Below, piece after piece: positions 1 to 64,000 of a stretch of DNA of 64,000 nt. The position numbers and the translations under genes were made by a program. Source of the DNA: Verrucomicrobiota bacterium. Lineage in GTDB: Bacteria > Verrucomicrobiota > Verrucomicrobiia > JABWAM01. The first letter of the stretch is position 1. Each line of letters starts with the position of its first letter. The stretch is from contig JAHFSY010000005.1 of NCBI GenBank assembly GCA_023269615.1, positions 1 to 64,000 of the forward strand. The letters are read 5' to 3'. The notes beneath the pieces are model-generated. The model searched no databases, was not told the DNA's origin, and saw nothing but the letters and a program-made list of their open reading frames with translations.

Positions 1-105
1 CCAAGCGCTTTTGCCGCCGATTTTTCTTCCCCCATGGGGGAAGATGGCAGTAAGGAAGACATCAACACCAACCAGGTAAGACTATATTTCGGAGGTGTCC
101 ACTAA
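1..105 (+). CDS. Possible 3' end of an unidentified gene (partial)
   Basis: A reading frame is open from the first base and stops at a TAA at 103-105. It encodes 34 residues ending in LYFGGVH. I do not recognise the product, and the stretch is too short to separate from chance. It abuts the broken transposase that ends at 112, so it may be part of the sequence into which the transposase fragment was joined. Confidence 0.2.
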   Translation, partial: PSAFAADFSSPMGEDGSKEDINTNQVRLYFGGVH

Positions 106-111
106 AGCCTG

Positions 112-441
112 TCAGGTCAGGACAAGTTTGGTGTCCGCACAAATGGCAACCCACGTCCAAACATCCCCGATTCCGAATTTGCCTTTCATGGCCTTCGGCA
201 CGTTCTGCTGTTTGGCGTAGCAAAAATTCCAAATCTCGTCCGCTTGAATGTTCGTGCATTTCAGATTGCGGAGAGTCTTGTCCTGATATTCGGCGCACGC
301 GGTTCCCAAATCCGCCAGCAGCTTCATGATCGTTGTGCGGTGAATCCCGGTGATCCGGGTTGTGGCGCGGAGGCTGTTGCCCTCGACGAGACAAGAGACG
401 ATTCGCGCACGATCTTCTGTATTCAATTTGTTCATGCGCAC
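112..441 (-). pseudogene. IS1-family transposase, N-terminal fragment
   Basis: This 109-residue frame resembles the start of IS1-type transposases. A helix-turn-helix-like region (residues about 8-45, with LVEGNSLRATTRITG) is followed by the conserved QADEIWNFCYAKQ block and DVWTWVAICADTKL. Full-length relatives continue for roughly another 100 or more residues carrying the rest of the DDE catalytic domain. Here the frame stops just after ADTKLVLT and the adjoining sequence gives no continuation in any frame, so the gene is cut off. I see no terminal inverted repeats. It is a remnant and cannot be an active element on its own. Confidence 0.7.
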
Positions 442-497
442 AGTATGCTTGAGCGGTCAAGGTTCGTCAAGTTATTTTTTCAAGCATATGTTAAATA

Positions 498-537
498 ATG
501 CTTGCATTATAGGCTAAAAGTGGCACTATGCAAGCAT
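498..537. promoter_or_regulatory. Inverted repeat upstream of the P63C gene (candidate operator)
   Basis: ATGCTTGCAT at 498-507 is mirrored by ATGCAAGCAT at 528-537, with 20 bases between the arms. The repeat sits 18 bases before the ATG at 555. A further AAGCAT half-site lies at 482-487. Spacing and symmetry suit a repressor dimer site overlapping the promoter, but no good -35/-10 pair is evident, so the regulatory role is inferred. Confidence 0.4.
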
Positions 538-554
538 AAACACAAAGGAATACC

Positions 555-1592
555 ATGCGCATCGAAGAAATTACTGGTAAAGCTGCCGGAGGATATGCCC
601 GAGCAGATGCATTGACTAAAGAAGAACGTACATTAATTGCAAAAAAAGCCGCTCTTAAGCGGTGGTCTGGAGAAATTAAAGAAGCCACTCACGGATCACC
701 CGATCATCCTCTGCGCATAGGCAATGTAGATTTGCCTTGCTACGTTTTGGAAGGAGAGATTCGCGTATTGACGCAACGTGGTATGCAAACAGGGATAGGA
801 ATGTCCACAAGCGGCGGCTCAAGCGGTGCGCACCGACTTGCATTATTTATTGAAAACCTCGCCGATAAGGGGGTGGATTGCAAAGACTTGGCCATGCGCA
901 TCAGGAATCCAATCCATTTTCGCCCCGGAGGCGGTGGCTACGCCGCCTATGGATATGAAGCAACAATTCTTGCTGATATTTGTGATGCGGTTCTCGCGGC
1001 CAGAAAAAAAGGTGGCATTTTATCCACACAGCAAACACACATCGCCGACCAGTGCGAAATTTTAGTCAGGGGGTTTGCTCGCATTGGAATCATTGCTCTC
1101 ATTGATGAAGCCACAGGATTTCAGATCGATAGAAAAAAAGATGCCTTAGCTAAAATTCTTGAAGCATTTGTTGCAAAAGAACTGCAACCATATTTGACCA
1201 CATTCCCAAGCGATTTTTATGAAGGAATGTTCACACTGCGAGGTCTAAACTTTCAAAAAGACAGCGTTAAACGCCCCCCGTACTTCGGCCATTTAACTAA
1301 TGATGTAGTTTATAAAAGACTGGCTCCTGGCGTTTTGGAAGAATTGAAAAAGATCACTCCGAGGAATGAAAAAGGACAATTAAAGCATCGATTTTTTCAA
1401 CACCTAACCTCCAACACTGGTTATCCAAAATTGAGGGAACGGCTCGGTTCAATAGTCACCCTCATGAAATTAAGCACTAATTGGAAAGATTTTATGGATA
1501 AGCTCGATAGAATCCATCCCAAGTATGGCGAAACCATGATGTTGCCTTTTGATGAATACAGGGATGAACAGGATAGCGGAAAGGGTCTTTAA
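555..1592 (+). CDS. P63C-domain protein
   Basis: This 345-residue protein carries the features of the P63C family, a domain of unknown biochemical function found in phage and mobile-element proteins. The signature C-terminal block YGETMMLPFDEYRDE is at about residues 322-336. Near the N-terminus (about residues 15-37) is a motif RADALTKEERTLIAKKAA..RW, which closely matches the short basic protein encoded convergently next door. An AAAGGA Shine-Dalgarno lies 6 bases before the ATG. The gene is richer in A and T than its neighbours and sits beside a transposase fragment and an inverted-repeat operator candidate, all of which suggest horizontal acquisition. Its 3' end overlaps the convergent gene by 4 bases. 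No enzymatic function can be assigned. Confidence 0.75.
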   Translation: MRIEEITGKAAGGYARADALTKEERTLIAKKAALKRWSGEIKEATHGSPDHPLRIGNVDLPCYVLEGEIRVLTQRGMQTGIGMSTSGGSSGAHRLALFIENLADKGVDCKDLAMRIRNPIHFRPGGGGYAAYGYEATILADICDAVLAARKKGGILSTQQTHIADQCEILVRGFARIGIIALIDEATGFQIDRKKDALAKILEAFVAKELQPYLTTFPSDFYEGMFTLRGLNFQKDSVKRPPYFGHLTNDVVYKRLAPGVLEELKKITPRNEKGQLKHRFFQHLTSNTGYPKLRERLGSIVTLMKLSTNWKDFMDKLDRIHPKYGETMMLPFDEYRDEQDSGKGL

Positions 1593-1828
1593 GATTTATT
1601 CCAGCGTTTTTCGGCAGCTTTCTTGGCGATAGCTTTCCTTTGGGAGGCGGTAAGGCTTGCTGCCCTCGCCTTCCCGCCCTTCAATCCTCCCAGCCTCCCC
1701 AGCGCGACAGCAGCAGGGTTCTTGGCTGGCTTCTCGGGCTGGGCTTGCGATGTGACCGCTTCGACGTGTTGAACGAGTGAAGCCGCGATTTGATTGATGT
1801 CCTTGGGTGTGCTTGAGCGTTTATGCAT
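1589..1828 (-). CDS. Small basic protein with GGLKGGKARAASL motif
   Basis: This 79-residue basic protein has a flexible N-terminus and a C-terminal block, LGRLGGLKGGKARAASL followed by TASQRKAIAKKAAEKRW. Short proteins with this block are widespread in bacteria and are usually left as hypothetical; the glycine-lysine run suggests nucleic-acid contact, but that is inference. The last 25 residues match the N-terminal motif of the convergent P63C protein (RA..LT..eR..IAKKAA.kRW). The two genes overlap tail to tail by 4 bases. No clear ribosome binding site supports the ATG at 1828. Confidence 0.6.
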   Translation of the reverse strand: MHKRSSTPKDINQIAASLVQHVEAVTSQAQPEKPAKNPAAVALGRLGGLKGGKARAASLTASQRKAIAKKAAEKRWNKS

Positions 1829-2013
1829 GCCTCACGTTCGCATGACGGGAACGGAATGCAAGCGGTTTTTGGATTTCCTAGATTCAAACTGTACCACTAC
1901 CTCGTCAAGTGGATTTGGATCTCCGATTTGGATCTCAATCCCGGGTGTTGGATGCTCAATGATTGACTATTCAGACTTCCTCCGACATCGTCCCGCCTTT
2001 TACCAAACCACCC

Positions 2014-3021
2014 ATGAAAACCACTTCCATTGCATTGATCGGCGCGGGCTACATTGCGGGTGAGCACGCGCGCGCGCTGAAACAGATTCCCGAGGCGAAA
2101 CTTGTCACGGTTTTTGACGCAGCGCGCGACCGCGCCGAAAAACTTGCCGCCTCCTACAAGATGAAGGTTGTCGATTCCTACAAGCAGGCGGTGGAAAGCG
2201 CGGACATGGTGTGGATCTGCTCTCCCCCCTTGCTGCACGAGAAACAGATCACTGAGGCGCTGAAGGCCGGGCACAATGTCTTCTGCGAAAAACCGCTCGC
2301 GCTTTCCATGAAAGCCATGAAAGCCATGGCGGCGGCTGAGAAAAAATCCGGGAAGCACGTCGCCATCGGCCATAGCAACCGTTACTACCCGGCATACCGT
2401 AAGGCGCGGGACATTTTTGCCTCGGGCGAGCTCGGCAAATTTGTTTCCGTCTGGTCTCAACGAATGGGCCATTACCCGCGCGAACAAATCCCGCCCTGGC
2501 GTCTCAGCGTGGCCCAATGCGGGGGCATGACGGTTGAAGTGGGCGTTCATGAACTGGATTTCATTCACTGGGTCGGAGGCGAAGTGGAATCCGTTTTTGC
2601 CCAGCAGGCGTGCGCCGTTCTCAACCCTCCCGATTACGATGATTCGCTGAGCGCCGTGTTTCGTTTCAAGAAGGGCGGGTTCGGCCGTCTTGACCTGAGC
2701 TGGGCCTGCGGCCAGGACATTGCCAATCGCGGGATCCTGGGCAACAAGGGATCATTGATGGTGGACATGTGGTGCAAGAGCGTGGAAGTGGGTCCTTTGT
2801 ACGGCAAACGCCGGTCCATCCCGACCCAGTCACCGGTGCATCCCAAAACCAACGAAAACCTCGCGTTCCTCTGGCAGGCACGCGAAGTATTGCAGCGGTT
2901 CGCGGCCAACAAGCCTCATGCCGTGGGCATCCGCGAGGGCACCGCCGCCGTGCAGCTTGCAATCGCCCTGAGAAAATCCGCGCGGACAAATCGGGTTGTG
3001 AAACTTTCCGAAGTGAAGTGA
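2014..3021 (+). CDS. Gfo/Idh/MocA family oxidoreductase
   Basis: This NAD(P)-dependent oxidoreductase belongs to the glucose-fructose oxidoreductase/inositol dehydrogenase family (335 aa, usual length). The Rossmann dinucleotide site is at the very N-terminus (GAGYIAGEHA), followed by the family EKPLAL motif at about residues 92-97 and the catalytic GVHELDFIHW block at about 177-186. The substrate is probably a sugar or polyol and cannot be named. I chose the ATG at 2014 rather than the upstream TTG at 1963, because the family begins immediately before the beta-strand leading into GxGxxG. The gene stands alone between the accessory patch and a convergent regulator-like gene. Confidence 0.9.
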   Translation: MKTTSIALIGAGYIAGEHARALKQIPEAKLVTVFDAARDRAEKLAASYKMKVVDSYKQAVESADMVWICSPPLLHEKQITEALKAGHNVFCEKPLALSMKAMKAMAAAEKKSGKHVAIGHSNRYYPAYRKARDIFASGELGKFVSVWSQRMGHYPREQIPPWRLSVAQCGGMTVEVGVHELDFIHWVGGEVESVFAQQACAVLNPPDYDDSLSAVFRFKKGGFGRLDLSWACGQDIANRGILGNKGSLMVDMWCKSVEVGPLYGKRRSIPTQSPVHPKTNENLAFLWQAREVLQRFAANKPHAVGIREGTAAVQLAIALRKSARTNRVVKLSEVK

Positions 3022-3054
3022 TGGCTTTGCGCCTTCGCGTGAAACTCTGCTAGA

Positions 3055-3588
3055 TCAACTTTCCGGCAACGCCCATTCCTTCGCCAGCAGATCCTGCAAT
3101 TCCTTCATTTCGTCGGTGCTGCCGGCGCCCCGGTTTTCCATGAAGAGTTTCACGTAGGCCTCGTTCACGAGGCGGAGTTTTTTGGAAAGGACCAGGCCGA
3201 TGACGCGAAGGAGCTTGAATGCCACGATGGGATTTTCCGTCACCGCGGTTTCCAGCGTCTGCCGCTGGATAACGAGGCTTTCCACCGCGGTCTTGGCAAT
3301 CGCCATGGCCATGGTTTTCTGCGGGATGGCCGAGAGCAGGCCGCCCTCGCCGAGGAGACTGCCGGCCACCAGCTCGGCCACCACCACATCCTGTCCTCCA
3401 AAGCGTTTGCGAATCTCCACCACGCCGCGCAACAAAATGTGCGTGACCTCGCTGTTCTCCCCCTCCTGCATCAGCACGGCTCCCTCGGCAAAACTTCCGG
3501 CTTCGATCCTCGCAGCCAGGTATTCGAGTTCATCCGGCTGGAAGTCCGAAAAGGCCGGCAATACTTTCAGGATGCTTGATGTGTCCAT
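3055..3588 (-). CDS. Cyclic nucleotide-binding domain protein
   Basis: This 177-residue protein consists of one CRP/PKA-type cyclic nucleotide-binding beta-roll (residues about 8-125; GSFAEGAVLMQEGE near the start, GSLLGEGGLLSAI in the phosphate-binding cassette) followed by a helical tail. The usual Arg-containing cassette is atypical here, so ligand binding is uncertain. There is no C-terminal helix-turn-helix, so it is not a CRP-type transcription factor by itself and may be a signalling or scaffold module. The ATG at 3588 has a GGAG site 7 bases upstream and is preferred over the in-frame ATG at 3621. Confidence 0.85.
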   Translation of the reverse strand: MDTSSILKVLPAFSDFQPDELEYLAARIEAGSFAEGAVLMQEGENSEVTHILLRGVVEIRKRFGGQDVVVAELVAGSLLGEGGLLSAIPQKTMAMAIAKTAVESLVIQRQTLETAVTENPIVAFKLLRVIGLVLSKKLRLVNEAYVKLFMENRGAGSTDEMKELQDLLAKEWALPES

Positions 3589-3636
3589 GATTGTTTCTCC
3601 TTTTGAGCGTTGATGCCTCAATTAAAAACTGATTTT

Positions 3637-3733
3637 GCCACGGATGGAACACGGATTTTGCCGATGGGTGCGACCCACCGGCTCGGGTGTGCCCGAGCCG
3701 ATCATCCGTGTCAATCCGTGTTTCATCCGTGGC
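3637..3733. repeat. Nested palindromic intergenic repeat
   Basis: Outer arms at 3637-3656 and 3714-3733 are inverted copies matching at 19 of 20 bases and built on the word CACGGAT. Inside is a perfect stem, GGCTCGGG/CCCGAGCC with a TGTG loop (3680-3699), and a smaller stem GGGT/ACCC. It lies just beyond the stop codon of the polX gene and upstream of the cNMP gene, so its transcript could end or protect the polX message. No U-tract marks it as a classical terminator. Confidence 0.7.
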
Positions 3734-3746
3734 TGATTCACGGTTT

Positions 3747-5483
3747 TTATTTCCGTTTCAAAAGCCTGAGTGCTTCCGCCGTGCTGCGAGTATTGAGCAC
3801 ATCCGACGCTCGAAGCCAGCCCTTCCGCGCGGCACCCACGCCCTGCGAGACCTGTGATAATTCCCCGGTGGAATGCGCGTCGGGATTGATCGAGCACATC
3901 ACGCCCTTGTCTCTCGCTCCTTTCCACCAGCGCCAGTCCAGCTCCATTCGCGTCGGGGTGCAGTTCAATTCGATGATCGTCCGGTTGGCTGCCGCCGCCT
4001 CGATCACGGCGTTGATGTCGAGTTTGTAAGACTCGCGCGAAAGCAGGAGACGTCCCGTCAGGTGTCCGAGCATCGTGATATGCGGGCTGGAGATTGCCCG
4101 GAGGACCCGCGCCGTCTGCTTCGCCTCGTCATTCGTGAATCCCTGGTGGATGGATGCCACGGCATAATCGAGGCGCGCAAGCAACTCGTCTGAAAAGTCG
4201 AGGGCGCCGTCGGCAAGGATGTCCACCTCGCTTCCCTTGAAGAGACGGAATTTCACCCCTTCGCCGGCAAAGCGCGCGTTCAGTTTTTCGATTTCCTTCA
4301 TCTGGGCTTCAAGGCGTTTCTCGTTGAGCCCGTTTGCGACGGCGGAAGACTTGCTGTGATCGGCGATGCCGAGATATTCCCATCCGAGCGTGATGGCGGC
4401 GCGGGCCATTTCCTCGAGCGTGTTGCTTCCGTCACTCGCTTGCGTATGGCAATGAAACGTGCCGCGGATGTCCTTTTCGGAAACAAGCTTCGGAAGATCC
4501 TTCTTCTCGGAGGCAACGACTTCGCCCATGTCCTCGCGCAGCTCGGGCTCCACATATTGGAGGCCGAGGTCGTCGTAGATGGCGGCCTCGTCCTTGCATG
4601 GGATCAACTTTTCCTTCGACGCCTTGATCTCGAACAGGCCGTATTCATTCAACTTTTTCCCCTGCTCAATCGAGCGCTGGCGCATGGCGATGTTGTGCTC
4701 CTTCGAACCGGTGAAGTAGGCGAGCGTGAAAGGGAATTCCTCGTCGGAGACACAGCGCACGTCGGCCTGGATTCCGATATCGAGCATCACGCTGGACTTG
4801 GTCTTCCCCTGGTTCGTGACCTTGTCCACCTGCGGTAACGTGGTGAAAAGTTTCATCACGGTTTCGGGGTCCCTGGTGGAGACCACGAAATCGAGATCGC
4901 GAACGAGCTCCTTTTTGCGGCGGAGACTCCCGGCCATTTCCACGCGTTTCACGACGGGACATTTTTTCAGGGCGTCGAAAATGGGAACAGCCGCGTGCCA
5001 TGCCTCGAGGTACAGGAATTGGCCGCGATATTTTTCGAGGTTGGCAATGCCCTCCATGATCTTCGCCTGGGTCTTCTCCCCGAAACCCTCAAGCTTCGCC
5101 ACCATGTTGCGCTCGCAGGAGAGGCGGAGGTCGCCGAGGGAATCGATCTGCAATTTTTCCCAGAGCACCTTCACTTTTTTCGGCCCGAGGCCCGGCACAC
5201 GCAGGCAGTCGAGCAGGCCGGGTGGAAACGAAGATTTCAATTCGTCGTAGTATTTCAACTTCCCGGTCTGAAAAAGCTCCGTGATCTTTTCCGTGAGCGC
5301 CGCGCCGATCCCCTTGACCTCTCCGAGCTTCTCCTCGCGGATCAAGGCCCCAAGGTCCTGCTGCAATGTCTCGAGCGTGCGCGCGGCGTTGGAATAGGCG
5401 AGCGACTTGAAGCGGTTCTCGCCCTTGAGATCGAGCAGGACGGCGATCTCCTTCAGCACGTCAGCGATTGCGTTTTTATCCAT
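3747..5483 (-). CDS. polX: DNA polymerase/3'-5' exonuclease PolX
   Basis: This family X DNA polymerase is used in gap filling during base-excision repair (578 aa, the usual bacterial PolX length). Domains in order: an 8-kDa helix-hairpin-helix region (about 1-80, with KGIGAALTEKI), a second HhH (PGLGPKKVKVLW, about 95-107), the nucleotidyl-transfer palm with GSLRRKKE and RDLDFVVS supplying two catalytic aspartates and ADVRCV the third, and a C-terminal PHP phosphoesterase domain starting at FHCHTQASDG (about 335) and ending with a NPDAH motif. All key residues appear intact. The ATG at 5483 fits the family; the longer frame to 5645 adds unrelated residues. It lies 19 bases downstream of the beta-CASP nuclease gene and is probably cotranscribed with it. 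Confidence 0.95.
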   Translation of the reverse strand: MDKNAIADVLKEIAVLLDLKGENRFKSLAYSNAARTLETLQQDLGALIREEKLGEVKGIGAALTEKITELFQTGKLKYYDELKSSFPPGLLDCLRVPGLGPKKVKVLWEKLQIDSLGDLRLSCERNMVAKLEGFGEKTQAKIMEGIANLEKYRGQFLYLEAWHAAVPIFDALKKCPVVKRVEMAGSLRRKKELVRDLDFVVSTRDPETVMKLFTTLPQVDKVTNQGKTKSSVMLDIGIQADVRCVSDEEFPFTLAYFTGSKEHNIAMRQRSIEQGKKLNEYGLFEIKASKEKLIPCKDEAAIYDDLGLQYVEPELREDMGEVVASEKKDLPKLVSEKDIRGTFHCHTQASDGSNTLEEMARAAITLGWEYLGIADHSKSSAVANGLNEKRLEAQMKEIEKLNARFAGEGVKFRLFKGSEVDILADGALDFSDELLARLDYAVASIHQGFTNDEAKQTARVLRAISSPHITMLGHLTGRLLLSRESYKLDINAVIEAAAANRTIIELNCTPTRMELDWRWWKGARDKGVMCSINPDAHSTGELSQVSQGVGAARKGWLRASDVLNTRSTAEALRLLKRK

Positions 5484-5502
5484 GGAAATTAACGGTGAAT
5501 CC

Positions 5503-6843
5503 TCACAGCTCGATCGTCTCGCCGCTGGGAGGAATGATGATCTTTGATTCGGGAAGTTTCTGTGACAGTTCGTTGCGAAACCATTCGAGGCTGGCGGCCT
5601 CTCCGTGGACAAGCAGCACGTTGCGTGGGCGCACCTTGCACACATATTCCATCATGTCATTGCGTTCGCAGTGGGAGCTGAAGTTAAAATTGTCCACGCG
5701 GCATTTCAAATCCACCTCGCCCGCGTCGCCGCCCAGGTCGGCGCGGCCGCCCTGTCCGGCCGCCTTCACCTTTCCTGCAGGCGAGGCGGGATCCACGTAG
5801 CCGATGAAGAAAATTGAATGCCGCTCGTCCGGCGCCATGCGCTGCGTCATGAGATGCGACATGGTGCGGGGCGTCATCATCCCCGAGGAAACCAGCAGCA
5901 GGCGGCCGCGGCCGATCTTCATCTTGAGCGCATCCTTGCGCTCGAGAACCATGAGGTTGAGATTGTTCTCGAGCTTGAAGCCGTTGCAAACGCGCGGGAC
6001 CCGGTTTGCAAGCTCGTCATAAATCTCGTTGTAAGTGCTCGCGAGCCCGCCGATGTACAGCATCTGGTCTGGCAGCACGCGCTCCTTGATCAGGTCGTGG
6101 ATGATCTTGAGGGCCTCCTGTGTTTTCCCGAGGGCAAAGCAGGGAATGAGGACGCTTCCGCCGCGCGCGTAGGTTTCGATGATGGATTGTGCCAGGCGAT
6201 TGACTTCATGATCCCAGCTGTTGCCAGCGGGCGTGGCGCCGCGCGTGCATTCGATCACCATGGTGTCAGGCCGCTTTTCGGGAAATTGTGCCCCACGCGT
6301 GATCATCATGTCTGCAAAGCGGACATCACCAGTATAAAAGAGCGAATGGCCTCCTGATTCGATCCAGATGCCGGCGGCACCCTGCACATGGCCCGCTTCG
6401 TGGAACGAGATTTTCGAGCCTCCGAGTTCGAATTCGCGTGCGCAGGGAACCACCTCGAAACGGTCCGTGACGTGATCCACCTGGCCGTGCGTGAAAAATG
6501 GGTATTCGGGCAGGTGCAATTCATTCCGCTGCTTGCTCATCACGCTTGCCGAATTATGCAGCGCACGGTCGGCGATGAGACTTGTGCCATACGTCATGTA
6601 CGCGCGTGTTTCGGGATGGTCGCTCATCACCACGGGCATGGATCCCAGGTGGTCGAGATGGCTGTGGCTCAGCAGGATCGCGTCGAGCGGCTTGCTTGAA
6701 AGCAGCCCAAGATGTGGCAGGGCGGCGTTGCCATCCATCTTCGGATGGGTGCCGCTGTCGAGAAGGAAGCCGCGGTCGCCAGCCTGCACGTGATAACTGT
6801 TGGCGCCGATTTCGTTCGCGCGTGTAAGGTTTGTGAATTGCAT
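5503..6843 (-). CDS. MBL-fold beta-CASP ribonuclease-like protein
   Basis: This 446-residue metallo-beta-lactamase-fold nuclease belongs to the beta-CASP group (relatives of CPSF73/RNase J-like exonucleases). The metal-binding SHSHLDHLG motif is at about residues 59-67, GDVRFAD supplies the downstream Asp, the beta-CASP cap carries SSGMM, and the C-terminal histidines are in FSSHCER and LLVHGE. The ending SGETIEL is typical of the family. Substrate is probably RNA, acting in the cytoplasm. The ATG at 6843 is preferred to an upstream in-frame start because the conserved N-terminal strand begins there. It sits just upstream of polX on the same strand. Confidence 0.9.
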   Translation of the reverse strand: MQFTNLTRANEIGANSYHVQAGDRGFLLDSGTHPKMDGNAALPHLGLLSSKPLDAILLSHSHLDHLGSMPVVMSDHPETRAYMTYGTSLIADRALHNSASVMSKQRNELHLPEYPFFTHGQVDHVTDRFEVVPCAREFELGGSKISFHEAGHVQGAAGIWIESGGHSLFYTGDVRFADMMITRGAQFPEKRPDTMVIECTRGATPAGNSWDHEVNRLAQSIIETYARGGSVLIPCFALGKTQEALKIIHDLIKERVLPDQMLYIGGLASTYNEIYDELANRVPRVCNGFKLENNLNLMVLERKDALKMKIGRGRLLLVSSGMMTPRTMSHLMTQRMAPDERHSIFFIGYVDPASPAGKVKAAGQGGRADLGGDAGEVDLKCRVDNFNFSSHCERNDMMEYVCKVRPRNVLLVHGEAASLEWFRNELSQKLPESKIIIPPSGETIEL

Positions 6844-6931
6844 GCGCGGGAGTCGGAGATTGAGAAGTAAGGAACGCGTTGCCCTCCGCAAGGGATAGCA
6901 GGCCGATGGGTTTCATGCCCATCTTAAAAAA

Positions 6932-7717
6932 TCAAAACAAGGCTCCGTATCCGCGCGGGTCAATTTCCACCTCGAGGTAGCCGACGGCGAGCGCGGCCTG
7001 GATGACCTGGTCGCGGACCGGCGTGCTTTTTACGCGCGTCAGCTCGTCGGGGGCGATCTCGATGCGGGCGCGTATTCCGTGATGGCGCAGGCGAAAAATG
7101 CGGAAGCCAAGCGCTCGAATGGATGCCTCGCCCGCTTCGATTTGTGCCAGGGCGCCGGTCGTGACCGGCGTGCCGTGGGGGATGCGCGAGGAGAGGCAGG
7201 GCGAGGCGGGTTTGTCCGCGGTGGGGAGTCCCCAGCATGCGGAGAGGGCGCGCACGTCAGCTTTCGAAAGTCCCGCCTCTTTCAATGGCGCACGAACCTG
7301 GAATTCAGCGGCGGCTTTCGAGCCGGGGCGGGTGATTCCGGAATCCTCGGCATTTTCGCCGTATGCGAGCGTGGAGAAACCGCGCTTCATCGCAAGGCGC
7401 TCCATCTGCTCAAAGAGCGAGTGTTTGCAAAAGTAACAGCGGTTGGCAGGATTGGCGAGGTAGTCCGGGTTGTCGAATTCCGTGGTGTTCACCACCTCCA
7501 GGCGAGCGCCAATGGCACGGGAAAGTTTCAAGGCGGCTGCCAGTTCCGCACGGGGGAGACTGGGGCTGTCGGCAATCACACCCATCGCGCGGGGGCCGAG
7601 ACGCATGTGGGCGGCCTTGAGCAGGCAGGCGCTGTCCACGCCACCTGAATAAGCAACCAGCACGTTCGAGAACGAGTCCAGGATTTCCCCAAGTCGGATG
7701 GCATGCGCGTTGTCCAT
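6932..7717 (-). CDS. larE: ATP-dependent sacrificial sulfur transferase LarE-like
   Basis: This PP-loop ATP pyrophosphatase (261 aa) resembles LarE, which donates sulfur from its own cysteine during synthesis of the nickel-pincer cofactor of lactate racemase. The ATP-binding SGGVDS motif is at about residues 23-28. A CYFCK motif at about 111-115 and the conserved PCLSSRIPHGT block at about 172-182, which carries the candidate sulfur-donor cysteine, are both present. The partner genes larB and larC are not in this window, so the role may be cofactor synthesis for a distant racemase or a related sulfur transfer. The ATG at 7717 fits the family start. Confidence 0.88.
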   Translation of the reverse strand: MDNAHAIRLGEILDSFSNVLVAYSGGVDSACLLKAAHMRLGPRAMGVIADSPSLPRAELAAALKLSRAIGARLEVVNTTEFDNPDYLANPANRCYFCKHSLFEQMERLAMKRGFSTLAYGENAEDSGITRPGSKAAAEFQVRAPLKEAGLSKADVRALSACWGLPTADKPASPCLSSRIPHGTPVTTGALAQIEAGEASIRALGFRIFRLRHHGIRARIEIAPDELTRVKSTPVRDQVIQAALAVGYLEVEIDPRGYGALF

Positions 7718-7803
7718 GCCCCACAACCTAGCATGTCGCATGAAAACTACAATTCCCGCGTCGTGAAGTCACTCGCGCCAGCACACGGCTGTATGCCCTG
7801 CTG

Positions 7804-7838
7804 CCATTCCGCAATCCGCATTCCACAATCCGAAATAG
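7804..7838. repeat. Period-7 repeat array upstream of lptG
   Basis: Five consecutive heptads can be read here: CCATTCC, GCAATCC, GCATTCC, ACAATCC and GAAATAG. The array lies in the divergent gap between larE and lptG. It matches the heptad class seen at 51209-51324 (AATCCGA-like units). No coding or regulatory role is evident. Confidence 0.6.
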
Positions 7839-7905
7839 AATGTTGCCTTGCGGGAGAAATAGGCGTGCCAACGAAAGGCTGGGCGGGTAAAAAGAACTGT
7901 CGCCC

Positions 7906-8994
7906 ATGAACATTCTGGATCGTTATTTTATCAGGGAATTTTTCAAGCCGCTGCTCGCATGCCTGGTGGCCTTCCTGCTCCTCATGCTGGTCCACGACTT
8001 GAATGACAACTACGACGATTTCATCCAGGCACACACGCCGGCGAGACAGATTTTTCATTACTACATGATCCTGATGCCCGCCTGGATCGTGGACATCATG
8101 CCGATCTCGCTGCTGCTGGCTCTCCTGTACACGCTCTCGACCATGTCAAAGTACGGGGAGCTGACGGCCATGCGCGCGAGCGGGTTGGATTTTGTGCGCC
8201 TGATGGGCCCGTACTTTGTGATCGGGATCTGCCTCACGATCCAGATCCTGTGCATCAACCTGGCCTGGGCGCCCGGCGCACTCCTTGAGGCCAAACTCAT
8301 TTTCGAAAAGAACACCAATAAAACCCAGGCACCAACCAGCAAGACACTGGGCGTCACCTACTACGATGTCATCGGCAACCGATTCTGGTTCGCCAGCATG
8401 GTCAACCCCGTGGAGCAAATCGCCCTCGGCGTCGAGGTCACGCAGTCGGATCAACACCAGAAAGACGTGCGAAAAATCAGCGCCGCGTCCGGATCCTACC
8501 GTCATGGGCACTGGACATTCCGCAACGTAAAGATCGCTGATTTCACCAAGACGGACTGGGATCCGGGGTTCCTCACGATCCTCGACACGCTGGAAGTGGC
8601 TGAATTCACCGAGTCACCGCAGCAATTCATTGCATCGTTTCAAAAGACCAAGCGCGTCACGACCCACGACCTGATTCAGAGCCTGAAACATGCCGCGCGC
8701 CTCTCCCCTCGCAAGCGCTCCGAGATCCGCTTTGAATTGTATTCCCGCATCTCCTTTCCTCTCTTCAACTTCATCGTCTTCCTGATCGGGATTCCCTTCG
8801 GCGTGGTGGGACAGCGCCGCAGCAACGTCCAGGCGATCGCCAACGCGTTCATGTTGTTCTTCGGCTACATGATTCTCCGTCGCGTGCTCGAGACGGTTGG
8901 AATGACGGGCCGCATCCCCGTGTGGTTCGCCGCATGGTTTCCAAGCGTCCTGTTCGCCGCGGTTGGTGTTTACTTGATCCGTCGGATCAGATGA
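7906..8994 (+). CDS. lptG: LptF/LptG family permease (lipopolysaccharide export)
   Basis: This 362-residue inner-membrane protein of the YjgP/YjgQ family is a transmembrane subunit of the LptBFG ABC transporter that extracts LPS from the inner membrane. It opens with the family motif ILDRYFIREFFKP, has three N-terminal transmembrane segments (about 12-32, 50-75, 100-120), a large periplasmic domain (about 125-265) and three C-terminal segments beginning at FPLFNFIVFLIG and including IPFGVVGQRRS. G versus F cannot be settled from sequence alone; LptG is slightly favoured. No partner permease is adjacent. The ATG at 7906 is the only sensible start. Confidence 0.9.
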   Translation: MNILDRYFIREFFKPLLACLVAFLLLMLVHDLNDNYDDFIQAHTPARQIFHYYMILMPAWIVDIMPISLLLALLYTLSTMSKYGELTAMRASGLDFVRLMGPYFVIGICLTIQILCINLAWAPGALLEAKLIFEKNTNKTQAPTSKTLGVTYYDVIGNRFWFASMVNPVEQIALGVEVTQSDQHQKDVRKISAASGSYRHGHWTFRNVKIADFTKTDWDPGFLTILDTLEVAEFTESPQQFIASFQKTKRVTTHDLIQSLKHAARLSPRKRSEIRFELYSRISFPLFNFIVFLIGIPFGVVGQRRSNVQAIANAFMLFFGYMILRRVLETVGMTGRIPVWFAAWFPSVLFAAVGVYLIRRIR

Positions 8995-9001
8995 CCCCAA
9001 G

Positions 9002-10162
9002 ATGAAATCCATGCCAAACTACGATCTGACTTCCGAGCAAGAGATGTTGCGCAACTCGATCCGCGAGTTTGCGGAAAGGGAGATCAAGCCGGTCCGGCTC
9101 GAGATTGATCGCAACGAGGAGTTTTCCTATGACCTCACCGGGAAGATGTTCGACCTCGGGCTGTTCGGCGTCACATGCCCCGCGGAATATGGAGGCCATG
9201 GCATGGACTACCTTTCGTACATCCTGATCGTGGAAGAGCTGGCGCGGGTGGATGCCTGCCAGGCCGCAACCGTGGCTGCGCAGAATTCACTAGGGATCGC
9301 CCCGATCCAGTATTTTGGCTCGAAGCAGCAGAAGGAAAAATATCTCCCCATGCTCTGTACCGGAAAAAAGTTGTGGGGCTTCGGGCTCACGGAGCCCGGC
9401 GCCGGGTCCGATGCGGGCAATTCCAAGACCAACGCCACGCTCAAGGACGACCAATGGGTGATCAACGGCTCGAAGATTTTCATCACCAACGCGGCGAACG
9501 ACTGGACGGCGGGTGTCACAGTCCAAGCCGTCACCGGTGAGTCGGATGGGCGAAAGGAAATCAGCTGCATTCTCGTGGATGCAGGGGTTAAGGGATTCAC
9601 CTCGCGCGCCATGAAAAATAAAATGACATGGCGCTCCTCCAACACGGCGGAACTTTATTTTGACGACGTGACGGTCCCCGGCGACAATCTCCTGGGCAAA
9701 CGCGGCGACGGCTTCAAGCAAATGATGCAAACGCTCGATCGGGGCCGTCTTTCCATCGCGGCGATGGGACTGGGCGGGGCGCAGGGGGCTTTTGAAGAGG
9801 CATTGAAATATGCGAAGGAACGCAAGGCGTTTGGCAAACCCATCTCCTCATTCCAGGCCAACGCGTTCAAGCTCGCGGATTGTGCGGTTGAAATCGAGGC
9901 GGCGCGCGGCTTGGTTTACAAGGCGTGCTGGCTGTGCGACCAGGGACGTCCGTTTGGCAAGGAATCGGCCATGGCCAAGCTTTTTGCCTCCGAGGTTTTT
10001 CACCGCGTGGCGAACCATTGCGTGCAGCTCCATGGCGGCTACGGCCTGATGGAGGAATATCCCGCTGCAAAGTTCTACCGCGACCAGAAACTTCTCGAGA
10101 TCGGCGAGGGCACCTCGGAAATCCAACGATTGGTCATCGCGCGGCACCTGGAATGTTTTTGA
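9002..10162 (+). CDS. Acyl-CoA dehydrogenase
   Basis: This FAD-dependent acyl-CoA dehydrogenase (386 aa, family length) introduces the alpha,beta double bond of an acyl-CoA and passes electrons to ETF. Family signatures are GLTEPGAGSDAGNSKT at about 128-143, a substrate-pocket loop near DRGRLSIAAMGLG, and the C-terminal IGEGTSEIQRLVIAR block, whose EGTS region normally holds the catalytic glutamate. It resembles short-chain or branched-chain enzymes. ETF genes lie 2.7 kb downstream on the same strand, supporting a shared pathway. A second ATG at 9011 is equally possible. Its 3' end overlaps the convergent AraC gene by 29 bases. Confidence 0.93.
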   Translation: MKSMPNYDLTSEQEMLRNSIREFAEREIKPVRLEIDRNEEFSYDLTGKMFDLGLFGVTCPAEYGGHGMDYLSYILIVEELARVDACQAATVAAQNSLGIAPIQYFGSKQQKEKYLPMLCTGKKLWGFGLTEPGAGSDAGNSKTNATLKDDQWVINGSKIFITNAANDWTAGVTVQAVTGESDGRKEISCILVDAGVKGFTSRAMKNKMTWRSSNTAELYFDDVTVPGDNLLGKRGDGFKQMMQTLDRGRLSIAAMGLGGAQGAFEEALKYAKERKAFGKPISSFQANAFKLADCAVEIEAARGLVYKACWLCDQGRPFGKESAMAKLFASEVFHRVANHCVQLHGGYGLMEEYPAAKFYRDQKLLEIGEGTSEIQRLVIARHLECF

Positions 10163-10895
10163 GCTTTCCCAAAGCCATTGCTTCGAGGGTGTTTCCGTAA
10201 TGAAACTTTCGATATTTCCCCGGCGTAACCCCAACGTGCTTTCGGAAGTCCTCCACAAATTGAGAGGGATCCCTCAAGCCGAGACGCTGGGAGATGATCG
10301 CTATTTTTAAACGGCTTGTCTTGAGCAGGCGGCAGGCCATTTCCATTCGAATCTTTTTCAACTCGCACCGAAAGGGATGGCCTGCGATTGAGGCAAAAGA
10401 TCGCGAGAGGTGGCCTCGACTCACCCCGAGGGCATCCGCATGCTGGGCCAATGTGAGGGACGAGTCCATGGAGCCCCTCATTTTTTCTCGGACATGCTTC
10501 ACCGCGCGTGCCATGTCCGTGGTCTGGGCAGGCCGCACCCGTTTGAGCAACTGATCAATGTAACGATGCATGAAAACACGGATGCCATTCCCCGAGCGAA
10601 GTCCGACCAGTTTTTTCAGAATGTGAAGGTGCTCCTCCATCAGTCCATCACTGGCGGCCCCCCCCCGTTGGGCCGCCCGGATGCATGCGCTGCCGATTTG
10701 TGAACAGCGCAACTTCCAAAGGGACAGGTCTCCCGAACCTTGCTGACGGGCAATCTCAAGCAACTTCCCGAGGCCTTCGTGCGCCTTGTCCCTCTGATGG
10801 TGTTCAATTGCCATTGCGACCTGGGGCAGCAAATCCCAGGGATACCGCAACCCGGACTTCACGGATGTAGAAATGGGTCGGATCATATTTTCCAT
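10134..10895 (-). CDS. AraC-family transcriptional regulator
   Basis: This 253-residue protein has a C-terminal AraC/XylS DNA-binding domain with two helix-turn-helix motifs (LTLAQHADALGVSRGHLSRSF, and IAIISQRLGLRDPSQFVEDFRKHVGVTPGKYRK), at about residues 140-230. The N-terminal 130 residues are helical and show no cupin arabinose-binding fold, so the ligand is unknown. It is divergent from the PhyH gene at 10984, with an 88-base gap if the ATG at 10895 is used. An alternative start at 10994 would run into that gene and is less likely. It probably controls the PhyH gene. Confidence 0.88.
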   Translation of the reverse strand: MENMIRPISTSVKSGLRYPWDLLPQVAMAIEHHQRDKAHEGLGKLLEIARQQGSGDLSLWKLRCSQIGSACIRAAQRGGAASDGLMEEHLHILKKLVGLRSGNGIRVFMHRYIDQLLKRVRPAQTTDMARAVKHVREKMRGSMDSSLTLAQHADALGVSRGHLSRSFASIAGHPFRCELKKIRMEMACRLLKTSRLKIAIISQRLGLRDPSQFVEDFRKHVGVTPGKYRKFHYGNTLEAMALGKLKNIPGAAR

Positions 10896-10983
10896 AGAAA
10901 GAGTACCGATTCCATATGGAAGGTCGAGCCTCTTTGAGGCATCGTAAAGCCGTCGGTCATTAAATCTAAAAAAGGAGAACACG

Positions 10984-11736
10984 ATGTGGTCCACCCAGCA
11001 GCTGAATGAATATCAGGAAAACGGATTCCTCCTGATGAAAGGATTGCTCTCACCCAGAGAGACGGGAGCGCTCAATGAGCAGGTGCCAGCGCTTCTCAAT
11101 GGCAACGATGAAGAGGATGGGATGCACCGTGCACGCGAAAAGTCGGGGGCCATCCGATCGGTCTTTCTTGCCCACCGCCATTCACCCGCATTCAAGGAGC
11201 TTGCCAGACATCCCAAGATCCTGGGACCCGTCCAGCAAATCCTGAAGAACGACGTCTATATCTGGCACAGCAAAATCAATGTGAAGGATGCGTTTGAGGG
11301 AGCGGTCTGGTTATGGCATCAGGATTACGGCTATTGGATCAAGGACGGCGTGGGGCCCAGGCTCCTTTCGGTCATGGTTTTTCTGGATCCGAGCACGCTC
11401 AACAACGGATGTCTGATGCTGGCCTCCGGCTCCCATCGCTGGGGGAACCTGCCTCACTACTCCGACACCGTGACCACAGGCTACAATCAGTGGTGCGTGG
11501 AGATCGATTCGCTCAAGAAAATGCTTCGCGAGGAAATGATCCACCCCATTACTGGAAATCCAGGTGATGTGCTTTTCTTCGATAGCAATCTGTTGCATGG
11601 TTCGGGACACAACATGTCCCCTTTGCCCCGCAAGTCCATGATCCTGGTTTACAACGATGTGGATAACAAGCCGCGCGCAGTCGAAAGTCCCCGCCCGGAT
11701 TGGGTGGTTTCACGACAATACGATGTTGTGAAGTAA
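10984..11736 (+). CDS. Phytanoyl-CoA dioxygenase (PhyH) family protein
   Basis: This Fe(II)/2-oxoglutarate-dependent oxygenase of the PhyH family (250 aa) carries the metal-binding HxD in WHQDYGYW (about residues 102-109). The distal histidine is in SNLLHGSGHN at about 200, followed by PRKSM, which should hold the 2-oxoglutarate-binding arginine. The family hydroxylates diverse small molecules, and the substrate here is unknown. A strong AAAGGAG ribosome binding site lies 7 bases before the ATG. It is divergent from an AraC regulator and upstream of a polysaccharide deacetylase, so the trio looks like a small regulated unit placed inside the acyl-CoA region. Confidence 0.88.
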   Translation: MWSTQQLNEYQENGFLLMKGLLSPRETGALNEQVPALLNGNDEEDGMHRAREKSGAIRSVFLAHRHSPAFKELARHPKILGPVQQILKNDVYIWHSKINVKDAFEGAVWLWHQDYGYWIKDGVGPRLLSVMVFLDPSTLNNGCLMLASGSHRWGNLPHYSDTVTTGYNQWCVEIDSLKKMLREEMIHPITGNPGDVLFFDSNLLHGSGHNMSPLPRKSMILVYNDVDNKPRAVESPRPDWVVSRQYDVVK

Positions 11737-11833
11737 CTGGACGGAGGCGGCCCTGCTGGGCTTTGATTCCGGGAGGCCATCCGACTGGAAACCGCTCATC
11801 TCAACATCACCCGACAACCGGCAAAACTGATTC

Positions 11834-12640
11834 ATGAATCCGATCGTTTTTGAACTTTTCCCCGGCGGGCGACGCAAGGCCGTCACCATCAGTTGCGACG
11901 ACGGGCGCACGCAGGATCGGCAACTGGTGAAAATTCTCAACGACCACGGGATGCGGGGCACGTTTCATCTCAACTCGGGGAATCTGGACAAGGAGGGTTT
12001 CCTTTCCAGCAAGGAGGTGGGGCGGTTGTACCAGGGGCATGAGATCGCGGCCCATTCCGTGACGCACCCCTGCCTGCCCCACCTGTCGCGCGAGGGTCTC
12101 GTGGAGGAAATTTTCCAGGATCGTCGGAATCTCGAGGCGCTGGCCGGGTACCCGGTGCGTGGGTTGGCCTATCCGGGGGCGGATTACAACGATGCCGTGG
12201 TGGCGACGCTGCCCTCGCTTGGGATCGAGTACGGGCGGACGTACGAGCGCCGCACGGATTTTCTGATTCCGTCGGACCTGTATCGCTGGGGACCCAGCGA
12301 GTTCTTCCATGGGGACCTGCTGGAGACGGGGGGGAAGTTCAAAAATCTGCCGCCTCTTTGGGCAATGCAGCATCTGTACGTCGCAGGACACAGCGTGGAT
12401 TTCGGGGAGAAGGGTTCGTGGGATCGCCTCGAGGAATTTTGCGCGCTGTTTGCCGGCGACGCAAACTTCTGGCCTGCCACGACGATTGAAGTCGTGGATT
12501 ATCTGGCGGCTGTCCGGCGGATGAAGAGTTCCGCCGACGGCACAATCCTTCAAAATCCAAGCGCAACCAGCGTATGGGCGACGATCCATGGACAAGCGGT
12601 GGAAATCGCGGCAGGGCAGACCTGGCGGTTCGGCCAATAA
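11834..12640 (+). CDS. Polysaccharide deacetylase family protein
   Basis: This 268-residue NodB-type deacetylase-fold protein has the motif-1 metal/catalytic block ISCDDGRTQD at about residues 19-28. The metal-binding histidines are in AAHSVTHPCLPHL at about 73-85, and a later AYPGADYN carries the Arg/Asp-loop equivalent. Members remove acetyl or similar groups from carbohydrates. No signal peptide is visible, so it may act in the cytoplasm or on a soluble substrate. It lies about 100 bases after the PhyH gene on the same strand and may be cotranscribed. Confidence 0.85.
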   Translation: MNPIVFELFPGGRRKAVTISCDDGRTQDRQLVKILNDHGMRGTFHLNSGNLDKEGFLSSKEVGRLYQGHEIAAHSVTHPCLPHLSREGLVEEIFQDRRNLEALAGYPVRGLAYPGADYNDAVVATLPSLGIEYGRTYERRTDFLIPSDLYRWGPSEFFHGDLLETGGKFKNLPPLWAMQHLYVAGHSVDFGEKGSWDRLEEFCALFAGDANFWPATTIEVVDYLAAVRRMKSSADGTILQNPSATSVWATIHGQAVEIAAGQTWRFGQ

Positions 12641-12827
12641 ACCGACGGCTGGGGATATCAGTGGAGCTCTTTTGAAAAGGAGTGCCCCCCGTCAACTTGT
12701 TGCGCACCACCTGCCCGGGGTTTCTGAAATTGTGGTTGTGTCGGCCGAAATCGACCGGAATACTGCGGGCTCTTGAGATCTTATTTATGAGCCCACGATC
12801 GTGAAATCCCCCGCGACAGGAAACGCA

Positions 12828-13580
12828 TTGAAGATTCTTGTTCCCATCAAGCGCGTGCCCGACACGGACACACGGATACGCCTCAAAGGAGATGGCTCGG
12901 TGGACTGGGATGGCGTGAAGTTTGTGATCAATCCCTTTGACGCCATCGCTCTCGAGGAGGCCCTGCGGATCGGGGAGAAGTCCGGCCCCGTGGAAATCGT
13001 GGTCGTGAGCGTGGGCGTGGAGGCGTGTGTCGAGCAGCTTCGAACCGGTCTCGCCATGGGGGCGGAACGGGCCATCCTCGTCCGCACCGACGCCGCGCTG
13101 GACCCGCTTGCCGTGGCCAAATTTCTGGTGGCCGTTTGCCTGAAGGAGAATCCAAACCTGATCCTGATGGGAAAGCAGGCCACAGACGATGATGCCAGCC
13201 AGGTGGGGCCGATGATGGCCGCGCTGCTGGGCTGGGGTCAGGCCACGTTTGTTTCCAAGGTGGAGTTTCTCGAGAACAACACACGGATCCGCTGCGAGCG
13301 GGAAACGGATGCGGGAATCGAAACGCTCACCATGTCCCTGCCAGCCCTGCTCACCACCGACTTGCGTCTCAACGAGCCCCGATATGTGTCGTTGCCGGGA
13401 ATCATGAAAGCGCGGAAGAAACCGCTGCAGGAAATTTCACTGGCTGAGATCAGCCAAACTCCCTCCACGCGAACCCGGATTTTAAAGATGGAAGTGCCGG
13501 CGAAACGCAAAGCGGGGGTACGACTGGCGGGCGTGGTTGAACTGGTGGACAAGTTGAAAAACGAGGCCACAATCATTTGA
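12828..13580 (+). CDS. etfB: Electron transfer flavoprotein beta subunit
   Basis: ETF beta (250 aa) pairs with the alpha subunit to accept electrons from acyl-CoA dehydrogenases and pass them to the membrane quinone pool. The N-terminus KILVPIKRVPDTDTRI is diagnostic, and the AMP-binding region VGPMMAALLGW follows KQATDDDASQ at about 121-130. I prefer the TTG start at 12828, which gives MKILVPIKRV with an AGGAA site about 7 bases upstream. A GTG at 12801 would add nine residues. The alpha-subunit gene follows after 4 bases. Confidence 0.93.
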   Translation: MKILVPIKRVPDTDTRIRLKGDGSVDWDGVKFVINPFDAIALEEALRIGEKSGPVEIVVVSVGVEACVEQLRTGLAMGAERAILVRTDAALDPLAVAKFLVAVCLKENPNLILMGKQATDDDASQVGPMMAALLGWGQATFVSKVEFLENNTRIRCERETDAGIETLTMSLPALLTTDLRLNEPRYVSLPGIMKARKKPLQEISLAEISQTPSTRTRILKMEVPAKRKAGVRLAGVVELVDKLKNEATII

Positions 13581-13584
13581 TCTC

Positions 13585-14556
13585 ATGAGCAACCTTCTCA
13601 TTGTAGCTGAGCTGGACGAAAGCCACCTCAAGGCAGCCACCCTGTCCGCCATCGGATTTGCCCGCAAGGTAGGCGAGATGGCTGGCGGTTCTTTCGAGGT
13701 CCTTATTGCTGGAAAAGATGTGTCAACCATCGCTGAATCGCTTCGCGCTTACGGCGCTGCAGCGGTTCTCATGGCGGATGACGATGCGCTCAAGAATCCC
13801 GTGGCCGACCAATTCGCGCAGCTCGTTTTCGACGTCGCCCGCCAACGAAACGCATCCATGGTGGTGGGTGCGGTTTCAACGTTCAGCAAGGATATTCTCC
13901 CGCGCGCAGCAGCGTTGCTCGATGCCGGCATGTTGAGCGATGTGGTGGACGCCCATAAGGAGGGCGACCAGTTGATTTTCAAGCGGGCGATGTACGCGGG
14001 CAATATCATTGCAACGGTCTCTCTGGAGGGGAATGTCCGCGTGTTCACCGTGCGGGCCGCCGCGTTCGCGGTCCCGTCGAAAGTTTCGGAAATTTCCCCA
14101 CTGGTTCCAGTGGCCTTGGATGTCAGCAAGGTGACGTCGCGCATGGAGTTTGTGGAGCGGAAGACAAAAGCTTCCACGCGGCCCGATCCCACGGAGGCGC
14201 GGGTCGTGGTCTCGGGTGGGCGCGGGGTCAAAAGTGCCGAGGATTTTGAGCGTCTCATTGGCGGGCTGGCCGATGCGTTTGGCGGCGCGGCAGGTTCCTC
14301 GCGCGCATTGGTGGATGCGGGCATGGCACCCAATTCACTCCAGATCGGACAAACCGGCAAGATGGTGGCGCCTGACCTGTATGTTGCCGTGGGCCTCTCT
14401 GGTGCAATTCAGCATCTTGCGGGAATCAAGGATTCCAAGGTGATCGTGGCCATCAACAAGGATCCGGAAGCACCGATCTTCGAGGTGTCGGACTATGGAA
14501 TCGTGGGCGACCTGTACCAGCTGGTGCCTGAACTGATCGGGCTTTTGAAAAAATAA
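13585..14556 (+). CDS. etfA: Electron transfer flavoprotein alpha subunit
   Basis: ETF alpha (323 aa, family length) carries the FAD-binding C-terminal domain: VVSGGRGVKSAEDFERL at about 205-220, GQTGKMVAPDLYVAVGLSGA at about 254-273, and the signature INKDPEAPIFEVSDYGIVGD near 291-310. It forms the heterodimer with the upstream beta subunit. Its stop codon overlaps the start codon of the acyl-CoA synthetase gene by one base (TAATG), so the three genes are almost certainly one transcript. Confidence 0.95.
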   Translation: MSNLLIVAELDESHLKAATLSAIGFARKVGEMAGGSFEVLIAGKDVSTIAESLRAYGAAAVLMADDDALKNPVADQFAQLVFDVARQRNASMVVGAVSTFSKDILPRAAALLDAGMLSDVVDAHKEGDQLIFKRAMYAGNIIATVSLEGNVRVFTVRAAAFAVPSKVSEISPLVPVALDVSKVTSRMEFVERKTKASTRPDPTEARVVVSGGRGVKSAEDFERLIGGLADAFGGAAGSSRALVDAGMAPNSLQIGQTGKMVAPDLYVAVGLSGAIQHLAGIKDSKVIVAINKDPEAPIFEVSDYGIVGDLYQLVPELIGLLKK

Positions 14557-16322
14557 TGAAACCCAGCATTGAATTGGGTGCTCGTGACAAGCCACTGATC
14601 GAACAAACGCTGGGTGATTTTCTGGATGGGGCCGCCTCACGATTCGGATCAAGGGAAGCCCTGGTGTCGGTTTTTGAAAACCGACGTTTCACTTACGCCG
14701 GCCTTCTTGACGAAGTCAATCGGTGTGCCCGTGGGCTGATGGCCACGGGCGCGCAGAAAGGCGACCGCGTCGGCATCTGGTCCACCAACTCTTCCGAATG
14801 GACCATCACCCAATTGGCCACGGCAAAGATGGGTGCCATTCTCGTCTGCATCAACCCTGCATACCGTCTTCACGAATTAAAATACGCACTTCAACAATCG
14901 GGCTGCAATTATCTCGTGAGTGGCGAAGGCTTCAAGGACGCCGATTACGCGAAGATGCTCACCGAGCTCATGCCCGAAATTGCGGATGCAGGAATCGAGA
15001 CTGAATTAAAATCGTCGCAGTTTCCGCAATTACGACACGTGATTTTTTTGGTAGGGACGGACCGCCGGGCCGTCCGCTCCGCAACGGCGCGCCCGGCGGT
15101 CGCGCCCTACCACCAACACAATCCAGGAATTTCATGGGATGATCTCATGAATCTCGCAGACCGGACAACCCCCGCCGAGCTTGCAGCGCGCCAGGCTTCT
15201 CTCGATCTTCACGACGTCATCAACATCCAGTACACATCCGGCACCACAGGATTTCCGAAAGGGGCCATGCTCACCCATCATGGGCTGCTCAACAATGCAC
15301 ACGCGGTTGGAGTTCGCATGAAACTCAGGCCGGATGACCGACTCTGCATTCCTGTTCCATTTTACCATTGTTTCGGAATGGTGATGGGCAACCTCACGTG
15401 CCTTGCGCACGGCGCCACGATGGTCCTGCCAGCACCGCATTTCAGCCCACTCGCCACGCTAAAGGCGATCACACAGGAAAAATGCACGGCGGTGCATGGC
15501 GTGCCCACGATGTTCATCGCCCAGCTCGACCATCCGCAATTCCGTGAATTTGACCTCTCTTCCCTTCGCACGGGGATCATGGCCGGTGCGCCCTGCCCGA
15601 TCGAGGTGATGAGACGAGTAATTTCCGAGATGCATTGTCCGGAGATTACAATTGCGTGCGGCATGACGGAGACCTCGCCCGTTTGCAACATGACGGAAAC
15701 GGATGATCCGATTGAATTGCGCGTGGGAACCGTGGGCCGCGTGATGCCGCACCAGGAGCAGAAAATCGTGGATCCAACCACGGGCCAGATCCTGCCGAGG
15801 GGCGAGGCGGGCGAGTTGTGTTACCGTGGTTACAACGTGATGCGCGGCTATTACGGGAACCCGAAGGAAACGAGCGCGACGATTGATGCCGAGGGCTGGC
15901 TGCATGGCGGCGACCTGGCGGTGATGGACGAGCGGGGCTACGTCCGGATCACCGGGCGGCTGAAGGACATGATCTGCCGCGGAGGCGAAAAAATATTTCC
16001 CCGCGAGGTGGAGGAGTTTCTTTTCACGCACCCGGACATTGCCGAGGCCTATGTCGTTGGAATTCCCGACAAATATTACGGCGAGCAGGTGATCGCCTGG
16101 GTCAAGCTCAAGGAGGGGAAAGCGATGACGGAAGACGATGTGAAACATTTCTGCAAGGGGCAGATCATGAATTATAAAATTCCAACCCGGGTGAAATTCG
16201 TGACGGAATTTCCGTCCACCGTGACGGGCAAGATCCAGAAATTCCGGATGCGTGAAATCAGTATGAGCGAGATGCGGATGGATGGAAAATTGCATGACGA
16301 TCCGGATGGCAACGCGCCCTAG
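14556..16322 (+). CDS. AMP-dependent acyl-CoA synthetase carrying an in-frame repeat insertion
   Basis: This acyl-CoA ligase (588 aa) of the adenylate-forming superfamily activates a carboxylic acid to its CoA thioester. The P-loop is QYTSGTTGFPKGAML (about 228-242). CGMTETSP and the later GDLAVMDERGYVRITGRLKDMI supply the adenylate-binding and hinge residues, and TGKIQKF near the C-terminus holds the catalytic lysine. Residues about 165-186 are encoded by a palindromic repeat element (15049-15112) that sits between RHVIFL and ISWDDL, where relatives have a short surface loop; the frame stays open. Context suggests a branched or medium-chain acid as substrate. It is translationally coupled to etfA. 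Confidence 0.92.
   Translation: MKPSIELGARDKPLIEQTLGDFLDGAASRFGSREALVSVFENRRFTYAGLLDEVNRCARGLMATGAQKGDRVGIWSTNSSEWTITQLATAKMGAILVCINPAYRLHELKYALQQSGCNYLVSGEGFKDADYAKMLTELMPEIADAGIETELKSSQFPQLRHVIFLVGTDRRAVRSATARPAVAPYHQHNPGISWDDLMNLADRTTPAELAARQASLDLHDVINIQYTSGTTGFPKGAMLTHHGLLNNAHAVGVRMKLRPDDRLCIPVPFYHCFGMVMGNLTCLAHGATMVLPAPHFSPLATLKAITQEKCTAVHGVPTMFIAQLDHPQFREFDLSSLRTGIMAGAPCPIEVMRRVISEMHCPEITIACGMTETSPVCNMTETDDPIELRVGTVGRVMPHQEQKIVDPTTGQILPRGEAGELCYRGYNVMRGYYGNPKETSATIDAEGWLHGGDLAVMDERGYVRITGRLKDMICRGGEKIFPREVEEFLFTHPDIAEAYVVGIPDKYYGEQVIAWVKLKEGKAMTEDDVKHFCKGQIMNYKIPTRVKFVTEFPSTVTGKIQKFRMREISMSEMRMDGKLHDDPDGNAP
15049..15112. repeat. Palindromic repeat element inside the acyl-CoA synthetase gene
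   Basis: Terminal TGGTAGGG (15049-15056) is mirrored by CCCTACCA (15105-15112). Each side forms its own hairpin (GGACGG...CCGTCC on the left, GGCGCG...CGCGCC on the right), and the two sides together form a long imperfect inverted repeat over the shared core ACCGCCGGG/CCCGGCGGT. The design matches the intergenic elements at 23117-23178 and 55212-55285. Here it lies in coding sequence without breaking the frame. Confidence 0.8.
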
Positions 16323-16387
16323 GCTCCGGTGGACTTGACGCATGACACCGCTTGCACGTAGGTTTCAATTCCCACCCATTCCTGATC

Positions 16388-18004
16388 ATGCCGGATCCCA
16401 CGACCACCGTTTCAAATCCATTTCAAGACCGATGCCGGGATATCCTTGCGGAGGAGGCGTTGTTGCGAGAGGGCGGCGGGGCGGCGGGACAGGAGCGCCA
16501 GCGCAAGCTCGGGCGTCTTCCCGTGCGCGAGCGACTCGCGCGGCTGCTGGATGATCCTGAAGCATTTCTGGAAATCGGGCTTTGGGCTGCCTACAAGATG
16601 TATTCCTCATGGGGCGACGTGCCGGCCGCCGGGGTTGTGACTGGAATCGGGACCGTCAGCGGCCACGCGTGCATGGTGATCGCCAACGATGCCACGGTGA
16701 AGGCGGGTGCCTTTTTTCCGCAGACCGCGAAAAAGGTTCTGCGAGCACAGCGCATTGCGTTTGAGTGCTCGCTTCCGATCATTTATCTCGTGGATTCAGC
16801 GGGCGTCTTTCTCCCGATGCAGGACGAGATTTTTCCTGACGAGGATGATTTCGGGCGCATCTTCCGCAACAACGCGGTCCTTTCTGCGGCAGGAATTCCC
16901 CAATACGCTGCAATCATGGGTAATTGCGTGGCCGGTGGCGCGTACCTGCCGGTGCTCTGCGACAAGATCCTGATGACGGAGGGAAGCGGCCTCTATCTCG
17001 CGGGGCCGTCGCTCGTGAAGGCGGCGATTGGGCAGGACACGGACGCCGAAACGCTTGGCGGTGCGAAGATGCATTCGGAGGTCAGTGGAACCGTGGATTT
17101 CCGCGAAGCGAATGACGAGACCTGCATCCAGCGCCTGCGTTCGCTCATGGAATTGCTTCCGCGAAAGGATGCGGCTGAAGATTCCAAGGCCGAACCGACA
17201 AAAGATTCACGATCACTTTACGATTTGGTGTCCCTTGACGGCCGCAAGGAATACGACGTGCGCGAATTGCTCGCCTGCGTGGCGGACCGCAACACGGTGG
17301 AGGAGTACAAGGCGGAATACGGCAAAACGATCGTGACCGCTTACGCGAAAATCTCCGGCCGCCCCGTGGGCATCGTGGCCAACCAGCGCATGCGCTGCCA
17401 ATCCAAGAAGATCGGCATCCAGATCGGCGGCGTGATTTATTCCGACAGCGCGGACAAGGCGGCGCGGTTCGTGATGGATTGCAACCAAACCGGCATCCCG
17501 ATCATTTTCTTCCAGGATGTGCAGGGTTTTATGGTGGGCAAGGATGCCGAGCAATCCGGGATCATCCGAAGCGGTGCGAAGCTGGTGAATGCGGTGAGCA
17601 ATTGCGTTGTGCCCAAGATCACGGTGGTGACGGGCGGATCGTTCGGCGCAGGAAATTACGCGATGTGCGGCAAGGCGTTTGACCCGCGCTTCATCTTCGC
17701 GTGGCCGCACGCTCGCTACGCCGTGATGGGCGCGGATCAGGCGTCCGATACACTTTTCTCGATCCTGCAACGCGCGCGCAGCCGCAAAAACAAGGATGAG
17801 CAGGACGAGGACCTCGAGCAGTTGCGCCAGAAAGTGAAACAGGATTACCAGGAACAGGCTGACATCCGTTACGGCGCCGCGCGCGGATGGGTGGATGCAA
17901 TCATCCAGCCGCACACGACACGCGGTGTGTTGATCAAGACGCTGGGATGGGTGGCGCGGGAAACTCCCAAACACAAGTTTCACACGGGAGTTCTGCAGGT
18001 GTGA
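16388..18004 (+). CDS. Acyl-CoA carboxylase carboxyltransferase (methylcrotonyl/geranyl-CoA type)
   Basis: This biotin-dependent carboxyltransferase beta subunit (538 aa) moves CO2 from carboxybiotin to an acyl-CoA. The C-terminal block GSFGAGNYAMCGKAFDPRF and WPHARYAVMGADQA matches 3-methylcrotonyl-CoA and geranyl-CoA carboxylases rather than propionyl-CoA carboxylases, which lack the GNYxMCG motif. The first crotonase half carries DSAGVFLPMQDEIFPDEDDF and a GNCVAGGAYLPVLCD block. No biotin carboxylase or biotin carrier gene lies in this window, so its partner subunit must be elsewhere. The ATG at 16388 is preferred over a TTG at 16352. It is followed by the atuA-like gene after a repeat-filled gap. 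Confidence 0.92.
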   Translation: MPDPTTTVSNPFQDRCRDILAEEALLREGGGAAGQERQRKLGRLPVRERLARLLDDPEAFLEIGLWAAYKMYSSWGDVPAAGVVTGIGTVSGHACMVIANDATVKAGAFFPQTAKKVLRAQRIAFECSLPIIYLVDSAGVFLPMQDEIFPDEDDFGRIFRNNAVLSAAGIPQYAAIMGNCVAGGAYLPVLCDKILMTEGSGLYLAGPSLVKAAIGQDTDAETLGGAKMHSEVSGTVDFREANDETCIQRLRSLMELLPRKDAAEDSKAEPTKDSRSLYDLVSLDGRKEYDVRELLACVADRNTVEEYKAEYGKTIVTAYAKISGRPVGIVANQRMRCQSKKIGIQIGGVIYSDSADKAARFVMDCNQTGIPIIFFQDVQGFMVGKDAEQSGIIRSGAKLVNAVSNCVVPKITVVTGGSFGAGNYAMCGKAFDPRFIFAWPHARYAVMGADQASDTLFSILQRARSRKNKDEQDEDLEQLRQKVKQDYQEQADIRYGAARGWVDAIIQPHTTRGVLIKTLGWVARETPKHKFHTGVLQV

Positions 18005-18010
18005 GGAACA

Positions 18011-18146
18011 AGCTGCTGGCTTCTAGCTGCTAGCCACTGGAAACAGAACACTAAACATGACAAGTAACGAACACTTTTCAGGCGAACCCGTCAAGCGTTC
18101 CAGCTTTGCTACGGAACCAGCGGCTAGAAGCTAGAAGCCAGTAGCT
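18011..18146. repeat. Inverted pair of heptad arrays
   Basis: Left arm 18011-18040 and right arm 18117-18146 are inverted copies matching at 27 of 30 bases. Each arm is built of 7-base units such as CTTCTAG/CTGCTAG on the left and AGCTAGA/AGCCAGT on the right. The 76-base spacer shows no recognisable feature. The element lies between two same-strand genes, the carboxyltransferase and the atuA-like gene. A transcript through it could fold into a long stem. Confidence 0.75.
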
Positions 18147-18171
18147 GTCTCAGCACCCAGCAACCCGAGAA

Positions 18172-19578
18172 ATGCCATCCGAAGAAAAATCCAGCAGCCA
18201 GCAGCCAGCAGCCAGCAGCACCTGCCGCATCGGCAATGCCCAGGCGTTCTGGGGTGACAGCGTGGACGCCCCCGCGCGGCTCGTGTCGCAGCAGCCGGAC
18301 CTCGATTACCTGACACTCGACTATCTCGCGGAGGTTTCGCTTTCGATTCTCGCGATTCAGCGCGAGAAGGATCCGTCGCTCGGATACGCGAGGGATTTCG
18401 TCGAGGTGGTGAAATCGCTTGTGCCGCACTGGAAGAAGGGCGTGAAGATGCGCATTGTGACCAACGCCGGCGGGTTGAATCCTGAAGGATGCGCGCGTGC
18501 GTGCCGCGACGCGTTGCAAAAAGCGGGATGCGGCCATCTCAAGATCTGGGTGGTGGATGGTGACGACGTGCTCCCGATCATTCGCGAGCGAAGTGATGAA
18601 GCTTCTTTTCGAAATCTTGAAAGCGACGATCCAATCAAGACCGTGCTCGATCGCCTCGTCACCGCCAACGCGTATTTCGGCGCCGAACCGATTGCGCAGG
18701 CGCTGAAGGCAGGGGCAGACCTCGTGATCACGGGCCGAGTCGCCGACCCAAGCCTCGTGGTGGGACCATGCATCGCACATTTTGGATGGAGCGCAACGGA
18801 TTATGACCGCATCGCGGGCGCGACGATCGCGGGGCATTTGATTGAATGCGGCACCCAGGCGACGGGAGGATTTTCAACGGACTGGCTTTCCATTCCTGGA
18901 CGTGACGATATCGGGTTTCCCGTGGTGGAAGTGGATGCCGGCGGATCGTGCGTGGTGACAAAGCCCGCCGGCACCGGTGGATGCGTCAGCGTTCCGACCG
19001 TGAAGGAACAATTGCTTTATGAAATCGGTGATCCCGATAATTATCTCAGCCCGGACGCCACGGTTTCTTTTCTCGATTTGTCAGTGAAGCAGGCAGGAAA
19101 GAATCGGGTGAGAGTCAAGGGCGCTCTCGGGCGTCCCCCGCCGGACAGCTACAAGGTGAGCGCGACGTATCGCGATGGTTTTCGAGCGCACGGCATGCTG
19201 ACGATTTACGGACGCGATGCCGTGAAGAAGGCTCGCCTGTGCGGAGCCGGCGCATTGCAGCGGGTGAAGCGGGCGGGCTACGCGCTGGAACGTTCGCTCG
19301 TGGAATGCCTCGGCGCGGGCGCGTCGGTACCGGGTGTAAAGCAGGCTGTGCCGGAATCAGCGCTCCTTGAAACCGTACTCCGCATTGGCGTCGCCGATCA
19401 TCGGCGGGAAGCCGTGGAGCGATTTTCAAAGGAGATGGCTCCACTCGTCACGTGTGGCCCGCAGGGAGTCACGGGCTATGCGGTTGGACGCCCCAAGGTG
19501 ATGCCCGTCTTCGGCTACTGGCCTTGTCTGATTGAAAAACGCCATGTGAAGCCCTCGGCACGGAGGCTGGAGTCTTGA
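18172..19578 (+). CDS. atuA: AtuA-like protein (DUF1446), acyclic terpene utilisation family
   Basis: This 468-residue protein belongs to the DUF1446/AtuA family, named from the acyclic terpene utilisation cluster of Pseudomonas; its exact reaction is not established. The conserved start CRIGNAQAFWGDS (about 18-30), LDYLTLDYLAEVSLSIL, and the TNAGGLNPEGCA block (about 101-112) are present, with VITGRVADPSLVVGP near 184-198. The first 17 residues (MPSEEKSSSQQPAASST) are low-complexity; part is encoded by four CAGCAGC heptads. No alternative start preserves the conserved region, so the repeat appears to have supplied the N-terminus. The family's small C-terminal ferredoxin-fold domain is a separate gene immediately downstream. 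Confidence 0.87.
   Translation: MPSEEKSSSQQPAASSTCRIGNAQAFWGDSVDAPARLVSQQPDLDYLTLDYLAEVSLSILAIQREKDPSLGYARDFVEVVKSLVPHWKKGVKMRIVTNAGGLNPEGCARACRDALQKAGCGHLKIWVVDGDDVLPIIRERSDEASFRNLESDDPIKTVLDRLVTANAYFGAEPIAQALKAGADLVITGRVADPSLVVGPCIAHFGWSATDYDRIAGATIAGHLIECGTQATGGFSTDWLSIPGRDDIGFPVVEVDAGGSCVVTKPAGTGGCVSVPTVKEQLLYEIGDPDNYLSPDATVSFLDLSVKQAGKNRVRVKGALGRPPPDSYKVSATYRDGFRAHGMLTIYGRDAVKKARLCGAGALQRVKRAGYALERSLVECLGAGASVPGVKQAVPESALLETVLRIGVADHRREAVERFSKEMAPLVTCGPQGVTGYAVGRPKVMPVFGYWPCLIEKRHVKPSARRLES
18192..18219. repeat. CAGCAGC heptad array in the 5' coding region of the atuA-like gene
   Basis: Four perfect tandem copies of CAGCAGC occupy these 28 bases, inside codons 7-16 of the atuA-like gene. 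Gain or loss of a single unit would shift the frame just after the start codon, while three units together would keep it. The array belongs to the period-7 class seen elsewhere in the window. Confidence 0.8.
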
Positions 19579-19591
19579 TGAAAGAAATCCT

Positions 19592-19927
19592 GTGAATCCT
19601 GTCAAAAAAATCCCCTCAGCAATCCGTCTCGGCCAGATTGCATTTGCGCGCAGCGGCGACAAGGGCTCAGGCGCAAATGTCGCGGTATTCGCCCGCGCTC
19701 CGGAAAAATACGAATTCCTGCGGAAATATCTCACCGCCGCTCGCGTGCAGCGATATTTCAAGCCGCTTGGCGTTGGCGCAGTGCAAAGGTACGAGGTGAC
19801 AAATCTTCATGCGCTGAATTTCGTTCTGCCCAACATCCTTGCCGGTGGAGGAAGCCGCTCGCTTCGCATTGACGCCCAGGGAAAAACACTGGGGCAGGCA
19901 ATCCTGGAGATGAAGTTGAAAAGATAG
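19592..19927 (+). CDS. AtuA-associated small protein (ferredoxin-fold domain)
   Basis: This 111-residue protein corresponds to the short domain usually found after, or beside, AtuA/DUF1446 proteins. Characteristic stretches are IAFARSGDKGSGANVAVFAR (about 16-35), RYEVTNLHALNFVLPNILAGGG (about 67-88) and a terminal KTLGQAILEM. It most likely forms a complex or single functional unit with the AtuA-like protein 13 bases upstream. The start is a GTG at 19592. Its activity is not known. Confidence 0.85.
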   Translation: MNPVKKIPSAIRLGQIAFARSGDKGSGANVAVFARAPEKYEFLRKYLTAARVQRYFKPLGVGAVQRYEVTNLHALNFVLPNILAGGGSRSLRIDAQGKTLGQAILEMKLKR

Positions 19928-19973
19928 GCGGCTGTTCACTACCCCGACGCGGACAGGTGACAAACGGACGCTT

Positions 19974-20252
19974 CTACCTGCCTTTGGATGCAGGAGATTT
20001 ATTTTCGACATTTTCTTTCACGGCGGCAACCATCGCGTCCATGCCCTCCTTGATCTCGCTGACCTGCGGGTGCACCTCCTTGATGAGGGCATGTTCGAGC
20101 TTGGACAACTTTTCAATGCGCTTTCCCTGCGCGTGAAGTTGATCCAAAAAAGCATTCTGCCTGGTCGAAATCCGGTGCATCCACCAAAAACAAACAGCCC
20201 AGCAAAGGGTTCCGGTCAAAGTCAGCCAGAAAGCAAAGTCGGTTTTATTCAT
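19974..20252 (-). CDS. Small single-pass membrane protein with coiled coil
   Basis: This 92-residue protein has one N-terminal transmembrane segment (about 6-26, FWLTLTGTLCWAVCFWWM) followed by a charged helical region (about 28-80) with heptad-like spacing that suggests a coiled coil. No family is recognised. I use the ATG at 20252 rather than a TTG two codons upstream. It is convergent to the AtuA pair and divergent from the enoyl-CoA hydratase gene. Confidence 0.6.
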   Translation of the reverse strand: MNKTDFAFWLTLTGTLCWAVCFWWMHRISTRQNAFLDQLHAQGKRIEKLSKLEHALIKEVHPQVSEIKEGMDAMVAAVKENVENKSPASKGR

Positions 20253-20386
20253 CGCCAATTATTTTCCATTGTTGTGAGCACGCTACGCGATGGGGCGTCC
20301 GCTGGCCATGGGGTGTAACCCTACTTCGGCGACGGTGGCATCCAAAATTAACTTGTGGCTTGTCCATTTTCGCGGAGAATTGCCGC

Positions 20387-21154
20387 ATGAATCTGCTTCA
20401 AATTGAAAAGGACGGGCCAGCCATCACGATCCTCACCTTGAACCGTCCCGAAAAGCGCAATGCGCTCAACATCGCGCTGATGGAGGAATTCTGCCGGGCT
20501 GTGGATTCCGTCTCGCGCGATGAATCACAGCGGGTGCTGGTGTTGAAAGGCGCAGGCCCGGTGTTTTGCGCGGGTCTCGACTTAAAGGAGGGTTCCGAGC
20601 CGGCGAATGCCGAAAAGTCGGCGCACCTCATGGCCAAGATGTTGATCACGATGAGCCATGCAAGGCCCATCACCATTGCCGCCGTCCATGGAGCGGCGAT
20701 GGCCGGCGGGGCAGGATTGATGTCCACATGTGATTTCGTCGTCGCCTCAAGCGATGCGCAAATCGGTTATCCCGAGGTGCGACGTGGACTCGTGGCGGGG
20801 CTGGTGATGACATTCCTGCGCCGTCAATTGCGCGAGCGCGACATCCGCGAATTACTGTTGGCCGGCGAACCGGTTTCCGCCGCGCGCGCGCTGGAGATGG
20901 GATTGGTGAGCCGCGTGGTTCCTCCGGCAGACGTGATGAAGGAGGCGCGCCGCATCGCCGATGCCGTCATCGAGGGCGGCCCCGACGCGTTGCGCCGCAC
21001 AAGGAAGTTGCTCGATGAACTTTGGCCCACGACCGTGGTGCACGACATCGAGCGGGCGCTGAGCCATCACATGCTCGCGCGAAATTCCGACGAGGCGAAA
21101 GAGGGGATGGCCGCGTTCCTGGAAAAGCGGAAGCCGCGGTGGCAGAACCCTTGA
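20387..21154 (+). CDS. Enoyl-CoA hydratase/isomerase family protein
   Basis: This crotonase-fold protein (255 aa) starts with the family block ITILTLNRPEKRNALN (about 11-26). The oxyanion-hole regions are FCAGLDLKEG (about 62-71) and HGAAMAGGAGLMSTCDF (about 102-118), followed by GYPEVRRGLVAGL. The glutamate positions typical of hydratases are not both evident, so it could be a hydratase, isomerase or lyase. Given the carboxyltransferase and AtuA genes upstream, it may hydrate the carboxylated product, such as a methylglutaconyl-CoA-like intermediate; that is inference. The ATG at 20387 fits the family start. Confidence 0.9.
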   Translation: MNLLQIEKDGPAITILTLNRPEKRNALNIALMEEFCRAVDSVSRDESQRVLVLKGAGPVFCAGLDLKEGSEPANAEKSAHLMAKMLITMSHARPITIAAVHGAAMAGGAGLMSTCDFVVASSDAQIGYPEVRRGLVAGLVMTFLRRQLRERDIRELLLAGEPVSAARALEMGLVSRVVPPADVMKEARRIADAVIEGGPDALRRTRKLLDELWPTTVVHDIERALSHHMLARNSDEAKEGMAAFLEKRKPRWQNP

Positions 21155-21164
21155 TCCCGATTTT

Positions 21165-21347
21165 TCTCCGCAGATTAACGCAGAGTGACGCAGATTTCCA
21201 ATCGCCAGCAAACCTCGCCATTCGTGTGGAAAGCAATGCTTTCCACACGAATGGCGAGGTTGGGAGTCAGGGCCTTTGCGGCTTTGCGACTTTGCGTGAG
21301 GCCCGGGGGCTGCGGGAATCTGCGTCCATCCGCGAAATCTGCCGAGA
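21165..21347. repeat. Composite palindromic intergenic repeat
   Basis: Three layers are nested here. Outer arms at 21165-21196 and 21317-21347 are near-inverted copies built on the word GCAGATT/AATCTGC. Inside is a 51-base palindrome with perfect 25-base arms (21211-21235 and 21237-21261) around one central base. To its right are three tandem CTTTGCG words at 8-base spacing, from about 21278. The element fills the gap between two same-strand genes. Confidence 0.75.
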
Positions 21348-21414
21348 AAACCAGGACCAATGGCGCTCGCCCCGCGTTGCAACACGGCAAGGCGCATGTT
21401 AGCATTTCCATCTC

Positions 21415-22413
21415 ATGAATATCGATTCATTCAAGGCATTATTCGTTGATCAGAAGGATGGGAAGACTTTCTCTGAAATACGGAAATGTTCGCGCGGCGA
21501 TTTGCCGGAGGGTGACACGATGATTTCCGTGGCCTGTTCGAGTCTCAACTACAAGGACGGTCTTGCGGTGACGGGCGATGGGAAAATCATCCGACGGTTT
21601 CCGATGGTGCCCGGCATTGACCTGGCCGGCACGGTGGAAGAAAGCGGGTCGCCATCATTCAGGCGTGGCGACGAGGTTGTGTTGACCGGCTGGGGCATCG
21701 GCGAACGGCACTGGGGCGGTTACACTCAATTGAATCGCGTGAAATCGGAGTGGCTCATCCCGCTTCCGAAGGGATTGAGATTGCAGCAATCCATGGCGAT
21801 CGGCACGGCGGGTTTCACCGCGATGCTCTGTGTGATTGCATTGGAAGATCACGGGCTGAAACCGGGCGACCGCGAAGTGCTGGTGACCGGCGCGGCAGGC
21901 GGCGTGGGCAGCGCGGCAGTGGCGATTCTCGCGAAGCTCGGTCACAAGGTGACGGCGTCCACGGGTCGAAAAGAAGCGCATGAATATTTGAAGTCTCTCG
22001 GCGCAAGTTCGATCCTGGACCGAAGCGTTCTCGCAAGTCCATCGAACAAGCCGCTCGAGTCGGAACGCTGGGCCGGGGCAGTGGACACCGTGGGCGGCGA
22101 AACGCTTGTCTCCGTGCTTCGCTCGCTGGCATACAACGGAAGCGTGGCTGCGTGTGGGCTTGCCGGCGGCCACGAATTGAACTCCACGGTGTTCCCCTTC
22201 ATCCTGCGCGGCGCAAACCTGCTCGGCATCGAATCCGCGTGGTGCCCCGTCGACCGGCGTAAGGCGGCATGGAAACGTCTCATCACAGATCTGCCCATGG
22301 ATTTGCTCGGCCAGATGACGCAGGTCATTTCGCTGGAGGAAGTGCCTGAGTGGAGCGCAAAAATTCTCAAAGGCCAGGTGCGCGGCCGCGTCGTCGTGGA
22401 CGTGCGAACATAA
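21415..22413 (+). CDS. acuI: YhdH/AcuI-type quinone oxidoreductase family protein
   Basis: This medium-chain dehydrogenase/reductase (332 aa) of the YhdH/YhfP/AcuI group has members that reduce acryloyl-CoA or other enoyl-CoAs with NADPH. Typical blocks are SSLNYKDGLAVTG (about 42-54), PMVPGIDLAGTV, and the NADPH-binding TGAAGGVGSAAVAILAKLG (about 160-178). There are no zinc-binding cysteines, as expected for this group. Coming after acyl-CoA genes, an enoyl-CoA reductase role fits, but the operon link is loosened by a 260-base repeat-filled gap. The substrate is unproven. Confidence 0.85.
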   Translation: MNIDSFKALFVDQKDGKTFSEIRKCSRGDLPEGDTMISVACSSLNYKDGLAVTGDGKIIRRFPMVPGIDLAGTVEESGSPSFRRGDEVVLTGWGIGERHWGGYTQLNRVKSEWLIPLPKGLRLQQSMAIGTAGFTAMLCVIALEDHGLKPGDREVLVTGAAGGVGSAAVAILAKLGHKVTASTGRKEAHEYLKSLGASSILDRSVLASPSNKPLESERWAGAVDTVGGETLVSVLRSLAYNGSVAACGLAGGHELNSTVFPFILRGANLLGIESAWCPVDRRKAAWKRLITDLPMDLLGQMTQVISLEEVPEWSAKILKGQVRGRVVVDVRT

Positions 22414-23031
22414 TCAACTGTACGGACCCCAGAAAGTGGCCCCACCGGTTGCTGCGGAAAGTGTTTCTTGTGTTTGAGGGCTGACCCTGAGGCGTTCTTG
22501 GATTGTGCCGATTCGGAACGCACCGCCGAGCGAATCGCTACCACCGTTGGTGGAGAGCTTGCTGCCCGCCTTGAGAAAAGGTGTAAGGTCGGCAAAGTCG
22601 GCTTTGTCTGTTCCTGTGTGGCTGTTCTCCAGGGCGTATGCGTCCTTGGCAGCATCCAGTTGACGCGCTTCATTGAGCACGGTGGATGCCTGGGCGCGCG
22701 AGCGGGCGCGGATGAAACTTGGCACGGCAATGGCCGACATCAGGCCGATCATCGGAATCAACGCCACGGCCATATAACCCATGATCAATCCAGCAATGGC
22801 CTGGCCGCTGCCGGTCAAAGTTTTTCCGCTCTTATCGATCCGGCTGAGTGCCATGTGCCCCAGCACCACGGCGAGGATCGCTGGCACGCACATGAAACCC
22901 AAAAAGCCACAGACCATGGCCCATGTCGCAAGGCTGCAATGCTGCTTCTCCACGGTCGGAAGTACGGACCCCGGCGCGGCACCGGGTGGTGGCCTGGGCG
23001 GAAGGGGAGGAGGTCCGTTGGGTGTGCTCAT
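22414..23031 (-). CDS. DUF4190-type membrane protein with pilin-like segment
   Basis: This 205-residue protein has a proline-rich N-terminus (PPPLPPRPPP) and a paired hydrophobic hairpin typical of DUF4190 (about 35-62 and 75-100, with LGHMALSRI between). The second hydrophobic helix runs straight into VPSFIRARSRAQASTVLNEA, which looks like the N-terminal helix of type II pseudopilins, and the C-terminal domain resembles a small pseudopilin head. There is no consensus prepilin cleavage site, so it is probably not processed as a pilin. Function is unknown. The stop codon lies directly beside the end of the acuI gene. Confidence 0.7.
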   Translation of the reverse strand: MSTPNGPPPLPPRPPPGAAPGSVLPTVEKQHCSLATWAMVCGFLGFMCVPAILAVVLGHMALSRIDKSGKTLTGSGQAIAGLIMGYMAVALIPMIGLMSAIAVPSFIRARSRAQASTVLNEARQLDAAKDAYALENSHTGTDKADFADLTPFLKAGSKLSTNGGSDSLGGAFRIGTIQERLRVSPQTQETLSAATGGATFWGPYS

Positions 23032-23116
23032 GGCGGTGGAATATCAAGCAGGTAAGCACATCGGCCTGCGGCGCTTCAACCTTGATCCATTCTCCGCTCC
23101 AATTTCTATTTCTCTG

Positions 23117-23178
23117 TGTAGCCGCGTTCGCAAGAACGCGGATCGGGGGAAGGCCACGCTCTGGCGAGCGTAGCTACA
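23117..23178. repeat. Two-hairpin palindromic repeat (TGTAGC...GCTACA)
   Basis: The ends TGTAGC (23117-23122) and GCTACA (23173-23178) are inverted copies. The left half folds as CGCGTTC-GCAA-GAACGCG and the right half as CGCTC-TGGC-GAGCG. It lies in the divergent gap before the release factor 3 gene and has the same plan as the elements at 15049-15112 and 55212-55285. Confidence 0.8.
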
Positions 23179-23244
23179 TGGCATGCTCCAAAAACCATGT
23201 TTGCCACTCCAGCCTCTGCGCCCTACGATGCCCGCCCTTTTCCA

Positions 23245-24840
23245 ATGCCCCCTTCCAACCTTACCGACGAGATCGCCCGACGCCGGACTTTCGCGATCAT
23301 TTCGCATCCCGACGCCGGCAAGACCACGCTCACGGAGAAACTCCTTCTCTACGGCGGCGCGCTGCATCTCGCCGGCTCGGTGCGCGCCCGCAAAAACCAG
23401 CGTTCCGCCACCTCCGACTGGATGGAGCTCGAACGCGAGCGCGGCATCTCCATCAGCTCCACCGTGCTGCAATTCGATTACGACGCCCATCGCATCAACC
23501 TGCTCGACACCCCCGGCCACAAGGACTTCAGCGAGGACACCTACCGCGTGCTCACCGCCGTGGACAGCGCGGTGATGGTCGTGGACGCCGCCAAGGGCAT
23601 TGAGGACCGCACGCGCAAGCTCTTCGAAATCTGCCGCCTGCGCCACATCCCCATCTTCACGTTTGTCAACAAAATGGACCGCCCAACCCGCGAACCACTC
23701 GCGCTGCTCGACGAAATCGAAAAGGTCCTCGGCATCGGCGCTTTCCCCGTCACGTGGCCCATCGGCAACGGCGCGGATTTCAAGGGCGTGTATGATCGCC
23801 TCAAAAAAGAGGTCCACACTTTCGAGCGAACGGTACACGGTCAGCACAAGGCCCCATGCCAGGTCTCCGGCGTAGACGACGCCCTGCTTCGCGAACAACT
23901 TGACCCCGAAGCCTATCGCCTGTGGCGCGAGGAAATCGACATGCTCGTCGCAGCGGGTGAGGAGTTCAACGACGAGGATGTATCCCACGGTTTGATCACG
24001 CCGGTTTTTTTCGGCAGCGCGGCGAACAACTTTGGAGTGCAACTTCTCCTCGATTATTTTGTGAAGCACGGCTCCGCTCCCGCACCGCGCCGCGCGGGCA
24101 CTATTACGGTTCCCGTGGACGATCCGTCGTTCTCCGGCTTCGTCTTCAAAATCCAGGCCAACATGGACCCGAGACATCGCGACCGTCTCGCCTTCGTGCG
24201 CGTCTGCTCCGGCGTTTTCGAAAAAGACATGACCGTTCCGGATCCGCGAACCGGCAAACCGATCCGCCTCGCCTATCCACAGAAACTATTCGGACAGGAA
24301 CGCGAGACAGTGGAAACGGCATACCCCGGCGACATCGTGGGCTTGGTGGGCCACGGAAACTTCCGCATTGGCGACACGCTGACGACGCGGCCCGACACAC
24401 GCTACAACGAAATCCCGCGTTTCCCGCCAGAAGTTTTCGCCCACCTCAGAAACCCAAACCCGTCACGCTACAAACAATTCCGCGACGGCCTTGACCAGTT
24501 GCTCGATGAGGGAGTCATTCAAGTTTTCTACCTGGTGGACGCCGCACAGAAGGTCCCGATGCTGGGCGCCGTGGGCCAGTTGCAATTCGAAGTGGTGCAA
24601 TATCGGATGAAAAGCGAATACGGCGCCGAGTCAAAATTAGAGCCCGCCCCCTTCACGCAGATCCGTTGGTTTGCAAAAGAAGTGAAGCGTGACCAATTCA
24701 AAGACGATTTCATGGGAACCGGCGTCCGCCTGGCCGAAGACCTTCAGGATCGCCTGGTCATCCTCTTCCCCAACACCTGGAGCATGCAGCATTTCGTCGA
24801 GAAACATCCCGAGTGCCCACTGAGCTTGGTGGCGGAATGA
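23245..24840 (+). CDS. prfC: Peptide chain release factor 3
   Basis: RF3 (531 aa) is the GTPase that recycles release factors 1 and 2 from the ribosome after termination. GTPase motifs are intact: G1 SHPDAGKTTLTE (about 20-31), G3 DTPGHKDFSED (about 91-101) and G4 NKMDRP (about 145-150). The RF3-specific MELERERGISISS block lies between G1 and G3 (about 69-81). The ATG at 23245 gives the family-length N-terminus ending in RRRTFAII; an ATG at 23197 would add 16 unlikely residues. A palindromic repeat lies just upstream. Confidence 0.96.
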   Translation: MPPSNLTDEIARRRTFAIISHPDAGKTTLTEKLLLYGGALHLAGSVRARKNQRSATSDWMELERERGISISSTVLQFDYDAHRINLLDTPGHKDFSEDTYRVLTAVDSAVMVVDAAKGIEDRTRKLFEICRLRHIPIFTFVNKMDRPTREPLALLDEIEKVLGIGAFPVTWPIGNGADFKGVYDRLKKEVHTFERTVHGQHKAPCQVSGVDDALLREQLDPEAYRLWREEIDMLVAAGEEFNDEDVSHGLITPVFFGSAANNFGVQLLLDYFVKHGSAPAPRRAGTITVPVDDPSFSGFVFKIQANMDPRHRDRLAFVRVCSGVFEKDMTVPDPRTGKPIRLAYPQKLFGQERETVETAYPGDIVGLVGHGNFRIGDTLTTRPDTRYNEIPRFPPEVFAHLRNPNPSRYKQFRDGLDQLLDEGVIQVFYLVDAAQKVPMLGAVGQLQFEVVQYRMKSEYGAESKLEPAPFTQIRWFAKEVKRDQFKDDFMGTGVRLAEDLQDRLVILFPNTWSMQHFVEKHPECPLSLVAE

Positions 24841-24869
24841 GGCGGAGGTGGAATGAAGTGGGCGTCCAC

Positions 24870-25226
24870 TCACGCGACAAGGCGGATGGTCAATGGGTAT
24901 TTGTAAAACTGGCCTTCAGAAGCCTTGATTGCCGCCAGGATGGAACAGACGATGGATCCGATGGCAACCGCGAACAAAAGCGGAAACCCGATGAGAACAA
25001 AGCAGAGGGGAACCGAGATCAGGCCATAAATGTAAACCGAGATGTGAAAGTTGAGCGCTTCTTTCGCGTGCCTGGCCACCAGGTTGGACTCCTGTTTGTT
25101 GACGAGATAGATAACGAGCGGAAGGAGAAACCCAACGCCCAGCAGCAAGGATAAATGACACAGGATAATCCAAAGCTTGTCATCTTTTCCGGCGGGCGAT
25201 ACGGGAATGGGTGGGGATGGATCCAT
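24870..25226 (-). CDS. DUF4870-domain membrane protein
   Basis: This 118-residue protein fits DUF4870, a small Tic20-like membrane family. It has an N-terminal cytoplasmic stretch, a segment at about 21-42 (WIILCHLSLLLGVGFLLPL), the conserved loop NKQESNLVARHAKEALNFHISV (about 44-65), and two more hydrophobic segments (about 66-100). It ends in KYPLTIRLV, a typical family ending. Function is unknown. The ATG at 25226 is preferred to the TTG two codons upstream. It is convergent with prfC. Confidence 0.88.
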   Translation of the reverse strand: MDPSPPIPVSPAGKDDKLWIILCHLSLLLGVGFLLPLVIYLVNKQESNLVARHAKEALNFHISVYIYGLISVPLCFVLIGFPLLFAVAIGSIVCSILAAIKASEGQFYKYPLTIRLVA

Positions 25227-25410
25227 GGTCAAATGGTTTTATTGCCGTCAAATTTCGTCCGTTTAATGAGACTCCATGAAATGAGCGGGTTCGTCAAGGT
25301 CGACGGCTTCGAAATCATTGCTGCAAATTGTTGAGTGAGGATTTGCCAGGAAGGGTGGAAAAAAGGTCTGTCGTTTGAACCCCGCATCTGAGACAAGGAG
25401 AGTCGGTTTT

Positions 25411-26520
25411 ATGCGATATTTTTCCACGGCAATTTTCACCTTGCTGCTTGCTGCTGTGTGCGCCACCGCAGGCCAGCGGGTTTTTGACGTCGGGGAAGGC
25501 GCGGCCCACAGCGCACTGTGTCCAGCGCTTGATGTCGGCAAGCTGTATGCCGGGCGGGACCAGCACGCGGCGGAAAACCAGATTGTTCTGGATGTGTACG
25601 ATCTGGATGCCACGGGAAAACCATCTGCCGCGGCGAAAATGTACGAGGTGACCGTACCCCCGCCGGTTGACCTCGAGCAGACGAAGCAGGCGAGAAGCAT
25701 CATCGCTCTCGCCCGACACCCCAACAAGAAGAAGCTGTACGCAGGCTACGCCGAGGCATCTCCCAACGAGGATCACAAATATCTGGTGGTTTGGGACCTT
25801 GACCCCAAGGGCAACCCGGTGGGCAAGGCCCGCATCCTGTATCCGGGCAGTGATTCCAACTCGGTGACCGACTTCTTTGTGGATGAAAAGGACAAGATTC
25901 TCTACATGACCGCCTATTCCGACGGGCTGCTGGGTTGTCCCCTGGATGATACCGGCGAGCCCACTGGGACAGCTTTCAGGAAGGCCGACTTTGGCATCGG
26001 CAGCTACTCCAGCATCCTGTCCGGGGATTTTTCCCACATGCTCTACGGCGCCCACGCAACCTTTTATCATGCCACCCTCGATCATAAGGCAACGCCCGAC
26101 CCGCTTGAGCCGGTGCCGGAAAATTTCCCGATTCCCGGTGGCTCCAGTTTCCTGGGGGTGGCTCTTGCAGGCGAAACCTTGTTCGTTGCCGACCTGACGG
26201 GCGACCCCGCCACGTCCTCGCTCCACACGTGGCAGGTGGACAAGGCCACGTTGAAGCCGCAGGGGCTCGGCGCCCACATTCCGAAAATCCACCCGGCCGC
26301 CGTCGCCCATCACACGCGGCAAGCCGCGTACATCGCCACCTACCTGCCCGGGGCGGAAGGAGCGCCCGGTGGATTTCAGTTGTTCAAGTACGAGCCGGTC
26401 CCCGCGGGACAAAGTCCCGTTCCAATAAAAATCAGCAGCGATTTTGACAACGTTGCCCTGAAAGCCATCGCCGTGGATGAAGCCAGCGGCAACATCTACA
26501 TCAGCACCCAAAACCAATGA
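25411..26520 (+). CDS. Secreted beta-propeller-like protein
   Basis: This 369-residue protein starts with a signal peptide (about 1-21, cleavage near CATAG). The rest is made of blade-like units, each carrying a KLYAG or similar strand and a DLDxxGxPxG turn (WDLDPKGNPVGKA, CPLDDTGEPTGTA). It ends VDEASGNIYIST. This pattern suggests a 6- or 7-bladed propeller. It is a paralog of the protein at 57266-58378, sharing the same turns and ending. An AAGGAG site lies 10 bases before the ATG. The role is unknown; it is presumably periplasmic or exported. Confidence 0.75.
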   Translation: MRYFSTAIFTLLLAAVCATAGQRVFDVGEGAAHSALCPALDVGKLYAGRDQHAAENQIVLDVYDLDATGKPSAAAKMYEVTVPPPVDLEQTKQARSIIALARHPNKKKLYAGYAEASPNEDHKYLVVWDLDPKGNPVGKARILYPGSDSNSVTDFFVDEKDKILYMTAYSDGLLGCPLDDTGEPTGTAFRKADFGIGSYSSILSGDFSHMLYGAHATFYHATLDHKATPDPLEPVPENFPIPGGSSFLGVALAGETLFVADLTGDPATSSLHTWQVDKATLKPQGLGAHIPKIHPAAVAHHTRQAAYIATYLPGAEGAPGGFQLFKYEPVPAGQSPVPIKISSDFDNVALKAIAVDEASGNIYISTQNQ

Positions 26521-26572
26521 CTGATTTCTCCAGGGCATCCGCGTGGCGATGCCCAAAAGCAATCATCAGGCA

Positions 26573-28768
26573 ATGAAATCGTCAACGCGCCTCATCCTCT
26601 GCCTGGCCATTCTTATCGCGGGTGGCGGCATTGCACTGGTTCGCCATATCACGCGGGCAATTCATGATCAGGAGGGCGTTGCAGGCATCGAGCTTCAATA
26701 TCCCGAAAAAATCAATCTTCATGCCATGCAGCTCACATTTGCTGCGAATGCCCATGCGGGCGCCATGGATTTCTACACTTGGGACGGCACGCAATGGCAG
26801 AAGCAAGCATCACGACGCGGCAATAGAGACTCGAAGGTGCTCCTATCAACCATTTCAGGAGTTCCAATCACCACATCACGCATACGCCTGGTGTTTTCGA
26901 ATCCCTACATCTATCCTCTTGTGCGGCTGGTGGGGGCTGTTCCACTCACCGACCACCCCAATACAATTCCTGTTCCTGAGGCGCACATCTACGGCACATA
27001 TTCTCCAGTCAATGTGCCCGCCGCACAGCTGGCCGAGATCCTGAAGCCTTCTGCTGGAATTCCATTTTATACTGAACGATTTACGGTTTATCCGCGTTTG
27101 ATCAATCTGTATTTTGCGGGCCATGGATTGTTGGATCTGGCGTTTTCCATGTTGATTCTCATCCTGATCGCCGCCTTTGTCTTTATTCCTGGTTATGTCA
27201 TGGCCTGCCATGTCAGAGGACTGACACCGCTCGAGCAGTTTTGCAGCTCATGGGTTTTTAGCATCTGCATATTATTTCTAATCGGATTTGCAACAAGATG
27301 CTTTCATGATGATTTATCATATATATATATTCTTTTTGTCATCGTATGTGGCATCGTTTTTATCAACAAGCGTCTTTATACAAGGTTGGTTCACATTCCA
27401 ATCATGTATGTCCTGGCTCCCGTGCTATGCGCATGTCTGCTGCTGAGCGTCTCCATTTTGTACAGCTCAGGTCCGAATGGATTCTGTGAAACGACGGGCT
27501 TCGACTTTCAGGCCGATTACTTGATGCAGTACAATGCTTCGCAAATGTTTTATTATCGGCTAAGCCACAAAAGCGATCTCGTGAGCGTCTGGTTGTGGGG
27601 TTTCCATCTGGCGGACAGAACACAACTGCTTCCGCTGTCCGTGCTGCCGCTTCTTGTGTGTTTTGGCAACGCATTCAAGGTGTTTGAAATGTACATCCTG
27701 TTCCTGATGTCGTTATTTCCAATAACAGCGATGCTCTTGTCGCGAAAATGGTTTGATGAATCATCGTCACGATTGACGGGGTTTGCAACGGCCATTTTAC
27801 CCATCGTTCTTATCAGCGTCATCTGGTTTCCGTATCGGATAGCATCCTGTTCGCTGCTGCTTTTGGCGTTTTATTTTTGTTCCACATCCGCCTCAACAAG
27901 GCGGTGCGACCATCCGTGGCTGGCGGGCTTGTGTGCTTCTGCCGCATATCTGGTTCACCCGAATGCGGGTCCCTGGGCTCTTGGCGTCATTGCGCTTGCC
28001 GTGCTGACGCCACAACCCCTGATGGGACGGATTCTTTCAGGATGCATCATTGCGGGGCTCACCGGATTGGCCTTCCTTGGGTGGAATCTCTGGTCAAAGC
28101 TCTATGATCAGCCGTCCGTCCTGTATCTTTTTCCTCTTTGCATCAATGGATGGGGTGAGATTTCGCTTGGGAAAGAAGTGCTGCTTCGGCAATTTTCCGA
28201 AGCTCCATATTCTGTCATCATAGGAAACAGGCTTTCAAACGTATGGAGCATGATCTGGATCTGGTATGAGCGAAAGAACTGGTGTGATCTAGGCGCGCCT
28301 TTTTGGTGCACGCTCACCGGTGGAATTGGACTGTTGCTTGCTGGTTTTGCATACTGGAACTTTTTTCAAAAGCGAGCCGCATTGAAAATCCAGCTGCTGT
28401 GCAGCGTATTGTTTCCCACCATCATTCAAGTCATCATGACGGGCTGGTATGAAAAGGTGTTTGGCATATACGTCTTCCCGTCCATCATGATCTTTGTGCT
28501 ATGCGGTGCTGACGCCATATCTCGGCTAAAGCCGTGCTATATCAAAACCTGTATTATTCTCATGATCGCGGAAAGCATCTGGACCGTATGGGCTGCCTGG
28601 CTGAAAATTTATCAGTGTCATATTTCGGCCGAACTTCTCGCTACCTGCCTTTCTCTTTCGGCGGTTGGCTATGGCATGGCATTGTATGTGTTTTGGACTG
28701 ATCATGGATCTGCCCGCCTAATTTCACCCCCCACGGGTGATCCTGCCGTCCAACCACATGTGGCTTGA
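26573..28768 (+). CDS. Large polytopic membrane protein, possibly GT-C-like
   Basis: This 731-residue protein begins with one membrane segment (about 7-25), then a soluble region (about 26-175), followed by roughly 13-15 further transmembrane segments to the C-terminus. The layout resembles lipid-linked-sugar glycosyltransferases of the GT-C fold or polymer flippases, but I see no diagnostic catalytic motif. The soluble region, with YTWDGTQWQK and a jelly-roll-like pattern, could be a carbohydrate-binding domain. The coding sequence contains AT-rich patches unlike its flanks, for example near 27300-27330, which hints at transfer. The methyltransferase gene follows after 2 bases. Starts at 26549 and 26543 are alternatives. 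Confidence 0.65.
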   Translation: MKSSTRLILCLAILIAGGGIALVRHITRAIHDQEGVAGIELQYPEKINLHAMQLTFAANAHAGAMDFYTWDGTQWQKQASRRGNRDSKVLLSTISGVPITTSRIRLVFSNPYIYPLVRLVGAVPLTDHPNTIPVPEAHIYGTYSPVNVPAAQLAEILKPSAGIPFYTERFTVYPRLINLYFAGHGLLDLAFSMLILILIAAFVFIPGYVMACHVRGLTPLEQFCSSWVFSICILFLIGFATRCFHDDLSYIYILFVIVCGIVFINKRLYTRLVHIPIMYVLAPVLCACLLLSVSILYSSGPNGFCETTGFDFQADYLMQYNASQMFYYRLSHKSDLVSVWLWGFHLADRTQLLPLSVLPLLVCFGNAFKVFEMYILFLMSLFPITAMLLSRKWFDESSSRLTGFATAILPIVLISVIWFPYRIASCSLLLLAFYFCSTSASTRRCDHPWLAGLCASAAYLVHPNAGPWALGVIALAVLTPQPLMGRILSGCIIAGLTGLAFLGWNLWSKLYDQPSVLYLFPLCINGWGEISLGKEVLLRQFSEAPYSVIIGNRLSNVWSMIWIWYERKNWCDLGAPFWCTLTGGIGLLLAGFAYWNFFQKRAALKIQLLCSVLFPTIIQVIMTGWYEKVFGIYVFPSIMIFVLCGADAISRLKPCYIKTCIILMIAESIWTVWAAWLKIYQCHISAELLATCLSLSAVGYGMALYVFWTDHGSARLISPPTGDPAVQPHVA

Positions 28769-28770
28769 AT

Positions 28771-29397
28771 ATGGCTCAAATCACCTCTGGAATTCGCTCC
28801 ATTCTTTCCTGGCATTGGATCTACGACCTTTTGCAGTGGAGCGTCGGCGCGCATCACGCCCGCCAGAGGGCACTGGCCCTCATTCCTCTTCGGCCGGGAA
28901 GCCGCATTCTCGACATCGGGTGCGGAACGGGAAGGACCCTCGATTACCTGCGGGATGTTCGGTACCAGGGCTTCGATCTCAACCAGGATTACATCATGGC
29001 TGCACAAAAACGATATGGCCGAGCGAGCTTCAATTGTGGTGATGCCGCCGCCTTTGAATGGAGTGGCGATGCGGAGAAATTTGATGTCGCGATAGCCTTC
29101 GCTCTGATCCATCACCTCGACGATGAGGCTGTTCTTAGACTGTTACACGTTGTGCGCAACCTCCTGAACCCCGGCGGATTGTTTGTAACGCTGGATAATT
29201 GTTTGACCGATGACCAAAGCGCCATGGCTCGGTGGTTCATCCTCAGGGATCGGGGACAAAATATCCGCACCGAGCAGCAATATCGCGACCTTTTGGGACA
29301 GGTTTTTGGTTCAGTGGAGACTTTCATCCATCATGACCTGCTGCGCATCCCATACACCCATATTTTTTCACGCTGCAGACCCATCCAATCGCCGTAG
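28771..29397 (+). CDS. Class I SAM-dependent methyltransferase
   Basis: This 208-residue Rossmann-fold methyltransferase has the SAM-binding motif ILDIGCGTGRTLDYL at about residues 46-60, an acidic residue in GFDLNQDY, and the post-motif IAFALIHHLDD. It closely resembles the methyltransferase at 48867-49508, sharing HHLDD and an xWxIxxDRGxxIR block, so the two are paralogs. The acceptor is unknown, perhaps a lipid-linked sugar given the locus. It follows the membrane protein gene by 2 bases and is convergent to a GT2 gene. Confidence 0.88.
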   Translation: MAQITSGIRSILSWHWIYDLLQWSVGAHHARQRALALIPLRPGSRILDIGCGTGRTLDYLRDVRYQGFDLNQDYIMAAQKRYGRASFNCGDAAAFEWSGDAEKFDVAIAFALIHHLDDEAVLRLLHVVRNLLNPGGLFVTLDNCLTDDQSAMARWFILRDRGQNIRTEQQYRDLLGQVFGSVETFIHHDLLRIPYTHIFSRCRPIQSP

Positions 29398-29414
29398 CAA
29401 TACGAGCGTGCTCC

Positions 29415-30368
29415 TTATTCAGGCGGAGCGTCCTGCGTGCTTTCCGAGATGAAAGCAATGGGCCATTTTCGCGACTCGTCACACAAGCGGGAAATGTATT
29501 CACCCATGATACCAAGGCAAAGCAATTGTGTGCTCCCCAAAATTGCCATGAAGACAATCAATGATGCGTATCCAGGCGGTCTTTCCTTTCCTATAAACCA
29601 CCAACAAACAATGACCACGGCGTAGATGAAAGATATGATCCCCACCGTCAGTCCAAGAAATGTTGCCAGCCTGAGTGGAACATATGAAAATCCTAAAATT
29701 CCTGTCATGGCAATTCGGATATATTTGAAAATATTGTACCCCGGGCTCCCATAGGCGCGCGCTGCACGGGTATACTCGATACCTGTCTGGCGAAAACCCA
29801 CCCAGGCGCGTATTCCGCGCCAGAATGGGCGCGCCTCACATAGCTGGAGCATCGCATCGACCACGCGCCGCCGCATGCAACAAAAATCCCCGGCGTCCAT
29901 GGGAATCAGCGACTCGGCCATCTGGTTGAAAATGCGATAATAAAGCGCATAGGCCATCCGTTTCAAGAGCCCCTCCTTGCGCTCGCGTCGGATTCCATAG
30001 ACAACGTCGTAACCGTCGTACAGTCTCTTGAAAAATCCCGGCAAGAGCGATGGCGGATCCTGCATATCATCATCAATGATCGCCACAAATTCGCCGCGGC
30101 TCTGACGAAGGCCCACGGCAAGAGCTGCTTGATGACCGAAATTGCGGGACAGGCGAAAGCCACGAATGGGAAAACCTTTCTGAGCCAGGCCTTTTATTTT
30201 CTCGTAGGAGTCGTCACGGCTGCCATCATCCACCATCACCAACTCGTATCGGATTGCTGATGCCTTCATGAGTTGGTCAATCTCTCTGACAAGAATATCC
30301 AAGCCCATGCCGGAGTTATAAACTGGCACAACAATACTGTGCAAACCATCCGCGGTCTTTGAACTCAT
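29415..30368 (-). CDS. Glycosyltransferase family 2, polyprenyl-phosphate sugar transferase type
   Basis: This 317-residue GT2 enzyme is of the DPM1/GtrB type and likely transfers a sugar from a nucleotide donor to undecaprenyl phosphate. The GT-A domain opens with SIVVPVYNSG, then MVDDGSRDDS (about 40-49), and the metal-binding IIDDDMQDPP near 95-104. Two C-terminal transmembrane segments follow (about 232-260 and 270-298). The ATG at 30368 overlaps the stop of the upstream methyltransferase in an ATGA, so the genes are translationally coupled. The sugar is unknown. Confidence 0.92.
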   Translation of the reverse strand: MSSKTADGLHSIVVPVYNSGMGLDILVREIDQLMKASAIRYELVMVDDGSRDDSYEKIKGLAQKGFPIRGFRLSRNFGHQAALAVGLRQSRGEFVAIIDDDMQDPPSLLPGFFKRLYDGYDVVYGIRRERKEGLLKRMAYALYYRIFNQMAESLIPMDAGDFCCMRRRVVDAMLQLCEARPFWRGIRAWVGFRQTGIEYTRAARAYGSPGYNIFKYIRIAMTGILGFSYVPLRLATFLGLTVGIISFIYAVVIVCWWFIGKERPPGYASLIVFMAILGSTQLLCLGIMGEYISRLCDESRKWPIAFISESTQDAPPE

Positions 30369-31060
30369 AAAGTTTTCTGCATGGCAAGATAGTATTGGGC
30401 CCCGATTGGAACGCCGGCAAGCCATTTTTCAAGACAGCGGCATGTTCCGTCAAAAAATGGAGAAAAGATGATGAACTGACGTTGGACAATATCCAGTCTG
30501 GTGCTTTTTATCATCCGCCGCAGCGTTGCTGGCCAGACAAGCTTGACTCCAACATCAAATTCGCAGCGACTCACCACGCATCGAGTAAACGGATTGATGG
30601 GATTATGCTCAAACACGAGAACGCTTCCACCAACCTTAGTCACCCTTGCCATTTCTTTTATAAAATGATTTCGTCCAGCCTGGGGCACATGATGAAGAAC
30701 GCAAATTGCAAACGTCATGTCAAAATGACCGTCTTCATATGGCAGGCGCAAGCCGTCATAGGATTTGTAGTTTCCTCTCGCATTGGCGTTTCTGGCCACT
30801 GTTAACAGCGCTTCAGATACATCCACTCCATGGACCTGTTCGATGTCCCGAAGCAGGCACGTGTCGGTTGACCCAATACCGCAACCGACGTCCAACACCG
30901 CAGCATGTTTCGGATCTGACATGGTTCGCTGCAAGTACTGAAAAATGAGCCTGGCCTTGTACTCGGTGAACTTGTCATGAAGACCCGGCGCAAGGCCACC
31001 GAGGGCCTTGTTAACAGCACACGAGTAGGTGTGCTGGTACGCATCAAACTCATTTTTCAT
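30365..31060 (-). CDS. Class I SAM-dependent methyltransferase
   Basis: This 231-residue methyltransferase has motif I VLDVGCGIGSTDTCL at about 55-69, VHGVDVSEALL for the acidic loop, and AICVLHHVPQ after the substrate-pocket region. It resembles UbiE/COQ5-like enzymes at the fold level only. It is translationally coupled to the GT2 gene that follows, suggesting it modifies the same lipid-linked sugar or glycan. Confidence 0.88.
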   Translation of the reverse strand: MKNEFDAYQHTYSCAVNKALGGLAPGLHDKFTEYKARLIFQYLQRTMSDPKHAAVLDVGCGIGSTDTCLLRDIEQVHGVDVSEALLTVARNANARGNYKSYDGLRLPYEDGHFDMTFAICVLHHVPQAGRNHFIKEMARVTKVGGSVLVFEHNPINPFTRCVVSRCEFDVGVKLVWPATLRRMIKSTRLDIVQRQFIIFSPFFDGTCRCLEKWLAGVPIGAQYYLAMQKTL

Positions 31061-31094
31061 TTATACATTTGCCGTGCCGTCTCTCACCATGGTC

Positions 31095-32018
31095 TCAGAG
31101 AAAGTCAGCACACATCCGCTTGATTCCATCATGAATTGCAATCTTCGGCTTCCACCCCAACTCAGTGGCGGCCTTCGCGTGGTTCAGCACAACCCATGGA
31201 GGAAGGCTCGTTGAATCAGGGAGCGGTTCAGGCTGAACAATGATCCGCTTTCCGGAATACTTCTCGATGATCGACAATATTTCACGAACGGAGCATCCAA
31301 TCCCGGTGCCCACGTTGAAGATGGAAAATGAACCGGGCGCCATGAGGCAGTGCTCGACGATTTCACATACATCTTCCAAATGAATGTAATCGCGGACGTT
31401 TCCAGAGTCGCCATACACGATGGTGGGCTGGCCCCGCCGAATTTCGTCGATCACCGTCCCAATTAATCCCTGGCGTCGCTCGGCAGGAAGCAAGGTGCCG
31501 TACGGATTTCCGATTCGCAAGACCGTAGCCTGAAGATGTGATTTATTGCTCCACATCCTCAAATACTGCTCAACTGCGAGCTTTTGAATGGCATAGGAGG
31601 AAACAGGGATACATGGATCCGTCTCATCAAATGGCCTGCGTTGATTTGAAATTCCATAAACATTGCTGCTACTGGCATAAATGAAATGGGGCTTTGACGC
31701 ATTCAATCGAATTGCCTCGAGCAGGGTCAGTGTGGGCAGCAAATTAGCCATCGCATCGGCCAGAGGATTGTCGTTGGATGTGAAAGGCGTATAAGTATGG
31801 GCCAGATGGATGATGACATCCAATCCCGTCACAAATTCAGCACAATCTCTGGCCGAAATCAGGTCCATTTTCCGCCACTTAATCAAGGGATCTGAGCGGG
31901 AATCTTCCGGAATCATTGAGCGCGATAGAGCGCGAATCGTATGTTTACCCGACTTTAGAAGACGTTTAAGCAGGTAAGAACCGATAAAGCCGCCGGCACC
32001 AGTGATTCCAAGACGCAT
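31095..32018 (-). CDS. NAD-dependent epimerase/dehydratase (SDR)
   Basis: This extended SDR (307 aa) has NAD-binding GAGGFIGSYL at about 7-16, the active-site serine region YASSSNVYG at about 116-124, YAIQK as the catalytic YxxxK near 146-150, and a downstream RDYIHLEDV typical of UDP-sugar epimerases. It probably acts on a nucleotide sugar; UDP-glucose 4-epimerase-like chemistry is the nearest guess. It lies in a minus-strand run with methyltransferase and GT2 genes. Confidence 0.88.
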   Translation of the reverse strand: MRLGITGAGGFIGSYLLKRLLKSGKHTIRALSRSMIPEDSRSDPLIKWRKMDLISARDCAEFVTGLDVIIHLAHTYTPFTSNDNPLADAMANLLPTLTLLEAIRLNASKPHFIYASSSNVYGISNQRRPFDETDPCIPVSSYAIQKLAVEQYLRMWSNKSHLQATVLRIGNPYGTLLPAERRQGLIGTVIDEIRRGQPTIVYGDSGNVRDYIHLEDVCEIVEHCLMAPGSFSIFNVGTGIGCSVREILSIIEKYSGKRIIVQPEPLPDSTSLPPWVVLNHAKAATELGWKPKIAIHDGIKRMCADFL

Positions 32019-32098
32019 CGGATGAATTTTCGGCCATCTTCGTCAGGCGACTTGCGTTTGTCAAGCGGCCAAGAGATCCAGTGGTCCCTCTGGGCGAT

Positions 32099-33019
32099 TT
32101 ATTTCCCGGCCCGAAGGCGGATGATGGGGAGCGATCCCGGCCCAAGGCGGCCCAACAAACACGCAAGCAACCCAAGAACATTCAGCACCAGGCGTGCCGG
32201 CTTCCAGCGCGCGAACGCACTCAGGTGGACTTTTTCCCAGCATTCAATGCCTGGCCGCAGGGAGAGGAGATACGATCCGACATACAACGGATGTTTCCAC
32301 GAGGATGCCTCGATGGATATCTGCCTGAAACCCGCCTTTTCTGCCATGGAGCGAAGGGTGGCGGGCGTGAAATGCCAGAAGTGACGCGGCACATCCAAGG
32401 CAAACCAGAACGGCCCAAGCCAGCGTGCCTCGATGCTTCCGTAATTTGGAACCTCCACCACAAGCTCTCCACCCGGCCCAAGTAACTCACGCGCCTTGAT
32501 CAAAGTGTCCAGCGGCGCTGGCACATGTTCCAGAACATGCCAGAGCGTGACCAGGTCGAAGGAGTTTTCTTGAAATTTCGCATTCTCGAACGGGCCGAAT
32601 TGCACGCGGTCCCGGATCGCCGGCGGCAAATGATCCCGTGCGCTTTCGGAAGGTTCCAGCCCATGAACATCGAATCCGGCCGAGGCCATGAGATCGAGAA
32701 AAACCCCGCCACCGCAACCGACGTCCAGAACCTTGCCGCCCGATTTGGACTGCCTCGCGTAACAAACGCGCTCGCGATCAAAATAATCACCCAACCATTT
32801 GACCAGCGCGCTGCTTTCAGGCGTGTAATATTCCCCGCAATAAAACGGCCCCATCTCCTCAAGAGACGGGCGCGGGGATGTGTAAACGAGGCCGCATGAT
32901 CTGCAGCGCTGCAACCAGAATTTCTGACCGGTCACCCTCAGTCGTGAATTCTCCGCCTCAAACAGCGGCTCGGCATTTGTGCCTCCACACAATCCGCAGG
33001 GAACGGTTTCCAGATTCAT
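32099..33019 (-). CDS. Methyltransferase with N-terminal zinc ribbon
   Basis: This 306-residue class I methyltransferase begins with a four-cysteine zinc ribbon (CGLCGG at about 8-13 and CRSCG at about 40-44). Motif I, VLDVGCGGGVFLDLM, is near 93-107 and LWHVLEHVPAPLD near 155-167. N-terminal ribbons are common in methyltransferases of sugar and polysaccharide pathways, including C-methyltransferases, but the length is shorter than NovU/TylC3. The ATG at 33019 overlaps the stop of the upstream glycosyltransferase gene (ATGA). Confidence 0.88.
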   Translation of the reverse strand: MNLETVPCGLCGGTNAEPLFEAENSRLRVTGQKFWLQRCRSCGLVYTSPRPSLEEMGPFYCGEYYTPESSALVKWLGDYFDRERVCYARQSKSGGKVLDVGCGGGVFLDLMASAGFDVHGLEPSESARDHLPPAIRDRVQFGPFENAKFQENSFDLVTLWHVLEHVPAPLDTLIKARELLGPGGELVVEVPNYGSIEARWLGPFWFALDVPRHFWHFTPATLRSMAEKAGFRQISIEASSWKHPLYVGSYLLSLRPGIECWEKVHLSAFARWKPARLVLNVLGLLACLLGRLGPGSLPIIRLRAGK

Positions 33020-34224
33020 GATGCTCCCCCCTGGCTCCATGTCATGCCCAGTCCCCGCAGCCGCTGGCTGATGGCGTCGAGAATCTGTTGCGCACGCACA
33101 TCCCAATCCCATTCGGCGCCGGCCGCCCTTGCCTCGGCGCTCAGGCTCGCGTACCGGTCCGCGTCGTTCAACAGACGAAGAATATTTCCGGCAAATTCCC
33201 CCAGGTCGCCCTCCCGCGCCTTGAGAAAACCCTTGGGATAATAAGTCTTCAACGAAAGCAGGTCGAAGGCCACGCCCGGTAGGCCGCACACCAGCGCCTC
33301 CGCAGCGGCCATCCCCCCGCTGTCATAAATCGCGGGGTGAACCACCACGCGGGACGCCTTGATGACCCGGTATTTTTCCACGCCATCCAGGAAACCCGGA
33401 AAATCCACCCGATCCTCCAGCCTCATCTGTTTCCGCATCTCCCTGAGTTCCCCCTCGAGCACACCCAGGCCGATCATGGCCAGCCGTGCATCGGGTTTCT
33501 CCGCCACCACCCGCTTCCAGATTTCCAGTAATTCACGAACCCCTTTCTGGGGATGAAACCGCCCGATGAACACCGCGTCGTATCTTTTTTCAGAAGGCTC
33601 CGGCACCGACCGCGGAATGGTTAAATCCACACCACCTCGCACCGCGAAAACCGAATCGGGGGACCTCCCGAGCGCCATCATGCGCTCGCGATCCTCCTCC
33701 CCCGTCACGAGAATCATGTCCGCATGCTTCAACATGCGCCGCAGGTACCATTGTTGCACGGGACGATACATCGTGAAGAGCCCGCCTGGCCCCGGCTTTC
33801 CCGACATAAAATCCGCAAGCGGCGGCGCAAACAAATAAAATGCAGCCACCCAGGGAATGTCCGGGCGCCTCCGCTTCCACTCCAGCGCCGGCAAACTGTC
33901 CGGCAAAAAGTCGGAGCTCGACACAATGAGCGGGGAACGGTCCTTTGAAAAATTCACCCGCCTCGCCTCACGGCATCCGATCCATGTCTGCGCCGCAAAC
34001 AGACCGCCCTTTCCCAGAAACTGCCAGCGCGCGGCGGACCAGTTGACGTGGTGGATTCCCTCCAACTTTTGATGTTCGCACAGCTGGCGCGTCCCCTCCC
34101 ATCCGTAGAGCGTGACAGGATGCCGCCCGGTCCAGCGGCGGATGCATTCCACCATGATGCGATCTCCGCCGCTCAATGAACTGGGCGGCGGCACGACACA
34201 GTTGGCAACCCAATGGATATCCAT
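33016..34224 (-). CDS. Glycosyltransferase family 4
   Basis: This 402-residue GT-B glycosyltransferase carries the C-terminal family signature: VFIGRFHPQKGVRELLEIW at about 219-237, LAMIGLG at about 247, and the EX7E-like region HPAIYDSGGMAAAEALVCG at about 295-313 for nucleotide-sugar binding. It probably adds one sugar to a growing glycan on the cytoplasmic face. It is coupled to the zinc-ribbon methyltransferase downstream and starts 3 bases after the GT39-like gene ends. Confidence 0.92.
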   Translation of the reverse strand: MDIHWVANCVVPPPSSLSGGDRIMVECIRRWTGRHPVTLYGWEGTRQLCEHQKLEGIHHVNWSAARWQFLGKGGLFAAQTWIGCREARRVNFSKDRSPLIVSSSDFLPDSLPALEWKRRRPDIPWVAAFYLFAPPLADFMSGKPGPGGLFTMYRPVQQWYLRRMLKHADMILVTGEEDRERMMALGRSPDSVFAVRGGVDLTIPRSVPEPSEKRYDAVFIGRFHPQKGVRELLEIWKRVVAEKPDARLAMIGLGVLEGELREMRKQMRLEDRVDFPGFLDGVEKYRVIKASRVVVHPAIYDSGGMAAAEALVCGLPGVAFDLLSLKTYYPKGFLKAREGDLGEFAGNILRLLNDADRYASLSAEARAAGAEWDWDVRAQQILDAISQRLRGLGMTWSQGGAS

Positions 34225-34227
34225 GGC

Positions 34228-36258
34228 TTACTTCGTTTTGCCAGAAATTTGCAGGGAATCCACCCAATCCGCCTCCCAAAAACTTCTGGGACTTCCATCC
34301 CAGCGATGGGCCGTCATCCATTCCAACGAGATATACACATCCTTGCCGGGAGTGATTTCGAGTTCCGTGCCATGAACGAGCCCCTGCATTTTAGCGACGC
34401 TGGCGAGCTCCCTTAATTTTTTAGGATCGTTTCCGCCCCGAATGCGAAACTGGGCTTCACGCATCTGAACATCGGCATCAATCGAAAGCGTTTTCCATTT
34501 TTGGAACAACGCGGCGGGAAGCTGGAGCAGGATGACCGACGGCTGTCCCGGCTGGATTGAATAGAGTTTGCCGTTGGAGAACGGGTTCAAGTTGGCGTTC
34601 TGTCCGCCTTTGAGAAAGCCCATGGATTGTGGGGATGAAAAGTCGTCCGAATACAGAAGGCCCCCTGCCGCCGCGTCCGCCCGGCGCTGCCAGACATCGC
34701 CAATGCTGCCCCCCATCGCATTCACATCCATGACTTTTTCATAGAGCCCGGGATCGGGGCAATGGCGGTAAAACTCGCTGCCCGTTTCAAGGCCAACGCG
34801 CAACACATAGTCCGCGCCGAGCGGGTGGATTGCGGTGTGGCCTTGAATTCTAAGATCGTTCCTCAGGTAGGCCGGAAGGTCGGCGAGTCCTGGCCACGCG
34901 GCCAGCCGGCAGGTCACGGTTGATCCGGGCGGCGCATTCCGGTTGACGTAATCAAAGAGCGGCTGAATGCCTTCACCGTACCAGCCCACGTTGAATGTGT
35001 GATTTTTCACCACGGATCGTGTTCCCCCCACAATCGCGCTGAAAAAATCAATGTAATAAGGATGAATGCGCACGACGGTCAGCAGCTCACTCGCGACCAC
35101 GAAGCCGCCGATGGCGCAACGCCACCGGGCCGCGGACATTTTCCAGCGCGCCAGTTTCTCCGACAGCGAGACAATCCCCAGCGCGGCCAGCACGCACGTG
35201 GATGGATAACAGATGAGGATGTAATGGTTCAAAGCCGAACGAAAAGAAATCGCCCCCGCGATGAGCGGCGCAAAAGCGAAGAGCCAGAGCAGTAGCGACT
35301 CATTTCCGCCGATGGCCCCCTTTGCCGTGCGATACAAACCCGCCATGAACGCCAGAAATACCGCCAGCGGCATTGTCGCCACAAAAATCACAACGTAATA
35401 GTAAATCGGCACCGTGCGAATGGTTCCGAAAAACCATTCCATGCTTCCCCCTGCCTTGGCGACGCTCCCCTGCTGGCCAAACACTTCCAATAAACCCTGG
35501 ATCGGATGAGACCAAAGATAGGGCCAGGTGATCGTAAAGATGACGAGACCGACTATTCCCGAAAGCAATCCGAAGCTGATCAAGCGGGGAATCATTTCCG
35601 GCGGCGCTTCCCGTCTCCTCACAAACCAATGCACGACGAGGGCAGCTTGCAGGATCAGGATGGTCTGCATGCCCACCCGCATGTACGCGGCAAAACTGAT
35701 TCCCGCCCAAAGGATGGCAAAGAACCAGTCCCGTCGCCTGCCCGTCTGAAAATAACGGGTCATCATCCATAGGGCAACGGTGGAAGCCAGCCGCGCCGGC
35801 AGATCGTGCGACGCAAAACGGTCGTGCCCCAGCACGCCCGGGAAGAGCGAGAGAAAGAATGACGCCATCACCCCGACGCCCGAGCCGCCCAGCTGGCGTC
35901 CGATGAGGAACACCACCATGACCTGAAGGGACCCGAGGACCGCGGCATTGAATCGCGCCCCGGCAAGGTCGTGGGCGCTGCCCGGATCATCGCCAAAGAG
36001 CGCTTGCGGGATGACGCCGTACAGCCAGCGGATGATGGCCACGGTGGGCTTATGATAACCCCATCCCTCCGAGGTGAAGTTCCCCGACTTGACCAACTGC
36101 CACCAAGGCCCCGAGTCTTTGGCGGCAAGCTCGTCATAAGTGATCGAGATCGAATTGAAGTCCACGACGCGAAACGCAAGGGCGGTGACGAAAATGAGGA
36201 TGCAAAGCAGCCTCGGATTCCGAAGTTTTTCGTTCCAGCGGGTGATCCACGGTTCCAT
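34228..36258 (-). CDS. PMT/ArnT-like (GT39/GT83) membrane glycosyltransferase
   Basis: This 676-residue protein has about 10 transmembrane segments followed by a soluble C-terminal domain (about 400-676). The first extracytoplasmic loop after TM1 carries the acidic YDELAAKDSG, the position where GT-C enzymes such as PMT and ArnT keep a catalytic aspartate or glutamate. Such enzymes use polyprenyl-phosphate sugars to glycosylate a substrate outside the cytoplasm, which fits the GT2 donor-maker at 29415. The C-terminal part contains a beta-rich module. It is divergent from the sugar operon at 36420. Confidence 0.85.
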   Translation of the reverse strand: MEPWITRWNEKLRNPRLLCILIFVTALAFRVVDFNSISITYDELAAKDSGPWWQLVKSGNFTSEGWGYHKPTVAIIRWLYGVIPQALFGDDPGSAHDLAGARFNAAVLGSLQVMVVFLIGRQLGGSGVGVMASFFLSLFPGVLGHDRFASHDLPARLASTVALWMMTRYFQTGRRRDWFFAILWAGISFAAYMRVGMQTILILQAALVVHWFVRRREAPPEMIPRLISFGLLSGIVGLVIFTITWPYLWSHPIQGLLEVFGQQGSVAKAGGSMEWFFGTIRTVPIYYYVVIFVATMPLAVFLAFMAGLYRTAKGAIGGNESLLLWLFAFAPLIAGAISFRSALNHYILICYPSTCVLAALGIVSLSEKLARWKMSAARWRCAIGGFVVASELLTVVRIHPYYIDFFSAIVGGTRSVVKNHTFNVGWYGEGIQPLFDYVNRNAPPGSTVTCRLAAWPGLADLPAYLRNDLRIQGHTAIHPLGADYVLRVGLETGSEFYRHCPDPGLYEKVMDVNAMGGSIGDVWQRRADAAAGGLLYSDDFSSPQSMGFLKGGQNANLNPFSNGKLYSIQPGQPSVILLQLPAALFQKWKTLSIDADVQMREAQFRIRGGNDPKKLRELASVAKMQGLVHGTELEITPGKDVYISLEWMTAHRWDGSPRSFWEADWVDSLQISGKTK

Positions 36259-36419
36259 GGGGGAGCTCGACGTTCAGGTAATCATGCAGGGTGCGACGCG
36301 GCTCAGGATAGACAGGTGCACCCCCGGCACAAGGAAAATACGTTGAGCGGGCGGGAATCGGGTTGCAAAGACGGTTGAAAATCGGCATTTTCTGCCGCGT
36401 CCGCAAGCCGGAGCGCATG

Positions 36420-37406
36420 ATGGAAAAATGTTTCATATTGGGAAGCAATTCGTTCTCGGGAGCCAGCTTCGCCTCGCACGCGCTGACGCAAGGGCTGGCT
36501 GTTTTCGGGGTCAGCCGTTCACCCGAACCCGCGGATGTGTTTCTTCCCTACAAGTGGCAGCCTCACAAACGGTTCCAATTTGATCGTCTTGATTTAAATC
36601 ATGATCTCGACCGGATCATGGAGCGCATCGCGGAATTCCGTCCGGATTTCGTCATAAACTTTGCCGCCCAGAGCATGGTGGCTGAAAGCTGGGAACACCC
36701 CGAACACTGGTACCAGACCAACGTGGTCGCCAACGTGCGGCTGCACGACCGTCTGCGTCACCTGGATTTCATCCGCAAGTACGTTCACATTTCCACCCCC
36801 GAGGTTTATGGCAGCTGCATGGGAAACGTGACGGAAGAGTTTCCATTCAACCCAAGCACGCCGTACGCCGCCTCGCGCGCGGCCTGCGACATGCACCTGA
36901 TGACGTTCTTCCGCAATCACCGTTTCCCCGTGGTCTTCACGCGCGCGGCCAACGTGTACGGGCCCGGACAGTCGTTGTACCGGATCATCCCCCGGACCAT
37001 TCTCTTCATCCGGCTTGGCCGCAAACTCCAGTTGCAAGGAGGGGGGCGCTCGGTCCGATCCTTCATCCATATCCGCGATGTGGCAGATGCCACCCTGCGG
37101 ATCGCGCGAGAGGCGCAACCCGGCGAAGTCTTTCACCTCTCCACGAACATCCGTGTCTCCATCCGCGAACTCGTGGAAATGATCTGCAGTAAAATGGGCG
37201 CGAAATTTCGCGACGTGGTTGAGATGTCGGATGACCGCCCGGGCAAAGATGCTGCGTATCTGCTGGATAGCGGCAAGGCGCGTGTGGCACTTGGTTGGAG
37301 TGACACCATGTCCCTGGAGCAAGGCGTCGAGGAGACGATCCGCTGGGTGGACAATCACATTGATGTTTTGAAGACCCAGCCAATGCAGTACATTCACAAG
37401 CCATGA
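36420..37406 (+). CDS. SDR sugar-nucleotide dehydratase/epimerase
   Basis: This 328-residue extended SDR is of the dTDP-glucose 4,6-dehydratase type. NAD-binding GSNSFSGASF is at the N-terminus, STPEVYGS at about 119-126, YAASRAACD with the YxxxR variant of YxxxK, and RAANVYGPGQ at about 174-183. Classical RmlB has TDE where this protein has TPE, so the dehydratase general acid appears to be missing and another reaction, such as epimerisation, is likely. A GGAG site favours the ATG at 36420 over 36417. It opens a long operon coupled by ATGA overlaps. Confidence 0.85.
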   Translation: MEKCFILGSNSFSGASFASHALTQGLAVFGVSRSPEPADVFLPYKWQPHKRFQFDRLDLNHDLDRIMERIAEFRPDFVINFAAQSMVAESWEHPEHWYQTNVVANVRLHDRLRHLDFIRKYVHISTPEVYGSCMGNVTEEFPFNPSTPYAASRAACDMHLMTFFRNHRFPVVFTRAANVYGPGQSLYRIIPRTILFIRLGRKLQLQGGGRSVRSFIHIRDVADATLRIAREAQPGEVFHLSTNIRVSIRELVEMICSKMGAKFRDVVEMSDDRPGKDAAYLLDSGKARVALGWSDTMSLEQGVEETIRWVDNHIDVLKTQPMQYIHKP

Positions 37407-38443
37407 CTCCCCAGAACATCCTTGTGAGCGGCGGCTTCGGCTATGTGGGCAGCCGTTTGACGCCCCTCCTGCTTGCGCAGGGGCATCGCGTTCGCGTGCT
37501 TGACCTTCTCCTCTACACGGACGCGGGTGTTGAGGCCCTTCGAGCGGATCCGTCCTTTTCCCAATGGAAGGAACGCTTTGAGCTGGTTGTGGGAGACATC
37601 CGCGATCCCTCCAAGGTTTCCGAGGCTGTGCGGGGTGTGAATACGGTGATTCACCTGGCGGCGATTTCCAATGATCCGACCGGGGAGCTGGATGAAGTAT
37701 TGACGCGGCAGGTGAACTTCGACGCGATCGGCATGCTGATCTCGCTGGCGCGTGCGGCCGGGGTGCGGCGTTTCATCAACGCCTCCTCCAGCAGCGTGTT
37801 TGGCATCAAGCAGGAGAAGGATGTGACCGAAACCATCGAACCCGAACCCTTGACCTATTACTCGAGATACAAGATGTTTTCCGAATGGCTGGTGGTGGCC
37901 GCGGCATCACCCGACTTTTGCGCGGTGAACATCCGTCCCGCGACCATCTGCGGTTTTTCCCCGCGCCAGCGCTTCGACCTTACGGTGAACAAGCTGACAG
38001 CCGATGCCGTGCGCAAGCGCGTGATCACCGTTCATGGCGGCGAGCAACGACGCCCGAATGTCGGGATGAGCGATGTGATCCATCTCTACGCTGCGCTGAC
38101 ACAGATGGAATCCTCGCTGATCAACGGGCGGACGTTCAACTTTGGATTCGAGAACCACAAGGTGATTGAAATCGCCAAAATCATCCAGTCAGAGCTTCAG
38201 GATTTATCGGTGAAGATCGAGGTCACGGATACGAAGGATCACCGCGACTATCACATCGGTTCGGGCAAAATCATCCAGGCGCTTGGCTGGCAGCCGCGAA
38301 GTTCCATCCGGCAGGAAGTGGCGGGGCTTCGACGGGCCCTTGATTCGGGGAGTTTTCCGGACATTGACTCGGCGGCGCATTACAATATGAAATCCATGAA
38401 GCTGGCCCGCCTCGCCCGATGTTACGAGCATCTTTCCAGATAA
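37403..38443 (+). CDS. NAD-dependent epimerase/dehydratase (SDR)
   Basis: This second extended SDR of the operon (346 aa) has GGFGYVGSRL (about 10-19) as the dinucleotide loop, NASSSSVFG (about 131-139) as the active-site serine region, and YSRYK (about 154-158) as YxxxK. The substrate is a nucleotide sugar by family analogy. Its ATG overlaps the stop of the upstream SDR by four bases (ATGA), indicating translational coupling. Confidence 0.88.
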   Translation: MTPQNILVSGGFGYVGSRLTPLLLAQGHRVRVLDLLLYTDAGVEALRADPSFSQWKERFELVVGDIRDPSKVSEAVRGVNTVIHLAAISNDPTGELDEVLTRQVNFDAIGMLISLARAAGVRRFINASSSSVFGIKQEKDVTETIEPEPLTYYSRYKMFSEWLVVAAASPDFCAVNIRPATICGFSPRQRFDLTVNKLTADAVRKRVITVHGGEQRRPNVGMSDVIHLYAALTQMESSLINGRTFNFGFENHKVIEIAKIIQSELQDLSVKIEVTDTKDHRDYHIGSGKIIQALGWQPRSSIRQEVAGLRRALDSGSFPDIDSAAHYNMKSMKLARLARCYEHLSR

Positions 38444-38466
38444 GACGCGCTGGATCCAATATCCCC

Positions 38467-40005
38467 ATGTTTTTCCACAAAATCATTCCATTCGAGAAGG
38501 CTCCGTTGCTGTTCCAACGTTTGAAGAAGCGTGGACGGAAGATTGTCCAGTGCCACGGCACATTCGATCTCATCCACCCCGGCCACATCCATCACCTCGA
38601 GGAAGCAAAATCCCTCGGGGATATTCTCGTCGCCACCGCCACCGACGAAAACCATGTCAACAAGGGGCCCGGCCGCCCCTACTTTAATGACGAACTGCGC
38701 GCGCGAACTCTTTCCGCCCTGGAGTGCGTGGATTACGTGGTGATGATCCCGTTCACCGGCGCCGTAGAGGCCATCGAGTGCGTACGGCCCGACATCTATT
38801 GCAAAGGCAGGGAGTACGAGGATCCCGCGCACGATGTCACCGGCAGGATCCATGAGGATGTCGCCGCCGTGAAGCGTTGCGGCGGGCGGATGAGCTACGT
38901 CGGAGACGTGGTATTCAGCTCCACAAGACTGATCAACCAGCATCTCCAGCCGCTCCCGAAACCCGTACGAGAGTTTTGCTCCAAGCTGGCTGATCGCTTC
39001 TCGCCGGCGGATGTCCGCGAAGCCGTGGAGGGTTTCTCAAAACTTCGTGTCCTCATCATCGGGGATATCATCATGGACCGCTACTCCTATCTCACGGTGC
39101 AGGGGCTCACTTCAAAAAATCGCATCATTTCCGGCCGTTACCTGCGCGAGGAGACGCAGGCGGGCGGCGCGCTGGCCGTGTACCGCCACGTGAAGCAATT
39201 CACGCGCAACGTCAAACTCGTCGGTCTCGTTGGCACGGAACCCTGGCTGCGACGCGATCTGCGCCGATTTCTGGACATCCGGGATGACTGGCTGTTCCGC
39301 GATGCCGCATTCACCACGGTCGTCAAGCAGCGTTTCGTTGAGCCGCTCAGCGAGGGAAAAGAATTGAGCAAACTGTTTGCCGTCAATTTTCTCGCCGCCG
39401 AACAGCCACGCCCGGCTCTCCATCGTGCCATCCTCCATCGCATCGAACGAGAGATCCGCCGTTTCGACCTGGTCATGGTGGCGGATTTCGGCCACGGGCT
39501 GCTTCAGGATCAAGTCCGTAAATTGGTCCAGGAGAAATCCCCGTTCCTGGCGCTTAACTGCCAGACCAACAGCGCCAACCACGGGTTCAACATCATTTCA
39601 CGCCAATACCAGCGCGTGGATGCATTTTCGCTCGATGCCCAGGAGCTGCTGCTTTCTTGTGGACGCCGTCACATCCATTTTGCCGGGGAACTCTCATCCC
39701 TTCGCCGGAAGTTGAAGTCCAGTTACGCGTGGCTTACACGCGGGGCGGTGGAGACCATCGGCCTGCAGGCCGGCGGCGCAAGCTGCCTTTGTCCCCCATT
39801 CGAAAATGAGGTCACCGACACCGTGGGCGCGGGTGACGCGTTTTTTTCCATCGCTTCGCTCGCCGCAAAGCAGAAGCTTCCGATCTCTCTCGCCACATTC
39901 CTCGGGCAACTCGCGGGCGCACAGGCCGTGAAAATCGTCGGAAACTCCAGACCGATCTCCAAGGATAAGCTTTTAAAGGGTGGCATGTCCCTGCTAAATT
40001 TATAA
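38467..40005 (+). CDS. Nucleotidyltransferase-PfkB kinase fusion (HldE-like, reversed domain order)
   Basis: This 512-residue fusion has an N-terminal cytidylyltransferase-type domain (about 1-165) with HGTFDLIHPGHIHHL carrying the HxGH active site. A C-terminal ribokinase/PfkB domain (about 195-505) ends in DTVGAGDAFFS with the GAGD catalytic motif. HldE in heptose synthesis has the opposite order, kinase first. The protein should phosphorylate a sugar or polyol and activate a sugar phosphate with a nucleotide, but whether ADP, CDP or another base is used cannot be read here. The ATG at 38467 is preferred to 38419, which would overlap the upstream gene. It is the likely centre of the pathway. 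Confidence 0.88.
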   Translation: MFFHKIIPFEKAPLLFQRLKKRGRKIVQCHGTFDLIHPGHIHHLEEAKSLGDILVATATDENHVNKGPGRPYFNDELRARTLSALECVDYVVMIPFTGAVEAIECVRPDIYCKGREYEDPAHDVTGRIHEDVAAVKRCGGRMSYVGDVVFSSTRLINQHLQPLPKPVREFCSKLADRFSPADVREAVEGFSKLRVLIIGDIIMDRYSYLTVQGLTSKNRIISGRYLREETQAGGALAVYRHVKQFTRNVKLVGLVGTEPWLRRDLRRFLDIRDDWLFRDAAFTTVVKQRFVEPLSEGKELSKLFAVNFLAAEQPRPALHRAILHRIEREIRRFDLVMVADFGHGLLQDQVRKLVQEKSPFLALNCQTNSANHGFNIISRQYQRVDAFSLDAQELLLSCGRRHIHFAGELSSLRRKLKSSYAWLTRGAVETIGLQAGGASCLCPPFENEVTDTVGAGDAFFSIASLAAKQKLPISLATFLGQLAGAQAVKIVGNSRPISKDKLLKGGMSLLNL

Positions 40006-40042
40006 GTCGTTCGAATCAACCGTTGAGAAATGTTTTAAAACC

Positions 40043-41083
40043 ATGAAAACAACCGCCGCGATCCTGGTCGCGCAACACCAGCCGCTCGTGATCGGCGAGG
40101 TGGAGATTCCATCACCCGGATTCGGCCAGGCGCTCGTTGAAGTCAAGGTCAGCCGCATCTGCGGCTCGCAACTCGGTGAGATTGACGGCGTAAAGGGTGC
40201 CGATCCTTATCTGCCCCACCTGCTTGGACACGAGGGCGGAGGTATCGTCCTCGAAACAGGACCCGAGGTTCGTCATGTCAAACGCGGTGATCGCGTGGTT
40301 CTCCATTGGCGTCCGGGTCGCGGAATTGAATCCCGCCCCCCGTCCTGTCACTGGAATGGAAAGACTCTCAACGCGGGCCTTGTCACCACGTTCAACCGTC
40401 ACGCAGTGGTCTCTGAAAACCGTCTCACGGTGGTTCCCGACGACACCGACTTCGAAGTCTGCGCGCTTCTTGCCGACACGTTGATCACCGGCTTCGGAGT
40501 GATTTCCAACGACGCGAAGGTCCGGATTGGCGAATCGGTCGTGGTGATCGGCTGCGGCGGAATCGGCCTCGGCGTGGTGCTGGGCGCAAAATTGGCCGGT
40601 GCCCACCCGATCATTGCCGTGGACATGCATCCGCACAAGTTGAAGAAAGCCGCCGAACATGGCGCGACCCACTGCGTTCATTCCGGGAAAACAGATTTTC
40701 AACAAGAGGTGCTCCGGCTTCTTGGGAACAGGCAACCCGACGTCGTGATTGATGGCACGGGCAACATCCATGTGCTGGAACAAGCCTTCGCCCTCGCAGC
40801 GGAGAAACACGGACGCTGCATCGGATTTGGCGTCATGCCACACGACCACAGGATGCATATCAACACACTTCCTTTGCATTTTGGAAAAATTCTCAAGGGT
40901 TCCCACGGCGGTGACAGCAAACCCGCCGAGGACATCCCGCGCTACCTGGCCATGATGCGCGATGGAAAGTTCGATGCGAGGGGGTTTGTGTCGCATCGCT
41001 TCAAACTCGACGAGATCAATGATGCCATCGCCCGGATGCGCGATGGCGAGGTCATTCACGCCATGATCCACTTTGAACCGTGA
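40043..41083 (+). CDS. Zinc-type alcohol dehydrogenase (MDR) lacking a standard structural-zinc lobe
   Basis: This 346-residue medium-chain dehydrogenase has a catalytic-zinc region RICGSQLGEI and GHEGGGIVLETG (about 38-72), and NAD-binding VIGCGGIGLGVVLGAK (about 168-183). The four-cysteine structural-zinc lobe expected near residues 90-115 is replaced by GIESRPPSCHWN, with a single Cys, so that zinc site appears lost. It probably oxidises or reduces a polyol or sugar intermediate. Its stop overlaps the GTG start of the transketolase subunit. Confidence 0.88.
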   Translation: MKTTAAILVAQHQPLVIGEVEIPSPGFGQALVEVKVSRICGSQLGEIDGVKGADPYLPHLLGHEGGGIVLETGPEVRHVKRGDRVVLHWRPGRGIESRPPSCHWNGKTLNAGLVTTFNRHAVVSENRLTVVPDDTDFEVCALLADTLITGFGVISNDAKVRIGESVVVIGCGGIGLGVVLGAKLAGAHPIIAVDMHPHKLKKAAEHGATHCVHSGKTDFQQEVLRLLGNRQPDVVIDGTGNIHVLEQAFALAAEKHGRCIGFGVMPHDHRMHINTLPLHFGKILKGSHGGDSKPAEDIPRYLAMMRDGKFDARGFVSHRFKLDEINDAIARMRDGEVIHAMIHFEP

Positions 41084-41904
41084 GCGGAGCGTCCCCCACC
41101 GCGGACCTGGAACGGATTGCCCGCGAAATCCGTTTCCGCCTGGTTCGGATGTCCCATGCCGCCGGCACCCCTCACCTCGCCTCAGCGTTGTCCTGCGTGG
41201 ACATTCTTGTCGCGGCCTACTGGAATGTGCTGCGCCTGGATCCGTCCAAGCCGGATGATCCGGACCGCGACCGCTTTATCCTGAGCAAAGGCCATGCCGC
41301 AACCGCCCTCTACGCCACGCTGGCTGCGCGGGGCTTTTTTCCCGAAACGTGGCTGGACACATTCGCACGGCACGGCAGCCGCCTTGCGGAACAACCCGCT
41401 CCGGGTTGCGCACCCGGGGTCGAGCTGGCGACGGGCTCTCTGGGACACGGGCTGCCGGTCGGACTTGGAATGGCTCTTGCCGCGCTCATCCAAAAACGAA
41501 AGCACCGCGTCTTTGTCCTCATGAGCGACGGTGAATGCAACGAGGGCACGGTTTGGGAAGCAGCCCTCTTTGCACCAAATCGCCAGACGGAACGGCTTAC
41601 AGTGATCGTGGATTACAACAAATGGCAGGCCACGGGGAGGAGCGATGAGGTGATGGCTCTTCCCTCTCTGCCAAAAAAATGGGAGGCCTTCGGATGGAAC
41701 GCCTGCGAGGTGGACGGCCATGATGTCGCCGCGCTGACCCGCGCCATGGAAAGCCTGTCTGACGACGGACGCCCAAAGGCCATCATCGCCAACACCATCA
41801 AGGGGCGGGGTATCTCTTTCATGCAGGACGACAACAACTGGCACTACCGTGTTCCAAACGCGGAGGAAGTCAGTGCAGCGGAAAAGGAGCTGGGATTAAA
41901 ATGA
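41080..41904 (+). CDS. Transketolase-like N-terminal subunit (TPP-binding)
   Basis: This 274-residue subunit covers the N-terminal third to half of transketolase. SHAAGTPHLASALSCVDI replaces the usual phosphate-binding GHxG region, FILSKGHAATALYA follows, and the thiamine diphosphate motif is SDGECNEGTVWEAALFA (about 147-163) with DYNKWQ. Split transketolases pair with a separate C-terminal chain, encoded here by the next gene, which begins in an ATGA overlap. The start is GTG at 41080, itself overlapping the dehydrogenase stop. It would transfer or make a two-carbon ketol unit on an unusual acceptor. Confidence 0.9.
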   Translation: MSGASPTADLERIAREIRFRLVRMSHAAGTPHLASALSCVDILVAAYWNVLRLDPSKPDDPDRDRFILSKGHAATALYATLAARGFFPETWLDTFARHGSRLAEQPAPGCAPGVELATGSLGHGLPVGLGMALAALIQKRKHRVFVLMSDGECNEGTVWEAALFAPNRQTERLTVIVDYNKWQATGRSDEVMALPSLPKKWEAFGWNACEVDGHDVAALTRAMESLSDDGRPKAIIANTIKGRGISFMQDDNNWHYRVPNAEEVSAAEKELGLK

Positions 41905-42830
41905 GAAACGCCTTTGCCAGGGAGATCACCCGTCTTGCAAAAGGGGATGAACGGATCGTCCTGCTTGCAGCCGACATCGGCAATAAATTATTTGACGACT
42001 TCAAGCTCAAGTGCCCCGGCCGATTTTTCAACTGCGGCGTGGCGGAGGCAAACATGATCGGCATGGCCGCGGGCATGGCGCTGAGCGGGCTGCGCCCGGT
42101 GTGTTACACGATCGCGCCTTTCATCACCTACCGCTGTCTCGAACAAATTCGCGTGGATGTCTGTTATCACCATGTCCCCGTGGTGCTGGTGGGCACGGGA
42201 TCGGGTCTTGCGTACGCCTCGCTTGGCGCCACACATCATTCTTGCGAGGAAATGGGAATGCTTCGCCTGCTGCCGCATCTGGCCGTGGTTGCGCCCGGAG
42301 ACAGTTTTGAGGTGACGGCCGCAACCAGGGCCGCCGTGGGACATGCGGATCCTGTTTACATTCGAATCGGAAAAAAAGATGAGCCTGTCGTCCACGCAAG
42401 CGAACCCCCGTTTGCCATCGGCAAGGCCATCCGTGTGCGCGGGGGAAGGGATGTTTGTTTTCTCAGCAATGGGGCGATGTTGCCGGTGGTCATCGCTGCC
42501 GCCGATCTGCTGGTGAAGGAAGGGCTCTCGCCGGAAATCCACAGCTTTCACACCGTGAAACCTCTGGATGAAACAACGCTTCACGACCTGTTTCCCCGCC
42601 ACCGCATCGTGGCGACCGTGGAGGAGCACGGAATTGCCGGCGGATTGGGCGGGAGCGTTGCAGAATGGCTGGCCGACCATCCATTTCCCAATGCCGCGCT
42701 TTTGCGCTTCGGCACCAGCGGGGACTTCTGGCACGAAACCGGCGAGCAGGAACACGCGCGCGAACACTTCGGCCTGACCGCTCCAGCCATCGCAGCGCGC
42801 GTCAAGTCAGCGCTGGCATCCGTCCCATGA
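41901..42830 (+). CDS. Transketolase-like C-terminal subunit
   Basis: This 309-residue chain carries the pyrimidine-binding and C-terminal domains of transketolase: the glutamate region FNCGVAEANMIGMAAGMALSG (about 37-57), the substrate-pocket ASLGATHHSCEEMGMLR (about 110-126), and a C-terminal regulatory-type domain with EEHGIAGGLGGSVAE. Together with the preceding gene it rebuilds one full enzyme of about 580 residues. It overlaps the HAD-like gene by an ATGA. Confidence 0.9.
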   Translation: MRNAFAREITRLAKGDERIVLLAADIGNKLFDDFKLKCPGRFFNCGVAEANMIGMAAGMALSGLRPVCYTIAPFITYRCLEQIRVDVCYHHVPVVLVGTGSGLAYASLGATHHSCEEMGMLRLLPHLAVVAPGDSFEVTAATRAAVGHADPVYIRIGKKDEPVVHASEPPFAIGKAIRVRGGRDVCFLSNGAMLPVVIAAADLLVKEGLSPEIHSFHTVKPLDETTLHDLFPRHRIVATVEEHGIAGGLGGSVAEWLADHPFPNAALLRFGTSGDFWHETGEQEHAREHFGLTAPAIAARVKSALASVP

Positions 42831-43435
42831 ATTGCCCCGAGATGGTTGTTGGCGTGGATCTGGACAACACCATCGTCTCGTACGATTCCCTCTTTCACCG
42901 CCTCGCTCTCGAACAGGGATTGATCCCGTCGTCATTTCCTGCATCCAAGACTGAAATCCGCGACCACCTGCGACGCGTCGGAAAAGAGAATGCCTGGACC
43001 GGGCTTCAGGGTCTTGCTTACGGAACGCGCATGAATGAGGCGGAGTTTTTTCCGGGCGTCACGGATTTTTTCTCGGAATGCATCCGTCGAAAAACCCGGG
43101 TGCACATCATCAGCCACCGAACCCGCCAGCCCTTCCTCGGTCCACCATGTGACCTGCATGACGCCGCGTTGCGCTGGCTCAAACAAGGGGGCTTTGGTGA
43201 ATGGGTTTCCCGTGGCGCCGTATTTCTCGAGCTGACGCGCGAAGCAAAGCTCGGACGGATCATGACGACAGGGTGCACGCACTTTGTGGATGACCTTCCC
43301 GAGTTTTTATCGGCGGTGGATTTTCCGGCATCAGTCCAGCGCTTGCTGTTCGACCCGTGCATGCTCCATGGCGCGGAGATTCGCTTTCCACGCATGGAAT
43401 CCTGGGCGGCAATTCACAATAAGCTCTTTTTATGA
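42827..43435 (+). CDS. HAD-like protein
   Basis: This 202-residue protein shows a haloacid dehalogenase motif I, VGVDLDNTIVSYD (about 8-20), with DxDNT, the arrangement used by phosphatases. Motif II may be HIISHRTRQP near 99-108, and a possible motif IV is FVDDLPEFL near 157-165. A specific phosphatase would fit the pathway: removing a phosphate from a sugar phosphate after kinase and nucleotidyltransferase steps. It is coupled to both neighbours by ATGA overlaps. Activity is inferred from fold only. Confidence 0.7.
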   Translation: MNCPEMVVGVDLDNTIVSYDSLFHRLALEQGLIPSSFPASKTEIRDHLRRVGKENAWTGLQGLAYGTRMNEAEFFPGVTDFFSECIRRKTRVHIISHRTRQPFLGPPCDLHDAALRWLKQGGFGEWVSRGAVFLELTREAKLGRIMTTGCTHFVDDLPEFLSAVDFPASVQRLLFDPCMLHGAEIRFPRMESWAAIHNKLFL

Positions 43436-44433
43436 AACACGTCACGGCACTCCTCGAGCGCGCGGGACTTTCCACCGCGTTCACACTCTCGCCCGTCAAG
43501 GGCGGTGGCAACAACCGCGTCTGGAAATTGAAACGCAAGGAGGGGTCTCTGTTGCTCAAGCAATACTTTCATCATCCCGGCGACCCGCGTGACCGGTTTG
43601 GAGCGGAGCGGTCATTCTACAAATTTCTCCAGGCACAGGGCATTGACCGCGTTCCGACTCCAATCGCATGGGACGCCGCAAACCGGCTTGCCCTGTTTGA
43701 ATACATCGAGGGACGAAAATTATTGCCGGGCGGGATCAACCGGAAACGAGTGGATGAGGCACTGGAGTTTTATCGTCTCTTGAACCACCACAAGGAAGCG
43801 TCTTCGGGCCGCTCACTCGCTTCCGCCTCCGAGGCGTGTTTCAGCATCGCCAAACATCTCGATTGTATCGAGGTCCGGGTCCGACGGTTGGAACAGATTC
43901 ATCCCTCCTCGAAAATGGAGGGCGATGTTGCGCGCTTCGTGGCACGCCAGTTAAAGCCGTCATGGGAAAGGATATGCGACACGATCTGGGGCGGGGAGCG
44001 GGCGATGGACTGCAAACACGATGCGCTTCTGCCAGCCAACGCGCGCCGAATCTCACCCTCTGATTTTGGATTTCACAACGCGATCGTTGCGCGCGATGGA
44101 AGGCTTCGATTTTTTGATTTCGAATACGCGGGATGGGATGACCCTGCGAAGACGGTGTGTGATTTTTTCTGCCAGCGCGCGGTCCCCGTCCCATTCCGTT
44201 TCTGGAAAGTGTTTCTGGATGTTCTGGCGCGAGGCGATCCCTTCCTGAAAAAGCGGGCCTGCCTGCTCCTTCCCGCGTACCGTATCAAGTGGTGCTGCAT
44301 CATGCTCAACGAGTTTGTGACGGTGTCCCGCGTGCGCCGTCAATTCGCGGGAAGCGGTCCCATCCCGGAATCCCGCAGGCGGGCGCAACTGGTGCGGGCG
44401 CAAAACTTCTTGAGCCATCCAAAAAAACCGTAA
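43432..44433 (+). CDS. Aminoglycoside phosphotransferase/choline kinase-like protein
   Basis: This 333-residue APH-type kinase has a nucleotide-binding KGGGNNRVWKL and KQYFHHPGD region (about 23-48), the catalytic-loop variant SPSDFGFHNAIVARDGRLRFFDFEYAGWDDP (about 203-235, usual HGDxxxxN with a changed first residue), and a helical C-terminus. It probably phosphorylates a small molecule such as a sugar or amino-alcohol. An overlap of four bases couples it to the HAD-like gene. The unusual catalytic loop is seen in some uncharacterised relatives, so activity is not assured. Confidence 0.8.
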   Translation: MKHVTALLERAGLSTAFTLSPVKGGGNNRVWKLKRKEGSLLLKQYFHHPGDPRDRFGAERSFYKFLQAQGIDRVPTPIAWDAANRLALFEYIEGRKLLPGGINRKRVDEALEFYRLLNHHKEASSGRSLASASEACFSIAKHLDCIEVRVRRLEQIHPSSKMEGDVARFVARQLKPSWERICDTIWGGERAMDCKHDALLPANARRISPSDFGFHNAIVARDGRLRFFDFEYAGWDDPAKTVCDFFCQRAVPVPFRFWKVFLDVLARGDPFLKKRACLLLPAYRIKWCCIMLNEFVTVSRVRRQFAGSGPIPESRRRAQLVRAQNFLSHPKKP

Positions 44434-44447
44434 CACTACAACCCATC

Positions 44448-45110
44448 ATGCCCCGGATTGATTTCATCACCCCGCTCCATCGCCAGACGCGGCGCGACTA
44501 CCTTGCGAGGGTGAACGAATTTTCCAAGGCGGAGGCGGCGAAAGTGGCAAAACGTTTTGACCGGGAGTACTGGGATGGGGATCGCAAGTTTGGCTACGGC
44601 GGGATGAAATACGACGGACGGTGGCGCGTGGTGGCGGAGGCGATGGCGAAGCATTACGGATTAAAGGCTGGTCAGCGGATTCTCGACGTGGGTTGCGGGA
44701 AGGGCTTTCTCCTCTACGAATTCACGCAGGTGGTTCCAGGAGTCGAGGTCGCCGGCCTGGATATTTCAAGTTACGCCGTCGAACATGCAAAAGAGGAAGT
44801 CCGCCCCTTCCTGCGGGTTGGACACGCGCGGGAACTGCCTTACGACAACGCGAGCTTTGATCTCATCATTTCCATCAACACGCTGCACAACCTTCCCTGT
44901 TTTGACCTGGATCGGGCATTGAAAGAAATCCAGCGCGTGGGCCGTGCGAACCGCTACATCGTGGTGGAGTCGTGGCGCAACGAGGAGGAGAAAACCAACC
45001 TGCTCTACTGGCAACTGACCTGCGAATCCTTTTACAGCACCGAGGGATGGGAGTGGTGGTTTAAACAGTGCGGCTATCAAGGCGATTGGGGATACATCTT
45101 CTTTGAATGA
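44448..45110 (+). CDS. Class I SAM-dependent methyltransferase
   Basis: This 220-residue methyltransferase has motif I ILDVGCGKGFLLYEF at about 76-90, VAGLDISSYAVE for the acidic loop and IISINTLHNLPCFDLD. It starts 14 bases after the APH-like gene and closes the plus-strand operon. It probably methylates the sugar product or its precursor. Confidence 0.88.
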   Translation: MPRIDFITPLHRQTRRDYLARVNEFSKAEAAKVAKRFDREYWDGDRKFGYGGMKYDGRWRVVAEAMAKHYGLKAGQRILDVGCGKGFLLYEFTQVVPGVEVAGLDISSYAVEHAKEEVRPFLRVGHARELPYDNASFDLIISINTLHNLPCFDLDRALKEIQRVGRANRYIVVESWRNEEEKTNLLYWQLTCESFYSTEGWEWWFKQCGYQGDWGYIFFE

Positions 45111-45120
45111 CTCCCTCCCT

Positions 45121-45894
45121 TCATTCCCCCCCTTTTTTCTGACGATACAACTCGGATGTCCTCTCCGCATTCCGACGGATCATCCCCTGCTGAATCCGCC
45201 GCAGAAAAATATGACCCAGGCTGTTGATCACCGCCAGGATGTTGTTCAACTTGAAGGCCTTCGTGACACCGAACGTGCGATCGCTGTTGGTAACTTCCAC
45301 CTCGATGTAAGTGATGCCCTCGTCAAGAAGCCGGCACAGGAGTTCCGCCTGATATCCAAAGCCGGCGGTTTCACTAAACCAAGATCTCACATTGTCTGTC
45401 TTATGCAGGACTGGGCCGTTGTAATACTTCAGCCGATGACCGCTCAACAGGCTCACGCAAAACACAAAACTCCGGCTGATGACGCGCCGCCCGAAAGTTC
45501 TCATTTCCTTGGCTCCGAAATAGGGAATGATCGCATCCGCCTTCCCCCGTTGTGAAAGAATGGCCCCCATCAATTCCTCCGTTTCGGAAGCGTCGCCATT
45601 GACAATCATGTAGTATTCGCCGCGGGCGCGCTGCGCAGCGATGAAGTAATTTCTTCCAAGCCCGCGCGTAAACCGGTTAACCACAAGCTGGATCTGCAAT
45701 CCGGGATGCTTCGCCTCGTGACGACGGACCTCTTCCACCGAACCATCCACCGACGCGTCGTCAATCACCACAATCTCGTACGACTCCGCCCGCTCCTTCA
45801 TCACATTCACCACCATGTCCATCGTCCGTCCCACATTTCCCTCCTCATTGAGACAAGGGATGAAAAATGTGATGAGCGGCGCCTTTTCGTCCAT
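45121..45894 (-). CDS. Glycosyltransferase family 2
   Basis: This 257-residue GT2 has a GT-A domain beginning FFIPCLNEEGNVGRTMD (about 10-26), VIDDASVDGS (about 43-52) for nucleotide binding and MIVNGDASET (about 95-104) as the DxD-like site. A hydrophobic stretch at about 125-140 may be membrane-associated. It is convergent with the upstream operon (10-base gap) and lies in a minus-strand set with two small membrane proteins and an SDR. Confidence 0.9.
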   Translation of the reverse strand: MDEKAPLITFFIPCLNEEGNVGRTMDMVVNVMKERAESYEIVVIDDASVDGSVEEVRRHEAKHPGLQIQLVVNRFTRGLGRNYFIAAQRARGEYYMIVNGDASETEELMGAILSQRGKADAIIPYFGAKEMRTFGRRVISRSFVFCVSLLSGHRLKYYNGPVLHKTDNVRSWFSETAGFGYQAELLCRLLDEGITYIEVEVTNSDRTFGVTKAFKLNNILAVINSLGHIFLRRIQQGMIRRNAERTSELYRQKKGGE

Positions 45895-45902
45895 GTCGGA
45901 GC

Positions 45903-46400
45903 TTATCCTTCAAAAATTGTTCCAAGGCAAGCGGCAAGCACTTTTGTGGCCCTTACCAGGATCCTTCCCTTGCGGGTGATCTCCACACAGTCACCGTCCA
46001 TCCGCAGAAAACCCGCGTCCCGCATCAATTCGATGCGCGACTCAAAGCGTGAAGAGACCTCATATTGCTCGCGAAGAAAATCGAAGGTCTGCGTGGAATC
46101 CGGAAAGCCCGCAAGCTGGATCATGAGGGTGATGGATACGGAGCGCGAAAAGGCGGCATAGACAAAGAAATAGCCAATCATGACCAGCGCATAAAGGTAC
46201 AAAGTGGAAACCAGGACAAAGACTTCGGGGCCAACCAGGTAGAAACAAGTTCCAATGGAGATCATGGCTCCCACCACGCTCAGACGAAGGAGAAGCCCCA
46301 TGCGAGGCGAACTGGAGGGAGCCCTCCTCCAAAGCACGATTTGCAGAAGGAGCGCCACCGCTGTTCCCACCCCCACGCTTGCGATCGAGGAAAGGATCAT
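45903..46400 (-). CDS. Small membrane protein with winged-helix-like tail (paralog A)
   Basis: This 165-residue protein has three or four N-terminal transmembrane segments (about 3-24, 35-55, 57-85) and a cytoplasmic tail (about 100-150) with RIELMRDAGFLRMDGDCVEITRKGR. That tail resembles a small winged-helix or helix-turn-helix domain. It is a paralog of the protein encoded just upstream at 46406-46963, which has the same layout. I recognise no described family. The ATG at 46400 gives a 5-base gap to the upstream gene, so they are probably one unit with the GT2 at 45121. Confidence 0.6.
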   Translation of the reverse strand: MILSSIASVGVGTAVALLLQIVLWRRAPSSSPRMGLLLRLSVVGAMISIGTCFYLVGPEVFVLVSTLYLYALVMIGYFFVYAAFSRSVSITLMIQLAGFPDSTQTFDFLREQYEVSSRFESRIELMRDAGFLRMDGDCVEITRKGRILVRATKVLAACLGTIFEG

Positions 46401-46405
46401 GTGCC

Positions 46406-46963
46406 TCACCCAACCCTTTCCAGCCGCAACAGGCCACGCACCCATGAGCCGCATATCCCGGTCACTTTTCCGAGCAGAGTCAGCGGGCCGACACGCACAC
46501 CGTCGAATGACAAAAAATGCAATTCCTTGAGACTGTTCAATCGCTTGGTGAGAATTCCAGAGATTCCCATCCCATCGCTATAGTTTGCCTTGAGATGCTT
46601 GATTCCGGCTGTTCCACCGCAACTGACCACGTCCACCAGGATGCGCTGGGAGTATCCCCGCGAGAGCAGCGACACCATCTCAATGTAACAAATCACCCCT
46701 GCCAGGTACTCTCCCATTATTGCCATCCGAAACAGGGGAAGAAGCGGATCTCCCGTCCGTTTCTCCCAGGCATTCATTCCCAACCACACGACTCCCCCGC
46801 CGCAACACAAGAGCAGCACCATGAACACACTGAGCGCACGCAGGGGATTTTTTCCCATCACCCCGCGGACAAAAAAAACGCCCGCCCTGTAAAGTCCCGC
46901 CATTCCCAAGAGGGAAAAAACCGGCAGGGCGGACATCGCAACAAGGGTCAAGAAAGTGGACAT
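46406..46963 (-). CDS. Small membrane protein with winged-helix-like tail (paralog B)
   Basis: This 185-residue protein has three to four transmembrane segments (about 3-25, 40-60, 75-105) and a tail with RLNSLKELHFLSFDGVRVGPLTLLGKV, comparable to the tail of its neighbour at 45903. The pair shares the order of membrane block then compact basic domain. No family is recognised. The start at 46963 overlaps the end of the SDR gene by 16 bases, so it is probably cotranscribed with it. Confidence 0.6.
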   Translation of the reverse strand: MSTFLTLVAMSALPVFSLLGMAGLYRAGVFFVRGVMGKNPLRALSVFMVLLLCCGGGVVWLGMNAWEKRTGDPLLPLFRMAIMGEYLAGVICYIEMVSLLSRGYSQRILVDVVSCGGTAGIKHLKANYSDGMGISGILTKRLNSLKELHFLSFDGVRVGPLTLLGKVTGICGSWVRGLLRLERVG

Positions 46964-47817
46964 GAATGTTGGACGGATTGTTCTATTCCAGCACGCAAAG
47001 GCGTGAACCGAAAACCAGGCAGCGCGGATTGGAGCTTTCCGATATTGTATTTTAAATCCACCTTGCGCCTCAGCCTGGCCTTGCACTGGATCTTGATTCG
47101 GGAACATGTCAGGCCGGCCAGTAAATTCACCACATCCCGCATCGAATGCCCCCGACCGCTCCCGACGTTGTAAACTCCATTTCGATCCTGAAGGAGCAAC
47201 GCCACCACGATTCGCGCCAGGTCACCGACATAAATAAAATCTCTCCGTTCAGTTCCGTCCCCGAATAAAATCACCCTCCCTGAATTGCGCGTGGAGTTGA
47301 TGAGGCGGCCCGGCCCGTAGGAACCGCCATGGTCGCCGGGCCCATAGACCATCGTGGGCCGCACACAGAGCCATTTCGTTCCGTTTTGCTCGACCGCCGC
47401 ACGAACCAGGCACTCGCCGGCGAACTTTCCAATTCCATAGGACGTGTTTGGAAAGATCGGTGTTTCCTCAGTGATCGATGGGTTGGAGCCGGCATCCCCA
47501 TAAACCGAGGTGGTGCTGAAATGGACCCATTTGCGGATCTTTTTTTTCCGCAGCGCCACGGCAAGATGTTCGGCCATGAGAATTTCGTGTCGGATCAAAC
47601 GATCGCCGTCCAACCCCCGCCTCGCGGTGGCCAGCGTGATCAACGTAGTCCGCTTATCCAGGCATCGCGAGAGGATCCCTGTTGAAGCAGGCTTTAACAG
47701 GTCCAGCCTTCCTGAATCGAGGCCAATCACCCTCCCAGGCCATTTCTTCCGAATTTCAAACATCAGGTGCGAACCAATGAAACCGCGACTGCCAATGATG
47801 ATTATTTTTCCGTTCAT
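46948..47817 (-). CDS. NAD-dependent epimerase/dehydratase (SDR)
   Basis: This 289-residue SDR has NAD-binding GSRGFIGSHL (about 9-18), active-site FSTTSVYGDAG (about 98-108), SYGIGKFAGE carrying YxxxK, and RRDFIYVGDL near 191-200. It is shorter than most epimerases of this locus. It should act on a nucleotide sugar. An ATGA overlap joins it to the zinc-ribbon methyltransferase gene. Confidence 0.88.
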   Translation of the reverse strand: MNGKIIIIGSRGFIGSHLMFEIRKKWPGRVIGLDSGRLDLLKPASTGILSRCLDKRTTLITLATARRGLDGDRLIRHEILMAEHLAVALRKKKIRKWVHFSTTSVYGDAGSNPSITEETPIFPNTSYGIGKFAGECLVRAAVEQNGTKWLCVRPTMVYGPGDHGGSYGPGRLINSTRNSGRVILFGDGTERRDFIYVGDLARIVVALLLQDRNGVYNVGSGRGHSMRDVVNLLAGLTCSRIKIQCKARLRRKVDLKYNIGKLQSALPGFRFTPLRAGIEQSVQHSCPLS

Positions 47818-48791
47818 AATTTTCTGGCCACAGTCGCAATGTTCCCGAGCTTGATGGCAATCCCGGACGACTCGCTGCAGGTCATGTTTCCAATTTTCAC
47901 CCCAAGCACCGCCAAAAGACTGCGGAAGAGGTAGGCCATCGGAAAATAGTTCGTGCATTTCATGATCTCAAGAATCTCAAAACCATGCCCTTCCAGAGAC
48001 CGTCGCATCGATGTCGGAGAATAAAGTTGTGGGTGCTGCAGCGTGTACGGAGGCCATCGCCGTCCCATCACGCGCGCCAGGAGCGACGCCACGTCATGGG
48101 TGACCACGAACAAGATTCCACCGCGTATCAGGTTATGTCGCACATCATCCAGCGTGGCTTTTACATCCAGAAGATGATCCAGCACATGGATCAACACCGC
48201 CGTGGACAGGTTCTCGGGTGGAATGTCGGATCGGACATACGGGGATTCGCGCAGCGTGAAGGAAGTGCCCTCCATGTTGTTTCGAAGCGTTTCATGCACT
48301 TCCACATTGGGCTCATAAAGCCAGAATTGTTCAAAACGTCCTTGTCGACGGCAACACCGTGTAAAAAGGCCCGTGTCGGGCCCGATCTCAAGAAAGTTTC
48401 CATCCAGCCTGGAGTGCCGCTGCAAGAGGCTGAAATAATCCTGCATGGTTCTCTCCCGACACGCGACAGGCACCGATGCGTTGTTCTCGCCCTGGTGGGC
48501 ATACAGCTCTCCAAGCTGAACTTGGGTAAAGTACGTGCGGCAAAACAAACCGCTGCATGAAAGACACTGGTAATAGGTAAAAAATACGCGCTGGCTTGCA
48601 TATCCTGAATAAAAAATCTTGTGCTCGCCAAAGTCCAGCTCCTCGGCCGCTGGATGCGATCTCATGAAAGGCTTTGCGGACAATGAATCGGCCCCGCAAA
48701 ATGGGCAGCTGCTTCTGAAAAAATAGGTGTCCTCCCTCATGGTGGCATCGTACCCACGGAGTCTATCCCCGACATCCAAAAAAGACAACAT
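47814..48791 (-). CDS. Methyltransferase with N-terminal zinc ribbon
   Basis: This 325-residue methyltransferase has an N-terminal zinc ribbon (CPFCGAD at about 29-35 and CLSCSG at about 76-81) and a SAM-binding FLEIGPDTGLFTRC near 132-145. IHVLDHLLDVKATLDD near 194-209 replaces the usual post-motif region. It resembles the zinc-ribbon methyltransferase at 32099 in layout. A GGAG site 6 bases before the ATG at 48791 supports that start over 48857. It is divergent from the paralogous methyltransferase at 48867. Confidence 0.85.
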   Translation of the reverse strand: MLSFLDVGDRLRGYDATMREDTYFFRSSCPFCGADSLSAKPFMRSHPAAEELDFGEHKIFYSGYASQRVFFTYYQCLSCSGLFCRTYFTQVQLGELYAHQGENNASVPVACRERTMQDYFSLLQRHSRLDGNFLEIGPDTGLFTRCCRRQGRFEQFWLYEPNVEVHETLRNNMEGTSFTLRESPYVRSDIPPENLSTAVLIHVLDHLLDVKATLDDVRHNLIRGGILFVVTHDVASLLARVMGRRWPPYTLQHPQLYSPTSMRRSLEGHGFEILEIMKCTNYFPMAYLFRSLLAVLGVKIGNMTCSESSGIAIKLGNIATVARKL

Positions 48792-48866
48792 TTCGCACTC
48801 CTCTTGAAATTGTTGACTGCGATGGCTATTCTTTCCTCCTTCCATGAAGCAGCGCATTCACAAACC

Positions 48867-49508
48867 ATGAAAACGCCTTCCTGGCTGGATCTACGAGCGA
48901 TCCTCGAAAACCCGGTCGTGTACAACGGCTTCCAGGCTTTCCTGGGTGCCAGCGCGGCGCGGGGACGGATCATTCGGGAATACATCCCAGCCATCCGGGG
49001 CGCCAGGGTATTGGAAGTGGGTTGCGGACCCGGAACAAACATCGAATACATCCACGAAGGCATGGAGTATGTCGGATGCGATCTCAGCGAACGCTATGTC
49101 CGCTATGCACAAACGAAATATGCCGGACGTGGCCGCTTCATCCATGCCGCCGTCGGGGAACTGCACCATCTTAACCTGCCACCATTCGACTTCGTCCTGG
49201 CAAGCGCCCTCCTGCACCATCTGGACGATGCCCAGGTGAACACCCTCTGTCGTGAGGTAAACCAGCTGATGACGAGTGAAGGTTCGTTCATCGCCATCGA
49301 ATCATGTTTTTCACCAGAACAAACGGCGCTGGAACGATGGATCATCACTTCGGACCGCGGACATTACATTCGTTACACCGAAGACTTTGAAAAGCTGCTG
49401 CGCCATGAATTTTCCGACGTCCGCTCCGCCCGATTTTGCGGAAGCCCATTCAACCCAAGATCCAGTTGCGTTCTCCGGGCCCGCAAAGCCGCCGCCCCTC
49501 AACCATGA
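48867..49508 (+). CDS. Class I SAM-dependent methyltransferase
   Basis: This 213-residue methyltransferase has motif I VLEVGCGPGTNIEYI at about 48-62 and SALLHHLDDAQVN near 113-125. It shares the block IITSDRGHYIRYTEDFEKLL with its paralog at 28771. It stands alone on the plus strand, convergent with a TylF-type gene after a 28-base gap. The ATG at 48867 gives the family-length N-terminus; an upstream in-frame ATG at 48822 is possible. The substrate is unknown. Confidence 0.87.
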   Translation: MKTPSWLDLRAILENPVVYNGFQAFLGASAARGRIIREYIPAIRGARVLEVGCGPGTNIEYIHEGMEYVGCDLSERYVRYAQTKYAGRGRFIHAAVGELHHLNLPPFDFVLASALLHHLDDAQVNTLCREVNQLMTSEGSFIAIESCFSPEQTALERWIITSDRGHYIRYTEDFEKLLRHEFSDVRSARFCGSPFNPRSSCVLRARKAAAPQP

Positions 49509-49536
49509 ACTTTTGTCCCCAACGACGAGACACCGG

Positions 49537-50310
49537 TCACGTCCTGACCCAATACCGTCCCGAGTAGTCAATATGACAGAGGAGAATCCGCTCGGAAAGC
49601 GAGGCGATGTGTTCGTTGACCGCCTTGCGACAACCTTCAAAATGACCGTAATCATCAATGACCACCACCCCGCCCTTGACCACCTTGGAATAGAGATGCT
49701 TCAGGCATACCGCCGTGGATTCGTACAGGTCGCCGTCCAGACGCAACAGCGCGATCGGCCCCAATTTGGATGCCTCAATCGGCAGCGTGTTCTGAAACCA
49801 TCCCTCGTGATAATGCGTGAGTCGGGATGGATATCCCAGTTGTTCCTCCACCAGCGCCCGGCATTCCTCCCGTGTTCCGACACAAACACCAATGGATTTC
49901 AGCGCTCCCTGGTCCCGCCCGCCCGCCCACTCCACGGTTTGTTCGCCATCCTTTTCAGCAATCGGTTCTGGCACCCCCTCAAAACTGTCGAACAGATGAA
50001 TTTCCCGAAGGGGTTTGGCATGGGAATGAAGATGGGCCTGGGCCATCATGCCGATGCTTCCCCCCTTCCAGACTCCGCACTCGATCAGGGAACCCTCGAT
50101 GTTGTAGCGGTCCAGATACCGGACCTGCTGCCATAACGTTGCCAGACGCTCAAAGCTGGTCATGGTGTTTTTCCTGACCTTCAACGCCGCCACCTTGATC
50201 TCCGGCTCCTCGTCATATCCATAACCTCCAAGAACGCCATCGGCGATCCTCCAGATCTGCTTCAAGGGTTTCCTTTGCAGAAATCTGCGAACAATGGTGA
50301 CAGGATTCAT
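49537..50310 (-). CDS. TylF/MycF family macrocin-O-methyltransferase-like protein
   Basis: This 257-residue protein belongs to the TylF/MycF family, which methylates sugar hydroxyls in macrolide and glycan pathways. SAM-binding IECGVWKGGSIGMMA is near 75-89, the family block HLFDSFEGVPEP near 104-115, and the metal/catalytic region LLRLDGDLYESTAVCLKHLY near 191-210 is followed by VVVIDDYGHFEGC. The metal-binding aspartates look intact. It most likely O-methylates a sugar of the locus. Confidence 0.92.
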   Translation of the reverse strand: MNPVTIVRRFLQRKPLKQIWRIADGVLGGYGYDEEPEIKVAALKVRKNTMTSFERLATLWQQVRYLDRYNIEGSLIECGVWKGGSIGMMAQAHLHSHAKPLREIHLFDSFEGVPEPIAEKDGEQTVEWAGGRDQGALKSIGVCVGTREECRALVEEQLGYPSRLTHYHEGWFQNTLPIEASKLGPIALLRLDGDLYESTAVCLKHLYSKVVKGGVVVIDDYGHFEGCRKAVNEHIASLSERILLCHIDYSGRYWVRT

Positions 50311-50356
50311 TCTGCGCCTTTGATGACGTCCAAAAACACCGGGATCAATACCAAAG

Positions 50357-51199
50357 TCATGAGGAACCTGTTTTTTTCACCCTGCCGCCATTCAGTCTCA
50401 AGACGCCGAGCAACAGGCCCAACGCCCCCGCGAGGAATTGCGTCCCTTTCATCACAATCATTCCAGCCGCGTGTGCTGGATGAGAAGCGAGCAGACGCCA
50501 GTTGCGGACGTAGGCGGGCTTGATCAGGGTGAATCGTCGCGTGTTGGCAGTGGGAGCTTCCTTAAAAATCTGTCCCATGTGTCCGCCGTAATAAAATTTC
50601 TTTTTCACCACCCGCCAGAAGCGCGTGTCCTCGTAATGTGTAATCATCGAGCCGCACCGACCGATTTTCGAGCCATGTTTTACAAGACGATCGTGCAATT
50701 CAAAATCCTCGCCCGCAATCAGGTCGGTTCGATAGCCGCCCGCCTGATGATACGTCTTCGCACGAATGAAACGGTTGGCCGCCTCCATCCACGGATCGTT
50801 CCAGTAGCATTCCTTCTCCACTTTCTGGCATTCGGCCCAAAAGCCGGTTCCACCTCCGCGCTCTGGAATGATCACTGCATCCATGCCGCTGCGACCGAGT
50901 TCCACGCATTCGGCAACCAGGCCGGCGTCCAGCTCCATGTCCGCGTCAAAAAACATCAGGTATTCGCCCGTTGCGTGGGATGCGCCAAAAGCGCGCTGGA
51001 CGTGCCGCTCAGGTCCATGCTGAAACGCGCGCGCCCTTTTGACCGCCAGTTCAAATGTGCCGTCGGTGCTGAAGTTGTCCACCACGATCACTTCAAAATC
51101 GCGAAAGGTTTGGCGATCCATGGAGTCAAGCAGGCGGGACAGAATTTCCCGGCAATTGCGGGTGGGGATGATGATGCTGACGGAAAGAACCGTGCTCAT
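50357..51199 (-). CDS. Glycosyltransferase family 2
   Basis: This 280-residue GT2 opens with SIIIPTRNCREILSRLLDS (about 8-26). VIVVDNFSTDGT (about 37-48) binds nucleotide and FFDADMELD (about 83-91) is the DxD-type site. A C-terminal hydrophobic segment at about 245-268 suggests membrane association. The next gene on the plus strand, another GT2, is divergent, and a heptad-rich repeat separates the two. Confidence 0.9.
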   Translation of the reverse strand: MSTVLSVSIIIPTRNCREILSRLLDSMDRQTFRDFEVIVVDNFSTDGTFELAVKRARAFQHGPERHVQRAFGASHATGEYLMFFDADMELDAGLVAECVELGRSGMDAVIIPERGGGTGFWAECQKVEKECYWNDPWMEAANRFIRAKTYHQAGGYRTDLIAGEDFELHDRLVKHGSKIGRCGSMITHYEDTRFWRVVKKKFYYGGHMGQIFKEAPTANTRRFTLIKPAYVRNWRLLASHPAHAAGMIVMKGTQFLAGALGLLLGVLRLNGGRVKKTGSS

Positions 51200-51208
51200 A
51201 GCCCTGTT

Positions 51209-51324
51209 CCATTTCGGATTGCGGATTGCGAATTGCGGAATACGGAAGAAACCACGGAGGCACGGAGGACACGGAGGAAAGAGGGTTGGAGATTTCGCAA
51301 TCCAAAATCCGAAATCCGAAATGG
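51209..51324. repeat. Inverted heptad arrays flanking a CACGGAGG tandem
   Basis: Left heptads at about 51209-51246 (units TTGCGGA-like) are inverted relative to heptads at 51294-51324 (units AATCCGA-like). Between them are three CACGGAGG words at 51253-51260, 51261-51268 and 51270-51277. The element fills the divergent space between two GT2 genes. It shares its plan with 18011-18146. Confidence 0.7.
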
Positions 51325-51391
51325 ATGTGCTGTTTGCGATTGAATCGGATGTAAAAGCGGTGCCATCATGGATGGAATTAAACCTAAAAGG

Positions 51392-51468
51392 AGCTGCATG
51401 CTACAAGCCATAAGCCTCACGCTGTTGATCAACAACCAGAAGCCAGAAGCCAGAAGCTAGCAGCCTGT
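51392..51468. repeat. Eleven-unit heptad array abutting a GT2 start codon
   Basis: Eleven consecutive 7-base units can be read in one phase, among them AGCTGCA, AGCCATA, AACCAGA, AGCCAGA (twice) and AGCTAGC. Most share the core GCY at positions 2-4. The array ends two bases before the ATG at 51471, so the usual ribosome-binding-site window consists of repeat units and no purine-rich site is visible. Confidence 0.75.
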
Positions 51469-51470
51469 TC

Positions 51471-52196
51471 ATGAAAGCCGTTGTCCTGATGCTCGCCCAT
51501 AATGCCGAGCGCACGATTGCGAAAACGTTCGCGGCGTTGCCCGATTCGTTGAAGCCCAACGTGATCGTGGGCGATGATTGCAGTTCCGACAAGACGAGCG
51601 AGGTGGCACGGTCTCTCGGCATGCGGGTGGTGCGGCACGAGCGCAACCTCAATTACGGCGGCAACCTGAAACGCCTCTACAAAATATTTCTCGAGGAGGG
51701 CGGTGATGTTGCCGTCGAAATTCATGCCGATTACCAGTACGAGCCAAGCCTCGCCGACCTCATGGTGGAATACATTACGCGCGGCCATTACGATGTGATC
51801 CAGGGAAATCGCATCCGTTCCCGATCGGATGCCCTCTCCGGTGGAATGCCCCTCTACCGTTACCTGGGCAATCGTGTGCTCACCCTTGCGGAGAATCTTT
51901 GGTTTGGCACGGTCTTCGGCGAATGGCACAGCGGCATGCGCGCCTATTCTCGGGAAGTGATTGCCGACATGCCTCTCGAGACATTCAGCGATACACACTC
52001 GTTTGCGAGCGACATCATGATGTGCTGTGTCGCGCGCGGCTATCGCATCGCTGAAGTTCCATGCCCGGTCCGCTACGAGAAGGAGAGTTCCTCGGTAAGC
52101 GTGCCGGGACTTTTCCATTACACTTTCAAAACTCTGGCCTCATCCCTGAAATACCCGCCCTGGCGCCGCGCAAAGCCCCGTCACAAGCGGCTGTAG
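51471..52196 (+). CDS. Glycosyltransferase family 2
   Basis: This 241-residue GT2 of the DPM1-like fold begins VVLMLAHNAERTI, with IVGDDCSSDKTSE (about 32-44) and EIHADYQYEP (about 84-93) in place of the usual DxD. It lacks C-terminal membrane segments. No Shine-Dalgarno is visible because a period-7 array occupies the upstream region. Its stop codon TAG lies inside a repeat half-element (52192-52215). The donor and acceptor are unknown. Confidence 0.88.
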   Translation: MKAVVLMLAHNAERTIAKTFAALPDSLKPNVIVGDDCSSDKTSEVARSLGMRVVRHERNLNYGGNLKRLYKIFLEEGGDVAVEIHADYQYEPSLADLMVEYITRGHYDVIQGNRIRSRSDALSGGMPLYRYLGNRVLTLAENLWFGTVFGEWHSGMRAYSREVIADMPLETFSDTHSFASDIMMCCVARGYRIAEVPCPVRYEKESSSVSVPGLFHYTFKTLASSLKYPPWRRAKPRHKRL

Positions 52197-52215
52197 GAGC
52201 CGTTGCCAACAGCGA
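52192..52215. repeat. Single arm of a TGTAGGA-type repeat
   Basis: The 24 bases starting TGTAGGAGCCG resemble one arm of the doublet at 55212-55285, with several substitutions. The stop codon of the upstream GT2 (TAG at 52194-52196) falls within it, so the repeat seems to supply the end of that gene. No matching second arm is seen. Confidence 0.55.
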
Positions 52216-52232
52216 GCCTCCACTTCATTTGC

Positions 52233-53225
52233 TCAGTACGTGTCCGTGTGAAAGATCACCTGGGCACCGGTCTTGTCAAACTTGAATGGAACCCAGACGC
52301 GAATCTGCTTCAGTGCGTCCATGATTTTCTGGTGCTGATACGGCGGGGCGAGGAACGCGACGAATCCCCCTCCTCCCGCCCCAAGCAATTTGCCACCATA
52401 AGCGCCGGCCTTGCGCGCGGTCTCGTAAAGGTCGTCAATCTCCCCGTTGCTCACCCCTGGCGCGAGCGTCCGCTTCAGCCTCCAGCTCTTGTCGAGCAAC
52501 GAGCCGATCTCCAAAATATCCGCCCTTCGATTCAGCAGCGTGAGGGCATCCTTTGCAATATCGTGAATTTCGCTCATGCGGGACTTTCCGCTCTCGATGG
52601 TTTTCATCTGCTGTCCCGCAAGGTCGGTGGCGTTGCGCGTGACGCCCGTAAAGCCAAGCAACACATGTTCCTCCAGCGCCTGCATGTATTCAGGAGGCAG
52701 AATAAACGAGGCCGCATTGTAATCCCCGTTGCGTTCAATCTGGATGACGCGAAATCCTCCATGAGCAGCCAGGATCTGGTCCTGAATGCCCACATTTTCG
52801 TGGATGACATCCTGCTCCACCTTGATCGCCTCATCGGCCAGCTTGATTTTCGTTGGAAGCTCATGCCGCATCGCATGAAGGGCCAGCAGCAGCCCGACGG
52901 TGAATGTCGAGCTCGATCCCAAACCCGATCGTGCGGGCAGGTCTCCGTCATGGTGCACCTCCACGCCATCACGAATCTTGAGAAAGGAAAGTGCACCGCG
53001 AATCGCCGGATGCTGAATGTCATCGTTGGATTGGACGAGCTCCGTCTTCGAGTAGACAATGCGCGTCTTGTAATCAAAAAATGGCGGCAACGACCGGCAC
53101 GAGATGTAACAATATCGTTGAAACGTGGTGCCGATGACCAGCCCTCCGTGCTCGGAAAAATAGGGACGGTAGTCGGTTCCCCCGCCGAAGAAGGACAAAC
53201 GAAATGGTGTGCGGGTGATGATCAC
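52233..53225 (-). CDS. GHMP kinase, D-glycero-D-manno-heptose 7-phosphate kinase-like
   Basis: This 330-residue GHMP-superfamily kinase resembles HddA, which phosphorylates heptose 7-phosphate at C1 in GDP-heptose synthesis. The N-terminus TRTPFRLSFFGGGTD is characteristic, followed by the ATP loop DLPARSGLGSSSTFT (about 94-108) and a C-terminal GAYGGKLLGAGGGGFV block (about 277-292). Isomerase, phosphatase and guanylyltransferase partners (GmhA, GmhB, HddC) are not in this window. A heptose in the polysaccharide is therefore suggested but unproven. Confidence 0.87.
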   Translation of the reverse strand: MIITRTPFRLSFFGGGTDYRPYFSEHGGLVIGTTFQRYCYISCRSLPPFFDYKTRIVYSKTELVQSNDDIQHPAIRGALSFLKIRDGVEVHHDGDLPARSGLGSSSTFTVGLLLALHAMRHELPTKIKLADEAIKVEQDVIHENVGIQDQILAAHGGFRVIQIERNGDYNAASFILPPEYMQALEEHVLLGFTGVTRNATDLAGQQMKTIESGKSRMSEIHDIAKDALTLLNRRADILEIGSLLDKSWRLKRTLAPGVSNGEIDDLYETARKAGAYGGKLLGAGGGGFVAFLAPPYQHQKIMDALKQIRVWVPFKFDKTGAQVIFHTDTY

Positions 53226-53233
53226 CAGAAGAA

Positions 53234-53325
53234 AAGGATGAGGGATGCCCGCGCTACGCCGTAGGCTTCGGCGAGGCGAGAAGGATGAGGGATGAAAAAC
53301 GGAGGGACACGCTCCGTCGTGTCCG
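53234..53325. repeat. Mosaic of short repeats between GHMP kinase and epimerase genes
   Basis: AAGGATGAGGGATG occurs twice (53234-53247 and 53281-53294), flanking the hairpin-prone word CTACGCCGTAGGC. It is followed by a stem element with GGACAC...GTGTCC and CGGAG...CTCCG pairing (53300-53325). No gene lies in this gap. The pieces resemble fragments of palindromic elements, without complete ends. Confidence 0.5.
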
Positions 53326-53340
53326 CGGGCTCAAGGGTGC

Positions 53341-54273
53341 TCATACATTGGAAAACTGGTTGCGGCGGATGATGCGGAATGCCTTGAGCAACTCCTGTAT
53401 GCCATCGTCCAGACCCACGGTGGTGCGAAATCCCGTCGCTTCAATGCGGGCATTGCTCACGATATAATTTCGCTGGTCGGGATCCTTGCCCACCTCCGAA
53501 ACCATGAACTGAAATTCAGGCACGTGTTTTCGGATCACTTCGCACAACTCCCACTTGCTCAGGTTCGCCTCGCTGAGCCCCACGTTGTAGGGCTGTCCCT
53601 TCATCTTTTCAAAATTCTGCAACGCGTGTGCAAACGCACCCGCGGCGTCCCGTACGTGGAGGTAGTTGCGCTTGAAATGAGGCTCGAACAACACCACAAA
53701 CCGGTCCGACACGGCCCGGTACGTAAAATCGTTGACGAGCAGGTCCAGCCTCATGCGCGGGCTGGCACCAAACACCGTTGCAAAGCGAAAGACCACGCAT
53801 CCTCCGCGGTCGAGCAGGAATTTTTCCACTTCCACCTTGAGCCGCCCGTAAAGTGAAACGGGATTCAATGGTGAATCCTCCGTGCAATGCATGCCACTGC
53901 CGCCGATGCCGTACCCGCTGTTTGTGTTCGGAAAAATGATGAATTGCTGGCGGCCCGCCAGGGTGGCGATCATCTTCACGGCATCATGATTCACCGTGCG
54001 CGCCGCCACGGGATCGCGGTCGCACAACGGCGCTCCGGTCATGCACGCAAGAGGAAGGATGGCGTCGGCATTGGATACCAGGTCCTTCACAATCCGCTCA
54101 TCGCGCGCATCGCCACGCGCAAAGGAAAATTTACGATTGTTGCAACATTCGAGCAACGAGTTCTGTCCGTAGAGGAGATTGTCGAGCACCGTCACTTCAT
54201 GTCCATCCACAAGCAGCTTGGGGACGAGGATGGACCCGATGTAGCCTGCGCCGCCTGTTACGAGAACTTTCAT
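53341..54273 (-). CDS. NAD-dependent epimerase/dehydratase (SDR)
   Basis: This 310-residue extended SDR has GGAGYIGSIL (about 7-16), an active-site FPNTNSGYG (about 113-121, Thr-Asn-Ser in place of the usual SSS), YGRLK as YxxxK near 143-147, and RNYLHVRDAA near 201-210. It resembles UDP-sugar epimerases. An ATGA overlap joins it to the upstream GDP-fucose synthase gene. Confidence 0.87.
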   Translation of the reverse strand: MKVLVTGGAGYIGSILVPKLLVDGHEVTVLDNLLYGQNSLLECCNNRKFSFARGDARDERIVKDLVSNADAILPLACMTGAPLCDRDPVAARTVNHDAVKMIATLAGRQQFIIFPNTNSGYGIGGSGMHCTEDSPLNPVSLYGRLKVEVEKFLLDRGGCVVFRFATVFGASPRMRLDLLVNDFTYRAVSDRFVVLFEPHFKRNYLHVRDAAGAFAHALQNFEKMKGQPYNVGLSEANLSKWELCEVIRKHVPEFQFMVSEVGKDPDQRNYIVSNARIEATGFRTTVGLDDGIQELLKAFRIIRRNQFSNV

Positions 54274-55208
54274 GATTCACACTTCGAAAGAAACCAGTCG
54301 TACGTTTGCTTGAGACCTGTCCACAGGTCCGTCTGGGGACGCCACCCTAGTTTGCGCACAACCGTGGAGTCGAGGCTTTTTTGGTCCGCGCCATCGGGTT
54401 TGCTCCTGTTCCACTTGAGTTTGCCATCAAATTTCATCATGCGAGAGATGTGCCCTGCCAGCTCAGCCACTGAACACACGGCGCCAGATCCCACGTTAAC
54501 CGGTTCGTCGCCTTTATGAAGCGCAAGAAGCACAAGGCAGGCGTCAATCAGATCATCCACGAAAAGAAATTCACGCGTCGCCTTTCCTGTTCCCCACAAG
54601 GTCACGCCTTTTGCGCCATTCTTCTTCGCCTCGTGAAATCGACGGATCAATGCGGAAACCACATGTGATCGTTCCGTGTCGAAATGGTCCCCGGGCCCGT
54701 ACAGGTTTGAGGGAATGGCCGTGATGTAGCGCGTTCCATGTTGACGGTTGTACGCCGCGCACATTTCCGCGCCCGCCAGCTTCGCCAATGCATAGGGCTG
54801 GCTGGTCGGCTCCATCCTGCCGGTCAGCAGCATCTCCGGTGACATGGGTCGGTCGCTCTCCTTCGGATACATGCAACCACTCCCAAAGTTTAGAAATTGA
54901 CGAACACCAAACTTCCACGCGCCATGAATCAGGTTGGTCTGAATCATCAGGTTCGTGTGAATGAATTCCGCTGGAAATTTCGAATTGGCCGCAATGCCTC
55001 CCACGCGCCCGGCGGCATTGATCACCAGCTCGGGTCGGTGCAGGTCCAGAAATTTCTCCACTTCCGCTGTGCGTGTCAAATCCAGTTCCCGATGCGTGGC
55101 CAGCAACAGATGCGTCCCTTCGCGTTCAAGCCGTCTTTTCAGCGCAGAACCCACCAGACCGGTGTGTCCCGCGAGATAAATACGCCTTCCTTTAAAAATG
55201 AAGCTCAT
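54270..55208 (-). CDS. fcl: GDP-L-fucose synthase
   Basis: This 312-residue enzyme belongs to the GDP-L-fucose synthase family, the bifunctional epimerase/reductase converting GDP-4-keto-6-deoxy-mannose to GDP-L-fucose. Evidence: LAGHTGLVGSAL (about 13-24), INAAGRVGGIAANS (about 63-76), FGSGCMYPK (about 108-116), and YALAKLAGAEMC with YxxxK near 137-148, followed by SNLYGPGDHFD. These match the family well. The Gmd dehydratase that makes its substrate is not identified in this window. It is coupled to the epimerase gene. Confidence 0.92.
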   Translation of the reverse strand: MSFIFKGRRIYLAGHTGLVGSALKRRLEREGTHLLLATHRELDLTRTAEVEKFLDLHRPELVINAAGRVGGIAANSKFPAEFIHTNLMIQTNLIHGAWKFGVRQFLNFGSGCMYPKESDRPMSPEMLLTGRMEPTSQPYALAKLAGAEMCAAYNRQHGTRYITAIPSNLYGPGDHFDTERSHVVSALIRRFHEAKKNGAKGVTLWGTGKATREFLFVDDLIDACLVLLALHKGDEPVNVGSGAVCSVAELAGHISRMMKFDGKLKWNRSKPDGADQKSLDSTVVRKLGWRPQTDLWTGLKQTYDWFLSKCES

Positions 55209-55211
55209 GCT

Positions 55212-55285
55212 TGTAGGAACCGCTGACAGCGGCGACCGGGAGAAAAGGACCAGCTCAGAGATCGCCGCTGACAGCGGTTCCTACA
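55212..55285. repeat. Perfect inverted repeat doublet (TGTAGGAACC...GGTTCCTACA)
   Basis: Arms of 24 bases at 55212-55235 and 55262-55285 are exact inverted copies separated by 26 bases. Each arm also contains its own stem CCGCTG-A-CAGCGG. The element lies downstream of dnaN and upstream of the fcl gene on the same strand, and could end dnaN transcripts. It is the best-preserved member of the GTAG...CTAC class here. Confidence 0.85.
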
Positions 55286-55327
55286 TGTCAGAGACAAATC
55301 AACACAGCAAATCATTCACGAGGACAC

Positions 55328-56422
55328 TCAACCCACGCGCATCGGCATGATGACGTAGAGGAAGGGAGCGTTGATCTTGATGACACCAGGGCTGAGATCA
55401 TCGGTCAGTTCAAAAAAAATTTCGTCGTTCTCGAGGTTGCGCAAAGGATCCATGAGAAACGCCGGGTTAAATCCGATGGCAATTTCAGGTCCCTTGTAAT
55501 TGATCGCCAGACTTTCCCGCGACTCACCCACATCGGGTGAGTTTGCGGTGATGGCCAGGTTGTTTTTTGTGAAATGAAGCTTCACCGCGTTGTTTTTTTC
55601 ACTCACAAGCAACGACGCCCGGCGCAACGCCTGGTGAAAAGTTTCACGCTCCAAAGAAATCCTTTCCTTGGCCTCGGGGGGGATGACCTGGCGATAATTT
55701 GGATACACCCCTTCCACCTGCTTGCTCACGAGAAGTGTCCCGTCCATGTCAAATGAGATCTGGTTCTCGGTGAAGTGAACCGTTACGCTCCCCTTGTCCT
55801 TGAGGAGTCTTTGCACTTCACTGACAGTTTTGCTCGGCAACAGCAATTCCCCCTTCGTATCCTTGGGAAGGTCCATGTCCAACTCCACCAGTCCCAAACG
55901 CCGCCCATCCGTTGCCACCACCACCAGCTTGTCATCTTTCAAGCTCAACAAAATTCCGTTGAGGACAAATCGAGTCTCATCGTTTGACATTGCGTACGAT
56001 GTTTTCTTTAGAGCATCCTTGAGTGTTTTTTGCTCCATCGTGAAGGATTTGGCACCGCTCAGCTTCGGTAGCTGTGGAAAATCACCCTCGGGAAGGCCCA
56101 CAATTTTAAAATGAGACCCGCCACTTTGTATGGAAGCGACATTTTTGTCGTCCACATCCAGCTCCACGTCGCTGTGAGCCAGTTCGCGGACGATCGTAAA
56201 AAGACGGCGAGCCGGAAGAGTGACGGCCCCCTCGCGTACCACCTCGGCATCAATCGGGCAACGAACACCAACATCCAAGTCGGTGGTGGTCATCGTAACT
56301 CCACCTTTCTGGGCGCGAATGAGGACGTTCGAAAGAATGGGAAGAGTGCTTCTCGTGCTGACCACATTTTGAACCTGTTGCAGTCCGTCCAAAAATTTTT
56401 CCTTAGCGAAGCGCAATTTCAT
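55328..56422 (-). CDS. dnaN: DNA polymerase III beta subunit (sliding clamp)
   Basis: The sliding clamp (364 aa, usual length) encircles DNA as a dimer and tethers the replicative polymerase. The start MKLRFAKEKFLDGLQQVQ, the block TLPILSNVLI near 28-37, and the ending FLYVIMPMRVG (the clamp C-terminus where partner proteins bind) are diagnostic. No dnaA or recF gene is adjacent. An AGGAA site precedes the ATG. The upstream non-coding gap contains DnaA-box-like words. Confidence 0.96.
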   Translation of the reverse strand: MKLRFAKEKFLDGLQQVQNVVSTRSTLPILSNVLIRAQKGGVTMTTTDLDVGVRCPIDAEVVREGAVTLPARRLFTIVRELAHSDVELDVDDKNVASIQSGGSHFKIVGLPEGDFPQLPKLSGAKSFTMEQKTLKDALKKTSYAMSNDETRFVLNGILLSLKDDKLVVVATDGRRLGLVELDMDLPKDTKGELLLPSKTVSEVQRLLKDKGSVTVHFTENQISFDMDGTLLVSKQVEGVYPNYRQVIPPEAKERISLERETFHQALRRASLLVSEKNNAVKLHFTKNNLAITANSPDVGESRESLAINYKGPEIAIGFNPAFLMDPLRNLENDEIFFELTDDLSPGVIKINAPFLYVIMPMRVG

Positions 56423-56754
56423 TTGTTGAATTCCTCGAAAAAGGGAGTTGCTCGAGTTGTTAATATCGTAGATGCCTCTTGATGTCTCTTTTACTTAAAA
56501 GAGTCATCATAATAAGGACAGTGAATAATGTAAATATTATTTATAAATCTTTCACCGATAGCAATTTGCAGCAATTTTTGAGCTGTAAACAAGTCAAAAA
56601 TACAGGCCGAAATCACAACCGTTGTTCACACAAAATTACAGATGCTTCTTATTCACAAGCAGTTCGCTGGTAGTTCGGTCTCCAAAATCAAGGCTCGGAG
56701 CGTGGCCTGAAAACCGCCTCGGTTGCTCACAAGTTATTTTCAGCAACGACAACT
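56423..56754. other. AT-rich gap upstream of dnaN: candidate replication origin
   Basis: This 332-base non-coding gap is AT-rich, especially 56461-56580. It contains TTGTTCACA (56622-56630), TTATTCACA (56649-56657), TTGCTCACA (56723-56731) and, on the other strand, TTATTCACT (56520-56528), all close to the DnaA-box consensus TTATCCACA. Several short AT stretches such as AATATTATTTATAAAT could melt as an unwinding element. dnaN lies directly beside it, a common but not universal neighbour of oriC. The dnaN promoter is presumably here too. Confidence 0.5.
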
Positions 56755-57168
56755 TCATCCACTAAAAGACAGGTTTTTAACGCCGATGGCCGAGCAGGCG
56801 TTGAGAACGTCCACCACGCGTTGATGAATTACATCGGGTTGGGGACTGATGACGATGGGGGTCCGGTCGCCAAAGAATTCCATCTGTTCCTTGAGTTTGC
56901 TACGTACGCGTAAAAGATCGCGATCACTGGCTTCGGCCAACGGCAGGTCGTTGATGTTTACCGTGCCATCGGGGTCAATGCCGATGATGAGTTCGACGTC
57001 ATTCTTCAGTCCATATACGGGCGGGCCGGGAAGATTGACCTTGATCACATTTTCCTCCTCGCGATTCATGTATTGGATCATGAAAAAGACCAGCATGACG
57101 AGAATGAGATCAATCATCGGCGCAAGCTGAAAGCCAATCTCACCTTCCGATGTATTTGAGCCGGCCAT
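56755..57168 (-). CDS. exbD: ExbD/TolR family biopolymer transport protein
   Basis: This 137-residue protein has one transmembrane helix (about 18-38) with the conserved aspartate in QLAPMIDLILVMLVFFM, then a periplasmic domain ending near VDVLNACSAIGVKNLSFSG. ExbD-type proteins work with ExbB to use proton motive force for outer-membrane transport or for Tol functions. No ExbB partner gene is adjacent. The ATG at 57168 is preferred to the one at 57183 because it begins the usual N-terminus. Confidence 0.92.
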   Translation of the reverse strand: MAGSNTSEGEIGFQLAPMIDLILVMLVFFMIQYMNREEENVIKVNLPGPPVYGLKNDVELIIGIDPDGTVNINDLPLAEASDRDLLRVRSKLKEQMEFFGDRTPIVISPQPDVIHQRVVDVLNACSAIGVKNLSFSG

Positions 57169-57265
57169 GGATGTCCAAAACAAGGACGCTCACAATCTAC
57201 TTCATATTTAAACTGGCGCAAGTGGAGGGAGTGACATTTTTTGACCGGTCGTGTACATTTTTTCA

Positions 57266-58378
57266 ATGCGCTTTATCGTCCATGCTTGCGCCTTGTTTTT
57301 TTTTCCATGCCTACTCTTGGGCGCCGAGCAGGTGGTGGAGGTTCCGCCGGTCTCGTACAACGGGGCCCTTTTCGTCAATGCCAAGGCTCGTAAACTTTAT
57401 GCGGGATGGGGACAGCAGGAAGGTGAGTATGAAAAGGGGCTTTTCGTCTATGATATTCAAGCTGACGGGACATTGACCGGCAGCGACGAGAGGATTTACC
57501 CGAACTCGCCCGATCCCTTCATCACGGATTCCGAACACTCACCCACCTATTTTCTTCGGGCCGTCGGGTGCATGCTGTTGTCGCGCGATGAGCACAAGCT
57601 CTACCTGGGCGTGCAGGGAAATCGCCATAGCGAATCCAAGACGCTGGTCGTGTACGACCTGGATGACAAGGGCGAGCCGAAAGGCAAACCGCGCGGATAT
57701 CCCATTGGCAATTTTCACCTGGGCATTTCCCATATGCTGCTCGATCCCAAGCTCGACCTTCTCTACACGATCGGCTGGGGCGGCAGCGGGCTTTTTACGA
57801 TGCCGCTCGACAAGGCGGGCGAACCCAGGGGCGAGCCCCAGACGTACGGCTTCGGGTACAACGCCAAGAGCGCCATGATACCCAGCGAAAAATATACGGT
57901 GCTGATTTTCGGTGGCCAGACGAGCGTTCTCGAAGTGGGCGATCTCACGCCCGATGGGATGCTGCAACTGCCGGTCACCTCGGTTCCAATTCCCGATATC
58001 AAGGACGTCGTACAACTCGCGCGCGTGGGCCGCTTCCTCTACTTTGTTGACCGAAAAAAGCTATATTGTTGGCCGCTCGACAAGGAGTGGCGGCCAGTTG
58101 ACAACCCAAAGGCGATGCCCGGCATCCTGCCCATCAGCGTATGGGAAGGCGTGCATTCCTCGCTCTACGTGGTGGAAGGCGAATATGTGCCCGCTGGAAA
58201 AAAAGGGGACCCTCCCAAACTGGTATCAACGAAGATTGCACGCTACAAACCCGACGACAAGGGCAACCTGGGCAAGGCCGCTTACGTTACCGAAACGTTT
58301 GAAAAGAAGACCGTATATACGATGACCGTGGACGAATCGAGTGGAACGATCTACGTGAGCCTCGGCGCGCTTCCGTGA
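57266..58378 (+). CDS. Secreted beta-propeller-like protein (paralog)
   Basis: This 370-residue protein has a signal peptide (about 1-20, ending near LLLGAEQ) and blade-like units with the same turns as its paralog at 25411: YDLDDKGEPKGKP, MPLDKAGEPRGEP and a terminal VDESSGTIYVS. It is presumably exported. The function is unknown. It is divergent from exbD. Confidence 0.75.
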   Translation: MRFIVHACALFFFPCLLLGAEQVVEVPPVSYNGALFVNAKARKLYAGWGQQEGEYEKGLFVYDIQADGTLTGSDERIYPNSPDPFITDSEHSPTYFLRAVGCMLLSRDEHKLYLGVQGNRHSESKTLVVYDLDDKGEPKGKPRGYPIGNFHLGISHMLLDPKLDLLYTIGWGGSGLFTMPLDKAGEPRGEPQTYGFGYNAKSAMIPSEKYTVLIFGGQTSVLEVGDLTPDGMLQLPVTSVPIPDIKDVVQLARVGRFLYFVDRKKLYCWPLDKEWRPVDNPKAMPGILPISVWEGVHSSLYVVEGEYVPAGKKGDPPKLVSTKIARYKPDDKGNLGKAAYVTETFEKKTVYTMTVDESSGTIYVSLGALP

Positions 58379-58394
58379 TTTCGTGGTTGAAACA

Positions 58395-59453
58395 TCAAAC
58401 CCGGTGCCGCGTGTATTCGTGGCGGCACTGCAAACCGCGTGCAATCCAGAATTCGCGCTTTGCCGGCAACGCGTAAAAGCTGTCCACCGTGAGTCCGGCA
58501 TAATTGTTTTCACGCATCGAATGCACGCAGATGCTCATGCCTTTTCGGGGATGATGATCGCGCAGGATGGCCTCGACCACATGGCGGTCCACGCGACCGT
58601 TGTGTTTCTGCATCAATTCCGTGGCGCGGCAGGTGCGGTTGAGCGTGGTTATCTTGTAGCTGTCGCGCGGAACTTTCTGCCCCGACAGGCGGACCAGCCG
58701 TTTGCTCTCAAAATGATTTGCACGGTCCACCACGTCCACACATCGCTCCACCTCGAGCTCGCCGTTGAGCGACTCAATCACAAAGACATCGCCGTTTGCG
58801 TCGGCGACAAAAAAGATGAACGAGCCGGCGATGCGCGTGCGTCGCAACAGCGACAGCACCTCGGCGCAGGAGTGACGCGTAAAAATTCCTGCCAGGAGGG
58901 CGTAGGTGGGAATTCCGACGCGGGGCTTTATTTTCGGTGTATAGCCCGTTCCCGTCCAGACGAGTGACAGGCCAAATTCGTTCACGCCCGCGCAAGCCCA
59001 GAGGCCGGGATACGCGTAGGTGAGCATCCGGGGCATGCTGTCCGTGCGCGAGCGGATCAAGGATGACCACGGATACATGCGCGAGTTCCAGTCCCAATTC
59101 TGGCCGATGATCGGCCTGCCGTCCCTCGACCCGCCGCGCGTTGCGCCCACGGCAGAACATGGCTTGGTGTGAACAATTTCTTCGTGAAGAAGAATCAGGG
59201 TGATTTCCTCCGGAGACAAATCTGATCCGCGCGCCATTCCGAGAATCCATTCTGTGACGGGCTGCAGCCAGTCTTTCAGGTGGGTCCAACATTGACGCGC
59301 GTACGAACGGCGGGCGCGATCCGGCAAGACTTCCATCACCATGATGGCCCGTATCAGCTCAGCCTGGGAGCGCCCATATTCCTCGCCGCACTGGCGGGCA
59401 GTGCCGCGAAGCTCCAGCAGGGTGTGCGTGCTGGGAAGCAGTCTGGCTTTCAT
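58395..59453 (-). CDS. C45-family peptidase / acyl-CoA:6-aminopenicillanate acyltransferase-like protein
   Basis: This 352-residue Ntn-hydrolase-fold protein is of the C45/isopenicillin N acyltransferase type. The candidate nucleophile is the cysteine in HTKPCSAVGATRGG (about 102-115), followed by GRPIIGQNWDWN, typical of the family. Relatives self-cleave before the cysteine and hydrolyse or exchange amide bonds. The natural substrate is unknown; a beta-lactam role is not implied. The ATG at 59453 is preferred to 59516. It ends 17 bases from the convergent propeller gene. Confidence 0.87.
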   Translation of the reverse strand: MKARLLPSTHTLLELRGTARQCGEEYGRSQAELIRAIMVMEVLPDRARRSYARQCWTHLKDWLQPVTEWILGMARGSDLSPEEITLILLHEEIVHTKPCSAVGATRGGSRDGRPIIGQNWDWNSRMYPWSSLIRSRTDSMPRMLTYAYPGLWACAGVNEFGLSLVWTGTGYTPKIKPRVGIPTYALLAGIFTRHSCAEVLSLLRRTRIAGSFIFFVADANGDVFVIESLNGELEVERCVDVVDRANHFESKRLVRLSGQKVPRDSYKITTLNRTCRATELMQKHNGRVDRHVVEAILRDHHPRKGMSICVHSMRENNYAGLTVDSFYALPAKREFWIARGLQCRHEYTRHRV

Positions 59454-59472
59454 CGAGAAAACCGTGGATGAA

Positions 59473-59979
59473 TCAGCGGGGTGAAACGGAGCCTCGTGTA
59501 CTGTCGATCCGGTCAAAATTTCTCATGAACTCGCCGCGCCTGTCCTCGAGTTCCTTGCGCAAGGCTGCCGCTTCCTCCTCGTCAAGTTTTCCATCGCCGT
59601 TTTTGTCAAATTTCTTGATAAATTCCGCCCGGTCTTTGCGGATCTGGTCGCGCACTACATCCATTTCCTCGGTGTCCAGTTTCCCGTCGCCGTTCTTGTC
59701 ATACTTCTGGATGAACGCAGTGCGATGTGCCGCGAGATCAGCCTTCATCCGCGCGCGCTCCTCATCATCCACCTTTCCATCGTTGTTTTTGTCGTAAATG
59801 ACCGTCATGGCATGGTCGAAATGGTCGCGTCGCATCTTCAATGCCGCCGCAATTTCCTCGGGCGACGAGTCCTTGCTGAGAAGTTGCTGCTTGGGCGTTC
59901 CACTGGAGGATTCCTCCGCGTATGCGGCGAAAGAGATGAGGGTGATGACGGACAGGATGAAAAGGCGGATAAGTTTCAT
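59473..59979 (-). CDS. EF-hand protein, exported
   Basis: This 168-residue protein has a signal peptide (about 1-21, KLIRLFILSVITLISFAAYA) and three EF-hand calcium loops: DKNNDGKVDDEE (about 62-73), DKNGDGKLDTEE (about 93-104) and DKNGDGKLDEEE (about 124-135). Each has the Asp-x-Asn-x-Asp-Gly pattern with a terminal Glu. Helical regions lie between loops. It probably binds calcium outside the cytoplasm. Partner and role are unknown. It starts 20 bases upstream of the peptidase gene and may be cotranscribed. Confidence 0.87.
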   Translation of the reverse strand: MKLIRLFILSVITLISFAAYAEESSSGTPKQQLLSKDSSPEEIAAALKMRRDHFDHAMTVIYDKNNDGKVDDEERARMKADLAAHRTAFIQKYDKNGDGKLDTEEMDVVRDQIRKDRAEFIKKFDKNGDGKLDEEEAAALRKELEDRRGEFMRNFDRIDSTRGSVSPR

Positions 59980-60087
59980 GGGTGTGGGTTGGATGTGAAC
60001 GTAGCCGGTAATGTAGGCACCCTCCCCGCCGGGGCAAGGTCGAATTTTCATCGACAACCACGCAAGCTTTCGTTTTGCTTCCATCCC

Positions 60088-60378
60088 ATGAAACGAGCCA
60101 TCGTCCTTCTCACTGCAACATTCGGATTATTTTTGACTGGGTGCGGCACCAATCCCGGGGGTGGCTGGTCGGACAATGATATCGGCCACCCTGTATACGC
60201 GGGCACCAGCGCCGGTACCGATATCGGGCCTGATGGAGGCATGTACAATTACGACCAGACGAATTACAAGATGGTCAACGACGATGGCAAGGGAGGCGAC
60301 ACGTACGAGTCAACCGGAACAGAGATGGGTCCTGATGGCGTCTATGATTACGAAGAGTCCAGCTGCGTGTTTCATTGA
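60088..60378 (+). CDS. Small lipoprotein with repeated GPDG motif
   Basis: This 96-residue protein has a signal peptide ending in a lipobox FLTGC at about residues 15-19, so it is probably anchored as a lipoprotein. The mature part contains GTDIGPDGGMYNYD and GTEMGPDGVYDYE, an imperfect repeat of about 14 residues. No family is recognised. Its stop abuts the convergent gene at 60379. Confidence 0.7.
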   Translation: MKRAIVLLTATFGLFLTGCGTNPGGGWSDNDIGHPVYAGTSAGTDIGPDGGMYNYDQTNYKMVNDDGKGGDTYESTGTEMGPDGVYDYEESSCVFH

Positions 60379-61083
60379 CTATTTCCGACAGCGGCGGACG
60401 AGTTCGTAGAAACGATCCTCGTAAGCTTCGAAAATGGCATAAGACCGCAGTTTTTCGCCCAGCACGCGCATCTTGTTTGCGTCCGTGCCGGCGTCATGAA
60501 AATCGCGATCAATCTCCTCTCGCACGGCACCCGACACCCCTCCGGTTTCCTGCAGCATCCGTCGCTTCTTGAGTTCATTGACATTCATCGGGGCTGACTG
60601 GCGGATCGTGTCCGTCACGAATTTGAGCAGGCAGGTTTCCCAGGCATCATCAATTCCCTTGATCACGGCGGTGAGCGGCTCGCCGAGTCCTTCCACGTGC
60701 GCCTTTACGCGCGCGGCGGCGGAGTCCATGCTTTCGTGGATGGTGGATTCGCGCGTCTCCTCCTTGCGAAAGCGAAACCCGTATTTCAAGAAAGTGAGGT
60801 CCTGCACATGCCCGCGCAACCAGTCGAGATACTCGCGAGCCTCCTCGCCAAAGCCGTCGAGCATCAGCTGCTCGAAGTATGCGGGCGTGAGCACCTGCGG
60901 GCGTTCCGCGTGGACGCGGCCCTCGCGCACGCGAATTTCATTCACCGAATCCATCTTTTCGGTGATGAGATGGTAGTTGATGACGGTGTCGCCGAAAGTC
61001 GCGAGGCTGCGTTTGGGCGCGAGCACGACCTCCGTGTGGGCGATGGCGTACCAGATATCGTCAGGATTACGGGCAGGCTGCAT
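60379..61083 (-). CDS. Conserved hypothetical protein
   Basis: This 234-residue soluble protein starts MQPARNPDDIWYAIAHTEVV and is rich in charged helices. No domain is recognised. No signal peptide or membrane segment is seen. The ATG at 61083 is chosen because the longer frame to 61299 passes through a heptad repeat and looks non-coding. It lies downstream of the carotenoid-type desaturase gene. Confidence 0.7.
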   Translation of the reverse strand: MQPARNPDDIWYAIAHTEVVLAPKRSLATFGDTVINYHLITEKMDSVNEIRVREGRVHAERPQVLTPAYFEQLMLDGFGEEAREYLDWLRGHVQDLTFLKYGFRFRKEETRESTIHESMDSAAARVKAHVEGLGEPLTAVIKGIDDAWETCLLKFVTDTIRQSAPMNVNELKKRRMLQETGGVSGAVREEIDRDFHDAGTDANKMRVLGEKLRSYAIFEAYEDRFYELVRRCRK

Positions 61084-61102
61084 GTGGGCTGAAGAATTCA
61101 GG

Positions 61103-61125
61103 AGCCAGAATCCAGAATCCAGAAT
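61103..61125. repeat. Heptad repeat upstream of a hypothetical gene
   Basis: Three heptads in phase (AGCCAGA, ATCCAGA, ATCCAGA) plus AT. The unit AGCCAGA is identical to units in the array at 51392-51468, so the two belong to one class. The array lies 20 bases upstream of the start codon of the gene at 60379-61083. Confidence 0.7.
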
Positions 61126-61160
61126 ATTCGGAAAGTAAAATCCAAATTCCCGCCATTCGG

Positions 61161-62708
61161 CTACAGGATTCTCGGGATCACGCGATCGAGCAGCTTCGCG
61201 CTGCTGAGTACCCCGGGCAGGCCGGCTCCGGGGTGGGTGCCGGCTCCCGCAAAATACAGCCCGTTCACATCTTCGCTCACATTGTGGGGACGAAACCATG
61301 CGGATTGCGTCAGAACGGGCTCAAATTGAAACGCTGTGCCCATATAGGAGTCGAGATGCGTTTCAAAATCCTTTGGAGTAAAGATTAATTTCGACACGAG
61401 ATGTTTTCGCAGGTCGGGAACGAGATGATTCTTCTCCAGCGACGCGAGGATCCGGTCGGCATACTCCTCCTTGATCGCGTCCCAATCCTGTCCGCCACCG
61501 AGATGCGGAACGGGCGAGAGCACGTAGAAACATTCGTGTCCTGGAGGAGCCATGGAGGGATCGGTGCGTGTGGGCGCGTGCAGATAAAGCGAAAAATCAT
61601 CGGCCACGATTTGTTTGTCGAAGATATCTCGGAGCAAATCCTCGTAGCGCGGCCCGAGCACGATGGTATGGTGCGAGAGGTTCGGATATGTGCGGTTGGT
61701 TCCGAAATAAACAACAAAGAGGGACATCGCATAACGCATTTTTTCAAGACGTTGATCCGTCCATTTCGCGCGAAACTCGGGTTTCACGAGCTTCCGATAC
61801 GTGTTCGCCACGTCTCCGTTGGAAACCACCACGTCCGCATCGTAACGATGTCCGTCGGCCGTCTTGACTGCCCACACGGTTGGAAGTGACGCATCGTGGT
61901 GGGCTGGCGTGGAGCCGATCCTTTTCAGACGCTGCCCGTTTTCTTCGTGGGCGAAACGGCTGCATTCGATTTCCGAAACACGTGCATTCAGATGAAAGGT
62001 TCCACCAAGGTCCTCAAATAGCTTCACCATCGCCCGCACCAGTGCACCCGTGCCGCCCATCACATAATGGACACCCCATGTTTTTTCGAGATGATGGATC
62101 ATCGCGTAGATCGAGGATGAACGCAGCGGGTTGCCGCCGATCAGGAGCGGTTCAAAACTGAAAACCTGGCGCAACTGCGGATCCTGGATGTGCGAGGAAA
62201 CCATGTGAAACACCGACTGGTCCGCGCGCAGACGGATGAGATCGGGTGCGACACGCATCATGTCCCACACGCTGGAGAACGGATGATCCGCAAGTTCTGT
62301 GAACGCCTTGTCAAAAATCTTCTGCGTCTTGCGCGCGAAGACGCGGTAGCCCTCGACGTCGGATGGATTGAACTTCGTGATCTCCGCCTCGATGTCCGCC
62401 GTTTTGCCGGTGTAGTTGAAAGTTTTTCCGTCAGGAAACACGATCCGATAAAATGGATCCGTTGGCACGAGACTTGCGTAATCGGAGAGCTTGCGTCCCG
62501 CCATCGAGAAGAGTTCTTCGAGCACAAACGGCACGGTGACGATCGTGGGCCCGGCATCGTAGGTGAACCCCTTGTCTTCAAACACGTAAGCGCGGCCACC
62601 GGGTTTGTCGCGCATTTCAAGGAGTGTGACCTTCCATCCGCGGGCTTGCAACCGGATGGCTGAGCCGAGGCCCCCGAAACCGGAACCGATGACGACGGCA
62701 GAGGGCAT
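61161..62708 (-). CDS. crtI: CrtI-type phytoene desaturase family protein
   Basis: This 515-residue FAD-dependent oxidoreductase is of the CrtI type and desaturates carotenoid precursors. The FAD-binding GSGFGGLGSAIRLQARG is at about 8-24, DKPGGRAYVFEDKGFTYDAGPT at about 34-55, and the C-terminal signature LYFAGAGTHPGAGLPGVL near 486-503. The product colour class cannot be predicted, and no phytoene synthase gene is nearby. It stands alone on the minus strand. Confidence 0.92.
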   Translation of the reverse strand: MPSAVVIGSGFGGLGSAIRLQARGWKVTLLEMRDKPGGRAYVFEDKGFTYDAGPTIVTVPFVLEELFSMAGRKLSDYASLVPTDPFYRIVFPDGKTFNYTGKTADIEAEITKFNPSDVEGYRVFARKTQKIFDKAFTELADHPFSSVWDMMRVAPDLIRLRADQSVFHMVSSHIQDPQLRQVFSFEPLLIGGNPLRSSSIYAMIHHLEKTWGVHYVMGGTGALVRAMVKLFEDLGGTFHLNARVSEIECSRFAHEENGQRLKRIGSTPAHHDASLPTVWAVKTADGHRYDADVVVSNGDVANTYRKLVKPEFRAKWTDQRLEKMRYAMSLFVVYFGTNRTYPNLSHHTIVLGPRYEDLLRDIFDKQIVADDFSLYLHAPTRTDPSMAPPGHECFYVLSPVPHLGGGQDWDAIKEEYADRILASLEKNHLVPDLRKHLVSKLIFTPKDFETHLDSYMGTAFQFEPVLTQSAWFRPHNVSEDVNGLYFAGAGTHPGAGLPGVLSSAKLLDRVIPRIL

Positions 62709-62842
62709 TTATGATTTAGGATTTAGCATGTCACAGGCAAAAAGTTGCAATGGATCCAGTGACGCAAGTATCGTGGGTGAACCACTTGGGGATCAAGCTG
62801 GACTCGTACTTTGAGCCAAACTATTTTAAAGAGACAAACTCA

Positions 62843-64000
62843 ATGTTTCTCCCATACGAAGTTGACGTGTTGTTGCCGCGGCTGCCGGTCGCCAATTTTG
62901 TGATTATCGGTCTTTGCTTCGGGATATTTGGATTGGAAGTCTTCCATATTCTGCCTGGCTCCCTGTTCGCCCCCATGGTTTTGGATGGCTGGGGTCCCGT
63001 GGGTCTCTTTGGTCACATGTTCCTGCATGCCGATTTTGGACACGTTCTCTTTAACATGCTGTTCCTTTATATTTTTGGAAACGTGATCTGCGCTCGTCTT
63101 GGAAACTTCAGGTTTCTTGTCGTCTATATTTTTCTCGGGCTGATGGCGGCCGTTTTTTTCAATGTTCTGAGTGGCGGTCGTTGTGTGGGTGCCAGTGGGG
63201 CCATCAGCGGAATCATCGGCTTTTATCTGGTTCTGGAACCTGTGAGCCTGATCAGCTGCGCCTGGTGGCTTTTCTTTCGCGGTGGAAGTGTCCAGATCAA
63301 AAGTTTCTGGATGATTCTGTTTTGGGTGGTGTGCGACATTATTGGCGTCGTGCGGGGTGGCGGGCACGTTGCGCATTGGGCACACCTGGGAGGTTTGATC
63401 AGCGGGGTCGGGGTCGGGCTTCTCTTTGTGAACCGCCATTGGATTGATTTCGAATCGGAAGAGGATCAAACCCTGCCCAGGATTCTTTCGCGCAAAAAGC
63501 AGGAATCTTCCACGGGCGTCCTGCCCGGAGAAAATCAGGAAAACGAGGCGGCATCGACTGCAAATGCCCCCGGTTGTTATGTCCACAGCGAAGGACAGCA
63601 GCTGGGGCCCTACAGCGACACGATCATCCAGCGGCTCATCAAGGAAAAGAAGCTTACCTCCGCGGATTTGATTTTCGACGACGCCTCCCAGGCCTGGGTT
63701 TCACTCTCCAGCAAGTTTCCGATCATCAGCGAGGAACCCATCCTGGTCTGGCGAGACGGACAACAGTATGGACCGTACTCCATCGAGGAGATCAAAGCCG
63801 ACCTCGCCAGCGGCATGCTTTCGGGTGACGACCTGGGATTTCAGGAGGGGATGAAGGACTGGCAATCCGTGAAATCCATTCCCGTGGTGGTGGAAGCCTT
63901 GAAGCCCAAAATCAAGATGGCGGCACGCACGGAGGTCGTGCAGAGCCAGGCAGTTGTGCAGGGAGCTTACACGGGGGTCATGAAACCCACCAAACAGAAG
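62843..64000 (+). CDS. Rhomboid protease with two GYF_2-like domains (partial, runs off the window)
   Basis: This gene is open to the last base of the window. Rhomboid features are present: HADFGHVLFNMLFLYIFG (about 70-87), the catalytic serine in CVGASGAISGIIGFY (about 113-127), and the catalytic histidine in HVAHWAHLGGLISG (about 177-190). Six or seven transmembrane segments are likely. After about residue 240 come two GYF_2-type modules with GPYS turns (QQLGPYSDT and QQYGPYSIE). The ATG at 62843 fits family N-termini; an ATG at 62750 in frame would add 31 residues. The substrate is unknown. Confidence 0.85.
   Translation, partial: MFLPYEVDVLLPRLPVANFVIIGLCFGIFGLEVFHILPGSLFAPMVLDGWGPVGLFGHMFLHADFGHVLFNMLFLYIFGNVICARLGNFRFLVVYIFLGLMAAVFFNVLSGGRCVGASGAISGIIGFYLVLEPVSLISCAWWLFFRGGSVQIKSFWMILFWVVCDIIGVVRGGGHVAHWAHLGGLISGVGVGLLFVNRHWIDFESEEDQTLPRILSRKKQESSTGVLPGENQENEAASTANAPGCYVHSEGQQLGPYSDTIIQRLIKEKKLTSADLIFDDASQAWVSLSSKFPIISEEPILVWRDGQQYGPYSIEEIKADLASGMLSGDDLGFQEGMKDWQSVKSIPVVVEALKPKIKMAARTEVVQSQAVVQGAYTGVMKPTKQK

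Follow-up and report, generated by a model that had tools for sequence, protein, structure and literature searches.

Nine consecutive genes in a 64,000-nucleotide stretch of a Verrucomicrobiota contig (hereafter the window) likely form a bradyrhizose-type operon. By homology, its product would be a C2-branched higher sugar in nucleotide-activated form, destined for a surface glycan and probably either bradyrhizose or something closely similar. Bradyrhizose is a two-ringed, ten-carbon sugar. The first proposal of an operon for its synthesis dates from 2016, when 11 genes of photosynthetic Bradyrhizobium (the gdh cluster, ORS285) were put forward as its source, at the level of the operon and with no enzyme assigned (Busset 2016, PMC4743980); gdh mutants there lack bradyrhizose in their LPS, and the mutations are possibly polar (PMC4743980). 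The bradyrhizose polymer does not trigger plant immunity. Our literature search, largely outside subscription papers, found no bradyrhizose biosynthesis studies beyond Busset 2016.

The gene run and its kinship with the bradyrhizose operon

A sequence-only reading of this DNA had described nine same-strand, nearly gapless genes, mostly joined by ATGA or GTGA overlaps, and had assigned them to families. This description stands. Nine + strand ORFs fill 36420-45110, and five of the 8 junctions are 4-nt overlaps (ATGA four times, GTGA once), with gaps of 23, 37 and 14 nt at the rest; the start codons of the third and ninth genes were revised, to 38467 and 44448. In order, the run comprises SDR1 (36420..37406), an extended SDR of the dTDP-glucose 4,6-dehydratase type and the orthologue of Bradyrhizobium gdh; SDR2 (37403..38443), a second extended SDR of the epimerase/reductase type; an NTase-PfkB fusion (38467..40005), in which HldE-like domains occur in reversed order, adenylyl/cytidylyltransferase first and then sugar kinase; MDR (40043..41083), a zinc-dependent medium-chain dehydrogenase; a split transketolase, made up of the N-terminal ThDP-binding chain TKN (41080..41904) and the C-terminal (pyrimidine + C) chain TKC (41901..42830); a predicted HAD-superfamily phosphatase with a cap domain (42827..43435); an APH-like small-molecule kinase (43432..44433); and a class I SAM methyltransferase, MT (44448..45110). 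Pfam and NCBIfam agree on the two extended SDRs, CTP_transf_like plus PfkB, the zinc MDR, APH and the class I methyltransferase, and place Transketolase_N and Transket_pyr/Transketolase_C on separate ORFs. The setting is a surface-glycan locus, with three glycosyltransferases on the - strand: a GT2 enzyme resembling ArnC / PgfS, of undecaprenyl-phosphate sugar transfer (29415..30425), a PMT-like (GT-C) membrane enzyme adjoining the operon upstream and divergent from it (34228..36258), and a GT2 family member convergent with it (45121..45894).

The HAD gene had no Pfam/NCBIfam match over threshold and its protein no match in a PDB sequence search. The earlier HAD-like call is nevertheless borne out by the motifs DxDNT / SH / K / DD, kept in 17 homologues, and by an AlphaFold model (pLDDT 93) that matches HAD phosphatases, the best being 5'(3')-deoxyribonucleotidases at TM 0.69. 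Since GmhB has a capless HAD fold and the model carries inserted cap helices, we rejected a role as the GmhB heptose bisphosphatase on predicted fold. In four other genomes the HAD protein is fused to APH.

The match to Bradyrhizobium could be anchored directly to the published work. The primers that Busset 2016 used for gdh and rfaL have 0 mismatches in genome G636, where both gdh primers fall within the orthologue of SDR1 and bound an amplicon of 381 bp, and rfaL lies ~45 kb off. The G636 operon has exactly 11 genes, in the order NTase-PfkB, NTP-transferase, SDR2, SIS, SDR1/gdh, TKN, TKC, MDR, HAD, APH, MT, and all nine genes of the run have homologues among them. Identities are 62% for TKN, 58% for SDR1 and TKC, 56% for MT (which closes the Bradyrhizobium operon), 41% for MDR and APH, 40% for HAD, 34% for SDR2 and 26-27% for the fusion. 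Of the features expected of the type, the fusion, SDR2, MDR, HAD, APH and MT are all present and adjacent in the window, and the TKN-TKC and HAD-APH-MT orders are kept, whereas the rest of the gene order is partly shuffled, and the SIS isomerase and the NTP-transferase are absent from the window operon (36.4-45.1 kb). Hence, the window operon is related to the bradyrhizose operon, in kinship and not in identity. One GmhA-like SIS is encoded elsewhere in the window genome, on contig C16. The NTase domains also differ, with full HldE-type motifs in the window and a Bradyrhizobium counterpart that looks degenerate.

The idea that these genes form one coupled operon and make an unusual activated sugar gains support from homology, while the suggestion that the gene set was undescribed fails, because the same set is the published operon. 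The sequence-only reading had named a match to a known pathway with the same gene set as grounds for abandoning it, and this applies in part: what was found is a known gene set and not a known pathway. It had also asked whether the fusion and the split transketolase co-occur across genomes. In the phylum sample, 8 of 387 other genomes carry both the fusion and TKN, where chance would give 0.7 (P 1.4e-8), and the operon genes are also neighbours in genomes of many phyla; the set is therefore conserved beyond chance. In a plasmid collection, only two full-length fusions were found, both distant. The window TKN falls in an 18-row clade with Bradyrhizobium TKNs (support 99/95). An amino-sugar reading, drawn from DegT-containing Bradyrhizobium clusters (L101 and similar), was dropped because their TKNs sit in a different clade. 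The notion that all operon-bearing Bradyrhizobium are photosynthetic was likewise rejected (Photo_RC in 10 of 16); one photosynthetic subgroup carries the operon in 10 of its 11 genomes.

Probable activation of the sugar

The fusion retains the motifs HPGH, KG, SST and DTVGAGDA, and its best NCBIfam match, over both domains, is HldE. ADP-heptose synthesis by HldE and GmhA offers a close parallel, with the same pairing of sugar kinase and nucleotidyltransferase and, in relatives of the window operon, an SIS isomerase beside the fusion (60 of 99 fusion clusters). By these resemblances, the GmhA- and HldE-like proteins suggest a heptose-type activation. The resemblance has limits: the domains are reversed, the fusion scores 121.8 bits against an HldE cut-off of 521 and so falls outside that family, the PfkB domain reaches 191 bits with HldE domain I and the SIS 111 bits with gmhA, both below the curated cut-offs, and there is no GmhB. 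One might still suppose that the fusion belongs to the standard pathway for LPS heptose (ADP- or GDP-glycero-manno-heptose) and that its neighbours are unrelated, particularly as there is an HddA-like GHMP kinase 7 kb from the operon. We regard this as very improbable, and rejected a heptose-only reading, given scores so far under the HldE and GmhA cut-offs, the separate HldA-like and HldC-like genes in the window genome, a transketolase, MDR and methyltransferase that heptose synthesis does not need, and the conservation of the gene set as a unit across phyla.

SDR1 has T-P-E where RmlB has T-D-E, and YxxSR where YxxxK is expected; the TPE motif occurs in 42 of 42 family members (>=50% identity, motif segment read). 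Because the catalytic Asp is lost and the SDR Lys mostly replaced by Arg across the whole subfamily, classical 4,6-dehydration by SDR1 appears doubtful.

The split transketolase and its substitute

The split enzyme keeps the ThDP-binding and catalytic columns H26, H66, D155, H261, E411 and H473. H461, D469, S385 and R520, the donor and acceptor recognition residues of E. coli transketolase (E. coli numbering), are G, L, N and K in the window TKC; these columns are kept in the housekeeping transketolase C58 and largely so in the split transketolase 6YAJ. The window TKN has Gln at the donor-contacting His position held by most relatives.

In sister operons, among them that of Rhodopseudomonas, the place of the split transketolase is taken by an E1 alpha/beta pair, a type of enzyme that attaches acetyl branches to keto-sugars. 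The Rhodopseudomonas operon (L209-L218) shares SIS, SDR2, SDR1 (61-63%), MT, MDR, fusion and NTP-transferase with bradyrhizose-type operons, whereas an alpha-KADH2-like pair fills the transketolase position and HAD and APH are lacking. More generally, HAD/APH occur in 22 of 36 transketolase clusters and in 0 of 26 E1 clusters, and the HAD-APH pair is restricted to the transketolase version. On the SDR1 tree, supported branches force at least 3 switches in the transketolase label and 5 in that for E1; read from that tree, the two carboligases are exchanged repeatedly around the same SDR1. E1-type (alpha-KADH2) enzymes and split transketolases have been proposed as two-subunit ketone-branching ThDP enzymes for branched sugars (PMC12247030). 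The miharamycin/amipurimycin transketolases, which we liken to the window enzyme from their description, are also two-chain, and a hydroxyacetyl transfer onto a keto-sugar has been proposed for them, albeit for Streptomyces nucleoside antibiotics and not surface glycans; action of a transketolase on ketones, proposed for two antibiotics, is so far without in vitro demonstration (PMC12247030). The O-antigen of R. palustris CGA009 consists of a C-4-branched monosaccharide; the E1 operon was read in other Rhodopseudomonas DNA.

These exchanges bear on where the transketolase acts. It may instead come early, making an unusual ketose phosphate (e.g. octulose phosphate) that SIS, PfkB and NTase would then process in turn, with the SDRs and MDR acting as in ordinary nucleotide-sugar pathways and no branching by transketolase. 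Sugar phosphates are the normal transketolase substrates, a GmhA-like SIS (ketose phosphate to aldose phosphate) adjoins the fusion in most relatives, and octose-type O-antigen sugars exist (erwiniose, an octose, and the R. palustris sugar). We consider this scheme, which is close to the order of the sequence-only reading, unlikely. An E1 alpha/beta substitute would use pyruvate and could not make that ketose, yet SIS, fusion, SDR1, SDR2, MT and MDR stay; the phosphate-binding and acceptor-hydroxyl columns of TKC are changed, unlike those of the same genome's housekeeping enzyme; and that genome already encodes a full-length transketolase. The sequence-only reading is probably correct that a carbonyl receives a C2 unit, with the split transketolase as the probable agent, and the order in which C2 addition precedes reduction, phosphorylation and activation is probably wrong. 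Since the two carboligases swap around the same SDR1 and a GmhA-like SIS sits beside the fusion in most relatives, activation probably comes first and branching then acts on the SDR1 keto product.

A proposed route and its product

We infer the order of all steps from homology and comparison. The GmhA-like SIS encoded elsewhere in the genome would turn a ketose phosphate into the corresponding aldose phosphate, for which a heptose phosphate is the simplest candidate. The PfkB domain would phosphorylate C1 and the NTase domain form the NDP-sugar. SDR1 would then introduce a ketone by oxidation at C4, possibly along with chemistry at C6, and the split transketolase would move a hydroxyacetyl (C2) group onto that ketone, giving a tertiary alcohol at C4. 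MDR and SDR2 would adjust oxidation states and, for a bicyclic product, chain end and branch would be joined into a carbocycle. In the transketolase version only, APH and HAD may transiently phosphorylate and dephosphorylate an intermediate, and the methyltransferase would add the last group. A heptose plus 2 carbons, +1 if the methyl goes on carbon, gives the ten carbons of bradyrhizose; this is a fit only, and an octose plus 2 fits equally. The bradyrhizose hemiacetal closes on O-4, O-5 or O-9 (PMC9912281), which implies a C4-C9 bond and oxygen on C4, as expected from branching at a C4 ketone.

The product of the window operon is probably of the bradyrhizose type, and may differ from bradyrhizose itself because SIS and NTP-transferase are missing and the fusion is so divergent. 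Alternatively, the operon might yield a less elaborate C2-branched NDP-sugar bearing a 4-C-dihydroxyethyl or hydroxyacetyl group, with ring closure specific to Bradyrhizobium; this shares the mechanism of our preferred explanation and rivals it only in product. The two missing genes and the modest identities (34-41%) of MDR, HAD, APH and SDR2 speak for this outcome, which we judge possible though on the unlikely side: the missing genes belong to early steps and the rest of the Bradyrhizobium set is represented, which leaves no gap where a ring-closing gene would be expected. More speculatively, and held as a tentative proposal, the transketolase would place hydroxyacetyl on C4 of an NDP-keto-heptose, and an intramolecular aldol reaction would then link the added carbons to the chain end and so build the inositol ring of bradyrhizose. 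Carbocycle-fused sugars would thereby have a new biosynthetic route, spread over several phyla and modular (transketolase with HAD-APH, or E1 alpha/beta), and its transketolase would be the first to act on a ketone.

Every gene of the Bradyrhizobium bradyrhizose operon is now placed in a family, and a testable step order can be offered for bradyrhizose-type sugars. The natural exchange of carboligases predicts hydroxyacetyl branches from transketolase versus acetyl branches from E1 alpha/beta, and the operons supply candidates for a ketone-acting transketolase. Bradyrhizose-type sugars are predicted in unrelated phyla.

The nine-gene operon and its distribution

The run of nine same-strand genes described in the sequence-only reading at 36420-45110 is present as claimed, with five of the eight junctions being 4-nt overlaps (ATGA four times, GTGA once) and gaps of 23, 37 and 14 nt at the others. 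Its family assignments were borne out in family searches; the HAD gene found no family match there, but its four HAD motifs are conserved across all 17 homologues aligned, and its structure model (pLDDT 93) is that of a capped HAD phosphatase, closest to the 5'(3')-deoxyribonucleotidases. The NTase motifs of the NTase-PfkB fusion are complete. Elsewhere in the genome (4.48 Mb in 131 contigs) lie a full-length transketolase gene (contig C58), separate HldA-like and HldC-like genes (C29 and C23) and a single GmhA-like isomerase (SIS) gene (C16); the fusion and split transketolase (TK) are thus additional copies, with a special role of their own.

Glycosyltransferases and methyltransferases flank the operon (about 28.7-55 kb), among them an enzyme resembling ArnC/PgfS (29415-30425) and a PMT-like membrane transferase (34228-36258), which could attach the sugar via undecaprenyl phosphate; these surroundings are consistent with a surface glycan. 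An unrelated catabolic block at 13585-19578 comprises ETF alpha, an AMP-binding enzyme, a carboxyl transferase and AtuA, the last of the acyclic terpene/acyl-CoA degradation type.

Among 388 sampled genomes of the phylum, 26 carry the fusion and 12 the N-terminal TK chain, TKN (E up to 1e-75). Both are present in 8 genomes beyond the window's, with 0.7 expected (P 1.4e-8). Neighbourhood maps of these genomes and 78 named loci recovered the same gene set, in shuffled order, in Verrucomicrobiota, Planctomycetota, Pseudomonadota, Chloroflexota, Bacillota, Elusimicrobiota and one archaeal MAG. Most mapped loci include a SIS-domain gene, absent from the window operon, that matches gmhA below the gmhA cut-off. 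SIS lies nearby in 60 of 99 collapsed fusion clusters and a ThDP carboligase in 63.

Kinship with the gdh cluster of Bradyrhizobium

In Bradyrhizobium ORS285, insertions in gdh, a "dTDP-glucose 4,6-dehydratase" within an eleven-gene cluster, abolish bradyrhizose; the cluster was assumed to make the sugar, with no enzyme assigned and polar effects possible (Busset et al. 2016, PMC4743980). The forward and reverse gdh primers encode DAFLPYKW and DMSLRTYF, and the counterparts in the window's SDR1 are DVFLPYKW and DMHLMTFF. An SDR1 orthologue (56-59%) occurs in 16 of 266 Bradyrhizobium genomes. In one, G636, the gdh and rfaL primer pairs all match with 0 mismatches, rfaL lying ~45 kb from gdh, and the gdh primers bracket 381 bp of the orthologue, as needed for the 300-400 bp fragments of the Busset paper; therefore, G636 is ORS285 or a near-identical strain. 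Its operon consists of exactly eleven genes (NTase-PfkB, NTP-transferase, SDR2, SIS, SDR1/gdh, TKN, the C-terminal chain TKC, MDR, HAD, APH and MT), and is thereby identified as the ORS285 gdh cluster. All nine window genes have counterparts there (identities 26-62%), whereas the NTP-transferase and SIS are missing in the window. In the Bradyrhizobium fusion the kinase domain scores strongly (HldE domain I, 191 bits) and the NTase domain less so (56 bits). Adjoining the fusion is a sugar-1-phosphate NTP-transferase, as if activation had been taken over from the fusion by this neighbor. Of the 11 genomes in one photosynthetic subgroup, 10 carry the operon; six operon-bearing genomes are without a reaction-centre gene.

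Other Bradyrhizobium genomes (L101, L103, L105, L121 and L128) contain a sister cluster that includes two DegT aminotransferases (SIS, SDR, fusion, SDR2, HAD, APH, TKN, TKC, DegT, DegT, MT). Its TKNs form a separate clade, and its product is probably an amino counterpart of the branched sugar.

Carboligase exchange and active sites

In Rhodopseudomonas and many others, an E1 alpha/beta pair stands in place of TKN/TKC in what is otherwise this operon. Supported branches of the SDR1 tree force at least three changes of TK label and at least five of E1 label, so that carboligases have been swapped again and again while SDR1, SDR2, the fusion and SIS stayed constant. On the simplest reading, TK and E1 share one step, working on the SDR1 product. 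Three ThDP groups are listed as converting keto-sugars to tertiary alcohols; they include the E1-type alpha-KADH2 and, as a proposal only, split TK (PMC12247030).

Several loci vary the arrangement. A Magnetococcales MAG has E1 alpha and beta in a single ORF adjoining the fusion (L126:4362-6428); L111 and L119 carry both pairs beside a single SDR1, their products possibly being doubly branched sugars; Rhodopseudomonas L209-L218 have an acetolactate-synthase-like ThDP gene, a possible second carboligase, ~1 kb downstream; and the TKN homologue at L206 (genome G375), with one in-frame TGA, is possibly a pseudogene.

Aligned to 6YAK/6YAJ and the housekeeping TK of the genome, the cassette TKs retain the columns of H26, H66, the GDG aspartate, H261, E411 and H473, and those of S385, H461, D469 and R520 are replaced (E. 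coli numbering). Since the replaced columns are phosphate and acceptor-hydroxyl contacts, an ordinary aldose phosphate is an unlikely acceptor. Compared with RmlB, SDR1 has T-P-E instead of T-D-E in every family member read, and in 36 of 42 Arg takes the place of the SDR Lys, which makes 4-oxidation a more secure prediction than 4,6-dehydration.

HAD and APH would serve the hydroxyacetyl branch specifically, since they accompany TK clusters (22 of 36) and never E1 clusters (0 of 26; P 1e-7). Four genomes encode the two as a single fused polypeptide (L132:6420-8168, L098:7854-9494, L093:12519-14156 and L040:289-1953). Perhaps a phosphate is added and then removed; the substrate is a guess.

Fit to bradyrhizose

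Bradyrhizose is a ten-carbon bicyclic sugar in which C1 can close on O-4, O-5 or O-9 (PMC9912281). For a six-membered ring through O-9, C4 must be bonded to C9, and for a ring through O-4 it must bear an oxygen, so C4 is a tertiary alcohol between two oxygenated carbons, a pattern that matches acyl addition to a C4 ketone. A heptose plus C2 would fall one carbon short, a gap that the methyltransferase could fill; alternatively, the start may be an octose plus C2. Gene content, homology, the match of the G636 operon to the ORS285 gdh cluster, the tree clades, the TK/E1 exchange pattern, the HAD-APH association and the residue changes were observed directly, whereas each reaction, the sequence of steps and the sugar made by the window organism are inferred.

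The earlier proposal of a C2 addition is probably right. Its order of steps, from C2 addition through reduction and phosphorylation to activation, is probably wrong, as the comparative results point to TK or E1 acting on the SDR1 product. The claim of an undescribed set is refuted in part, the set being that of the bradyrhizose operon, a described group of genes rather than a described pathway. The window organism is accordingly predicted to make a sugar of the bradyrhizose type.
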